DNA from: Xestospongia bergquistia
Lineage: Eukaryota > Porifera > Demospongiae > Haplosclerida > Petrosiidae
Assembly: GCA_963965975.1 (NCBI GenBank)
Contig: OZ014417.1
Span: forward strand, 5,685,821 to 5,749,820
DNA: 64,000 nucleotides
Reading direction: 5' to 3'
The notes beneath the pieces were generated by a model. It was not told the DNA's origin. It made no database searches and saw nothing but the letters and a program-made list of their open reading frames with translations. This document shows, one piece after another, positions 1 through 64,000 of the stretch. A program made the position numbers and the translations under genes. Numbering within the stretch: position 1 is the stretch's first letter; each line of letters opens with the position of its first letter.

Positions 1-1240
1 GAACGAGAAATTGAGTATCAAGGACTGCTATATCGACGATGGCATCCTAGAGACAGACCTGAGGAGGTAATTAATCATTTAGTATTACTTTGTTCTTACT
101 GTTTAGACGTATTACGGTTGGCACACGATGTACCTATGGCTGGTCACCTGTGACAGGAATGTACAGCCAAACGAATTCTGAACGATTCTTCTGGCCAGGT
201 ATATTCCAGGACGTCAAGAAATATTGTGAGTCCTGTGACAGCATTTATAACCACCCTCGATCTAGCGAAGAGCTACTGGCAGGTGCCTATGATGGATAAT
301 GACAAGGCAAAGACAGCATTTACCACACCTGATGGGTTATACCAGTTCACTGCGATGCCTTTGGGACTGAGCGGAGCACCTGCAACATTCCAGAGATTGA
401 TGGACAGTGTACTACGAGGGACAGAGAAATTCACTCGGCTAAATTTACTGGTGATCTGTAGTAACAACTGGACTGATCATCTATACCACATAACAGAAGT
501 GTTCCAACGTCTACAAGAAGCAGGTCTGACAATCAAACTCAAGAAGTGCACTTTTGGAGCACAGAAATGTACCTACTTGGGCCATAGGATAGGAAGAGAA
601 GGAGTACGGACGGAAATCAGCAAAGTAGCTGCAATCCAAGCAATGGCTCAACCTCATACCAAGAAAGATGTGAGGATCTTTCTGGGAATGACTGGCTACT
701 ATAGATGGTTCATAAAGGATTACGCTACCATAGCCAAACCTTTAACAGAATTGACCAGGAGGCAACAACTAGAACAAGAAGAGTGAAGCGAGTGTACTGA
801 ATGTGCATTTCAATGGCTGAAAAACGCCCTAACCTCAGCGAAATTGATGAGGAATCCTGACTTCACCCAAACGTTCATCATACAGACAGATGCTTCCAAC
901 GTGGGAGTGGGAGTCGTACTTAGCCAGGGCAGCGAAGAAGACAGACCAATCGCGCATTTCAGTCGGAAGCTACTTTCGAGGGAACAAAACTACTCTGTGG
1001 TGGAACAAGAATGTCTTGCGGTGGTACTCGGCATTAAAGCCTTTGAGACATATCTGTTGGGGAAGCTCTTTGTGATTCAGACAGATCATCGGGCTTTACA
1101 ATGGCTTCAACAGTTCAAGGATAAGAACGCACGGCTTACTTTTACCGTTACACACCGTAAGGGACGTGAAAATGCTAACGTGGATGCCCTGTCACGAATC
1201 CCACAAGACACTTGCTTCGCACTAAAGAAGGATTGAGGAA
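1..1240 (+). mobile_element. Ty3/gypsy retroelement fossil, pol fragments
   Basis: A degraded LTR-retroelement piece cut by the window start. It shows an integrase zinc-binding-like fragment (about 60-240), a reverse transcriptase fragment (about 240-780; FITTLDLAKSYWQVPM, MPLGLSGAPATFQRLM) and an RNase H fragment (about 845-1236; IQTDASNVGVGVVLSQ, TDHRALQWL). The integrase-like piece lies before the reverse transcriptase, which is not the normal Ty3 order, so the copy is rearranged. Broken; no LTR identified with confidence. Confidence 0.8.
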
Positions 1241-4200
1241 ATGTGATGGAGCAAGAATTACAGAGCCGGAAGCAAGCAGACCACTTATGTGGATAAAACA
1301 GAAGCCGACCAATTAAATTACAGACAATGGAATTCCAAGACGGTCCAGTTACATTAAGTGATCCGTATCAAGAATATAAATAAAGAACTAATAGTCATAT
1401 ATAATAGTTGTTATAGAGTATTTGTATATACTGTTTTTACTCTTATTAAAAAGTTTTAAAAACCAATCTCTAGACAACTCGTGACACTAACCATATTTAT
1501 AAGAAGACACACTTTTCCAATTGTATGTTTACATAGTAGTTTGTTTCTCATCATGTCATAAGGATTCTTCTTTGTTATAGTTGTTATATGTTTTGTTTAT
1601 ATGCTACTTTGTGTTACATAATTTACATGTGCTTAAAACAAACCATTAGCCCACTTTCAAGCTGTCATTTACTTTAAATGGTTCATGTTTGTAATCACCT
1701 GTAAGTAATTAGTACAGTATGTTAATGTTAGCATGATACTGGGACAAGTGTAATGTGTATATAAGTGTTTAGTTTAGTAAGATATTACATGACACGATTG
1801 AATCAGTTATACACTCCTGTATTAAGAACTCCTCTTATTCAGGTCACTTGTTGTAGTCCATTTTAACACAGTAAATATTCTAGTATTTTAATTAATATTA
1901 AGAACTCCATCAGAGAGATTTGTACAAAAGTACTACATTATATAACAGTATGTAATTTATAATAGTGATATGATACTTATCCAATTCACAATACTTACTT
2001 TATTTTTAGCACAATGGATTCTGTCTGTCACTGTTACAAAAAAATCACAAGTACACAATTTCTATTCTCTGGCTAAACATCCTCAGGGGAAAACAGTATT
2101 GAGCTATCATGTTGTACCAAGTACCCAGGTGAAAGAAAGAGAGAGAGAGAGAGACATCCATTTCAACTCTCAAATTTTGAAGATCTTTTTTAACTGCTTC
2201 TGACCTTCCTCTATTTAAAGATGCTGAGCATTACTTTCCATGTTAACCAAGTAATAAAATATTAAGTTATTAAATTAATTTGATTATAGTAGAGAATCTA
2301 ACCTCAAGATGATGGTTTAGTGATTGTTCCATAAACTGTTTGTCTCTTTGCTTCTGTTCTAAGAGAGCTTGACCGCTTTCAAGTTTTATCAGACAACTGA
2401 TCTGCCCTCTTATTCCAACATTCACATTTCTATTTAATAGATTGAATCCCTAGTGCCTATATTTCTATTAAGTTTTCTACTACTACTCTACATTGGACAC
2501 AAAACAAAGTTCATAAACTGTAATACATAAACTATATAAATGTTATTATTTTGTTTACAATCATAAGAATGATAATATTTTGGTGAATTTGCATGAAGCA
2601 ACTTCCCATTTTGTATGAAAACAAGGTACTAACACATATATCTTGTTAACTTCTAATAATGCTGACTGCAGATAATCATTAGATTAGAAACCATAGTCAT
2701 ATATATATTACTGAAGTAGATACTGTCGAGTAGTCTCACTACTATAAAAAATGACCATTGTTTAATTTCTTAAAAGTTAAAGACAAAATTTTTATAGATA
2801 CTGGCCTGTGTCTACAACAGCTGTTACTATGTAATCTGTTATAACTGTATACATATACCACTGCTATACTGTAGATGTTATCTTGAAATGATCTATTTTT
2901 TAAGACAAATTAGTAAGATTCTGCATATCCATCATGTCCTCTGTCTTATTTCTGTAAGCAATTACCCTTTGTTTCAAAAGACTTCTAGCAACAGAAACTA
3001 AAATACAGACTCAGTTTCCTCGTGGCAAATTTTACGTGGAGAATGTAACAAAATCACACATTAAGATCAAATAAATTGAATAAACCAAAAGGTGGTCATG
3101 ATGGGCAGTTTACAAATTCTTTAGTATGTACTTGATGGTACATCTTACTATCTTGACAGCACAAACAGTAACATAATGATTGCCACAGAAAAGAGTATCT
3201 TCATCATTGTATAAATGCAAGCACTGTACTATATAGTTTATAATAGACACCACATATAATATGTCTTTTTTCTGAGAAATCATTGTTAAAGTACATAAAC
3301 TGTAGCAAAGTTCCAGAGTAATTAACAATCTTTGGTAAAATGGAATCTAAGAGATAATGAATCAGTTAAAACAACCAATTAATGTAAACAGTCATAAATC
3401 CAGTGGATCAGCGGGAAGTTATCTTCTCTACCATATACACTACTATAGGGCTATAGGGAAGTAAAATAGATGGTAAAATTTTGTTAAATCCTAACAAGGA
3501 AAGAAATATATTAACACACTAATCTATAAATTATTGTACTTTTTATATAGCAAAGCATGCTGAACTACTGCACAACTGTAATGGCTCACTGCCACCAGCT
3601 TTTAGACATAATCTAATTAGGAAGGTTCTATAGAAAATGTAAGCAATTACATTTATATATATATAATATATATATATACCTCATTCAACTTGAATTTAAC
3701 ATCTGACTCAATATATTTTTGTGATAAACATGTATTTTAGTCAGAAATGGCTTGGATTATTTAACAGCCTTTGAAATAGTGTTTAAAATATACAAAGGTC
3801 AGGCAATATCTAAAAGAGACTCTTTGGATTCCAGTGTTAACAAGGATTTGGATATGCATTCTGCAGCTAACAGAAACTGTACAAATTGTTTAAAAAGAAA
3901 AAAAGAACAAAGAATAAAGCAAACCAATTAAAAAAAGAGGCTTTAGTATAACTGTAAAAAAATTAAAATTATGAGGCTGGCTACATGTGCTATGTTATTG
4001 ATGCCACTTTTGCCATAAGAGTTTCAAACTTTAGAATCTACTAGTAAAACTGCAGATCTAAAGCTACAATATTTTATACAGTTTAAAAAAGAATGAGCTG
4101 AGGATCGACAGTTCTCTCAGTACATCATAGTTAGGATACTTATCATGCTCCTGATGACACCATGTGGAGATGGTACTGTATTGCTGTCCGGCCACCGTTC

Positions 4201-4450
4201 CAACCTCTTATTGTTATTAAAAATGAATTAAAGTTAATATGTAATAACATATGCTGGTGTCCTTTGTCTGTTCATAAACCACATATACATAAATGTTTTA
4301 AGTTGTTTGTCTAGAACATTCTCTGCACTTCAACTTGATGCTGCTTTCCTGTGAAATACAGCTTTGTTTTGTTCTATGAGTATAAAATGTTAATGTAGCT
4401 ACCAAGATCCTTCAGTAATGTCTGGAACTTTCACATAATACATTTATCAT
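1241..4450. other. AT-rich stretch without recognisable gene
   Basis: No protein family is recognisable in any frame. Simple sequence only: a (GA)n run at about 2132-2152 and a TA run at about 3652-3678. The first 250 bases may be the trailing end of the Ty3 fossil. Confidence 0.5.
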
Positions 4451-5410
4451 TAAACAGTTTTTACTTATATAGATTTAGCTATAGTTTGTCACTTTGGCTC
4501 TTTAGATATTGGTGATTTTGGAATTATAGGAGACAAACTTGTAAATTTGACAGGAATATTTTAAAAATGGATGGCAAAGAATGAATCTGTGCTGGTTGAA
4601 TAGTAGATTGTTTATCTTTTACAACTGGTGCTATTTTGATAAGTTGAAAGAGTTGATGATTTTAGTGATGTTTTAATAGTGCTTTGGTGAATTGTTGGGT
4701 TAGAAAAGGAGGAAATTGGTACTTTCGGAACACCTTTAATGGGTGTCATTACAGGTACTTCTACTGAAGAAAAACCATCTCTAGAAGGGGTAATTTTAAC
4801 AGTAAATGGAATGTTGTGTTTAGTAGATAAAGACAGTAAATGGAAAGCTGTGTTTAGTAGATATAGACATTAGTAGTAAATTAGATAGTAGCTCACTGGA
4901 AAAGAGTCAGGAACAAGATATTTCTCAAGTAATGCTTTTTGTTTTGTGTTTGATACAACACTCTCATCAATGTAGTCATGTATACCAGCTGAATCATGAG
5001 ACAACCTGTGTTTTTTTGGTTATTATCGATGTATTTCAGAGAACCACCCTATATGTTTCTTTGTCTTTGTTTTGAACTAGACAGATGGTTTAATGTCAAT
5101 GTGTGCCTTTTTAGAGAAAGAAAAGCGATTATAAAGGCCTCATCTCCTTTGATTGAAATTGAAAGACCCTCTTAAGTAGTGTAAAAAGCGTTGTGTTAGT
5201 AACAGCATCTACTAAATCATAGTAACAGATACATAATATAACAAGGGCTATCCTGCTGACAAAGATATACACTCACATTGGAACCTAATTGTTTAAATGT
5301 TTCCTGCAACTGTGTTTGAAAAACTCAGAAATATTAGAGACTTTGATTCTTTTACCTTTACTACTTTTGCCAGTTTGTACAGGTTGTAGGGGTGAGGTTA
5401 TTTCACTTTG

Positions 5411-5683
5411 TCATTGTTCTTCATTTTGAATTTTAGCAATAAGAGAATGTCCTTCCAAATGTCTCCCATTAATAGCTTTAACTGGTACTTCAGCATCCTC
5501 AATGGAAGAAGAGTTGACAAATGCAAATTTGAAGGAGCTGTCACCATATTCAAGATGGCTACTGTTGACAGATAGTAAAGATGGACTGAAAGTTTGAAGA
5601 TATTTTTCAACTAATTCTACAGTTGTCAATTTTGGGATCTGTGTAATGTTTAAAACCTCACATTGTTGAATGACATTAAACAA
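5411..5683 (-). pseudogene. RRM-like RNA-binding domain fragment
   Basis: A 90-codon minus-strand open stretch has the layout of an RNA recognition motif: VLNITQIPKL as RNP2-like strand 1, TTVELVEKYLQTF as helix 1, SSFKFAFVNSSS as RNP1-like strand 3, SIEDAEVPVKAING as helix 2 and HLEGHSLIAKI as strand 4. It begins with Met but has no visible partner exons. Nearby minus-strand stretches (about 5080-5180 and about 4600-4830) are also partly open, so this may be a remnant of a larger gene or one exon of a gene I cannot assemble. RRM identity rests on pattern only. Confidence 0.5.
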
Positions 5684-5689
5684 AATACA

Positions 5690-6360
5690 AAGGTAATAAA
5701 TAAGACAATAATTAAATAAATCATTACATAATAATTATTGTTATGACAATTCTAATTTAATAACAGTTTAATAACTGGAGAGCTATTAGAGATAATACAA
5801 CATGCTAGGAATGTATATAATCAAACAAGCTTAAGTGAAATAATTATTAAAGGTCAATCAGCTACATTCATTGTTGTCATATTAGTGTGGTAAAGGCTAA
5901 TAAATTCATTGGTGTATGTCAAACTAGTTAGGAATATCTACCACAAATAAATAGTATATTTCATGACTAGTTCAATAGAGAGGTGCAAGCAGTGGAAATA
6001 TTTGTGATAAGTCATGTAATCAAGATTTCTATTGTAAACTAGAAGATGCCATCTTTGTGTGTACTTTGAGAATGAATCAACGAATGAAAGCATGCACCCA
6101 ATTTCTTTTTATGCCAAGCTAATTGTTTAAACTTAAATTGAAGTAGGCCATATATCTGAAGCTAACACATACTACAACTATTGTTATTAGCTAAATCGTA
6201 AGTACATAGGATTGCTGCAAAATCTTCCAAAGGGATTCTGCCAATACATTTCATATGTCACTTGTCCTCAACAAAGACAGCTATAATATTAAAAATTGTG
6301 AATTTTATAGACATGGATGTTAATCTTCTTTATAATTAGCTGACAAGCGCAATGTGACCT
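5690..6360. other. AT-rich stretch without recognisable gene
   Basis: No coding potential, repeat or RNA gene recognised in either strand. Confidence 0.5.
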
Positions 6361-6370
6361 TATTAGTAAA

Positions 6371-6610
6371 TTAAGGTAGGGCGGGGCAATTTCGAAAATG
6401 GGGCATTTCCGTAATTTTGCCATCAAACGTGCTTACTCAGAAGGCTAGAAAGTTTGTTGTAGCTGCTACAGTCCTTTCTCTTTTAATCAATACCACCAAT
6501 CAACATTCATCGTACACTGAAGTTCACTTTTCTGCGCTAAATCCTTCCAAGTTAAGATAACACTGGGTAAATAATTTTTTATTGTTTATTCTAATTAGAT
6601 AACACCATGA
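6371..6610 (+). mobile_element. End fragment of a pogo-like DNA transposon
   Basis: Starts GGTAGGGCGGGGCAATTTCG and runs about 240 bp in parallel with 25058-25310, where the match leads into a pogo-type HTH coding sequence. Shared landmarks include GTAGCTGCTACAGTCCTTTC and ATTGTTTATTCTAATTAGAT. It is a truncated, non-coding copy of the 5' end of that family. Confidence 0.65.
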
Positions 6611-6853
6611 TAAACAGAGGGGTAGGAAGGTTGAGGGGCTGACCTTATATTTTCTTCGTAGGTAATTGTTTTGGTCAGCATAAAGTCGAAAAAGTGCGTT
6701 TCGTTCTATTAATACTTTTGTTATAGCAGTTAATTTTACAGAAGGTAACATGACCACACAATAATGTGGTGATTGATTGTTAATCTACACAAATTAACAC
6801 AATATCCACTTCAGTCAAGAGGTTATTGTGTACATAGTATTGAGTGTAAATTA

Positions 6854-6925
6854 GGGGGCCTTAGCCCCCCCTGATTTAAAGTTGGAGAGGGCTTCAGCTC
6901 CCCCTGCCCCCCTTTACCTACCCCT
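6854..6925. other. G/C-rich hairpin-forming stretch next to the inversion junction
   Basis: GGGGGC-CTTA-GCCCCC (6854-6869) is a perfect 6-bp stem, followed by GGAGAGGGCTTCAGCTCCCC and a C-rich run to about 6925. It is very different in composition from its surroundings and abuts the left breakpoint of the inverted locus B half. It could be the end of a small DNA element. Confidence 0.4.
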
Positions 6926-6929
6926 ATGA

Positions 6930-9394
6930 TGATAAATGTTTTATGTATATGAATCATAACAAATATGATTTAAGATATAACTAACTCAGATTGTGTATTA
7001 TGTGGTATAAGTTTTTTTCAGTCAAAATTTGACAGATTTATTTACTATCAAACTCCTAATACTGATGTAGTAGTGTAAAATAACTCCATTTAACAAAAAT
7101 GGTTGTTCCTATGAAACCTTGACAGATGAATTGGATAGCACATTGACAGTCATATGATGTATAGTGCCCGGCTCTATAATTCACCGATGAAGGAGTTGTC
7201 AAATCAATTCTTTTCATTTATCCATTCCTTTTGTATGTGTATCCATCCATCCAACAATCTAACCTGTCTGTTCAGTTGTATTGTAGGCATAGTCTGACCG
7301 AGGTCCTTCTCCTCCTCTAGTTGTAGCTGAGATACTTACTAACACTTGTTGATAGGGTTTTAGTCCCTCCAAGAGATGCGCTATGAACTGACTAGTTACA
7401 GTTCTAGTAGATATCTCACTACTATTAGTATAGTTGATGTACAGAGTATAGTGAGTAATGATACCATTAGGTATCAATTGAGGCTTCCATTGAATTAGAA
7501 GTGATGAAGAATTAACAACACTAACTGTAACATTAACTTGAGAGTCATCAGGAGCTAAATTAAAATTTTATGATCTAATTAATAATAATTAGTTTGTCAT
7601 TTACCATCTTCTAATGTAGTAAAATTAATACACAGTGTTTTTCCTATTCCATTAGTTGTCTATTGAGATGTCACACAGCACACTGCCTTTCCATCCACTG
7701 ACACATGTACAAGTGTCAGGAGCTGTACATTGTTTGTTAGTGCCACATGTTAACTGCAAATTGCTGCATTGAGAGGAAATGATAATGTGTCCACAAGAAA
7801 ATGTAACCATACGTATTAAGCAGTCACTGCCTTTCTATCCACTGAGACATGTACAAGTGTCAGGAGCTGTACATTGTCTGTTAGTGCCACAAGTTGAACT
7901 GCAAATTGCTGTGTTCAGAGGAAACAAAAATTATAATGTGTCAACAAGAAAATGTAACCATATGTGTTTAGCAGTTACTGCCTTTCCATCCACTGACACA
8001 TGTACAAGTGTTAGGACCTGTACATTGTTTGTTAGTGCCACATGTTGAACTGCAAATTGCTTGTTGAGAGGAAACAATAATTTGTCCACAAGAAAATGTA
8101 ACCATACGTAGTAAGCAGTCACTGCCTTTCCATCCACTGACGCGTGTACAAGTGTCAGGAGCTGTACATTGTTTGTTAGTGCCACATGGTGAACTGCAAA
8201 TTGCTGCATTGAGAGGAAATGTGTCCACAAGAAAATGTAACCATACGTATTAAGCAGTCACTGCCTTTTCATCTACTGAGACATGTACAAGTGTCAGGAG
8301 CTGTACATTGTCTATTAGTGCCACATGGTGAACTGCAAATTGCTGTGTTGAGAGGAAATGATAATGTGTCCACAAGAAAATGTAACCATACGTATTAAGC
8401 AGTTACTACCTTTCCATCCACTGAGACATGTACAAGTGTTAGGTGCTGTACATTGCTTGTTAGTGCCACAAGTTGAACTGTAAATTGCTGGTAACAAAAA
8501 TCATAATATGTCAACAAGAAAATGTAACCATATGTGTTAAGCAGTTACTGCCTTTCCATCCACTGACACATGTACAAGTGTTAGGACCTGTACATTGTTT
8601 GTTAGTGCCACATATTTAACTGCAAATTGCTTGTTGAGAGGAAACAATAATTTGTTCACAAGAAAATGTAACCATACGTAGTAAGCAGTCACTGCCTTTC
8701 CATCCACTGACGCATGCACAAGTGTCAGGAGCTGTAAATTGTCCGTTAGTGGCACATGTTGAACTGCAAATTGCTAAATTATGATATTATAATCTTTTGT
8801 GTATATAAATAACAAGTACAACTTACGTAGACAGTTTGTGATATGACCATAACCTGAACAACATTGCAGTTGAAGATTGTAAGTCACTTTGTATTTTGTC
8901 ATAGTATTAGTACTATATTATAGTATAAATATGTATTTATTATTGCTGTATTATTAGCATGTACTATCTAAGAAGATAAGCATAAAAATGTATTGCTTTT
9001 AGCTAAGTTTTGTTGCTAAATATATTTAAGATTTTTTAAACAATGTGAAGAATAATCTAATTAATAGAAATATTGTTAGCTTATTGTGGATTGAGTGATG
9101 TCATATGTATTATTAAAAGCAAAATTTAAGTATAAATACATAACAAATATTTAATAGAAAGCATTATACTAACCTACTTTGACAATCACTTCTTTTCCTA
9201 GCACCACATGAGTTGTAAGTTACATAGTATCCAACATATGATGTTTTTAAAGCCACAGATACATATTGTGAGGAAGAAGCTACAGCATGACAACTGTATA
9301 TGATAAGACATATTACAATAATACAATCTCATGGTAAAGCTTACCTATCCATCAAAACTGTATAACAGAACAAAACAATCACAAGCTTCTTCAT
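6930..9394 (-). pseudogene. Locus B, inverted 5' half: signal peptide-EMI-EGF array-FN3 (broken)
   Basis: Minus strand: signal exon 9394-9345 (MKKLVIVLFCYTVLMD), EMI exons 9293-9174 and 8912-8827 (both open, good splice sites), then eight EGF units from 8773 down to about 7680. Decay of the array is clear. Unit 1 has a Cys to Phe change. Unit 2 has a TAA near its start and a lost donor. Unit 3 has Cys to Tyr, unit 4 TGG to TGA, unit 5 Cys to Arg, unit 6 TAA and a lost donor, unit 7 TGG to TAG. Unit 8 is frameshifted and fused at about 7680 into the end of FN3 1. FN3 2 (about 7553-7263) is mostly open. FN3 3 runs to about 6930, where homology to locus A ends. Confidence 0.85.
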
Positions 9395-10344
9395 TTTAGA
9401 GTTTCAACACTAACTGTAAAATTAAAATTTTATATAGTTTTAATAAAGCTGGTGTTTTTATCTCTAAATTAAAAAAAATACACAAATAATGCCATTAGAT
9501 ATTTAACACATTCTTTAAATATAGAGGATGGCTGTACACTATATAAAATTTCTACATTTCAGCACAATGTACAACCCTAAACTTATCTCTGAACACACAT
9601 GTTTATGTTTAATTTAATTGTGTATGTACAGAGTTCATTGATTTAAAAGTTAGAAATTTCAAGTTGTCATTAAAGAAACAGCTTGTCCAATGTTTGATAG
9701 GTGTTTGTTGTGTATAATGTTACACTTACCTGAATGTGACAGGATGGTCACTTATTGCTATATTATCATTGTTTGCCATACCTTGTATACCTGAAACAAT
9801 AATAAGTTTTGTAATTTTGTGGTAGACATCAAGTTAAGAGCTACTATTTGATTTGTTTGTTTATTTTCATACAGTTCTATTGATGTGAAACTGTTCTGAG
9901 TTAATTTGTATTTCTATACATCTTACTTATCATAGTTGACATTTTCCTTAAACAGATCATATTGAAAAACAACTTTTCATTTTAGAAAAAGGTCTTCAAT
10001 TCATACATCATGTTAAATATAAGTAAGCCCAGTACCTCTATATTGATCATTCAAAAAAGTTCTGGCTGTATTAATGCAGAATATGTTTGAAGATATTCTA
10101 ATGTCTAAGAATTCCCTATTAATACTATTATATATCTGTTATTTCCACATAGTATGTTGATAAATGATGTGATTAAAGAATTGATTGGTGAGATATTTAA
10201 ATTAAAAGTAGAGAAGGAAATTACAAAAAAGAAATGGATATCTGCCTTTGGCTTCCATTGATTTAATAATTTAACTTTATTCTTATCTCATGATTCTTTA
10301 TTTTTCTCTTAGATGTAATCAATTGAAGTAGAAAATTGTCAAAT
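9395..10344 (-). other. Upstream region of locus B, inverted with its 5' half
   Basis: No gene. The stretch about 10150-10340 matches the reverse complement of about 54740-54930, which lies upstream of locus A (shared for instance TTTGGCTTCCATT and TTTATTTTTCTCTTAGATGT). It is therefore the 5' flank, and possibly the promoter, of locus B carried along with the inverted 5' half. I see no specific promoter motif. Confidence 0.6.
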
Positions 10345-12550
10345 AGAATTATTTTATACTACTACATCAGTTTTAAGAGTTTGACAAAAAATCAATCTGT
10401 CATACTTAATCTTGAAGAAAACGTATACAAAATAAACAATCTGAGTTGGTTACATCTTAAATTATATTTGTTATAATTTATATACTATTTATAGCTCCTT
10501 ATACTCCATATGAAGTTAATATCTCTGTAGTTACCATTGCTGGTATAGGAGAACCATTGCATAAAGTATTTTTTACTAAAGAGACAGGTAAATCTTAAAG
10601 ACACAAGTATATAAATAATAAATGAATTATAAAATTAAGTCATATTGTTTACAAATTGTTTACTTTTCTGTAGTCCCCAGAGTGGCTCCAAACATTGAGC
10701 TAGCACAGAGAGTTTCCTCAACTTAAATAATCATAAAAATTAAGCCACTAACACTAGAAGAGGGAAGAGGAATTGTGACAGGATATTACTTTAATCTGAC
10801 TAAATCATTAGATCATTGTGTTGTGGCTGACATGAACAAATTATTAATACATACTCTTAATACTTCAATTAAAGTAGGAAATCTGGATCCACTCTCAAAA
10901 TGTTGTTTGTCAGTGTCAGCACAAATTAAAGAAGGACATGGTTTGGAATCTCAAAATATACTAATTCCTGGTTAGTTTAGTTTTAACTAAATTTTACATT
11001 ATACCTTTAAAGTGTATGACAACAAACTGATTGTTATGTATATCAATGGATTGGATAACTGTTCTCTGTGGATAGTAAGTTATATAACAATGACAAATAT
11101 TACAATACAATTTCTTATTATAATAGCTAAATAAAACTGAAAGTAAACTCACTGAGATTACTCAGGTCATAATTAGAGTGTTGAATAAAGTCTGTTATTG
11201 TTCAATATCTTCAGACTATATATCAGATAGCACTTTACAATGTGACAGTGAACATACAATAAAAATGAGAGCAAGATTATCTGCTATATCTAATTGCGCA
11301 ACATCACAACTTTTGACTGTATTACAAAATTGGACAGCAAATACTTTAGAGATAATAGTTGATGGACAGGTGTTAAGAGTGACATCAGTTTATTTTCTGT
11401 CAAATGATTCAATGCCAGTACTCACTAGTGGCACTTCAAAAGACAAAGTGATTTTATTCAGTACAATTGGTTCTACTGGTGGCTTGTCATTTTTTCTTTG
11501 TGTTTCTTGCATAATAATATCAGTTTGTATTTTTAAGAAGTTTAAATCAAAAAGAAATTATAAACTAAAACCAAGGTTTGTCTTTTAATATAATTAAAAA
11601 AAAAGATTATGCCATTTCAATATATACAGAGCACATAAAATGAAAGGAAAGATGATGACAATATATTTTGTACATGATAACAATGATATTTCTCCAAATA
11701 GGTAATCAGACATTTATCACAACATGATATTTAATGTAGAACTTTCAATGTTTTTTAGAATCTAAAGCTTGTTATGATGACATGATAATAACTGAAAATT
11801 CCATTAAAAAATATGTAGGATATTGTATGTGATCTTGTTGTGAGTAATTGCGATGTACCTGTTTTTAATATCTTGAGTAATATTACTAACAATTGCATTG
11901 CATAATAGTAATATAATAATAGTAATATTACTATTATTATATTCCTACTATTACTGGTACAAAAACAAAGTAAGTAAATAAATTCTTATGTTGTCCTTAG
12001 AAATGTTAAATGCCATGGTATAATTACAGTATACTTCTGAGTACCTAAAAGAAACCAACTCCTCTTGTTCCCCCTCCTAAGAAAACAAGGTAAACCAGTC
12101 ATATATAATCATGACAACACTGTACATATACACTATAATAAACATGGAACCTCAGACATAGAACATTTTGATATTCATTATAATTATAGTTATGGCAAAG
12201 GAATGACTTCACAAAGGAAACCAATTCCTCCAGTTTCTCCTCCAAAGAAAGCAAGATACACCAGTCATAAACAATGATGATATATATTGTACACATATAA
12301 CTATAGTAAACATTGAGCCTCAAATTTAGAAAACTTTGAAATGTCATACAATTATCGTTATGGCAAACGAATGCATGCACAAAAGCAACCAATTCCTCCT
12401 GTTCCTCCTCCTAAGAAAGCAAGGTAAACCAGTCATATCTAATGATGATATACACTGCACATATATACTATAGTAAACATGAAGTCTCAGATGTAGAACA
12501 TTTTGAAATGTCATACAATTATGATTATGGCAAAGGATTGCATGCACTTC
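10345..12550 (+). pseudogene. Locus B, 3' half: FN3 3-4, juxtamembrane-TM and tail cassettes (broken)
   Basis: Plus strand, starting inside the FN3 3 exon. Parts: 10345-about 10448 (FN3 3a, partial), 10495-10587 (FN3 3b), 10674-10970 (FN3 4, one in-frame TAA near its start), 11013-11074, 11127-11575 (juxtamembrane and TM, fully open; helix around LCVSCIIISVCIF), about 11633-11701, then four tail cassettes from about 12033 to 12550. In the first cassette CAA has become TAA; the second has lost both its AG acceptor and GT donor; the third has an early TGA; the fourth runs into 3' flank sequence. The open TM exon suggests the loss of function is not ancient. Confidence 0.85.
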
Positions 12551-13700
12551 AATGTCAAAGTTGTGCTAGTAAACTTTACTAGTAGCAATATAATTCAGTA
12601 GAATTACTAAATAAGTAATATGAAGATGGTTTTGTTCTTAATATTGATACACATAATAGTCTCTTCTCTTGCTTCTTGCTGATGCCATGCATGTAAGAGA
12701 TGTGGCTCATTTATTGTGTTACACTTCCTTTATTAGGCTGTGGGCTTGTTTAGCATTTACTACATGAGTAATACAACAATCAATGTAGTTGATTAATCTT
12801 TAATAATTGTTGTATAAAAGCTAATTTTATTATCTACTTTCAAATATGAAGCCAGTCTGCTTGAGTCGTAAGTACCTCAAGCTATATTAGTAATAAATAT
12901 CATGGAATAAGATTCCTTTGGATAACTGCATTTTAGTAATCCAGTATATACATACCACAAGTCATTTTGGGATTATCGTGAAATTACCACACCATTAATG
13001 TATAGGACCATGTGTCCAAAACAGTATACCTAGTCCATCCTTGGACTGTACTAGCTTAAGGACACATAGGTCCATTGTGTCTGAGTACTTCAGAATACCC
13101 TGATACTATTCTGGGATAACCGCAATATAGATGGATGTGGACCCATTGTGTCTGAGATTCCCAGGTGTCTTTGGAATCTCAGGAAATTCTGGTACTAGCA
13201 TGATAACCACACCCACACTTAGGCATTCTTATACAATATAACCACAGTATAGATCCATGAATGAGCCCATTGTGTCCAGGATAATAACACTGATGCATTA
13301 AATATTAATGTGAGCATCCAGGGTAGTACAGGGATATACTGAGGTACTTATCACACCAAAAAATACTCAGATACAATTGGTTCGTGCATTCATGGTGTGG
13401 TCATCCCAGGAGAGTGCCAGGATATCCCAAGGAACTTAGGACACCCAGAAAACGAAGGATAATTACTTTGATACCATTACTTGACAGAGTGAGGCAACTC
13501 TAAATATTAAAGAATATTAGAGACATTTCTATCACTACACCATATTTGGAAGTTATAATATTTTGGTATATATTTTTAAGAGACCTGATTTGTTTTGTGA
13601 TTGCTTACAAGATCGATATAAGTGATATAAAATTGTTAGTGTTAAATATTGAGTACAAAGTCTAAATGTGACTGGATAATGACAGGATGTCATTAAACAT
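12548..13700. repeat. 3' flank of locus B with degenerate tandem repeat
   Basis: Shares order and sequence with 63265-64000 downstream of locus A. About 12955-13470 holds an irregular repeat of phrases such as CCATTGTGTCTGAG, CTGGGATAACC and CTGGTACT. No coding potential. The match shows that the duplication creating loci A and B included at least 0.7 kb of 3' flank. Confidence 0.65.
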
Positions 13701-16250
13701 TATGATTCTATAAAATAAAGACATCTGCATGGTGACTTCCTAGTGGGTGTCTTTAGTCTTTTAAGCCTCAATTGATTTAAATTAAATGAATCAACCATAA
13801 CTACTAACATGTTCTGGAAATTGTATGTGTTAACATTCATATGCTGTTTCATATTGAACAAGAGTTATACCAAATTCTATCAACTTTTGAGCATCATCAC
13901 TAGGACCTTCTATTTTTCAAACTCATACATATGTCTATTAATATATTCTATATAGATATTACAAACACACAATTAACAACTAACTTTTTGGCTCCTATTT
14001 GTAAATTAATCTCCACCAACTATCCTAATCCAGCTCCCTGTCCTGCAATATTTTAAATCCTACAATTGCTCCTTCCTTATTACCCCTTGATTGAAATTTA
14101 TTTTAATGCAATAGTGCATTTAGATATAATACTTTGTCAGGTAGTAATAGTGAAAATGATTGGCTAGTCCTTGCCCTGATCTTTGTGGTTGTAGTCCTTC
14201 AAAGTACTATGTGGTGGAATCTTCTTCAATTTCTAAAGAGGTGTGAAGTAACTCATAGCATTCTAACAATAAAGTTTTACTGATGAAGGTCTATTGTTAC
14301 TCCTTTGTCTGCAAAGTTTTAATGGAGTATTGTTTGAGTACCATCATGTGCCTTAAAATTAATATTTACTTCTAATTACACTTATCCTTAATCCTTAAAT
14401 TGTGACTTGATCTCTAATACAATTTTTGTTACATCCTGGTTAGTTGAATCTATGAAGGTCTAGGGCCAAAATGAACTCAAATAAAATATCTATCAAATAC
14501 TGGTAACTAAATTCCATTCAATCTTGTCTTCTTCAACATGTAGTTTATATAGTTTTCTCACAACTTTCTGAAAAACAATATAAAAATAATTCACTCAAAT
14601 AATGCATTGTTTTACTCTAACGTCTGGAGGAATCTGTCTTGAATATTTTAGAACTTGAGTCACATGGTGTATTTTCCAACAACATCCAACTATTTTTCTG
14701 CATAACTGATTGGCCAGCAAGTGACCCATTCTACTGGATCTTAATGGAAGTATTACACAAACGAACAAAATAAAATAATAATAATAATTATTAATTAATA
14801 CTTGTATGTCTATCTGTCTGTCAGTCTGTGTAATATTATGTAAAAAAATTAATAAAAATGTAAATGATATATATTTTTATTGGATCAGTTTCAGAACCAG
14901 TATATGGAAACATGGCTGAATGAGGACACCCTAGCTAATTACATCACATATCAAGTTACACAACTGAAGAATATGTGTATTGTTGTCAGTTTTTCTTATA
15001 ATCTTATTACATACTCAACTAATAAACTACGCATGCTCTTTAAACAAACTGCTATAGTGGCGCCAATTTTAGCTCTAAAAAGTGCTAAACATTAGCAATA
15101 TATGCATTATGCTTAGCAATATATGCTAAACAATATATGCATTATGGAAGGCCTCACCTGTTCACCTAACCTTTACCTTTGTTTGGACAGGAACCTTTGC
15201 CCCAGCGTAGTCGTCACGTATGTGGGATGTACGTATATTATATAAAATGCTGTGGCTAATACACTGGTACTGGGATCGAAAATGTGAGCGTTAAAATACC
15301 GTTATTTTAACGGATTTAAAGATGTGGCTGAAAGGGATAATTTACTCTATGTATTTATGGCATGGAACAGTACGTGTTCAAAGGTTTTCTAACAACAATT
15401 GTAAGAGACTTTGCTAATATTAAATTAAAGCAAGTTGTCTGCCACGAGATCTGTTATACAAGACGCTATATGTATTAATTTTCAATCCTGGTACCGGGAA
15501 CTAGCTAGGAAGATAAGCTACCAGAAGAACTGGCATTTCTAACTTACTGCTTTAAACTACATCCTGGTTAATTAATATACCAAGTGCTTTGAATGTTTTA
15601 GGAAGCTACTGTGAATAGCAACAAGTTTCTGAAAAAAATTTTCGGAGTGAACAAGTATGATGTAAAAATTCCTTCAAAAAGGCTATGGCTGTTGTTATCA
15701 AGTAATGATGGAACTACAACAGTATAATCAAACCTTTTAAATCTGCTAACACATTGTTACTTCTAAAATTTTCAAGGAAGAATACTTGACAAATAGCTTC
15801 TTTGGCAACATTTGCAAATGAAAATTTTAAAGAGTTTTTTTTTTTATGCTGTCATCATAAAACTGTACAATTGATAAGTTTGCAAAATTCACAAAATAGT
15901 TTATAATAGTTCTATATCTAAATCTAAGGCCAAGTTATACAAGTATAAGGACTAGCAAATATTATGTCAATATCAGGTGTGGTGTTATTCCATTTGTAAA
16001 TCCTTGGCAAACCCAATGAGATCTACAAGTGTACATTACTGTTTTAAGAACAAAGTGGATCGACCAAGTCCTTAATGTACTAGTGTTGAACAGCTTCTGG
16101 TAAATAACTTTTTGTTCAACTGAAAACTTTGTTACTGCTGCTACACTTAGATGATTACAATCATTTATATTTAGATCAGTCTTAAAATGTTTGATCTGTG
16201 CGACCAGTACACATAGAGGTGATTCTATAGTGTTACTTATCGTGTATCAA
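13700..16250. other. AT-rich stretch without recognisable gene
   Basis: One 71-codon plus-strand open stretch at 14880-15095 resembles nothing I know. A small direct repeat of AGCAATATATGC lies at about 15090-15140. About 15190-15290 is slightly richer in CpG. Nothing else recognised. Confidence 0.45.
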
Positions 16251-16405
16251 ATGATATTATCGCTATAATAACTGAAATACATTCTCTATCTGAAAGGTAA
16301 CAACCACTGATAAGTCTCCAATTGGTCAGTTTCCTTTTGTATTATCCTTTGATGTTGTTATACACATTGTGTCTCACTTTAACTCGAGTACTCTTTTTAT
16401 TTTTT

Positions 16406-16638
16406 TGTTATCTCAATAACTCTTGAGTATCTTAACTTAATATTCTTTTCATGCTAATGTAATTATGCTAATATATATGGTTTTGTGGGTGTGAAACCAT
16501 GTGTAGAACTTCTAGAATATTCTATGGATTTTTATATATAAACGTGTGTAGATGTGTTTTCTGTGACTTATTACTGTTTGTCAAAACTTTCATTTATCAA
16601 TCAGTTGTTTATATTTGAAGGTGTACTAGATCACTACA
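16406..16638 (+). repeat. 5' LTR of the Ty3/gypsy fossil
   Basis: Near-identical to 20646-20880. It starts TGTTATCTCAATAAC and ends GATCACTACA, and is followed directly by the primer-site-like sequence. Confidence 0.85.
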
Positions 16639-19600
16639 TTGGCGATGAGGTATTGTAACGTTCCCACGACCATGTCATCCGTTGGTAAAATTGAATCGTT
16701 TGACCCTACTCAAGAGACTTTTCCCTGCTATGTGAAGAGAATTAAGAATTTCTTCTCCGCTAACGAGGTTGCTGATGCTAAACAAAAGTATGTATTCTTA
16801 AATTCACTTGGTAGAAAGGTCTACAACCTATTGTCAAATCTCTTAAGCCCCGCTGAACCAGAAGAAAAATCTCTTGACGAACTTATCACCGTGTTGACCA
16901 AGCATTTCCAGCCAACTACATCGGTCATCGCCAAACGATACTCGTTTCATTGCCGTTGTCAGACCCCTAATGAAAGTATAGCTGACTTTATTGTTGGTTA
17001 AAGAAGTCAATTACTTGTTGTCAGTACGAGCCTCATGTGCAAAGTATATTACTCAGAGACCGTTTCGTGTGTGGCTTGGCCCAGGAGGCAACTCGAAAAT
17101 GCTTGCTCACGGAGGACAATGATGTCATGTTCGATCGAGCTGTGGAAATAACCACCAGTGGGGAGAGAACATCTGTTCAAGCAAGGCAGATGAAAATGCT
17201 GGACAGCAAGGTATCAGTGAACCAGGTGAAAGGCAAGCAGCAGACTAGTTATCCCGTCAACCCTCCCAAAGTTTGTTACCTTTGTGGGGGAACTCATCTA
17301 GCTACCACGTGTCGTTTTGTTCATGAAACTTGTTGAGCATGTGGCAAGACTGGCCATATTGCCAGAGTGTGTTGAAGCAAATGCTCAGAGCATGGTACAA
17401 GTTCCCGAGGATCCGGTAGCTCAAGAACTGATCCTCGTATCGGAACACATCTTCTTGAAGTTTCCAACTCGTCTTCAGATCCATCTCCTAGGACAAGCAG
17501 TAACCCTTCTAGTTCAACAACTACTGCATCATCTGAAGTATATACAATGTTTCCAGTGGTTACCAGATCCAAACCGTTCACCCTGTCCGTTATGATTATT
17601 AACCATCCACTCCCTATGGAATTGGATACGGGAACATCAGTTTCTGTTATTAGTGAGTCTACCTACAATACAGTGTTGAAGGATACTGTACCCTTGGAGT
17701 CAACAGATATTAGCCTACGTACGTATATGGGGGAAGAGTTACCAGTGTTAGGTGTGGCCACAGTTGCTGTCGGCTATGAGTCGCAAACAGCGTCTCTTCC
17801 ATTAGTGGTCAGTAAAGGTGACGGAGCAGCCCTGTTTGCCGTAATTGGCTAGAATGTATCAAACTGAATTGGTCTGTCATTCATAGTGTGTCTAACAATC
17901 TGGAGGTGGATGTCCTGCTCCAGAAACATCAACAGTTATTCCGCGAGGAGTTAGGAACTCTCAAGGACGTAGAAGCTCAAATACATGTTCTACCCAATAC
18001 ACAACCTCGTTATTTCAAACCTAGGCCATTGGCATACTCACTAAAAGCCAAATTGGAGAAGGAGCTTGAACGGTTGCAGGAAGCTGGAGTCATCAGGCCA
18101 GTCCAATTTTCAGACTGGGCAGCTCCGATAGTACCTATTGTGAAAGTGGATGGAAGCATCTGCATCTGTGGTACTATAAGGTGACAGTCAACACTGTGTC
18201 AAAATTGGACAATTACCCATTACCGAGAGTGGACGACTTATTTACTGCAATGTCCGGAGGAAAAGTATTTTCCAAACTCAACCTCACACATGCTTACCAG
18301 CAGGTGCTGTTATCAGAGAGTTCAAATAAGTATACTACGATAAACACTACCAAAGGTCTTTTTGAATACCAACGAATACCATTTGTCATATCATCAGCAC
18401 CAGCCATTTTTCAACGAGCAATGGAGGGCTTATTTCAAGATTTACCTGATGTCATAGTTTATTTAGACGATGTGCTGGTGACAGGTCCAAATAAGGAAGA
18501 ACATCTCAAGAACCTTGATAAGGTGATGGATCGCCTAAAATCGGCTGGAGTAACTCTGAAGCAACCCAAGTGTATTTTTCTGGCCCCATCTGTCGAGTAC
18601 CTGGGACATATAATTGATAAGGATGGTCTGCACCCTGCACCTGAAAAAGTCCGAGCAATTCAGGATGCCCCTGAACCACATAACTTGTCAGAACTAAAAT
18701 CCTTCCTGGGACTCATAAACTATTATTCTAAATTCATGTCTAACCTTGCCATGTTTCTTTCTCCCTCTATAGGTTGATGCAAAAAGATGTTAAATGGTCA
18801 TGGACAAAAGTACACTCTGAAGCATTCAAGCAAGCCAAACAGCTATTACAATTGTCCACCGTGTTAGTTCATTATGATAGTGAACAAGAACTGATTGTGT
18901 CTTGTGATGCATCACAATATGGATTGGGTGCCATTTTAGCCCATAGGATAGACGACAACTCTGAGAAACCCATTGCTTTTGCCTCCCGTACTCTCGCTAA
19001 AGTGGAGCAGAAATAATCACAAATTGAAAAAGAGGGGTTAGCCATAATATTTGCAGTAAAAAAAATTCCATCAATATTTGTATGGACGGCCCTTCACTAT
19101 CTATTCAGACCATAAGCCCCTGAAATATCTTTTTAATGAATCCAGACAAGTGCCAGTGATGGCTTCCTCAAGAATACAGAGATGGGCATTGACGTTAGGA
19201 GCATATCAATGTAGTATCCAACATCGACCTGGGAAAAAGGTGGATAATGCAGATGCCCTAAGTCGGTTACCACTTCCAGAACATCCAAAGGTGTCAGACA
19301 TTCCACCACCAGGAGATATTAAGATATTATTCCAGCACTTTTCAGACACTATAATAACTGCCTCTCATATTCGCAAATGGACAGAAAAAGACCCTACATT
19401 ATCAAGAATTCACCACTACCTCCTTCACGGTTGGCCAAAAACAATTTCTGATTCCTCCTTTTGACCTTACTTCAATCCTCGTGAAGAACTGAGTGCTGTA
19501 GATGGCTGTATTCTCTGGGGGGCTAGAGTTGTGATTCACCCACCTGGACGCAAGTTAGTATTATCCCAACTTCATGATACTCACCCTGGGATTTGTAAAA

Positions 19601-20645
19601 TGAAGAGTCTTGCTCGTTCGTATGTCTGGTAGTCAGGGATGGACACTGATATCGTTACCACTGTTCAGCACTGTGACACTTGTCAACAACATAGACCGTC
19701 TCCCCAAAGAGCTCCCCTTCATCCATGGGAATGGCCTTCACGCCCATGGTCCAAAGAGCACATTGACCACGTGGGTCCATTTCAAGGGAAGCTTTTCCTA
19801 GTACTAGTGAACGCACATTCCAAGTGGATAGAGGTACATATAGTTCCCTCTACATCAGCTGCATCGACTATTGCCAAATTACGAGACATCTTCACTACAT
19901 TTGGTCTCCTGGAGCAAATTGTGTCAGATAATGGTTCCGGCTTTACTAGTGTAGCGTTCCAGCAATTTTTAGCGGCCTATGGAATAAAACAAGTCCTCAC
20001 ATCGCCATACCACCCATCGTCCAATGGACTACCTGAGAGAGTGGTACAGACATTCAAGAATGCAGTAACAATGTTAGATGGCCCAATGGAAGTGAGACTC
20101 AGTAAGTTCTTATTTAAATATCGTATTACCCCTCAGACAACAACAAGACTCTCTCCAGCTCAACTTTTGATGGGGAGGAGGTTGAGGACTCATTTGGATC
20201 TACTTCACCCGCATACAGCTGCGCAAATGAATTACAAGAAGAAGAAAAGTATTTCAGGAAGAGCGCCGAAACAATTTGAAGTTGGAGAAAAGGTATATGC
20301 CAAGAATTTCCATGGACCGAAATGGATTACAGGGAGGATAGTTAAAGTTACAGGACCTGTGTCATACCAGATTGAAACAGATGAAGGATTACTCTTACAA
20401 AGACATGTAGACCAGCTGAGAAGACAATATGCAGATGAAACAAGTGAGTCAGACACCCAATTACCCTCATGCGTTGATGATGAGTGGGTTGGACAAGATG
20501 GGTTCTCTGGTAATTTCCTAACGCCTATAATCCTCGGAGGTCCTATCCCCTCAACTGATGGAACAGCTCCTATCCGACATTCCATCCGGTCTCGTCCACC
20601 AGTTGACAGATATTTACCCTCATGTCACACTTAAAGGGGGAAGAG

Positions 20646-20880
20646 TGTGGTATCTCAATAACTCTTGAGTATCTTAACTTAATATTCTTTTCATGCTAAT
20701 ATAATTATGCTAATATGTATGGTTTTGTGTGTGTGAAACCATGTGTAGAACTTCTAGAATATTCTATGGATTTATATATATAAACGTGTGTAGATGTGTT
20801 TTCTGTGACTTATTACTGTTCGTCAGTACTTTCATTTATCAATCAGTTATTTATTTTTGAAGGTGTACTAGATCACTACA
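20646..20880 (+). repeat. 3' LTR of the Ty3/gypsy fossil
   Basis: Begins TGTGGTATCTCAATAAC after a polypurine tract and ends GATCACTACA. It is followed by a diverged unit of the repeat seen at 23.0-23.46 kb. Confidence 0.85.
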
Positions 20881-21059
20881 CAAACACATTCTCAATATCT
20901 CAAGACAGCTATTAACGAGTCTCTGATAGGTAGGTTGTGTATGTTATTCATCTGTCATTGACATACTTATCTGTAGTCTCTATGTTCCATCAAATGCCAA
21001 GTAAATCACTTCCTCTTGGTGGGCGTGTACTCTATTCATCCGAGTTCTCACTTGACATT

Positions 21060-22810
21060 CCACAATCTTGTTCTGCTTGACCTCTAAAATAAAAAAAAAC
21101 TTGGACTTCTGAGAACTTAGAACAGGTTTGTTAAGCAGTTGAGAGTGGATTGTCTTTGAGACAAGCAGCAGAAGAGTACCAAATCCCCAAATCTACTATT
21201 CAAGATCATGTTTTGGGAAAAGTTTTAAATGGTAGCTAGAGTGGTCAAATGTACCTAGCAGATGAAGAAGAAGAGCTAGTAATATTTTTATTGGAAACTG
21301 CAAAAATAGGATTCCATGGAAGTGATATCAACAATACAAGCTACAGTTGATTGAAAAGGGAGGAATGTACAGTTTCTAGTGGTTGGTGGAAGGAATTCAA
21401 GAAACGACATTCAGAACTTTCTATCCAAATTATTGAGCAACTTGCTAACAATCGTGTTTCAGCCTGCACCCCAGACATCTTGAGTAATTATTTCAATATT
21501 TTAGAGCAAATGATTCTGGAAAACAACCTTGTTTCAAAGCCCACCCAATTGTTCAACTGTGATCAAACTAGAATGCCGCTAGAACCAAAACTCACAAAGA
21601 GTGTTACTGCTGAGGGTGTCAAACATCCAAGATCAATAACAACTGGAAAAAAAACACAGATTACAGTTCTTGCATCATGTAATGCTGCTAGATATTGCAT
21701 ATCATCCTATGTGATATTTGACTGAAATGTCTGAAACAAGCAATGATTGATGGAGAAGTCCCTGGAATTATGTATGGTCTCTCAGAATCCGGGTGGATCA
21801 ATAGGGAACTGTTTCAGCTGTTTCAGCTGCACGACCAATTTTACTCCTACTCAATGGTCATTCTTCGTACTATCATCCTTCAGTAATCTTAAGGCAGCGG
21901 AAAAGAAAGTGATCATTTTTTGTCTACACCCACATTCATCACATGAAACCCAGCCTCTGGATAAAGGTCTATTTAGACCACTGAAGTCTTCATGGAGGCA
22001 GGTATGCAAAACGTTTTTAGTGGATAATCCTGGCAAGGTAATTACAAGGTTTCATCTTTTCAAAAGTATTTAGTGAGGCATGGGCATGTGCAATGACAAT
22101 GAAAAATATTCAAACTGGATTTTAATGCACAGGAATGTACCCCTTGAACAGGGATGTTATTGTTCCATTGAGAAAAGATGCCACAAGCACACTTGCACAA
22201 CGCACGGGGTTGAAATTTATACCACTATATAACCCTGGATGATGATACAGGACTCTCATTACTCAAAAAGCTGTATTATAGAAGAGGAAGTATCATGATT
22301 TCAAAAACGATTTCAAGAAGGTTATGATATTATTTCTGATGATTGTTATAACCAATAGAAAGAAAGCATCTATCAACTAATAATAGTAGTGGATTCTCAA
22401 TTGTCCCACGATGACACAGTTGCTAATGATGCCATCACTCGTATGTTTTCTCAATATCCATAATACCCTCTGGATACCAGATACCCATATTACCCACAAG
22501 ACACTCTTCCATATTTTCCATTTTTTGTGCCAGCATTTGATCCTTGTTTTCAAAGTTGTGCTTCCACTGCAAGTGCTGAAAGTAATATGTATCCTTTTGT
22601 CTGTCATCCTCCTGAACAACCTTCACAATCTGCAGTTCTTCAAACATCGTCCATTTTTCAAAGATTTTAGAAGAAGAAAGATCATTACCATTTGTAAGCT
22701 TCCAGTTATACCACAAAAGAAGTCTGGAAAAGTCTTAACAAGTGCAGAGAATTGTATAGCAATTGAAGAAAAAGAGAAAAGGAAATTAGAGAAAGAATGA
22801 AGAAAAAAAA
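21060..22810 (+). mobile_element. Pogo-like (Tigger/jerky-type) DNA transposon, degenerate
   Basis: The transposase is recognisable in pieces. There is an N-terminal HTH (SLRQAAEEYQIPKSTIQDH, about 21150-21207), a CENP-B/Tc5-type second helix region (SSGWWKEFKKRHSELSIQ, about 21370-21425) and a DDE core with LFNCDQTRMPLEPKLTKSV (first Asp, about 21554-21610). The second acidic site reads LLLLNGHSS, so the expected Asp of DGH is Asn. Then comes PHSSHETQPLDKGLFRPLKS (about 21930-21990) in another frame. The C-terminal tail near 22680-22790 keeps the family pattern PQKKSGKVLTSAENCIAIEE. Frameshifts and stops separate these parts, so it is inactive. Terminal inverted repeats were not identified. 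Confidence 0.8.
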
Positions 22811-23009
22811 GAAGGATGTATATATATAGATACTGCAACTTTAGGTATTGGCATTATTTCATCTTAAGTCTAGCACATTTCCAACCAGTATCAGTTAAGG
22901 TTCTGTTATATTATACTGCAATTAGATTGCTCATTGTTTACAATGCCTGAAGAATTAGAGAACAATTTAAATGAAGGTATAGTGTTAATTTATTGAATTA
23001 GTTTATATA

Positions 23010-23460
23010 CCACATCAGGTGCTGCAGGTATCCCCAAGTCTCCAATAGGTTAGTTTGTCTCTTACTTTTATAATATTCATTGGTATAATAATCCAGCCTC
23101 TAGTACTTAATCTCAGACATGTTCTTAGTCTCAAAAGGCAACTACTGTCAAGTCTCCTATAGGTCAGTTTGTTTGTTATCTTCGATATTATTCATTGTTA
23201 TAATAATCTAGCCTATTCTAGCCTATGGTACTCAGTGTCAGACACGTTCTCAATCTCAAAAGACAACCTCTGCCAAGTCTCCAATTAGTCAGTTTGTCTG
23301 TTTCCTTCTATATTATTCACTGTTATAATCAAGTCTCTGATACTCAGTCTTGGATACATTTTCAGTCTCAAAAGACAACCACTGTAAATTCTCCAATAGG
23401 TCAGTCTGTTTGTTTTCTTCTATATTATTCATTAGTATAATATACTTGGTTGAGGTGAAG
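23010..23460 (+). repeat. Tandem repeat, about four units of about 115 bp
   Basis: Repeating phrases: TACTCAGTCTCAGACACGTT, CTCAATCTCAAAAGACAACC, AAGTCTCCAATAGGTCAGTTT, TATATTATTCATTGTTATAA. Diverged single units also occur at about 16260-16335 and about 20883-20960, directly flanking the LTR element. Confidence 0.7.
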
Positions 23461-23946
23461 GCTTCATGTGTTGCCTTATTATTATATCTGTTATGAACTA
23501 TGTTATTAAACGTGCAATAATACATTGGAGAGTAGTAATTAATAGCTTGTAGGTACACACGTAAGTATATACTTCCTCAATTACTAAAATATTTGTTAAT
23601 GAAGCTTGAGTTGTAATGGATGCTACTGTCATATAAATAACATAGCATAACATTACATAACTGTGAAGTAGACAAGTGATAAATAATATATATAGTCAAT
23701 TATTATACATACTATTTATTGTCTATAATAAGTCAATTAAGACTAAATGCAGTTTGGAGTCTAAGTACAGCCACTGTTTAACTATAGTGACTATCCTAGC
23801 ATATTTAAACTATGGTTATCATATTGTTAGTGTTAGCATTACTAACTCCTCATTTTACTAGTATAGGTCAGGGATCATCTCACTATACAACTGACTACAA
23901 CATGGAACTGATGTCCTGTTAATTAGATTAATTAGAACACTATTGT

Positions 23947-24650
23947 CTCGGATTTACTGCAGAGAACACTCTCAAATGACTTGGCTGCATGGAATCTAGT
24001 TCCTTTTTGCCCTGCAGAATTAAAGTCCTGACACTTGGTTGTTAAAATGAAGCAATCCTGTCTACGTTCATTAATTTCTACCACAAACAATTACAAGCTG
24101 ATACTAATATAGAAGTAGAAACAATGGCGGTAAACAGACTTGTACTAAATAAAAACACTTGAGTAATTTCATTCAGACTTTCTACGTTGCTAAAGTCTAT
24201 ATATATGAGAGAAAAGGACGAGTGAGATATTATGTGTCAAAATGACTTAGTTCAAACAGATGCAAGAAAAGTAATGGCTAATGGTCACTGAATTTAAAAG
24301 TCAAGCTAGATATACTAATAGACATGGAGTACTGGAACTCTGACCATAAATGTTACTACTGTCTTTCCCTTTTTTTTGTAGTGAGAAACATCATTGTCTC
24401 AGATTTACTGCAGAGAACACTCTCAAACGACTTCACTGAATGGAATCCAGTTCCTTCTTCTGTCTTGCTAAACAGCCTGCAGAATTAAAGTCGTGACACT
24501 TGGTTGTTAAAATGATGAAATGCTGTCTAAGTTTGTTAATTTCTAGTACAAGCCATTACAAGATGATACTGATACAAAAGTAGACACAATGACTGTAAAT
24601 AGTCTGGTTCAAAATAAAAACACTTGACTACTTTCATTCAAACTATATTA
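23947..24650 (+). repeat. Two direct repeats of about 240 bp
   Basis: 23947-24185 and 24398-24640 align along their length. Shared: ATTTACTGCAGAGAACACTC, TGACACTTGGTTGTTAAAAT, AATAAAAACACTTGA. No coding potential. The unit is separated by about 210 bp of unrelated sequence. Confidence 0.7.
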
Positions 24651-25057
24651 AAATTGTATAGATGTTTTTTAAAAACAACAGGTATAACTGATTGACCAAG
24701 ACTCAGTCAACCTGGGACCCATAATGAATTGCACTCAGGGACTAAATGCAGTCAATGTAGAAGCTGTGTCAAAAACTACTTCATTCAAAGTAATGAACTT
24801 AAAAATTTGCTGAAATCAATTTTACAAGGCCTGAATGCATGACTTTCAAAGAAATTAGGCCAGCACGTGTAACTTAAAGTCTATAATTGTCGCTTTGACA
24901 TTACTTGTATTGAATATCATCAATAAAAGTATCTGCCTAAATTAAAATAAATTGTTGCAACTTCATTAATATTATGAATCATAGGGATGGTAGTGCAAAC
25001 ATCTAAAGCATCACAATATATTTAGGAAGGTATTATCATAATTCTTACATTATAATG

Positions 25058-25540
25058 TAGGGTGGGGCAATTTCGAGTATGGGTCATTTTCGTAGTCTTG
25101 CCTTATAATCCATCAAATGTGATTACTCACAGTCACAAAGGGCTAGAAATTTGGTTGTAGCTGCTACAGTCCTTTCTCTTTTAATCAATACCACCAATCA
25201 ATATTCATTGTACACTGATATTCACTTTTCTGCACTAAATCCTTCCGAGTTAAGGCAAAACTGGGTAAATAAATTTTTTATTGTTTATTCTAATTAGATA
25301 ACAACATGATAAATGTTTTATGTCTCGTGTTTATAGTTATGGTAAGGAATTGCATCAAGAAAAAGCCCACAAGATATTCAAAAATGGATTTGTTGAAAGC
25401 TAAACAGGCAGTGAAAGGGGGAAAGATGAAAATGTCAGTTGCTGCCACCAAATTCAACATTCCTCAGGATTGTCCAATAATGTCTAATCCCATAATGTCT
25501 AAGGAAATGTGGAAGTGTCCCAAAATGTCTAACTAGTGTT
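25058..25540 (+). mobile_element. Pogo-like DNA transposon, 5' end with HTH
   Basis: Begins GTAGGGTGGGGCAATTTCGA, shared with the fragment at 6371. It then encodes from about 25357 KKPTRYSKMDLLKAKQAVKG and KMKMSVAATKFNIPQ, a psq-type HTH as at the start of pogo/Tigger transposases. Homology stops after that; the next 70 bp are short repeats of AATGTCTAA. A truncated copy of a family different from that at 21-22.8 kb. Confidence 0.7.
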
Positions 25541-25624
25541 AATTTAATGTTAACATAGTGTTAATTAATCTAATAAGTAATAAAGAATAAGTGTATCTAT
25601 AAAGAGTTCAGCACAAGTTAGTAA

Positions 25625-26400
25625 TCAACAGAAACTATATACACAATGGCTTAAGCTAGATAAAAATGATTCTAATGTTCTGATGCCTCCTGTGAACTCT
25701 TCCATCAATTTCTTGATGGTCTCTTTATGTCTCACCACCTTGCTCTTTTTAGCTCTCACTCTCCCAGCTCCTGATAACTGCTTAATGGTGACTTCAGCGA
25801 TGGCCTGCTCCTTCTGGATCACTTCAATGAACTCAAAGAGATTGGGATGTGCCTTCTGTACCATATTCTTTAGGCGATTATGCCAGCCTTCAATGTGGTT
25901 GTTTGTGTGTGGGCCATCGTGGTTGAAGTAGTTCCATGTCCTCACAGGAAAATGTACATCTAACCATGTAGATTTGAAGTATCAGATGAATTCATCTGCC
26001 ACACTGGTCTGGGATGCTTCTGATTCAACCAGGGTCAAAGCAATCCTAACGAATCTTGGAGGAATAAATGGTAGTGCAGCAGCTTTATGGATGAAATTCC
26101 TGGTGTCTGCATCATTTTTGTACAGATCAGCCATCCCGAGAGCCTGGACCTTACTCCATAGACACTGTGAGAAGTGGAAGTAGCATCCTTGAATCTCAAT
26201 GCCTGGCAACTGCATCTTGAGAGTTTGGATTACTGCAAGCTCAAAATCAGCCATCACACTCTGTGGACTCATCTACTGGCCTCGATTCTGTAGCTCTTCC
26301 TTGGGGTATGTAAACATCCTGTTGTAATCTGCTCGGGTCTTGGATGGTAGTAAGGCATAAACCAGAGGAAACTGCTGGCAATGGACAAATCCATTGAAAT
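25625..26400 (-). mobile_element. Mutator-like (MULE) transposase, nearly open relic
   Basis: One minus-strand frame reads through most of a MULE DDE core, from FVHCQQFPLVYALLPSKT (about 26395) to the conserved SVMADFELAVIQ (second Asp), GCYFHFSQCLWSKVQ, LPFIPPRFV, and NNHIEGWHNRLK (the distal Glu and His), ending near 25683 and followed by a divergent C-terminus. Only two in-frame stops were seen: TAG just before MSPQSV (about 26275) and TGA after ADEFI (about 25980). No zinc finger, N-terminal region or terminal inverted repeats were identified. Confidence 0.8.
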
Positions 26401-26499
26401 TTCTTTCAGTGGTTCACTAAGATGTTTTATCCATCTGTGAAGTCCATGGCAGCTACAGCACTTGTAGTTCTTTTTCTTGATGGACATTATTTAGATATA

Positions 26500-27270
26500 A
26501 TATCCACATTGTATGCTTCCTTCCTCATGTTACACATCTTATTCAACCCCTTGATGTTAGCGTGCTTGGTCCTGTTAAAAAAGAGTAGTGTAAGATTTTG
26601 AAAATGTGTCAGATTCAAACACTTGCTTCAGTTCTTATTAAGAATGTTTCATAATTTACAATTAACTCAGGACATGACATTCAATTAGTACATTGTAGAA
26701 ATAGCCACTGTGTGATGTTAATAAGCGTGCAGTGTCTCCTAATTGTGCTGTATGCAACACGGGCATATATTATGCCAAAAATCAGGACTTTTTTTGTTAT
26801 GTATGTTGCGGTGAGCACCTCCTTAAGAGTATTTTTTGTATAATAATGAGCTAGCAGAAGAGAAACATTTCTCGCAGAAATTAACAATCAACTAACTTAG
26901 GACATAAATTTATGTCACATAAAAGATTCAAAGTGATTTGGCAATTTAAGTATGTGGTACTGAGATAAATGCATATATTTCTAGTATATGATACGGTGTG
27001 AGGAAACTGCAAAATAGAAATAGACTTCTACTGCTAGGCCTATGTTCTTTTGAGAGCTCAAATAAGGTGAACAAGAGATAAATGGTTTTGTTGAAACTTA
27101 AGTATATTTTCTAGTTTCTCGATGTTTCTTTTAGATGTTATTGATGTTTTTGTGATTGTAGGAAAGTTTACAAGAAGCATGCTAATTTATAGTCAATACT
27201 ATTATTAACAAAATTATGTATTATAAATTATAAACTATACTTTTAAGTGTATTTAAGGTTTCAATATGAG
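26500..27270. other. Non-coding stretch, no gene recognised
   Basis: AT-rich. A short piece at about 26650-26715 (AATTAACTCAGGACATGACATT) has a diverged relative at about 28965-29030 (AATTAACTCAGGGCAACGAAATT). Nothing else recognised. Confidence 0.4.
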
Positions 27271-27277
27271 AACTTAC

Positions 27278-27356
27278 AGCTGCTAGCAGGAGAAAACAGA
27301 TCATATATTCCACACAATCTTTCACAGACAGCACAATGTGGTAACTGATAATCTTG
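27278..27356 (-). other. Candidate conserved exon, Cys-rich (copy 1)
   Basis: Minus strand: QDYQLPHCAVCERLCGIYDL, then FSPASS, ending at a strong GTAAGT donor. It matches 46960-46882 (QDYQQSFCAVCKLCVVYDQ) with mostly synonymous or third-position changes and one whole-codon length difference, which is how coding exons diverge. The C-x2-C-x2/3-C spacing is unlike any domain I can name. The rest of the gene was not found. Confidence 0.4.
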
Positions 27357-27500
27357 ATTATAGTTTGTATGTTTGATGTGTTTTAGTGTAGACTCATTCA
27401 AATGGAAACAAGCAAATAACTTTCTTTAGCGCTGTTCTCATTTTTGTTGTATGAAACGCTCCAATTTGTTATGAAGTGCCTTTCGTGCCAAGAAACTACG

Positions 27501-27578
27501 GAAGCCGAGAACAGACATACCAATTTCTATTTACATCAAAACGGATTATAAGGTGTTGGAGCTTTCGTTCTTGGCTTC
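27501..27578. mobile_element. Small palindromic element (MITE-like), copy 1
   Basis: Ends are inverted: GAAGCCGAGAACAGAC at the left and GTTCTTGGCTTC at the right. Its reverse complement aligns with 47380-47464. No coding potential. Confidence 0.55.
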
Positions 27579-28109
27579 TGTAAATGACAATACAGAATTG
27601 GGATGATCATTGTTTTTTGCTTCAGTATAGTTATGACAGACCTACAATATACATAAGGACCCATTACTCAACTGACAACGTCTCACTGAACATGGTCTAC
27701 GAGTGGTATTTAAGTATAAAGGGATCCTGTGAGTGATATTTCAATGTAATCATAATTATGGCTAATGGTAATATATAAAAATTTAATAGTGATGGCTGTG
27801 TGTTCTTACAACCTGAAAGTGGAAAGTGAGCAGCAGAACAATCAAACAACAATAGTCTGTTGTGGATTTATAGAGTGCTTCAAAGAACAGCTTATAAAAT
27901 TTGAGAGATTAACTTTGACTATTTAATCTGATGATCTATTTGTTCTTATTAATGACTGCAATGCTCATTTGTGTGAGTTGGGTAGCAATCAAATTAAGAT
28001 TTTTGGGTTACAATTAAAATGTCTGTTGTGAACCTTATACAAAATCACTAAGAGAAATTGTACCAAGGAAAATACTTGTGTGCTTACAGTCCACATTGGT
28101 TGATTGCTA

Positions 28110-28215
28110 CGAGCATTGTCATCGCCCATAAGAATAATTGGATTGGAATGTTGAAATACACTCCCTAATTTTATAAACTCTTCACTTTAGTACTCTAAAG
28201 GATGATCAGACATTG
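28110..28215 (-). mobile_element. LINE endonuclease relic
   Basis: Minus strand reads EEFIKLGSVFQHSNPIILMG followed by DDNARSNQPMW. This is the [I/V]-x-GD-x-N-A-x-W landmark of the apurinic-type (EEP) endonuclease of non-LTR retrotransposons; the usual Phe of GDFN is Asp here. Only about 35 residues are recognisable, and an in-frame stop lies a few residues upstream. No reverse transcriptase was found nearby. Confidence 0.5.
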
Positions 28216-28309
28216 GACAATGTGAGCCAATTCAATAACAGTAATATAAAGGATTTGAAGTAATGTTTTCCATTGTATGGCAATATAACCACAAATTTGA
28301 GTTTTCATT

Positions 28310-29120
28310 AATATATGGTCAGAAAAGCCAATACACAGAACTATGGTATCTACCATGTTCTATATTTATAATTTTATTCTATTTAACAAAGTTTATACTG
28401 TAACTATATTCATTTATGAGAAATGACAGACTACACTTAGTTCGCACATGTTCAATCAACTAAACAAAATCTAGATTATAGGTGTTTCATACAATAATTA
28501 TATAAATTTGTCATAAAATGGCATGTTCACAGCAGAGTATCTCTAGAAGCTGGTGTTTACCAGAAGTATCTTTTAAAAGAATAAGCATGACATGTGTTTT
28601 ATACACTACTGCACTGTTTAATTGGTAATTCCGTTATTGCTATAGTGTAAAACAATGTTAGTTATAATAGTACAATACAGCTGAACTGATAATAAATCAG
28701 TTAAATAAGCAATCTATTTGTCAGTAATGCATGCATTTTAGGGGTGTGTTCCAATGTAACAATACAGTATATTATATTGTATACCCTTCGAAGTATTTTT
28801 ATATGATAAACTAACCAATTTACATAATTGAAAGAAGAGGGAAGACCTATTATATATTTTATAGTGATAGTCCTTGATAATAGTACTGCAGATTACATAA
28901 TAAGAGTCCTTGATGAGAAACATTATAATAATGAGATATACTTTAACCAGAATGTTTGATACTTTAACAATTAACTCAGGGCAACGAAATTCAAACAGTA
29001 TATTTTCGAAATAACCAATGTTTTTATCAATATATTGGTCAGAAAAGCCAATACATTGTACTCTGGCATTTAGGTGGACTGACATTATGTTACAATTTTT
29101 GGATGACTTAGTTTAACCAA
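28310..29120. repeat. Short diverged interspersed repeats
   Basis: TCAGAAAAGCCAATACA occurs at about 28319 and about 29040 with similar flanks. A further piece at about 28432-28470 (AGACTACACTTAGTTCGCAC, then GTTCAATCAACTAAAC) has a relative at about 43732-43770. No gene recognised. Confidence 0.5.
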
Positions 29121-29389
29121 AAGTATAATACTGAAATTATATTAATAAAAGATCTGACCCTTAACAGGATAAACAGCTAGAACTGTGCTATCTACAGAGA
29201 TAGAATAAACATTTGGTAATGTGTAAATATTTTTATATGAGATATATGATTACAAATTAGGAATATGTAGTTCAATTGGTTCACTAATAACATGCTTTAC
29301 TGTCTTAATAGATTGACAAAAGACATAGGAAATAAATGCTGTGAATCACCAATAAGTAGACATGTTTGGACTATTTATTAGAGCTTGGT

Positions 29390-31232
29390 AGCTACCTACT
29401 TAAAAAATATTTCTTTATTAAACAATTCAAAAAAATTGGAAGATCTATTTACATTGAGGAATTAAGGTACCTTTAGAATCTTCAGCAAAGCATCTGTGTC
29501 ATAATTATAGTAGCAATACAATACAATTATCATACAACACCTGATGTTCTGGGTTGGGTTTTTAGTATCTTTAATATTGTTTTAGTTTCACTCCAGGAGA
29601 TCTCATCCTGCTGATTAATCATTGTTAGATTCCTGTGTTACCTACTGCTACACAAATTAAGGTATGGACTGACATTGATCGATCCTTTTTAATGTAGGTT
29701 TTGTAAACTTGTGCAAATTGTGGGACCTCACCTTCTTATTGAATCAGAATTATCTCCATTCTTCTCTTATAGACAACAATTATGTTTTCTGGATGAATGT
29801 GTACTTTCAGGGTCTACAGTTATTATACACCACGCCAGACAAAGTATATTACTTTAGCAGCTCAATGGAACCAATAAATTTGTTAGTAATATAAAGATTC
29901 TAGGCAAATGCTATATTTGGTAGTCAGTTAGGATTCAGACATAGTAAGCCAAAATTGTAACTGTAGTTAATGTTAATGTAACCAGAGACCCCCCTCAAAA
30001 TCTACATTTTACTTATGGAAATGACCACATAGACCCAGGTGAAAACTACTACTTATTAACAATACTGAACAATACCTTGGACATGTGTTCTTTATTCTTG
30101 TCAATACTATTCAAAGTAGATAAATACCTATGTTGTCAATTTTACCTCATACTGAAACAACTATTAAGAAAGTCAATGAAATTTTGGCAAAAATGATTGA
30201 AAATTCAAATGAAATTATCTCTGTAAAGGTGCTAGTTTTGCTAACCAGAAATTCAAATGTTTTATGAACCAGAAAGGAATCCACAATATTCTAACTTCAC
30301 TGCACCATCCATTTTCTTATTGGTTCATTGAATGTATAGTTAAACTGTTAAAAAGGGAATAAATAAGTTAGAAAGTAGTATGCCAAATAAGATTGGTACC
30401 TTTCTCTCAATGCAATTTGTGATGCCTCAGACAAGAACTGATATCTTGCCAACTAAACAGATGATGTGGAGAAAAGTTAGAGACAAACTGTAATGCTATG
30501 TTCATAGATTAAACCACAGAAGTGGATTCCAGTGACTGCTGTCAATGTAATAAGACATTTGATGTATCAAGTCCAAGATCTGAAAAATGTTTGTTATCTA
30601 TCGATGAAAATCTGTTTGAAAAGTCATGTAAATTTTTTAAAAATGGATTTTTTAATTGAGAATATCTTAATTGTTATAGCTGATGATATATGCAAATATG
30701 TAATTGTTTAGCAGCTCTCTGAACTTTAATCATTGGAACATTAGGATAAAATTACAATGATTTACCAACGTTTTAGCCACAAATTTCCATGTTTTTTGTG
30801 CCATGTACTTTTAAAAATTTCCCCATGACCTTTGGTAATGTCTCTCATTATTATATTGATCATTTGAAGTATTATTATGATTCAGAGTGTTCTCAAAAAT
30901 ACAATATTGTACCCATGACTGTGAAGATTAGCCATTCCCTAATTATCCAACAGTCAACCAGTCATAACATTGGCATAAGCAGGACATTTAATCTTTACAT
31001 CATTTGGGTCAGAAACGTAAACTCTGCATGTGGATTGATATGCCCCCCTCTCCTTGTATCATCTTAATGTGAAGGAATGTGGTGAGCTTAGGACATATAA
31101 TTAATTATGTATTTTGTGGTATGAACTCGTATAGCATCATGTATATAAGTAACTGTTTAAATCTGTTTGTTTAGTGTTGTCAGCTGTTACTGACTTATTA
31201 AAAAGTTTTGATAGCTCAGTTAATTCACTACA
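29390..31232 (+). mobile_element. Old Ty3-type retroelement fossil, integrase region and LTR
   Basis: Highly degraded. Integrase-like traces are seen on the plus strand near 30.0 kb (DHIDPGENYY) and near 30.27-30.45 kb (KGIHNILTSLHHP, FIECIVKLLK), in the same order as in the element at 16.4 kb. An LTR-like block at about 31078-31232 starts TGTGGTGAG, ends CACTACA and is preceded by a purine-rich stretch. The block 29.39-30.79 kb recurs inverted at 35.53-36.90 kb. It is broken many times and looks much older than the 16.4 kb element. Confidence 0.5.
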
Positions 31233-31470
31233 GAAACATCCACAGCTAGCAGTAGATGACAATAGAGCAATTATCTATAATTCTAACCTTTTTTTTTGTA
31301 ACTAGTATATTATTTTTGGAGTCCATTTATATTTTTTATGTCCTAATATATGCATAAACATTGAAAAGTTAAATATTATTCAAGTATGTGTAACAAGACG
31401 TATTAAAGAGAAAAGAAGATGTATGAAAAAACAGTGATGGAGGTAGAGATGATGTGACAATCAAGCAAAT
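31233..31470. other. Non-coding stretch
   Basis: No gene recognised. Confidence 0.4.
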
Positions 31471-31862
31471 GCTGGGCTTAAAAGAACGTGAAACAAAAAC
31501 ATTAAATATTCACGAAAAATATTGAAATGGTTATCAAGTAAACTGACATTTTATACATGCTATTTGATTGTCCCATCCTTTTGTTATTAAACAAATAAAA
31601 GCAAATTTTAAATAAAAGTTTATTAATTAAGTTTACACGCAAGTGCAGAACAGCACTGGCGACGGAATAAAAGCAGTTGTTTGCTTGTCTCTTTTTCAGT
31701 TTGTCACTGTTAAGACAAGTCTGACATACAAGTCAAATATTTCTCTGCATGCTTCTTCATTATCCAAGAAGAGATTTAGATGGATCATCTATTTAGCTGT
31801 GGTGACTGTAGGTTTAAGAGCAGTGTTCTTTAGCAGATGTAAGTTCCTCAACTATATAAACT
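31470..31862. repeat. Duplicated non-coding block, copy 1
   Basis: Aligns with about 47700-48065. Shared: AACGTGAAACAAAAAC versus AACGTGAAAGAAAAAC, and GCAGAACAGCACTGGCGACG versus GCAGAACGGCACTGGCGTCG. In both copies a CpG-bearing core is followed by T-rich sequence and then a donor-like AG/GTTAGT or TGTAAG. It could be a promoter with a 5' non-coding exon; no start codon with a long frame follows. Confidence 0.5.
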
Positions 31863-31969
31863 AAACAGTAAATAAGTAATGGTAATTGCATTAGTTAAAC
31901 GGTAGCTGTTGTAAAACTATGCATTATGAATACAGTACTGAAGTGTGATCATTTTGAATATAAAGATGA

Positions 31970-32216
<247 letters not shown>

Positions 32217-32665
32217 AGTGATTTAGCATGTCAGTGTAGATCTACAAAGGAAAACATGTTTGGACTCTTTTCATTATAGAGTCAACATCTTTATGGTAAA
32301 GACCTTCAGTGTTGAAGAGTGACAAATAATATTTGAGTTACAGACAGTACCATGCATGAAGAGTTAGTAATCCTTCATTAACACTCATAAGGTCACCTTC
32401 AAATCATACAATATATTGCAAATTTAACATTTTTATAGATTGAGAGATAGTTGACCTTTAAAAACTTGATATTACTGTAAGATGATGTGGAAATAGATTA
32501 ATTGCAATAAAGAACTGTATAGCTGTATAGTACAAAGTCAATCAAAAAGGATGGCAATTTATATACAAAGTATAATCTACGGTGTTGCAGTTCATGGTTT
32601 TTAGACACTAATTGAGATTCGATGCGATCTCTTTTAGTCAACAGGAAGACGCAAAGTTGTCCCAC

Positions 32666-35215
32666 TGTTATAACTTATTTCTCATGATTATTATTTCTTG
32701 TGATCATTATGTATTATGTTGATGTAATTATAGTTCGTAACTTCTAGTTTTGTATGTATATATGTCATTTTTTTGTTGGGTAAAAATCGGTTGTTGTCAT
32801 TGTTGTGATTATTGTAAATTGTCAATCATTCTTGTTCAGTGACAAAGATCTCGTGGGATCATTCGTATTCACTTACTACCAGTCGTAACATTACTTGGTG
32901 ACTAGGGTAAACATACCAGATCGATGGCGACACATGGCAAAATCTCTACTTTTCATGCTGGCACAGAGACATGGAAATCATACTTGGAAAGATTCGGGGT
33001 TTATTTCAGTGCAAATGATATTGAGGATCCAGGGAAGAAGTGATCCATACTGCTGACTGTATGTGGACCTCCCACATACCAGCTTTTCAAAAGTCTCCTC
33101 CAGCCAGCCAGTGCTGCAGACAAAACAAACAACGAACTAGTTCAAACCTTGAACAATCATTTCATGATCAATCCTGCCATTGTCCAATGTTTTAATTTAA
33201 TATGAGAATTCGCAAATCTGGTGAATCTGTTGCAACTTATATTGCTGAACTTAAACCTCTCCGAGGACACTGTTGATTTGGAGAGCAACAAAATGAAATA
33301 GTACAAGATCAACTCATGTGCTGTATGAATGATAACCACAAACAACGACATTTACCTCTTGAGATTTCACAGGCAATGGAAGGGGCAGCTCATGATATCA
33401 ATGATTTACAGAAACAATTGCCAACTATTGCAACAGTGCAATGTCTACAAGTACAAAAATCAAAATTCTTATCATGTTATTGATGTGGTAGCAAACATCT
33501 CACTAGTACCTGTCGTTTTCAACAAGCTGAATGTCATAATCATGGCAAAGTTGGCCATATTGCAAAGGTTTGTTGCAGTAAAACAAAAAAGGTATCAAAG
33601 AAAACCTCAAGAGGTCAAACCACACATTCTATATCACCAGACTCACCTCTTGCTGATGAAACTCCAACCATCTCCACCAGTGTCTCCACAGCAACCATGC
33701 AGTAATGTGTATGATCTCTTCCCAGTCAAAGGCAAGACCAACCCTATTGTTTTGACAGTTTGTGTCAAGAAGGCAGTCCTTCCCATGGAATTAGACGCAG
33801 GGGCTTCCCTGTCCTTAATTAGCAAAGATACTTATAAATCCGTTAGTAGTGTTAATGACAAGTTGAAACCTATAGATGTTTCCCTTCTCACCTATACAGG
33901 AGAAACATTGGCTGTTTTAGGATACGTAGATGTCCAAGTTGAATATGAGTCACAAGCCCTTATCCTTCCATTAATTGTTGTGAAAGGGCATGGTCCAAGT
34001 TTATTGTGTCCTAATGTAATTGTCCTGTCTACTGTGTCTGCATGTCACTCTCGTATTTACTATGTCCCATGTTGGAAGTGCAATATACTGTGTCCTAATT
34101 AAATTGTCCTGTCTACTGTGTCGTAACATAATTGTCCTGTCTACTGTGTCCTAAAGTAATTGTCCTGTCTACTGTGTCTCATGTTAGTTTTGCCATCTAC
34201 TGTGTCCTAATGTAATTGTCCTATCTATTATATCCAATGTAACTGTCCCATTTACTCTGTCGTAATATAAATGTCCTGTCTACTGTGTCTTAATGTAATT
34301 CTCCCATCTACTGTGTCCTCTGTTAGCTGTCCCATCTACTATATGAGCTGTAGGATCTACAGTTAATCGAGTATGAAACTCTTGTAGTGTTCCTAGCCGA
34401 TCATGAAAAAGATTCTAATGTTATAGCAATAAGTTATCTAAGGCAGATGAGATAATGACAGTGTGAATAGTAAACCAGTTTAGTTTAATTTTCTTAAGCC
34501 AGTTTTGCCCGACCTTGTTTTTTCAAACCTCGACCGGTACCATATTTACTCAAACAGAATGTTGAGAAAGAGTTAGCACGGTTACAAAATCTCGGTATCA
34601 TTACACCAGTATCATTTTCAGATTGGGTTGGTCCAATTGTTCCTGTTGTGAAAAGTGACACTAATATTTGTATTTATGGTGACTACAAGGTGACTATTAA
34701 CCAAGCCTCTCAGATGGACTCCTATCGATTACCTAGTGTTGATGACCTTTTTGCAGTTCTGTCAGGTGGAACTATTTTATCAAAACTCAATCTCAGTCAT
34801 ATATACCAGCAGATATTATTCAATGACAATTCAAAAAAATTTACAACAATCAACACTCATAAGGGATTGTTTCAGTATCAGAGATTACCTTTTTGGCATT
34901 TCTACTGCACCAGCATTGTTTCAACATACAATGGAAAGTCTCCTACAAGGACTAACAAAAGTATATATCTATATCGATGATATTCTGGTTGCAGATGTTA
35001 ATGAACAGGATCATTTACATTATTTAGGCAAGTTTTAGAGTGATAAGAGTCTGTTGGACTGTCTCTGAAGAAGTCAAAATGTGTCTTTATGACAAAATCA
35101 GTGGAATACCTAGGTCATGTCATTGAGGCTAGTGGCCACCATCCCTCAAGAAGTAAGGTAAAAGCCATTAAAGAAGCTCCAGAGCCTACTAATAATACTG
35201 AATTAAAGTTTTTGA
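32666..35215 (+). mobile_element. Ty3/gypsy retroelement fossil, 5' part, with inserted minisatellite
   Basis: LTR candidate 32666-32890 (starts TGTTA, ends TAACA), followed by the primer-site-like TGGTGACTAGGG and a gag-like region from about 32925 (ATHGKISTFHAGTETWKSYL). Next come a zinc-knuckle region near 33.48-33.57 kb, protease near 33.78-33.95 kb, a repeat array at 34.0-34.35 kb, and reverse transcriptase at about 34.5-35.2 kb (IDDILV present). It ends before RNase H, and no 3' LTR was found. Broken in many places. Related to, but clearly diverged from, the element at 16.4 kb. Confidence 0.8.
34000..34350 (+). repeat. Degenerate minisatellite inside the 32.7 kb fossil
   Basis: About eight to ten imperfect units of the form TGTCCTAATGTAATTGTCC plus TGTCTACTG, between the protease and reverse transcriptase regions of the element. 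Not found elsewhere in the window. Confidence 0.75.
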
Positions 35216-35529
35216 ACTTGAAACTTCGTACTTTTTGGTTTCTGTATATGTAATCTCAATTAATGTGATATTTACATCATCTTATGGTATAGCTGTAGTG
35301 GAAACTACTTAATTCTTATTATTATTAGTTTCCTTATTTGGTGTGCTTTCTATAATTAGTATCTTTGTGACCTCTCATGTATGACTGTTTTTATTGTTGT
35401 TATATTAGCTGAGGTAGAGAGGTAGTTCTGTCCAGACAAATATATCTGTGATATCATAAGTGTGAGCTCTATAACTCACACTACATAACTATTGTAGTTT
35501 TACCTGACTGTAAGACCTGGTAGAAAAAA

Positions 35530-36905
35530 AACAAGGACATTTGTGGGAAAAAACATTAAAAAATCATTGTAATTTTTTGCATTGATAGAGCTCAAAGAGG
35601 GCTACTTAACAAATACATATTTGCATATATTAGCAGCTATAACAATTAGGAAATTCTCAATTTTAAAATCAATTCTTAAGCATTTACAACAATTTTCAAC
35701 TGTCTCCAATTATTGAAATTCAAACATTTTCCTGATCTTGAACTTGATACGATGAAAACTTATCACCTTATAAACATTCACTGGGATCCACATGTGTGGT
35801 CCAATAAACCTATGAGTATATTATTGTGGTTTGTCTCTGTTTTTCCTCCTCATCAACAGTTCAGTTTCCATGATACCCGTGCTTGTCTGAGGCAATACTT
35901 TGAGAGAAAGGTAGCAATCCTATCTTGCATACTACCTTCAAAATTATTTATTCCCCATTTAACCATTTAAACTACACATTCAACCAACCCATTAGAAGGT
36001 CAGTGGTACAGTGAAGTAAGATTATGGTTGACTCCATTCTGGTAAATAAAACATTTGAATTTCTGATTACCAAAACTAGGGCCATCACAGACATAATTTG
36101 ATCTAGATTTCCATGTATTTTGTAAAGATTTTATTCTTTTTCTTAATACTTGTTTCAGTATGGGATAACTAGACAACATAGGTATCTATCTATTTTGAAT
36201 GGGAATAAAGAACAACATGTGTCCGAAGTATTGTCAAGTATGGTTGATATGTAGTCTTTACCAGAGTCTATGTGGTCACTCCCATGGGTGAAGTGGAACT
36301 TTTAAATGTCAAATCTGGTTATATTAACATTTACTACAGTTATGATTTTGACTTACTATGTCTAAATCTATCCCTGCCCACTAGATAGAGCACTTGGCTA
36401 GAATCTTTATTTTGTTTACACCTAGATGGCCTACATGGAGAGATAATATGCTTTGTCCTGCAGGCTATATAATAACTCTTGACCCTCAAATACACATTTG
36501 TCTAGACACTTAGTTCTTGTCTATGAATAACATGTGAAGATAATTTCAATTCATTAAGAAGATGAGTTCCTATCATTTTGCATGAATTTACAAAACCAAG
36601 ACTATAGAGTGTCAATCATGTCAGTCCATACCTTAATACGTGTAGCAGTAACACAGGAGTCTGACAAATGATTGACTAACAGGATGAGATCTCCTGGAGT
36701 GGAATTAAATCAATAGTAAACATATTGATAGCCAAAAATATCATACGACATGTGATAATTATGTTTTATTGTTAACATAATTATAGTACATTTGTCTTGT
36801 GCAAACTCTTAAGGATACCTTACTTCCAATGTAATTAGGTCTTCAATTATTTTTGTTGATTTGTTTCTTAATACACCTTTATTAAGCTCTAGAAAGAGAA
36901 GTTAG
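35530..36905 (-). mobile_element. Old Ty3-type fossil, inverted copy of the 29.4 kb block
   Basis: The reverse complement aligns with 29390-30790 over most of its length (for example CTCCAGGAGATCTCATCCTG and TTAAGGTATGGACTGACAT). Only integrase-region sequence is represented. Broken and old. A partial third relative is at about 46.0-46.5 kb. Confidence 0.6.
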
Positions 36906-36909
36906 CAAG

Positions 36910-39080
36910 CTTTAATGCATGTTATAAAAAGTCAAAATACATTTATTTATTGGTGATTCACACCATATCTTTCCCAAGTCTTCTATCAGATGGTTATAAT
37001 GCAATAAGACAGTTAAGTGTTTTGTTGGTGAACCAATTAGACCCCATGTTCCTGATTTATATTCTCACTTCACATATAAAAGTATTTGCACATTATCAAA
37101 GGTTAAATGTATCTCTGTTGTTAGCACAGATCTTAGTGTGTATTCTATTAAGTGTGAAACTTTTATTAGCATAGTTTCAGTAGTATATTCTTGCTTTACA
37201 GTCATCAAATAATCATAGCATAATCATAAACCACATAAATCATAATTTATATTATGATGTCATTCAATTTTTAAAATGTGAAACAAATTATAATAGATGA
37301 ATTATATTAATGAATATTAATAAAGATTACATAAGTGTATATTTAAATGTTTAATGTTACAAACAGGTAATGAGATAATGCAAACTGAAAGAGGTTACTA
37401 GACATATCTATGATCAATTATACATTCTAGAATTATATGAATTAAAACATCCTGTTATTAATACATGTCTTAGTACTAATAAAGATATCAATACATAATC
37501 AGTGCAATATCTATTCTGTAAGTTACTATTATAGAAGATGTATCAAAAGTGCATATATTCAGTTATTATCATTGATAGTAGAGCAGAGTAGTGCAACATG
37601 ATGTTGACATTTTAATGAATATATAATATAAGAGATGCATGAAAAATTGAATTAGAGCCTTCTAATTAATGTAGAGTTGATAAATTGTCATATTACAATT
37701 AACTGAGTCAATAATATGAAGTATTTGCTAATAGATACATATATGAATATGATTGATTAGCGATTATAATTCATATTATAAATCTTTAAAAGTTAGAACT
37801 AGCTGTCACTTTGGTATTTATTGCACATAAGGAAAGACAAAACTGACAGTTTTATCATATGCAACTGAAACTGCTACAATCAAGTGTTCATTTAAATTGA
37901 ATTACAGATATATATTTATTATAGTGTTATACACTTCTTATACTTTTATAGTATTTTTATATTGTATTAATTTTTAGCATAATCATAAAAATGTCTTAGA
38001 TTGATACAGCACAAGTTCTCACATCTATATCATTTTCAATTATGAATATAATGTTATATATGTAACCATCACAGCTGTAGCATCTTTATTTAATAAATGT
38101 GATTAATATACCACTGGCCATCAAAACTGTGTCATATGTAGTACTTGTATATGATACATCCATTACTAATTGTCATAGATATATCTTATCTAGTACATAT
38201 GATATTATATTTCTAGTAGTCATACATGTATCATATATGTATAGAAATGTATGACACATATTTGAGGTTACTAAACATTATGATTTAATATAAAAGACCA
38301 TATAAAATACAGATATGCTCAAGTATATCCATTATTTCACACACTGTTTAAACATGTTTATCATGAGTGATATATTAATCAAATAAAATGGTAATAGTAA
38401 TGGTCCAAAACATTTAAAATGTGATGGTTCTACATTATATTTCCTTTACAATGTGATTAACAGAACAATGAAAAAAGCAGTAGTCTTTAGATTTGCAGAG
38501 TTATACAAAGAACACAACAATTGATGAGGTTATTACAATCTTCAATGTTGGTATGTATTTAATCTTAATTAAAGAATTATATTTGGATTTCTTTACACAG
38601 TGCTTATCAAAAGTAAAGAAGTTTCATCATTATATGAAAGGACGAACAAACCATTCCTAGCATACATGTTTCATGTTACTGCTTTCTGTATTCATCGTCC
38701 AATCGATCAAGTCTGCTTTATTAAAGGATTGTAACTCAGTAATTTAAAGTGAAGTTTCTTTATTGTATAAAATGAGCATAAATGTTATTGGCACATACAA
38801 GCGACACATCTTCTGATACTCTCATCAACTTACATAGCAACTATAATGACTATTGGACACAAAATAAAATATAGTTCATGTTAATATTAAATGTGTGTCA
38901 ATTATTACAGCAAAACAATTGTATTCGATGATAATGCTAGTAAAACTACTTTGACATTTAATATTAACAAAATCAAAACAAGCACAATTGTATTACACTA
39001 AAACCATTAATTGACAAAAGAATTTGCAGTATTCCCTTTCACAATTCCTACACTTTAGAATACATTCAGGAGTTATTTTT
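36910..39080. other. AT-rich stretch without recognisable gene
   Basis: No coding exon, repeat family or RNA gene recognised. It lies downstream of locus D, whose stop codon is at 39089-39087. Confidence 0.5.
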
Positions 39081-39086
39081 AATATA

Positions 39087-39373
39087 CTAACTATCATCTG
39101 AAGAAACTGAGGGGTGTCCTTCTTCTTGTGCAGTCATTCCTTTGCCATAACTGTGATTGTTTACAATTTGAAAATGCTCTCGTTCTGAAGCTCCATGTTT
39201 ACTGTAGTAGTTCATGTCAACTACAACGCAATGATTTATACATTTGGTCAGATTATAGGAATATCCTGTCACAATTCCTCTCTCTTCTTCTAGTGTTAAT
39301 GGCTTTATTTTCACAACAATTTCAGCTAGATTAACTCTATGTGCTAGTTCAATGTTTGGAGCTACTCTTGGAA
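39087..39373 (-). other. Fused FN3-4 / cytoplasmic-cassette exon of locus D
   Basis: One open exon begins VPRVAPNIELAHRVNLAE (FN3 4) and continues to VVVDMN. It then switches directly to YYSKHGASEREHFQIVNNHS and YGKGMTAQE, the tail cassette of loci A and B. At the switch the DNA reads TACTACAGTAAACATGG, matching the last bases of a tail intron (TACTATAG in locus A) plus the cassette start. A deletion from mid FN3 4 into a tail intron explains it, and the frame is kept. The proline-rich part of the cassette is replaced by a short acidic-Ser end. Confidence 0.8.
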
Positions 39374-41729
39374 CTATAGAATGCAAGTCTCTTATAATGT
39401 TGCCACAATATTATACCTGTCTCTTGAGTAAAAAATACTTCATGTAAAGTGTTGCCAGGACCAGCAATAGTAACTGCATAAATATTAACTTCATATGGAA
39501 TATATGGACCTAAAGAGTGTACATATAATTTATAATAAATACAAGTCAATATGTAACTAACTTAGATTTTGTATTAATTCCTGTAAATTTTCAGTAGGTT
39601 TAATTGAGACAGAATGATTAAATGTTTCAATTACTGTTAATTGCAAAATCCTAATATTGATGTCATAATATAAAATAATTCCATTTGGTAGTAATGGTGG
39701 CTCCAATGAAATGTTGACTGATGTATTTGAAAGTACAGTGACAGTCAATTTTTGTATACTGCCTGGTTCTAATTAATCATAGAAAAGTGATTCATTCATT
39801 CCATTAATCTAACCTGTCTGTTCTGTTGTATTGTAGATATAGTCTGACTGAGGTCCTTCTCCAACACCACTTGAGGCCGAGATGCTTACACCCACTTGTT
39901 GATAGGGCGACAATTTATCCAGGTGATATAGTGTGAACTGACTATCTACAGTTCTAGTAGACATCTCACTACCATTAGTATAGTTGATGTATATAGTATA
40001 GTGAGTAATGATACCATTAGGTATCAACGAAGGCTCCCTTTGAATCAAAAGAGTGAAAGCAGTATTAACAATGACTGAAATATTAGCTGGAGTGTCATCT
40101 GGAACTAAATTATAAAGTTATGGATTAAATGACTTTATAAATACTTTCAGTTGCTCACTCACCATCTTCTAATGTGGTAAAGGTAATACACTGACTTTTT
40201 CCTATTCCATTAGTTGTCCATTGAGGTGTGACACAGCAAATGTATGAATTAAATGGTTTTAGAAATTTTAACGAGACATTCAAATTCTGAGTAGTGTTTG
40301 ATGTTATTATAGTAGTAGTATTTGATATATTACACATCACTATGTAACCACCAAAACTTCCATATTTTATATATTGAAATGGAGGCTTCCATGTTATTAT
40401 GTACAATGTGCTAGATATGCCTGAAATAGTCATGTTTTGAATAGGTCCTGTGAAAAATATGATTAACATTGGCTTAAATATATAAATTCAACAAAAGATA
40501 TGTACTGCAATGTCATTATAATAAAATCATCGACTTTTTAAGTAAATCACTTGTGAGAAAAATGTTTATTAAATATATCCACAATACCTAAGCAATGAAT
40601 CCAATTTCTAGCAAGAGCAGTTGATGAATCACAGGAGCAGTAGTATGACCCATTAGTATTAGTACAGGGATGATGACATATGTTTTGTGAACACTCATTA
40701 ATGTCTAATGTCATATAAACAATCAATATAATAATAAAATACTAAACTAATATGTTATTACCTGATAAACAGTCATAACCATCCCATCCACTAACACAAG
40801 TACACTTGTTTGGTGTTATACATTCTTTGTTAATACCACAAACAGGATTACAAATAGCTAATAAGATAATAGTAACAATAGTACTATGTGTAGATAATTC
40901 AATATATACCAGTTAGACAATCACTACTAGTCCATCCAGTCATACAAGTACAAGTGTTTGGAGCTGTACATTCCATATTAATGTCACATTGAGTATCACA
41001 AATTGCTGTGTTGAGATAAAACAGTATAATAGGTTCAAAGAAATACATACATACGTGCTAAGCAATTACTGCCTTTCCATCCACTGACACATTGTTTGTT
41101 AGTACCACATGGTGAACTGCAAATTGCTGTTTAAGTGAAAACGTTATAATAATTTATTAAACAAATATAAACATACGCTGACAGTTTGGGTAAGGACCAT
41201 AATCTGAACAACACTGCAGTCGTTTACTATAAGTCCATGTGTACTGTGTCAGAGTGCGAATTGTATATTATACTATAAATTTGTATTTGTTATGGTTGTT
41301 TTGTTTGCATGTATTTATCATGGAAAATAACTATAATTATAACATTTTTCTTGCCTTTAATAACATTTATATTATTAGCAATACTATTTTATATTTTAAA
41401 CTTTCATGATGACAAACCTAGCATAAAGAAATATATTTGTAATATTATAAATAAATTTTAATTATAAGTAAACTTTAATTATAAGTACTAAATAATTATT
41501 ATACTAACCCATCTCGACAGCGAATCCAGGCGAACAAGGCACATGTGGTGTAAGTAGTACGATATCCAATATATGATGTTACAGAAGACATGGATACATA
41601 GTCGGAGCAAGATGATACAGCATAACAACTGTATATGATAAGACAGATTACAATAATACAGTGTCACAATACAGCTTACCTATGCACCAAAACTCTATAA
41701 AAAAACAAAGTAATTAAGAGCCTCATCAT
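39087..41729 (-). CDS. Locus D: EMI-EGF(x3)-cbEGF-FN3 paralog, tail fused, no TM
   Basis: Minus-strand spliced gene. Exons: 41729-41680 (signal peptide MMRLLITLFFYRVLV), 41628-41509 and about 41250-41177 (EMI), 41126-41055, 41005-40910, 40857-40762 (three EGFs), 40704-40588 (cbEGF), 40447-40163 (FN3 1), 40104-39814 (FN3 2), 39768-39562 plus 39509-39417 (FN3 3), 39373-39087 (half of FN3 4 fused to a tail cassette, stop TAG). It is about 600 residues. The first EGF is in-frame shortened to four cysteines. No membrane helix follows the FN3 block, so the product should be secreted unless another exon supplies an anchor. The start of the second EMI exon is unclear because the acceptor used by the paralogs is not conserved; this could hide a frame problem. 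Confidence 0.7.
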
Positions 41730-41889
41730 TTTTAATTTTGAACACTGACTGCAAATTAAATGTAATTCACTGTGTAATTCCATAGAAAAAAAAGAGTATA
41801 TATTATCAAATGAATTTTATATGAAGGATGATGTAGCTTAAGTGATTGACAATCCATTTTAACCTTATTAATTCATTTAACAGTATTAA

Positions 41890-41932
41890 TGCAAAACTGT
41901 ATAACAAACAAAATAATCAAGAGCCTCACCAT
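41890..41932 (-). pseudogene. Relic of a duplicated signal-peptide exon
   Basis: On the minus strand from 41932 the sequence reads MVRLLIILFVIQF, near-identical at DNA level to the first exon of loci A and D (ATG-x-TGAGGCTCTTGATT). It has a small insertion relative to them that changes the frame, and no clear donor follows. It lies about 200 bp upstream of the locus D start and is best read as a leftover of a partial tandem duplication. Confidence 0.55.
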
Positions 41933-41939
41933 AGTTAGC

Positions 41940-44900
41940 ATCTATTTTTAACTAAAATTAAAAATAAAATCGTTATTTGTAAGTTCTAAATATTAGTAAC
42001 ATAAACAGTCAATCCCATAGTCCATTTATAATCAAAACAGTATTATGTTTACTATATTGTATTTGTTGCATTCATCAATTTAATCAATTAATCAGTTCTA
42101 CAGAATATTTAACTTGAAAACAACTTCAAATGAAACATGTATGTAATCTAGAGGTTGTCATAACAAATTTTATAGTGACAGTCCAAGGTTGATAGTATCC
42201 ACAACACTGTCAATTAGTATAATTATTTTCACATGCAACCTAATTTTTTGTGCACAGACCAGTTAATAAATAGTAAACTATTGGTATCAGTTATAATACA
42301 AGTATGTTTGTAGCAAAATCTTACCAGGGTTGTGGAAATTACTCTTAAAATAGTAAAGGATAATAGGCTTAAGCCTCTGCAATACTGATTTACTACAAGT
42401 AGAATACTGAGTACTACAAGTGTTGTAAGCCTATGCATTTGGAAGTGACATTAGAACTTATATGCTATTGTAATTATTATTATATGTATGGACAACTAGT
42501 TGTCATAGCTTAATTGCTTTTTTGGATGCTATCATAATTTAACTCATAGCAGTTATGACAAGAAATCTCTTGAAACACTAGCATATAGGCAGTTTATTAG
42601 TCAATCAATTTAAAGAGGAAAATATGGATGTGCAAATCACTTATTAACTAACAAAAGGGAGCATTGTTGCCACATTTTTAAAATGAAATTCATACAAAAC
42701 TTTAATGTTATATCTAAAAATTCTCTTTCTCTCTCTCTAAGAATTATAGTGCATGACATTATTTGAAGTTAGTGTCATATATAATGTAAATGCAACCTGA
42801 CTTTGGACCACTTCTGCTGAAATTGCTCTTGTATATAAGCAGTTCATTTTTAAAACGAAATATACTAAATTTTGTATTAACAGTATCTAATAATCATTAT
42901 ATTCAAATGAGATATAATTTAGTAAAGATCCATTGAATAATACATAGTTAATTGTATGTACATAGCAACTGTATGTATACAAACTGCCTTCTTATATATT
43001 TTAATAGGAAGGTCCCTATAGATATTCCTTAATCTAATTTACAAGTATATAAAAAAATTCTGAAAAATGAAATGAACATATTTTATTCCAATACAAAGAA
43101 TCTAACAAGATAGTAGGAATGGCAATTGCATCATCCCTACATAATATCAGGGGCACAGAATGTAGTAATAATTAATAAGTGATATAGATATTGTTGGTGA
43201 GTATCCTTGACTAAAGACATAACAGAAAAGTACCTGAGAATTTAGAATGTTTCCATTATGAGTTATGGAGTACAGAATCTAAGCAACAAGGAGGTCCACC
43301 AGAATACAATAAGAAAGTTGTATTGATATATAATTCAATGCATTAATTGTAGCTAGGCTTACAGTCATTGGCTTATAGGTCATACAATAATGATTCTGCA
43401 CCCTTTTTAGTTATGTAATTATTGATAAGAAATTAGTTTATAAGTTCTATATGGCATATTACTGAACTAACCATTTTTTGTCTGAAGCACTCAAAACAAG
43501 ACATATACAAATTGCCTTACTTGAGTGATTTGCCACATACATTTTAGTAGCCACAATATTAAGGAATGGACATATAGTAATTCTTACTTAATAACTACAC
43601 AGTAAAGTCTAACTGAACATGAATCAGGTTTATTGTCTGTGTTTCTATTAAATCTTTATAGTTTATTATCATAGATCATTCTAGTATGATACTACCTTCA
43701 AAATATGTGTCATTCATTCTATAAAGTGCCAGACTACACTGAGTGCACAAATGTTCAATCAACTAAAACAACTCTAAACCATTAAAAAAATAAACTTAAG
43801 ATATATATTTACTTTAACAAGAACTAACATTGAAAATGATTAAGTCATTGTAGACATCTATTATGATATAAACCATTGACCTATTTAAACACTTCATTTA
43901 TATTAAAGAAGTAGAGCTAAATGGTTAATATGGAAATTTTGTGGTATGATGTTACTGCCATATTTGACAATCATAAAATATTTTTATTTGCATGATGAAT
44001 TCACTATAAGAATAGCAATTTAAATTGGACATAATGACTACAAAATAGTAAACATCACATTGTTTCTCATTAATTAAATGTACTCATTGACTGTACTACA
44101 CATAAGCCCTTTCTTTAAGTACACTGCATGAATGTATAGTTCATTATTAATTAGCAGAGTATGTTGTTAATGTGTTTTATGTACTTTGTAGGCATGCATG
44201 CAGCCAAATTTTATGTTACAAAGAGTCAGTTAAACAGCCAATCTATTATAACAATGATGAAATTTTCTAGTCAAACATCTAGACTGTGTAGGTCATGTCA
44301 TTTGTTTTTAACCCCTGTTAATGTATTAATTTTTACAATTATATAGCATTAATAATAGACTACCTATTTTCCTAAATTTACTCTACTTTCAAACATATTT
44401 AGTTAACCAATCATTAGTTGATTTAACTAATATATAGTTAAACAGGTTTTATATACATAGCAACTAACTTGTTTTCTTGAGTTAATAAAATAAACATCCT
44501 GTAACAGTCATTATTACTAATGTAGTAAATGTACAATAGAATTGATTATTAATGCATGTAATTGTTAGTACTATGATGATGAGATGATGGACCAGAACTG
44601 TTACTATTAAAATCACACATACACTTCAATATATTTTGTAGGGAAGTATGCAACCACAGTGTATGTGAATTGATTAAAAAATCAATTTATTTTAACAATA
44701 TGAAAAGATAAATAAATAAAGTAAAAGTTGAACTCTAAATAATAATAAAATCATTATTATTATTTAACATAAACAAAATACACAAGTTAAAAGAAACTAC
44801 TGATAGTCATACAGTCTATAGTAGTATGTAACTGATATGAAACAATAAAATTAAGTAGTTTCTTATGATGTTAGAATATATTTAATTACATGGACACTCT

Positions 44901-45190
44901 AGATGAAAGTGTTGTTACAAAAGTAAATTATTAACTAATGCAGTTATCACTATATCTATATATTTTAAATTTTTCATGTTAATTGAGTAGTTTTATCCCT
45001 GATGTCATTAATTCAATAGCCTCCTAAGTAAAGTTAAAGATATAATTTACAGAGAATTACATTGTACAAGCACACTCAGTAGGGAGGTGTTAATAATGCT
45101 GGCCAATTATAAGGTAATTTCATAGCTTGTTTGAAATAATTATCATGACAGGACAAGTAAAAACCAAAAAAGACTCCAAAATGTTAGACC
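41940..45190. other. AT-rich stretch without recognisable gene
   Basis: Upstream of locus D. It contains a diverged copy of a short interspersed repeat at about 43690-43775 (partner at 28.39-28.48 kb) and a CT-rich run at about 42720-42738. Nothing else recognised. Confidence 0.45.
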
Positions 45191-45193
45191 TCT

Positions 45194-45775
45194 TGCAAAA
45201 TTAGAATTATTAGAATTATAGAACTATTCTATTATAACCTACTGTTAGCTGAGTTTTTTTTTGTAGTTTATAATAAGTCAGTAACAACTGACAAAACTGA
45301 ACAGACTCAAACAGCTATTCAAATACACATGATGTTACATAGGTTCATACAACAATAGAAATTAATTATGTCCAAAGTTCACCACATTTCCCCCCCCCGT
45401 TAAGATAATATTAAGGGAAGCATACTCAAACAGTTATTCAAATACACATGATGTTACATAGGTTCATACAACAATAGAAATTAATTATGTCCAAAGTTCA
45501 CCACATTTCCCCCCCCCCGTTAAGATAATATTAAGGGAAGCATTGCAAAATTAGAATTATTAGAATTATAGAACTATTCTATTATAACCTACTGTTAGCT
45601 GAGTTTTTTTTGTAGTTTATAATAAGTCAGTAACAACTGACAAAACTGAACAGACTCAAACAGCTATTCAAATACACATGATGTTACATAGGTTCATACA
45701 ACAATAGAAATTAATTATGTCCAAAGTTCACCACATTTCCCCCCCCCCGTTAAGATAATATTAAGGGAAGCATAT
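45194..45775 (-). mobile_element. Tandem LTR pieces with polypurine tract
   Basis: A roughly 113-bp block (AAACAGCTATTCAAATACAC to GTTAAGATAATATTAAGGGA) occurs three times, at about 45311, 45425 and 45658; a preceding block (GAATTATAGAACTATTCTA onward) occurs twice, at about 45199 and 45547. On the minus strand each copy reads as a G-run purine tract followed by TGTGGTGAACTTTGGACATA, i.e. the start of an LTR related to 31078-31232. The copies are almost identical. Broken; no internal region is attached. Confidence 0.6.
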
Positions 45776-45984
45776 CAATCAACAGGTTTAGGGTTCTGAT
45801 CTGAGTGATGTAAAGGTTGAATGTTCTGATGTGCCATAGATGGTGGCTATGTTAATGGTAACACGTGCTGACTAACCAATAAGTCAGCTAAATACTTAAA
45901 AATGGCAAGTCATTATATTCATTAGGTGCAACAATGTCTGTTTGAGAACACTCTCAATTGTGGTGACAATTCAATTGATCAATA

Positions 45985-46500
45985 TGATGACAAAAGACAT
46001 TATCAGGGGGATTCAGGATTTGATATGATAAAGGCCCAATTACCTTGACAACATTCATTGGGATCTACTTGTGTGGTCCTCTAAACCCATGAACATAATA
46101 TTATAGTTTGCTACTGACTTTCTTCCCCCTCAGCAGTTCAGATCAAAAGATACTTGGATTTGTCTGAGTTTTGATATGATACTTGAGAGAGATGTAGCAA
46201 TCTTATCTTACATACTATCTTTTAATATACTAATGCCCTATTTAATGGTTGAACTGCATTTTAAGCCAACCCATTTGAAGATAAGTAAAAGAATGCTTGA
46301 TTACATTCTGGTTCATAAAATATTTAAATTTTGGTTAGTAGAATCAGAGACATTATCTGACAATTTGATTTGGAGTTCCAAAAATTTCCTCCAGTTTCTT
46401 AACACTAAATATATCACTATAGTAAATGCTATTAAATATATAAAATCATTATTACTACTTTCATTCTGCCTTCTATACTATCTTCATACCTAGGCATTCA
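45985..46500 (-). mobile_element. Old Ty3-type fossil, integrase-region fragment (third copy)
   Basis: Parallel to about 35720-36110 (ACATTCATTGGGATC, GAGAGAGATGTAGCAATCTTAT). Its minus-strand orientation agrees with the neighbouring LTR pieces at 45.2-45.78 kb, as expected for the 3' end of one element. Broken and old. Confidence 0.5.
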
Positions 46501-46881
46501 GTGATAAACATTTAGGTATGAGGCTACTACTATACATATCATTTGATGTGACCAGAGGAAACAGTTGTTCAGTCATTCTTATTACATTAGTTATAACTTA
46601 ACAAACGACATTTTTATACCTGGCTTGACACTTCCTATACATAAAATAGAGAGAAACATTGCTTATATTAATAAAATAATTGTTTACACCAATGTGTGCC
46701 AGCAGTGTGGCAAAGGTATTATTGTGATGTGTTATCAATAAATGTATTAAGTATGTTCATTCAATTAATGTACTATATATAATATGCACATGCATGTACA
46801 TGTTAGGGATGTGTGTACATATGTATATAGTATTTGTATTATGTATATTCAATATATTAATTTTAGCAGCTAACAACTTAC

Positions 46882-46960
46882 ACCTGCTAGAGAGAGAGCA
46901 CTGATCATATACTACACACAATTTGCAGACAGCACAAAATGACTGTTGATAGTCTTGACC
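46882..46960 (-). other. Candidate conserved exon, Cys-rich (copy 2)
   Basis: Minus-strand partner of 27356-27278, reading QDYQQSFCAVCKLCVVYDQ then CSLSSR and followed by GTAAGT. It sits about 0.9 kb from the CpG-rich block at 47.87-48.06 kb, whose duplicate also lies on the same side of copy 1. Confidence 0.4.
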
Positions 46961-47088
46961 CTTCTTTTTCTCAATGAAGAAGCAAGAAAATATGTAGTTA
47001 TTAAGTCAGATATAACTTAGTACGTACACATTTAAAAGGAGATTAGCAAATGACTTTCTCTAGCTTTGTTCTTATTTCAAGATCCACT

Positions 47089-47464
47089 AAAGCCGGGAAC
47101 GGACATTCCTACGGAAGCCGCAGACGGACATTCCAATTCCTGTTTCTTATTTCTTTCGCGAACCTTGGCGTATTAAAAAAATCCCAATTAACGACCACGC
47201 TATGAGCTCCAATTTCTTATTCCTAATTCCATTTTTGACATGTGCGCCATATCTAAGCTTTCTTGTTACTAAATAAAACGCGGAGCGTGAGTACCACGAG
47301 CCGTCTCTTAGAATCGAGCGTCAGCGAGATGTTTCCAGTTAGGTTGAGTCCCTGACTTTGGTTGTACTATTATTTAGGTAAGCCGAGGACGGACATTCAA
47401 ACGCCGTATAACTCCGTTTAATTGAAATTGGAAGTAGGAATTGGAATGTTTGTCTGAGGCTTCC
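47089..47464. mobile_element. Small palindromic elements (MITE-like), copies 2 and 3
   Basis: 47380-47464 has AGCCGAGGACGGACATTC at the left and the inverted form GAATGTTTGTCTGAGGCTTCC at the right (listed here as GAATGTTTGTC + TGAGGCTTCC). Starts of further copies are at 47091 (AGCCGGGAACGGACATTCC) and 47113 (GAAGCCGCAGACGGACATTC). Same family as 27501-27578. Confidence 0.55.
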
Positions 47465-47632
47465 GTAGTAAGTTAATCAATTCCAATTTCTTATTCTATA
47501 TTCCATTCTTTGCACATGTGCTAATTTCTAGGCCTTTTTTGTTATTTTATAAAATGCAGAGCATGAGGAACATGATCTGTTTCTTACAATTGAGAATTAG
47601 TGAGATGTTTCAGGTTGGGTTGGGTTTCTGAT
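47225..47632 (+). repeat. Two-unit tandem repeat with contrasting CpG content
   Basis: Units about 47225-47365 and 47488-47632 align throughout (AATTCCATT near the start, GAGATGTTTC near the end). Unit 1 reads ACGCGGAGCGTGAG where unit 2 reads ATGCAGAGCATGAG. CpG sites of unit 1 are mostly TpG or CpA in unit 2. Confidence 0.75.
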
Positions 47633-47699
47633 TTAATAAAATGGTTTTTCTTTTTTACTAACAAAAGAATATGCACAACAATTAAACAAATGAGCATAA

Positions 47700-48065
47700 A
47701 CAAATAAAAAGTAAACTCACTAAGTAAACGTGAAAGAAAAACGCGAAACAATTAAATCTTTATCATCTCGATCTATTTTTGCTTATGCGAACTTGCTTGA
47801 TTATCGTATCCTTTTAAGAAAGATTGTTAGTTTTTACTAATAATTATGAAATTAATGTTTTATTAACTAAACTTACGCACGCGCAGAACGGCACTGGCGT
47901 CGTAATAAAAGTTGTGACTATATGTGTTAACACAACCTGGTAGTTTTCAGCGCGTACTTCTTCGTTGTTAAATTGAAGACTTAAAACTATCTGCTATCCA
48001 GTCGTACCAACTGTGGTTTGTGAGTGCACTATTCTCTGTAACAGTTGTAGGTTAGTCAGCAACTA
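47700..48065. promoter_or_regulatory. Possible promoter / 5' non-coding exon block, copy 2
   Basis: A locally CpG-rich core (ACGCACGCGCAGAACGGCAC at about 47877) stands out in an AT-rich, CpG-poor window. It is conserved with 31630-31680. GTTGTAG followed by GTTAGT at about 48051 looks like a splice donor on the plus strand. Promoter function is an inference from composition and conservation only. Confidence 0.3.
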
Positions 48066-48213
48066 TATTTAATTTCAATCATTGATTATAATAGTAATAA
48101 CAAATATTTAAAATTTAATTTGAAATCTTTGAAATACAAAAATATAGTAATATCTGCATTACTTTAAGTTTACTTTAAATTTTGTAACACCACTGTTATC
48201 TGGCGTGTCCATA

Positions 48214-49533
48214 GTCTCGCAAGGCCAGACCCTTTCGTTAGAAAGGAAGGGTCTGGTCTATCACGCATAGTTAATTACCTTCTTCCCAAAGCATTCCTGG
48301 GGAAACCATAGTTTGGTCAACAGTTACTTGAGCAAACCACTATATGTTTACGTAGGAAATAACGTTAAGTGTTGATTACTGCTAACAAAGTTTCTTCTGG
48401 ATTTGAAATTCAGGAAGTTGCAGTTGTCCTATTGGTTGTTTATATTTTTTTTTATAGCTTTGCGCTTAATTCTATTTTATGTGAAAATAATCTCCCAAGA
48501 CAGTAACTACTTTTCTTGCTTGCTGCTATGATGATAGAGTGTAGTCTTGGCCCTCGTGTTCATACCGGTATAGAAAAATAGGAGGATCTTAAAGGATAAT
48601 TATCAACTTGTATTCTACTTTTATGAAGCGATACTATCTCCAAAAAATTAGATAAGCAGTTTCTTGAAATATCATCTATTCTATCCAGAAACCACTACTT
48701 TTGTCAAAAGTGCAGCAATTCCCCGTCAATTTACGTCAGTTTCTTGTTGACAATGTTTCCAATGACCAGTACTAACTTCAACATTACCAGTATCAACAAA
48801 TTCACATGAATCAGAATGATAAGCTTAGACATCTGAAAGTTGAAAAAAGCTTTCTACGTGAGAAAGATAATATTAGGCCATCAGCAAAACGTCTCTTTGT
48901 TTTTGTTTTTCATTCTAATTCACCTCCTGGAGTTTATACAATTTATGTATAAATGTTTCATAATTTATGTTTGTAGTTTGTTAGTGTGTGATAAACAATG
49001 ATATCTCTATTGTCATGAGTCAATGCTTTCGTTACCTCCAGGTTGACATACAACATCAGAAAACTAAGACTTTCATAAGCTACTCAAACTAGAAAAGACC
49101 TTGGAAAGGTCATTGCCAGAATAAGTAGATTGATATGGCTCAAAAATAATCCTATTATCATGAACAACCTCACTGCTATATTATATGCACTATTATAATC
49201 AAAAATATCTTCTCTTTGCTCTGAACATATAAGATCTACATTCCATACAGCTAGTAAAGCTTATATAACCTTTATCTGCTCTACATCTGCACTAAGTCTC
49301 TCGAATCCCAACTTAGCTAACACTTCTTGGACAACCTGGTGGTTATCTTTTCAACATACTGATTAATGTGGTTCATTATGTTTATATTAACCAACACAAT
49401 TATTACATGTACAAACAACCACCGTTATAATATGATGTTACATAGTTAATAAAAATCTTTTTCAACACCTGTACTATGCATGGTTACTAGACCAGACCCC
49501 TCTCTCTAAGCAAAGGGTCTGGCCTTGCAAGAC
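48214..49533. mobile_element. Non-autonomous DNA transposon with terminal inverted repeats
   Basis: Left end GTCTCGCAAGGCCAGACCCT; the right end is its inverted match AGGGTCTGGCCTTGCAAGAC (one mismatch). It is flanked by TA on both sides (48212-48213, 49534-49535), consistent with a TA target duplication. Each end also has an internal inverted partner (AAGGGTCTGGTCTA at about 48250; CTAGACCAGACCCCTCTCTC at about 49487), so each end can fold on itself. The 1.3-kb interior has no open frame. I cannot assign a superfamily. Confidence 0.8.
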
Positions 49534-49539
49534 TAGTGT

Positions 49540-50210
49540 GTCAATACAATTGGTAAGTTTCCTTACATTGTTCAGTGACTTTGTCTTTTCATATCATGAT
49601 CAATATGTTTATCATTTGAATACTACCACAGACTACATGACCATCAGTAGTTTATTTTAACTCCTATATATCATATTATGTAAAATAGTAATAATGATAT
49701 AGATGGAAATCTGGAGATAATAATAAACCTATTGATAACACAATAAGACAAAAGATTAAAAACAAGCACTGGGGCATGGTAACTTTATATGCAAATATGT
49801 CAGTTGCTATATATGAACTTGTAAGTATTCTGTATTTTCTGAATTTCTAGCATTAAAATATACACAATTAGTGTCAATTGAATCATCATTTTTGCAATAG
49901 TACCTACTTTGCTGTGCTTACGTACTGAGTGCTGCCCTTTTTGCTAAACTCTAAATCAAAATTGTTGATCAATAACATTATTATATAAACAGATCATAAC
50001 ACAATCACATTAACAAAATACAAAGATAATGGCTCAAATATAATTATAGGGTTAAATATTTCAAAAAAAAAATTATACACTTTTCCATTTTGCATATTCT
50101 CCCTCTATAACTTCCTGAACAAAATAAAAAAGTTACAATGTATATAGTAATAACTAAATGAACATAGATTAACACAAATATGTTAACTGACAAAACATTA
50201 GGTGTCTTTG
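49540..50210. other. Non-coding stretch
   Basis: No gene or repeat recognised. Confidence 0.4.
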
Positions 50211-50214
50211 TTTA

Positions 50215-51215
50215 TATTTTATCAGCCAAACGTGTCAGTCTTAAAATATTAAATTCCATGTTAAAATTAAATTACTTTATGATAGTGTAACTTAAAGAGT
50301 ATAGGTAGTTGATGCTATATGTTTGTAAATCACTATGTCAACAGGAGGTTAAAACAAGTGACAGGACCCTATGTTTGGCTAGAACAATTGTGTTAAAATA
50401 GATTAGTTGTTAATCTGATTCATGCAATTCATGCCTATAAAATACATTAAAGTGATAAACAATTTCAATATCCCTGTTCTAAATGAATGTTTAAATAATT
50501 TAATGGCTTAGATATAGTACTATATGCTTTCAATGGCTTAATGTTTTTAGGTGTTTGCTTTTGTGTAAAGTAAATATATCTTTAACTTGTTAGGCTTATT
50601 TTGTTAATGGTGTAGCATTAGTTTAGTTAATTGAACATAGTATGAATTCACACAATTTGAAGGTTGTTTTTGATAACAGAGTGAATTAAGAAATACAGAT
50701 AGTGGCCTTTATATTTTTGATCCTATACTACCATAACAATTGACATGTTAACAAGCTTAAAAACAAGTGACATGCCCTACACAGTCTGTTTTTGACCACA
50801 TCATTATTAAAATACATTTCCTGTTTAACTGATTAATGTCACTTAAAATTTCATTGTGCACATGCTATAAAATAATTATATTAACAGTTGAAGTGAATTC
50901 AACATGTAAATAAAATTATTTTTTAAAAATGAAGTGAATGCACAGGCAATAATAAACTGAACAATAGTTACATTATAACTATTTAGAACTATTAGATCTG
51001 TTGAGAAACAATTTGATTCTGTCTTTTCTAAATGGAGCGTTTAAATAAATTAGTGGCTAAGATCTCAAACTAAATGTTTACAATGGCTTAATCTTTTAAA
51101 GATAATTTTTTGTTTAAAGTGAATATATATTTAATCTCTTAAGCTTATCTTGCTAATGGTGTAGAGTTTTAGTTGATTAAACATAAATGTAGTCTTACAG
51201 TTTATAGTATGGATT
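50215..51215 (+). repeat. Diverged tandem duplication, unit about 545 bp
   Basis: Two parallel copies: AACAAGTGACAGGACCCTA (about 50354) versus AACAAGTGACATGCCCTA (about 50762), and TCTAAATGAATGTTTAAATA (about 50479) versus TCTAAATGGAGCGTTTAAAT (about 51027), followed by CAATGGCTTAAT and GCTAATGGTGTAG-type sequence in both. No coding potential. Confidence 0.65.
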
Positions 51216-51219
51216 ACAC

Positions 51220-51940
51220 ATTTGACAACAAATGAAGATTGGTAATTCATTGTATCTCACCAGTCTTCTACATTTGGTATCAAGTATAGACTATTTCCTG
51301 CTATAATTATTCAGCTTAAAAGAAGATCCAGGATTGATATTGTATGAGTGATAACCCAGTAACTTTATGCTCAGCTACTAAGCATAGAATTTCTTTGTTG
51401 CATTGCGAGAACTGTTTACACAAGTTCCGAGCTACTTCCCGTTATTGATAATTTAATTAATTATTATTAACTACATCTATATCATAATGTGTTTTTTGTG
51501 TGAGTTGGTTAAACATGGAACCTTATCGCCTTCTAGCATGCTACAGCTCTTCCTATTAACTATGAAATACTTGCATCTAACAAAATTAAGCAAACAGCAA
51601 AAAAACTTCTAAAAATAAAGCTAATTTAGGAATGGATAGTATCAGTCCAATAAAAAGAATAAAAGTAAGAGAGTAGGGAAGGCAATTGCATCATTATCAC
51701 TATAAAATAGGTGTTGTCAATAACTTTACAATTTATGTAATTAGGTAGTTGTGTAATAAGTTAATCTGTATGTGTTGATTACTGTATATGTAATTAAACT
51801 AGGTGTTAAAAAGTATTAATTACAGTTTTAAGTTTTAAGCTCACCTTTTTTGTCCTCCCTTTAAGCTATATTTATGCCTGTTGTTCTTTATGTTGTGATC
51901 CTTTGTACTTCCACTTGGTTCAAGTAAAACTTTCGGAAAA
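51220..51940. other. Non-coding stretch
   Basis: No gene recognised. ATTAATACTTTT-type AT-rich sequence only. Confidence 0.4.
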
Positions 51941-51949
51941 ACCTTATGA

Positions 51950-53750
51950 GCCTAGTCTCCAAGTAGATCGGTCGTATTGGACAGAAACTCTACTACCCCT
52001 GCTAGAAGCGAACATTCACATGACTGCGCTGTTGCAGAAGTGGCCAAAACCTCTCTGGATTCACTGATTCGCACCGTTGCTAGGGAATGGTTGAAATAGT
52101 GAATGAAAAGTGGCCAATCAACAAGCTGGATAGTTTCAACTCGAACACGTGGAGGTTCCAAATGTGTCACCTGTTAATGGCGAAAAGACTCTACAGATTT
52201 GTAGAAGTACAGAGGTACTGACAGAAGTAGAGAATGCTCAGGCACAAGTAGAATTTTACAAGAGGGCACAAAAGCATTTTCCTTAATTGAAATTGCAATC
52301 AGTACCCCGCACTGTACTTCGTGACCTCGTGCAAGCAACCGAAAGGAAGCCTGGGACACTTTACGTTACCACTTCGTTGGCAAAGAAGCTCTTGTTGAAA
52401 AAGCAGTATTTTCAAATGGAAATGAAGGAGGACATGTCGATGGTGTTGCAACTCTGAAGCACATGAAATGAGATCACTGATAGGTTTGCAAGCAATTGGA
52501 GACCTTATCTCAGAGGAGGACCAGGTGGTGAGTCTTGTGGCTTTATTGGTATCTTGCCACGTAGCTACTCCACCTTGGTAATAGCTCTGGAAGCTCGTGT
52601 TGTTAACATAAGACTTATCTTTGTCCAGCAAGCTCTCATACTTAAGGAGCAGAAGCTAAAGGGCAGTTCGGGCATTTGAGATATACGTTATCTGGTAGTG
52701 GAATAGCCTCAGTGTTGATAGGGACACAGAAGAGAGTCAGACCAGGAAACTCAAATGTTTTGATAGTGGTGAGGAAGGTCATTTTTGCTGTAACTGTCCC
52801 AAACTAAAGTAATAAGAATGTTCAAGACTAGGACATAGAGCCAAATCTGCTGAAGAGAACACTCAGACTCAGACAATGTCTGAGGGTTTGCAGCACCTGC
52901 TAGCTAAAAGGACTCCCTCAGTTGGGTAAATGGCTAGTAAACTCAGAAGTGTCGAGTCACATTACACTGGGAAAGGAACTGTTGACATATTACAAGGATT
53001 TTAATAAACTATGGAAGCTTAGGCCGGGTGATGGTAGGAAGGTCGATGTAATTAGTGTCAAAAATGTCTGTGTGAACATGTTCTTTAGTATAAGTAAGTC
53101 CAAGAGGTGTATTATACACAAAGTGCTTTATGTACCAAACTTGTGTATAACTTGTTTTCAGTAAGAGCAGGAGGTAATAGAAGTAACTTCATAAAAATTT
53201 AGTCATTCACGATGTTGGATCTGAGATAGAAATAGAAAGTTGTGTGGTATGGAGTCACACGTACATAAGTTATATCAACTGGACTGTGAAACAGTCATCA
53301 CCGAACATGTATCAATACAGTTAGAACAAGAAAATGACATAAATCTGTGGCATCAGTGGTTAGGACATTTTAATGTACAGCAACTCAAAGAAATCATTCA
53401 GAAGGAACATGCAACTAGTGTGAAATTTCAAAAGAAGCTAACCTGACGTTTTGCAACGGATGTATTGAAAGCAAGATGCACAAGAAACCATTTAAACCAA
53501 TGTAGAAATATTTTCACCCTGAAAAATATAGACGATGAACAGCAAATTTTTGTGATCCAATGCCAGCAGAATCGATTGGTGGATGATAGTTTTTTGAGAC
53601 ATAAGCCTGAAGTTTTCGAAAAGTTCAAAGAGTTTGAAGCAATCAATCCAAATGAACATGTTCAAAGAATTGGAACCCTAAGAACAAAACACATTGAAAT
53701 CAGTTATCGCTATGATCATGAGGCTAGGCGGGAAGGAATTTGTACTATTT
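51950..53750 (+). mobile_element. Ty1/copia retroelement fossil
   Basis: Parts in copia order: gag of the UBN2 type (about 52.3-52.6 kb; EAWDTLRYHFVG), zinc-knuckle-like motif (about 52.75-52.8 kb; KCFDSGEEGHFCCNC), protease region (about 52.92-53.16 kb; KVLYVPNL at its end), GAG-pre-integrase (about 53.24-53.46 kb; LWHQWLGHFNVQQL) and a trace of the integrase. No LTR, reverse transcriptase or RNase H identified. Broken in many places. Confidence 0.75.
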
Positions 53751-53759
53751 TGTTTGTAT

Positions 53760-55745
53760 TTTTTGTATCAGATCGATGTCAGTTATCCCTAAATTTCCTT
53801 ATTTTTAGAAAATGTTAGTAGTAATTTACTATTTCATGTAATATTCAATACTGGTACTCATGTACAATGAGTACTACTTTAGAAAAGGATATTATATTGT
53901 TTCCTAGTCTCTGCACTAAACATTCCTTAAGTGTAGGTTAGCATCCGTTCTACAATGTTTACAAATGCACTTTTATAGTTTTGTATTCTTACATGTTCAG
54001 CTGACTTTTATTATATACCCACACAAAACAGCATCAGAGTCAATAAGCAGAGTTAGCAGTTTTTATTAAATGTGTCTGTGTTAAAATATGTTTATAATTA
54101 CTTTATTGTGCAACGATTACAATTAGCAATACTTTATGATATCATTACTGACACCAATGCACTAATACTTTCAAATGTACCCATGCAATTATCATGTCAT
54201 TCTGCCAAAAAGTCTCTTGTTAATTGCATAACTAATCACTCCAACCTACATTACCTGCTAGAAAGGTCACCATGTCAATTCGATGAAGTAAAGTATATGG
54301 ACAGCATCTAACTCAGCTGTTACTTGTAACACTTTATAATTCAGTGAACTTAATGACTACCTATAGTACCAAGTGTAGAGCTTCATTATAAGTTTAAGTA
54401 ATTGTATTTGATTACTTCAATTGATAAAGAATTAATTACCATTACCATTACTTCGAGACTTTCAATTAATTATGTAATTAAAATTACATTTAAATTATCA
54501 TTACGACATCCTCGTAAGATACATGTGATATAACAATTAGACATTTCCTACTTTGTAATCAAAAAAGGATTCAGATTTATTGGTCAATGCTTTCTAACCA
54601 GCTGTAAGTTGATCAGCAGTTTCATATAATTAATCAAACCACAAGGAAATATTAATACAAAATTTACAACATATAGAAATATTACTGATTGTATCAATTA
54701 TAAGTTTGCTTTTTACAAGCAGCCCCACTATGGCAAAACCATTTTCTACTATAGTCTATAACATCTAAGAGAAAAATAAAGAATCCATGAGATAATACCA
54801 AGATAGTTAAATTATTAAATGAATGGAAGCCAAAGGCAGATGACGATTTCTATTTTATAATCTCCTGCTCTACTTTTTATTTATATTATCTCACCAATCA
54901 ATTCTTTAATCACATGGTTTATTAACATACTAAGAGGAATAACAAACATTATACTAGTATTAACACAATTTAACAGGTAATTGTTAGACTGTAGTATGTC
55001 TTGAGACATATAATGTATTGTAATATATGCAGAATTGACATATATGTTAATGTGCAATATTATTATTGTCAAAGAACTTATTTTAATGGCCATGAATTAA
55101 TTGTGTTTACTCATATTTAACATGATGTATCAATTGAAGACCTTTTTCTAAAGCAAAAAGTTGTTTAAATATTAACTGTTTAACAAAATGTCAACAACAA
55201 TAAGTAAGATGTATAACAATAAAATTAACCCAGAACAGTTCCATGTCAACAGAACAGCATGAAAGTGAACAAAAACTCGAACAGTATCTCTTAGCTTGAT
55301 TCATACAGCAAGATAACAAAAACCACTTATTGTTTTGAATATTTAAAGTATGGCATATAAGCAATGTTAACATAGCATTAACAGACTATTCTGTCACATT
55401 TAGAGGTAAGTGTAATATGATGTGCAATAAGAATGTATCCAACATTTTTCAATTTATTTCTTCAATAATAACGTAAATTTCTAACTTAAAATGCAATTGA
55501 ACTCTGCACATACACAATTAAGTTAAACATAAACATGTGTGTTCAGAATTTAGGTTTAAGGCAGTACATTGTGTCTACAATGTGGGCATCTTGTATTCAT
55601 TACAGCCATTTTCTACTTTTGGAGATCTGTTTAAATATTTAATGACATCTTTGTTTTTCTTTTTTAATTTAGAAAAGAAAAAAAATTATTTTTTTACAAA
55701 ATTTTTTAAAGTTTTAATTTTTACAACAGGTGATCATGCTCTAAA
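53760..55745. other. Upstream region of locus A
   Basis: No gene recognised. About 54740-54930 is conserved (inverted) with 10150-10340 upstream of locus B, so this part belongs to the duplicated unit and may hold shared regulatory sequence. A strongly T-rich run lies at about 55650-55720, just before the start codon. Confidence 0.5.
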
Positions 55746-56137
55746 ATGATGAGGCTCTTGATTGTTATATTTTGTTATACAGTTTTGATGGATAAGTAAG
55801 TTATATTATGACACTGTATTATTGTAATCTCTGTTATGATATACAGTTGTCATGCTGTTGAATCTTGCTCAGACAATGTATCTGTATCTTTAATAAGACC
55901 ATATGTTGTATATTATTCTTATATACGGTGTACCTTTTTCGATGGACCTTTTTGTCCAAATAGGTTAGTATAATACCCTCTATTAAATATTTTTTATTTG
56001 TTTATGATTAAATTTTGATCATAATAAAACAAGACATCATGCAATCCAAAATAAGCTAACAATATTTTCTATCATTTGAATTATTATTGACATGGGTTAG
56101 AAACTTTTAATATATTTAACAACAAAATGTAACTAAA

Positions 56138-56177
<40 letters not shown>

Positions 56178-56329
56178 TTATTTTCTAAATAGTACATGCA
56201 AATAATATAACAATAACAAATACAAGTTTATATTATAACATAGGACTCACACTATCACAAAATATAAAGTGATTTACAATCTTCAACTTCAGTGTTGTTC
56301 AGGATATGGTCCTAAACGAAACTGTCTAT
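55746..56329 (+). other. Signal peptide and EMI domain exons of locus A
   Basis: Exon 55746-55795 encodes a basic-hydrophobic leader (MMRLLIVIFCYTVLMD). Exon 55847-55963 encodes an N-terminal EMI half with the motif RPYVVYYSYIRC and a following Cys near FCPN. Exon 56244-56329 completes it with LQLQCCSGYG, the Cys-Cys-x-Gly-Tyr-Gly end typical of EMI domains. Phases are 2, 2 and 1. EMI domains often sit directly before EGF repeats in secreted or surface proteins, as here. The same three-exon layout recurs in the two paralogous loci. Confidence 0.8.
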
Positions 56330-59300
56330 GTAAGTTATACTTGTTATTGATATACACAGAACATAATAATATCATAATTTAGCAATATGCAGTTCCCAAT
56401 GTGGCACTAACATGGAATGCTCAACTTTTGATACTTGTACATGTATCCATGGATGGAAAGACAGTTACTGCTTACTAGGTATGATTACTTTTTCTTGTGG
56501 AGACATAATTATTGTTTCCTCTCAACACAGCAATTTGCAGTTCAAAATGTGGCACTAACAAAAACTGTACAGCTCCTGACAATTGTACATGTGTCAGTGG
56601 ATGGAAAGGCAGTGACTGCTTAACACGTATGGTTACTTTTTCTTGTGGAGACATAATTATTGTTTCCTCTCAACACAGCAATTTGCAGTTCAAAATGTGG
56701 CACTAACAAAAACTGTACAGCTCCTGACAATTGTACATGTATCAGTGGATGGAAAGGCAGTGACTGCTTAACACGTATGGTTACTTTTTCTTGTGGAGAC
56801 ATAATTATTGTTTCCTCTCAACACAGCAATTTGCAGTTCAAAATGTGGCACTAACAAAAACTGTACAGCTCCTGACAATTGTACATGTGTCAGTGGATGG
56901 AAAGGCAGTGACTGTTTAACACGTATGGTTACTTTTTCTTGTGGAGACATAATTATTGTTTCCTCTCAACACAGCAATTTGCAGTTCAAAATGTGGCACT
57001 AACAAAAACTGTACAGCTCCTGACAATTGTACATGTATCAGTGGATGGAAAGGCAGTGACTGCTTAACACGTATGGTTACTTTTTCTTGTGGAGACATAA
57101 TTATTGTTTCTTCTCAATGCAGCAATTTGCAGTTCAACATGTGGCACTAATAAAGAATGTACAGCTCCTGACACTTGTACATGTGTCAGTGGATGGAAAG
57201 GCAGTAACTGCTTAACACGTATGGTTAGATTTTCTTGTGGACATATAATTATTGTTTCCTCTGAACACAGCAATTTGCAGTTCAACATGTGGCACTAACA
57301 TGGAATGCTCAGCTCCTGAGACTTGTACATGTGTCAGTGGATGGAAAGGCAGTGACTGCTTAACACGTATGGTTACATTTTGTTTTGGACACGTTATAAT
57401 TATTTTTCCTCTCAAAACAGCAATTTGTAGTTCAACATGTGGCACTAATAAACAATGTACAGCTCCTGATACTTGTATATGTATCAGTGGATGGAAAGGC
57501 AGTGATTGCTTAACACGTATGGTTACCTTCAGTTGTGGACACATTATAATTATTTTTCCTCTCAAAACAGCAATTTGCAGTTCAACATGTGGCACTAACA
57601 AACAATGTACAGCTCCTGACACTTGTACATGTGTCAGTGGATGGAAAGGCAGTGAATGCTTAATACGTATGTTTACATTTTCTTGTGGACACAATGCAAA
57701 TGTTGTTTCCTCTTAACACAGCAATTTGCAGTTCATCATGTGGCACTAACAAACAATGTACAGCTCCTGACACTTGTACATGTGTCAGTGGATGGAAAGG
57801 CAGTGAATGCTTAATACGTATGGTTAGATTTTCTTGTGGGCATATAATTATTGTTTCCTCTGAACACAGCAATTTGCACTTCAATATGTGGTACTAACAA
57901 ACAATGTACAGCTCCTGACACTTGTACATGTGTCAGTGGATGGAAAGGCAGTGAATGCTTAATACGTATGGTTAGATTTTCTTGTGGACATATAATTATT
58001 GTTTCCTCTGAACACAGCAATTTGCAGTTCAACATGTGGCACTAACATGGAATGCTCAGCTCCTGAGACTTGTACATGTGTCAGTGGATGGATAGGCAGT
58101 TACTGCTTAACACGTATGGTTACATTTTGTTTTGGACACGTTATAATTATTTTTCCTCTCGAAACAGCAATTTGTAGTTCAACATGTGGCACTAATAAAC
58201 AATGTACAGCTCCTGATACTTGTATATGTATCAGTGGATGGAAAGGCAGTGATTGCTTAACACGTATGGTTACCTTTTGTTGTGGACACAATATAATTAT
58301 TTTTCCTCTCAAAACAGCAATTTGCAGTTCAACATGTGGCACTAACAAACAATGTATAGCTCCTGACACTTGTACATGTGTCAGTGGATGGAAAGGCAGT
58401 GAATGCTTAATACGTATGTTTACATTTTCTTGTGGACACAATGCAAATGTTGTTTCCTCTTAACACAGCAATTTGCAGTTCATCATGTGGCACTAACAAA
58501 CAATGTACAGCTCCTGACACTTGTACATGTGTCAGTGGATGGACTGGCAGTAACTGCTTAACAGGTATTGTTTACGTTGATATGACAATGACTGTTTAAC
58601 AGGTATGGTTATATATTCAGTGGAACTCATTATATAGTCTAATAACAACACGTAATTTGTAGTGTTTATATTGAGATAATATGATGATATGAAGAATTAG
58701 TAATTTGCGATAATCAACAAGACAATAACATTAAATATACTGCTATTGTATTATTGACAATAGATATCAATGAATGTTCATTAAACTCATGTCAAGTTCA
58801 TTGTACTAATACTAATGGATCATACTACTGCTCCTGTGATGCATCAACACTCCTTGCTTCTGATGGAATTCATTGCCTAGGTAGATAACAAAGTGTCTAT
58901 GAAAGAGATTACTCTCAATAACTTGGATTGTGTTAAGCACATTAGTCTTCTAATAACATTTTTACACATATATAAAGGCTTTATAATGACCACATTTATT
59001 TAAAGGATGTAAAGAATGTTCTACAATAAAGTACATAATTAAATATATTGTAGAAATAACTCCTTTTTTCCTGCATAGGAGGAATTCAAGTCATGACCAT
59101 TTCACAACTTACCAGTACACACTGCATAATAACATGGAATCCTCCATTTCAGTACATACAATATGGAAGTTTTCATGGTTACATAGTGATGTGTAATATA
59201 TCAATTACTAACTCTGTAATAGAATCAGATACCACTCAGAAATTGAATGTCTCTGTAATATTTCTAAAACCATTTACTCCATACATTTGCTGTGTCACAC

Positions 59301-62300
59301 CTCAATGGACAACTATTGGAAGAGGAAAAACACAATGTATTAATTTTGCTACATTACAAGATGGTAAGTGACAGACTAGCATCTATTAATTTTGTTGGAA
59401 ACTTCCAATTTAGCTCCTAATGACTCTCCAGTTAATGTTACAGTTAGTGTTGTTAATTCTTCATCTCTTCAAATTCAATGGGAGCCTCCATTGATACCTA
59501 ATGGTATCATTACTCGTTATACTCTGTACATCAACTATACTAATAATAGCGAGATATCTATTAGAACTGTAGATAGTCAATTGATACTATATCATCTGGA
59601 GGGACTGACACCCTATCAACTAGTAGGAGTAAGTATCTCAGCTACAACTAGTGGAGGAGAAGGGCCTCAGTCAGACTATGTGTATAATACAACTGAACAG
59701 ACAGGTTAGATTGATTGTTGGATAACTATACATACAAAAGGAATAGATACATAAAAAGGATTTGTAAACATTGTGATATCTTTTTCATATGGTGAACTAT
59801 AGAGCCAGGAGCAATACATCACTTGACTATCAATATGCTATCTAATTCATCTGTCAACATTTCATGGGAGCCACCATTGATATCAAATGGAATTGTTTTG
59901 TACTACTACATCAGTTTTAGGAGTTTGACAGAAAATCAATCTGTTGTACTTAGTCATGAAGAAAACATATACACAATAAACAACCTGAGTTGGTTACATA
60001 TTTAATTATATTTTTCAAAATTCATATACTATTTATAGCTCCTTATACTCCATATGAAGTTAATGTCTCTGCAGTTACTATTGCTGGTATAGGAGAACCT
60101 TTGCTTAAAATATTTTTTACTAAGGAAACAGGTAAATCTTAAAGACACAAGTATATATATTAAATGTATTTTAAAACTAATATTTATATCTTCCAATTTT
60201 TGTAATTCTCTGTAGTCCCAAGAGTGGCTCCAAAGATTAAATTAGCACAGAGAGTTTCTTTAACTGAAATAATCATTAAAATAAAGGCTCTAACACTTGA
60301 AGAAGGGAGAGGAATTGTGACAGGATATTCCTTTAAACTGACCAAATCAATAGACTATTGTCTTGTGGATGACATGAACAATTTATTAATACATACTCTT
60401 AATACTTCAATTAAAGTAGGAAATCTGGATCCACTCTCAAAATATTGTTTGTCAGTATCAGCACAAACTAAAGAAGGACATGGTTTGGAATCTCAAAATA
60501 TACTAATTCCTGGTTAGTTTAGTTATAAGTATAACTAAAAATTTTACATCATAGCTTTAAAGTGTATGTCAGCAAACAGTTTGTTATGCATATCAATGGA
60601 ATGGATAACTGTTATCTGTGGATAGTAAGTCATATAACAATGACAAATTTTATAATACAATTTCTTGTTATGATAGCTAAATAACACTGAAAGTAAATTG
60701 AATGAGATTACTCAAGTCATAATTACAGTGTTGAATAAAGTCTGTTTTTGTTCAGTAACTTCAGACTATATATCAGATAATGCTTTACAATGTGACAGTG
60801 AGCATACAATACAAATGAGAGCAAGATTATCTGCTATATCTAATTACAAAACACCACAACTATTGACTATATTACAAAATTGGACAAGAGGTACTTCAGA
60901 AATAATAGTTGATGGACAAGTGTTAACAGTGACATCAGTTTATTTTCTTTCAAATGATATGACTCCAATACTTCCAACATCAAATAATAATACAAAAAAC
61001 AAAGTGGTTCTATTCAGTGCAATTGGTTTTGTTGGTAGCTTGTCATTTTTTCTTTTTGTTTGTTGCATAATAATATCAGTTTGTATTTTAAAAAAGTTTA
61101 AATCCAAAAAAAATTTCAAATTAAAAACAAGGTTTGTCTTTTAATACAATTAAAACAAATGTTGTCATTACAATATATACAGAACACAAAAAATAAAAGG
61201 AAGAAACAATGACAATGAAGATTTAGAAGCAGAAACAAAGTTTCATGATGAACAGTACTTTGTATGTGATAACAATGATATTTCTCCGAATAGGTAATCA
61301 GATATTTATCACAAAATGATATTTAATATAGAGTTTTCAAAAGTTTTGTAGATTCTAAAGACTATTATGATGACATTATAATAGCTGAAAATTCCAAAAA
61401 AAAGTATGTAGGATATTATATGTAATCTTGATGTAAGTAATTCGGGTGTACCTGTTTTCAATATCTTGAGTAATATTACTAACAATTGCATTGCATATTA
61501 TCATTTGTTAGGCCAATGATCCCTACAAAATTAAGTCAAGGAAAAGTAAAGGAAAGCAAATGTACAAGTACAGCTATTAGTACAAAAACAAGGCAAGTAA
61601 ATAAACTCTCATGTTGTCCATAGAAATGTTAAATGCCATGATATAATTATAGTATATTTCGGAGTACCCAAAAGAAACCAACTTCTCCTGTTCCTCCTCC
61701 TAAAAAAACAAAGTAAACGAGTCATATACAATGATGATATACACTGTATATACATATATACTATAGTAACCATGGAGCCTCAGATGTAGAACATTTTGAA
61801 ATGGCAAACAATTATAGTTATGGCAAAGTAATGCCAACACAAAAGAAACCAACACCTCCTGTCCCCCCTCCTAAGAAACCGAGGTAAACAAATTATATTC
61901 AAAGATGACATCACTCTACAAATATACTATAGTAACCATGGAGCCTCAGATGTAGAACATTTCGAAATGGCAAACAATTATAGTTATGGCAAAGTAATGC
62001 CAACACAAAAAAACCCAACACCTCCTATTCCCCCTCCTAAGAAACCGAGGTAAGCCAATTATATTCAAAGATGATATCACTCTACAAATATATTATAGTA
62101 ACCATGGAGCCTCAGATGTAGAACATTTTGAAATGGCAAACAATTATAGTTATGGCAAAGTAATGACAACACAAAAGAAACCAACACCTGTTCCCCCTCC
62201 TAAGAAACCGAGGTAAACAAATTATATTCAAAGATGATATCACTCTACAAATATACTATAGCAACCATGGAGCCTCAGATGTGGAACATTTTGAAATGGC

Positions 62301-63176
62301 AAACAATTATAGTTATGGCAAAGTAATGCCAACACAAAAGAAACCAACACCTCCTGTTCCCCCTCCTAAGAAACCGAGGTAAACAAATTATATTCAAAGA
62401 TAACTTCACTCTACATATATACTGTAGTAACCATGAAGCCTCAGATGTAGAACATTTTGAAATGGCAAACAATTATAGTTATGGCAAAGTAATGCCAACA
62501 CAAAAGAAACCAACACCTCCTGTTCCCCCTCCTAAGAAACCGAGGTAAACAAATTATATTCAAAGATAACTTCACTCTACATATATACTGTAGTAACCAT
62601 GAAGCCTCAGATGTAGAACATTTTGAAATGGCAAACAATTATAGTTATGGCAAAGTAATGCCAACACAAAAGAAACCAACACCTCCTGTTCCCCCTCCTA
62701 AGAAACCGAGGTAAACAAATTATATTCAAAGATGACTTCACTCTACATATATACTGTAGTAACCATGAAGCCTCAGATGTAGAACATTTTGAAATGGCAA
62801 ACAATTATAGTTATGGCAAAGGAATTCAGGCACAAAAGAAACCAACACCTCCTGTTCCCCCTCCTAAGAAAACAAGGTAAACCTGTTATGTTCAGTGATG
62901 ACATAACTGTACATGTAGTAACCATGGAGCCTCAGATGTAGAAAATTTTGAAATGTCATACAATTATGGTTATGGCAACGAAATGCCTTCACAAAAGAAC
63001 CCAACCCCTCCTGCTCCTCCCCCTAAGAAAGCAGGGTAAATTAATCATATATAATGATTACATACACTCTGTTCTATAGTAAAAATGGAACCTCAGATGT
63101 CGAACAGCTTGAAAAGCCATATTATTATTATAGTTATGGCAAAGAAGTATCTGCACAAAAGCACAGAATTCTTTAG
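55746..63176 (+). CDS. Locus A: EMI-EGF(x15)-cbEGF-FN3(x4)-TM receptor with repeated cytoplasmic cassettes
   Basis: Spliced gene reconstructed from GT-AG boundaries and codon phase. Exons: 55746-55795 (signal peptide, starts MMRLLIVIFCY), 55847-55963 and 56244-56329 (EMI), fifteen 96-nt EGF exons 56383-58564, 58764-58880 (cbEGF), 59079-59363, 59414-59704, 59803-59988 plus 60039-60131, 60216-60512 (FN3 1-4), 60563-60624 and 60677-61131 (juxtamembrane domain and TM helix), 61183-61293, optional 61512-61592, ten tail exons 61653-63176. The exons sum to about 1586 codons with no internal stop. This predicts a type I surface receptor or adhesion protein; no kinase or other enzyme domain is seen. 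The tail carries YSYG tyrosines and PPVPPPKKP motifs, so SH2/PTB and SH3 partners are plausible (inference). The weakest boundaries are the acceptor at 60562 and the exons between 61131 and 61653. Paralogs lie at 39.1-41.7 kb and 6.9-12.6 kb. Confidence 0.85.
56143..56176. repeat. (TA)n microsatellite in an intron of locus A
   Basis: About 34 bp of TA repeats in the intron between the two EMI exons. Confidence 0.9.
56383..58564 (+). repeat. Tandem array of 15 EGF exons in locus A
   Basis: Fifteen 96-nt exons, each a 32-residue six-cysteine EGF (core CGTNKxCTAPDxCTC then VSGWKGSxC), separated by introns of 52-55 bp. Starts: 56383, 56531, 56679, 56827, 56975, 57123, 57271, 57421, 57571, 57722, 57870, 58018, 58168, 58318, 58469. 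All exons are phase 1-1. Units 2-5 are nearly identical in exon and intron. Units 6-10 and 11-15 form a second-level duplication with a 747-bp offset. The short CxC spacing and the lack of the DxNEC start mark them as non-calcium EGFs. The sequence shortly after the last unit (about 58586-58600) is the tail end of one more, lost EGF. Confidence 0.9.
58764..58880 (+). other. Calcium-binding-type EGF exon of locus A
   Basis: Phase 1-1 exon of 117 nt. It encodes DINECSLNSC at its start, then TNTNGSYYCSC and DGIHC. This fits the cbEGF pattern (D-x-N-E-C, and N followed by aromatic residues between Cys 4 and Cys 5). It is a single copy between the EGF array and FN3 1, and the same exon is kept in locus D at 40704-40588. 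Confidence 0.85.
59079..60512 (+). other. Four fibronectin III domains of locus A
   Basis: FN3 1: 59079-59363 (TWNPPFQY near the start, LKPFTPYICCVTP near the end). FN3 2: 59414-59704 (WEPPLIPNGIITRY, LEGLTPYQLVGVSISA). FN3 3 is split by an intron at 59989-60038: 59803-59988 (SWEPPLISNGIVLYY) and 60039-60131 (TPYEVNVSAVTIAG). FN3 4: 60216-60512, more diverged. All outer boundaries are phase 1. The W, PNG-x-I-x-Y and L-x-PYT/Q-Y landmarks match the FN3 B, C and E-F strands. Many N-x-S/T sequons are present, as expected for a glycosylated ectodomain. Confidence 0.85.
60563..61131 (+). other. Juxtamembrane domain and transmembrane helix of locus A
   Basis: Exon 60563-60624 (VYVSKQFVMHINGMDNC) joins phase 0 to 60677-61131. 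The extracellular part has about 110 residues with several cysteines (NKVCFCSV, LQCDSEHTIQMR) and matches no family I can name. It ends in a hydrophobic stretch from about VVLFSAIGFVGSL to FVCCIIISVCIL, followed by a basic stop-transfer KKFKSKKN. The same exon is open in locus B at 11127-11575 with mostly conservative changes, which supports its being coding. Confidence 0.75.
61512..61592 (+). other. Possible optional 81-nt exon with a GC donor in locus A
   Basis: It is preceded by TTAG and followed by AG/GCAAGT, the usual context of a GC-AG intron. Read in phase 2-2 it is open and basic (for example KLSQGKVKESKC). Its length is a multiple of 3, so it can be included or skipped. The matching stretch of locus B is replaced by a short AT-rich repeat, with only the 3' end recognisable near 11960. 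Confidence 0.4.
61653..63176 (+). repeat. Tandem array of ten cytoplasmic-tail exons in locus A
   Basis: Exons: 61653-61712 (short first unit), 61767-61883, 61933-62049, 62099-62212, 62262-62378, 62428-62544, 62594-62710, 62760-62876, 62919-63035, and a diverged last unit 63080-63176 ending in TAG. The full unit is 117 nt (39 residues; one copy lacks a proline codon) plus an intron mostly of 49 bp, giving a 166-bp repeat. All units are phase 2-2. Each unit carries ASDVEHFEMANNYSYGK and PTPPVPPPKKP. The latter contains PxxPxK, a class II SH3-ligand pattern; YGKV also fits a Yxx-phi sorting motif. Exons and introns are nearly identical between copies, so duplication is recent or copies are being homogenised. 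Confidence 0.88.
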
Positions 63177-64000
63177 GTTCCCTCCTACCAAAAAAGTTAG
63201 TTGACTAAAATTGACTTCTCAATTTATTATACCTTCTAGAATTCTTAAATGCTGCAAATTCCATGGCTAAATAGCAGTTTTTGCAAAAGACAATAATGCT
63301 GGACTTTAGTATTAAATGTCAAAGTAGTGCCAGTAGTAGCAATATAATCCAGTACAATTACTGAATATGTAATATGAAGATGGTTTTGTTTTTTAATATT
63401 GATACATATAAAAGTCTCCTCTCTTGCCCATGAAATGTGTCTGAGATTTCCAGATGTCTTAAGAATCCCTGGATATTCTGGTACTAGCATGAGATAACCA
63501 CATAATATATCTTAGGCATTCTTATGCTATATAACTACACTATAGATGCATGAGCCCAATTGTGTCTTATTTTTCCGTGTCTCCTAAGTTCCTTGAGACA
63601 TCCTGGCACTCTCCTGGAATGACCATACTGTGGACACACAAGCCAATTGTATCTAAGTATCTCTGGTGTCATAAGTACCTCATGATATCACTGTTCTACC
63701 CAGGAGGACCATATTCATATCTAATGCATCCGTGTTATTTTCCTGGGATAACTACACTATAAAATAAAGTGACTTTGATGCCATTACTTGATAGAGTGAG
63801 GCAATTCTAAATACTAAAGAATATTAGACAAATTTCCATTACTACACCATATTTAGAAGTGATAATATTTTAGCATTTTCATAAGACCTGATTTGTTTTG
63901 TAATTGTTTACATGATTAATATAAGTGATATAAAATTGTTGTTAAATATCGAGTGTCAAAATACAAAGTCTAAGTGGTATAATATAATGACATATTATAT
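63177..64000. repeat. 3' flank of locus A, homologous to the flank of locus B
   Basis: After the stop codon at 63174-63176 the sequence has no further gene. From about 63318 it matches 12555 onward, including the degenerate tandem repeat (about 63420-63770) and the following unique part. The match continues to the window edge. No clear AATAAA signal was seen close to the stop. Confidence 0.65.

Follow-up and report, generated by a model that had tools for sequence, protein, structure and literature searches.

A tandem array of putative SH3-ligand exons in the predicted cytoplasmic tail of a kinase-less sponge receptor

Within the 64,000-nucleotide stretch of the Xestospongia bergquistia genome analysed here (the window), one gene is predicted from its sequence to encode a kinase-less, single-pass receptor with an array of tandem exons in its cytoplasmic tail. 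We think it probable that these exons carry SH3 ligands and that their copy number sets the docking valency of the tail. Most known receptor exon arrays diversify the extracellular side of the protein, and our non-exhaustive survey of titles and abstract openings in the open-access literature found no description of a receptor tail whose docking motifs are encoded by tandem exons. Exon-coded SH3-ligand repeats are already known; what appears to be new are receptors with an intracellular docking valency encoded by exon copy number. The 0 to 10 full copies found among the relatives of one cluster would offer a natural series for signalling valency, in an animal lineage close to where tyrosine-kinase signalling began, and would allow one to ask whether valency evolves through simple exon gain and loss.

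The gene model comprises 39 exons on the forward strand (55746-63176; Table 1), which in the genomic sequence form a single open frame of 1,606 residues with one terminal stop. The encoded protein runs from a signal peptide through 15 EGF exons, an EGF_CA domain, FN3 domains and a membrane-proximal domain to a transmembrane helix and tail, and its hydropathy profile contains a single strong transmembrane helix followed by a 460-residue tail. The EMI-like segment was recognized by eye from a CC-GY pattern, and Pfam EMI is not listed for it up to E = 1. The EGF exons constitute a second, extracellular exon array of the gene and include PEAR1-like repeats (Pfam EGF_PEAR1L, PF23301, 40.8 bits against a cut-off of 37.5); the Pfam fn3 score is 123.3 bits. 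The membrane-proximal domain of exon 26 has 69 matches in the genome, and we take its order of helices and strands to be SEA-like, based on a low-confidence AlphaFold model computed from nine sequences (mean pLDDT 53). Pfam found no kinase family in residues 1-181 or in a 777-residue segment that reaches from EGF_CA into cassette 2, and none of the matches listed for PF07714 lies inside the window.

Table 1. Features of the receptor gene, in positions of the window
Feature	Position	Strand	Remarks
Exons 1-3	55746..56329	+	Signal peptide and EMI-like cysteine segment, both assigned by eye
EGF-like exons (n = 15)	56383..58564	+	96 nt each, all phase 1-1
EGF_CA exon	58764..58880	+	Pfam 22.6 bits, under the 27-bit cut-off
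FN3 exons and short exon	59079..60624	+	Four fn3 stretches; short exon precedes the membrane-proximal domain
Exon 26	60677..61131	+	Membrane-proximal domain and transmembrane helix (about residues 1118-1149)
Exons 27-29	61183..61592	+	Juxtamembrane tail, phase 2-2
Exon 28	61344-61403	+	Contains YDDI
Exon 30, short first cassette	61653..61712	+	Proline half only
Cassette 1 of 8	61767..61883	+	
Cassette 2	61933..62049	+	
Cassette 3	62099..62212	+	114 nt, one codon lost in frame
Cassette 4	62262..62378	+	
Cassette 5	62428..62544	+	
Cassette 6	62594..62710	+	166-base unit 1 base different from that of cassette 5
Cassette 7	62760..62876	+	
Cassette 8	62919..63035	+	NYGYGN, PPAPPPKKA
Last cassette exon	63080..63176	+	Tyrosine half only, stop TAG

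The array occupies the interval given by the original prediction, from the first base of exon 30 (61653) to the last base of the stop codon (63176), and consists, as proposed, of ten tandem exons (a short first, eight full and one last) that continue the open frame C-terminal to the single strong transmembrane helix. Seven of the full cassettes measure 117 nt and one 114 nt, and most array introns are indeed 49 bp long (six of nine; the others 54, 42 and 44). The proposed 166-base repeat unit agrees with the period returned by Tandem Repeats Finder (8.9 copies, score 2131) and with five of the eight steps, the other steps being 163, 159 and 161. Since the five equal-length units differ pairwise at only 1 to 14 of 166 bases, we regard the units as duplicates. 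Phase 2-2 had been claimed for every exon; it applies to exons 30-38 but not to the final one, where the stop codon lies. The nine introns between array exons, and indeed all 13 introns after the membrane exon, are in phase 2, which is thus not special to the array because the tail introns upstream share it. Likewise, the motifs said to occur in each unit are less uniform than that: NYSYGK is exact in seven of the ten exons and PPVPPPKKP in four, and the looser P-x-PPPKK and PxxPx[KR] each occur in nine, the last exon being the one without a proline motif. Upstream of the array, exon 29 ends in a GC donor and contains one PxxPxK.

Across the whole genome, 136 matches to the cassette are listed; they all lie on a single contig and group into 41 arrays. 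The 34 readable arrays hold 0-10 full cassettes each and 14 of them hold none, counts that include decayed relatives as well as arrays truncated where the stretch examined stops. Cassette count differs between paralogues of the cluster, which bears out the claim of a variable docking number at this level. Five arrays look independently expanded, each being separated from the remaining cassettes by a single branch of the tree (four branches with starred support, one with support of 94/91). A search with a cassette HMM returned 153 hits, of which 73 are full-length (72 with at least 110 nt and one exon of 102 nt); the other 80, which cover the cassette only in part as first, last, short or broken exons, were left out. 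Motif counts, dN/dS and the tree are based on the 71 cassettes of exactly 120 nt including flanking bases. Outside this genome, no homologue of the membrane and tail query, and no cassette-bearing relative, was found at E <= 0.01 among the 7,981 scored candidates sharing most words, and a single cassette had only two chance-level matches among PDB sequences (E 1.1 and 1.8). A query from FN3 to tail matched 184 proteins, the best 120 of which are mainly FN3 proteins (PTPRQ, sidekick, titin); matches of this type were rejected as orthologues, being judged alike in their FN3 domains only.

That the cassettes are coding is well supported by the conservation of their frame. Stops are absent from 87 of the 90 near-full-length matches (those of the 136 that span query position <= 3 to >= 38), and 67 of the 73 full-length cassettes keep both the AG acceptor and the GT donor. 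Without constraint, the cassette tree should have accumulated about 20 changes that create a stop, although its 71 rows were themselves picked for open frames. An interpretation of the array as a dead, intronic or antisense repeat is very improbable: decayed relatives do occur in the window, at C7:5698125 (with a stop) and C7:5697960 (without consensus splice sites), but the window gene has a complete frame with splice sites and its eight full cassettes are stop-free in only one of the six frames. A different possibility, which we hold to be somewhat unlikely, is that the coding is functionally loose, such that unequal exchange changes the length of the array, the disordered tail tolerates any length and the number of cassettes has no signalling meaning. 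The dN/dS between genes is near 1 (0.87 over 2,321 pairs; 1.29 for the tyrosine patch and 0.96 for the proline part), which speaks against strong protein constraint, and within the 11 arrays compared it ranges from 0.44 in the window gene up to 2.14, exceeding 1 in five, two of them at 1.01. Loose coding would also accommodate the full span of array sizes, the loss of a consensus splice site in 6 of 73 cassettes and the finding that, among seven arrays, exon divergence is higher than intron divergence in two (5657516 and 6151365) and nearly equal to it in a third (6167578). It sits poorly, however, with the near absence of stops, with a proline spacing far from that of shuffled sequences, with the retention of K38, N16, Y19 and P31 in 67-70 of 71 cassettes, and with the window gene itself, where exon divergence is half that of the introns (0.069 versus 0.135).

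With regard to docking, analysis at the motif level bears out the SH3 half of the proposal and not the tyrosine half. Strict class II SH3 motifs are present in 44 of 71 cassettes compared with a shuffled mean of 1.0, and class I motifs in 49 (shuffled mean 7.9); PxxPx[KR] is missing from 23. The idea that the tyrosine is a known type of SH2 docking site is not supported, as canonical motifs are absent or rarer than in shuffled sequences: YxxI/L occurs in 0 of 71 cassettes against a shuffled mean of 7.6, and YxxP (1/71) and YxN (4/71) both fall under their shuffled means. The sole YxxI of the window gene's tail lies in exon 28, outside the array, and an ITAM/ITIM reading was dropped on account of the absence of YxxI/L from the 71 cassettes. 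NPxY was found neither in the 73 cassettes nor in the tail of the window gene. It is doubtful that the proline motif instead binds EVH1, WW, profilin or atypical CIN85-type SH3 domains and makes the tail a cytoskeletal or endocytic anchor. Six window cassettes contain YGKV, which fits YxxPhi, the kind of pattern found in endocytic signals, but across the family YxxPhi stays under its shuffled mean (17/71 versus 23.8). An EVH1-like pattern exceeds its shuffled mean (12/71 versus 2.0) but is missing from the tail of the window gene, and PPxY occurs in 0 of 71 cassettes. In addition, PxPxP[KR], present in 45 of 71 cassettes, is close to PXXXPR, the consensus that PMC10786037 quotes for the SH3 domains of CIN85.

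As first proposed, alternative splicing could pick subsets of cassettes so that one gene yields tails of many valencies; we consider this unlikely. The internal tail exons are all phase 2-2, and by their frame such symmetric phases permit the inclusion of cassette subsets. Retention of any of the nine array introns would introduce an in-frame stop and end the protein directly after a proline motif (9/9), and incomplete splicing would thereby also yield a ladder of tail lengths; moreover, some paralogue cassettes without an AG acceptor lie in otherwise open arrays, where skipping costs nothing. Against this, the introns of the array, at 42-54 nt, are uniform, minimal and as short as most other introns of the gene, and such introns are typical of constitutive, intron-defined splicing.

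Our preferred reading, in which exon copy number sets docking valency, supposes that all cassettes are spliced together by default. Each 39-residue exon would contribute one linear class II SH3 ligand, PPVPPPKK, overlapping a class I site, and would add a conserved N-Y-x-Y-G-K patch, to whose tyrosines a role can be assigned only tentatively. Unequal exchange between 166-base units may have altered the number of exons, a change that the frame would tolerate, the tail introns being uniformly in phase 2, and the number of SH3 sites would consequently differ between paralogues. These sites may recruit SH3 proteins, perhaps the expanded Src-like kinases of this genome; candidate partners are encoded at C6:1.62-1.71 Mb, with 10 matches to tyrosine kinases and 14 to SH3, where the one locus read contains an SH2 part and a Src-type kinase part, both identified by eye. 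More sites would be expected to lower the threshold of clustering and signalling, and signalling strength could thus be set by the cassette copy number of a gene. According to PMC4238058, valency sets the threshold of clustering for a receptor in vitro. A broader and distinctly speculative proposal is that a clustered, fast-changing family of sponge recognition receptors encodes signalling gain in germline exon copy number at both ends simultaneously, through phase 1 EGF exons on the outside of the cell and phase 2 SH3-ligand exons on the inside. If so, repeat number, polymorphic between individuals, would be a heritable dial of receptor clustering, and kinase-bearing relatives in the same cluster would phosphorylate the docking tails.

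Intracellular docking exon arrays had been presented as uncommon, a view to be qualified by one precedent, the PEVK exons of titin, which by analogy is the nearest to the array described here. PMC8553726 describes 114 spliced PEVK exons with binding of the nebulin SH3 domain, a length set by splicing and control of that splicing by Rbm20. Many exons for disordered proline-rich intracellular repeats are common to both, and the sponge exons show the uniform symmetric phase and the SH3-ligand consensus expected of such an array; titin, however, is a soluble sarcomeric spring whereas the sponge array would form a receptor tail, and the comparison is one of organization. The nephrin-Nck-N-WASP system resembles our proposal in that the number of sites sets the clustering concentration (PMC4238058), valency in the sponge being deduced from motifs. 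There, however, the receptor has the phosphotyrosines and N-WASP the proline motifs, whereas the sponge receptor itself would carry proline motifs and its repeated tyrosines match no canonical SH2 motif tested. Like MEGF10, PEAR1 and Draper, the window gene has a cysteine segment followed by short EGF repeats, with EGF_PEAR1L above cut-off, but it adds FN3 and membrane-proximal domains and its tail is without NPxY or a YxxI/L pair. The allorecognition (Alr) complex of Hydractinia is a further case of clustered, duplicated receptor genes in an early-branching animal; the Alr receptors have Ig-like ectodomains, whereas the sponge ectodomain consists of EGF and FN3. With respect to sponge EGF-repeat receptor tyrosine kinases, the window gene differs by its FN3 domains and by the lack of a detected kinase, but a cluster neighbour (L069, C7:6485600-6488400) combines, as read by eye, the same kind of cysteine segment with a pair of EGF units, a transmembrane helix and a tyrosine kinase. 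Finally, in the paralogue at C7:6268876-6270038, four short exons that consist solely of the proline half are interspersed with three full ones, so this half is propagated on its own, which speaks for the preferred reading.

The tail of the window gene is organized as a periodic exon array, as the original prediction had proposed. The predicted limits, 61653..63176, match the first base of exon 30 and the end of the stop codon in a model that we made by joining exons in phase at splice sites, and which comprises 39 exons (55746-63176) in a single frame of 1,606 residues with one, terminal stop. A tandem-repeat search of the window returned an array at 61669-63144 with a period of 166 and 8.9 copies, and a direct-repeat search placed ten copies of a 56-base core in register across it; together with array introns of 54, 49 (six times), 42 and 44 bases, this is in line with the expected 166-bp unit and mostly 49-bp introns. 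Only one of six frames is stop-free in all eight full cassettes, and cassettes 5 and 6 differ by 1 base in 166. The further claim that all exons are phase 2-2 holds for exons 27-38, but not for exon 39, which begins in phase 2 and ends with the stop. Exon 29 ends at 61592 with an apparent GC donor (AG then GCAAGT).

Pfam searches of the encoded protein found PEAR1-like EGF repeats over the cut-off, four FN3 stretches and an EGF_CA match below threshold. Its most hydrophobic windows cluster around residues 1118-1149 and are followed by lysine-rich sequence, and the tail of 460 residues contains 68 prolines and 25 tyrosines. Protein searches gave five matches in all at E <= 0.001. Two are unnamed JGI proteins, at 35% and 31% identity, two come from sponges (Dysidea avara and Ephydatia muelleri, one each) and the fifth is a fibrillin-like protein of a lamprey, with 4% of the query covered. 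The named relatives indicate a sponge genome.

The cassettes belong to a large family. A genome search returned at least 136 cassette matches in at least 41 arrays, and all those among the matches listed lie on one contig, C7, at 3.47-6.56 Mb. The membrane-proximal exon has at least 69 genome matches, 66 of them on C7, including at least 34 at E below 1e-50 (34/34 on C7). When run on 32 stretches (233,665 bases in all), our cassette model found 34 arrays. Their common layout opens with a short exon for the proline half, continues with n full cassettes and closes with an exon that terminates early. Counting decayed relatives and arrays clipped by a stretch end, 14 arrays have no full cassette, six have one, three have two, four have three, one has four and two have five, and the longest have 7, 8, 9 and 10, one array each. 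In a tree of 71 cassettes, which has few columns and many open forks, five arrays of two to seven copies each form one side of a branch (four starred, one with support of 94/91). Cassettes of the window gene and of the two relatives closest to it intermingle in a single group, some copies being older and shared, others newer and private to one gene. In the paralogue at C7:6268876, four short exons with only the proline half are interspersed among three full cassettes, which suggests that the benefit lies in the proline half.

Among near-full-length matches, 87/90 are stop-free; one stop lies in a decayed relative within the window, one match extends as far as the regular stop of a final exon, and the third, at C7:6455146, neighbours a membrane exon match that is also stop-bearing. 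When the consensus is mutated under the spectrum observed, 4.4% of changes create a stop; along a cassette tree of about 450 changes, this would give about 20. Both consensus splice sites are kept in 67 of 73 full-length cassettes. Between genes, dN/dS is 0.87 (all 2,321 pairs), and within arrays it is above 1 in 5/11; amino-acid constraint is therefore modest or uneven. Exon divergence exceeds intron divergence in two of seven arrays; in the window gene it is half of intron divergence, with a within-array dN/dS of 0.44.

Compared with the same 71 peptides after shuffling of their residues, the cassettes are rich in SH3-ligand consensus: class II PxxPx[KR] in 48 (shuffled mean 7.8), its strict form in 44 (1.0), class I in 49 (7.9) and PxPxP[KR] in 45 (1.0), with an EVH1-like pattern in 12 (2.0). 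For the tyrosines, the patch N-x-x-Y occurs in 67/71 (8.3), but YxxI/L is found in none (7.6), YxxP in one (21.9), YxN in four (8.4) and YxxPhi in 17 (23.8); the tyrosines are thus conserved, yet not as SH2 sites of the kinds tested. Of the proposed SH3-ligand plus tyrosine cassette, the former half stands far above shuffled expectation, whereas the SH2 motifs tested are absent or below it. The window gene departs from its family in having YGKV, a YxxPhi form, in six cassettes. Exon 28 carries YDDI in 7/10 of its best matches (E below 1e-3), the YxxI type favoured by Src SH2 domains.

Candidate partners are encoded elsewhere in the genome. At 1.62-1.71 Mb, contig C6 carries a series of tyrosine kinases that have SH3 domains, with 10 matches for the kinase and 14 for SH3. 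L040, the one locus read there, combines an SH2 part and a Src-type kinase, named by eye. Of 25 kinase exon matches in the genome at E <= 1e-20, seven places (two partial) fall within the receptor cluster at 6.33-6.51 Mb, one is at 6.94 Mb, and other contigs hold the remaining 17. The one kinase locus of the cluster that was read, L069, is ordered as a cysteine segment, two EGF units, a serine/proline stalk, a transmembrane helix and a kinase. One cluster thus holds both receptors that bear a kinase and receptors with docking tails, and their EGF ends are similar.

With phase-2 introns on all sides, a cassette exon could be gained or lost without frame damage, and recombination between the 166-base repeats would alter cassette number. 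Every exon contributes one candidate SH3 ligand, and higher numbers should favour clustering by analogy with nephrin, in which clustering strongly depends on the number of sites (PMC4238058). In phase 2, GTAA creates a stop, so retention of an array intron is computed to end the protein just past a proline motif for 9/9 introns; by this arithmetic from intron sequence, poor splicing might also give shorter tails. Titin has a PEVK region encoded by 114 exons, whose repeats are rich in proline and which interacts with nebulin SH3 (PMC8553726), a precedent for intracellular SH3-ligand exon arrays, and the titles and abstract openings searched contain no receptor tail built as a docking-motif exon array. 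Within that literature, the array is therefore a new, receptor-tail version of a kind already known.

Coordinates of related receptors and retrotransposon-like frames
Feature	Location	Strand	Remarks
Decayed relative of the window gene's receptor	window 7200-9400; 10100-12560	-; +	EGF part inverted relative to FN3, membrane and tail part
Third relative	window 41300-39092	-	FN3 exon in frame directly into last cassette (by eye)
L069, receptor tyrosine kinase in docking-receptor cluster	G000:C7:6485600-6488400		cysteine and EGF units of the type seen in docking receptors
Ty3/gypsy-type retrotransposon-like ORFs	window 154-786; 17376-20634; 33329-34980	+	protease, reverse transcriptase and integrase pieces (by eye)

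The tail of the decayed relative has three cassette hits; one cassette match bears a stop, and one lacks consensus splice sites. The third relative is without a membrane-proximal and transmembrane exon and may be a secreted form or a deletion remnant. Perhaps another decayed exon array, with stops by eye, lies at window 23035-23442 (+), where a unit of 112-125 bases is repeated about 3.5 times and has Ser/Gln-rich parts that resemble exons and short parts that resemble introns. At C7:5889805-5896947 (-), EGF units with a 147-base period fall inside a single open frame of 2,394 codons; over the 601 bases read, intron-like pieces keep GTATGT...ACAG and could be readable either spliced or unspliced, since they are stop-free and of a length divisible by three. 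A like pattern of 141 bases extends over 348 codons at C7:6043581-6044624.
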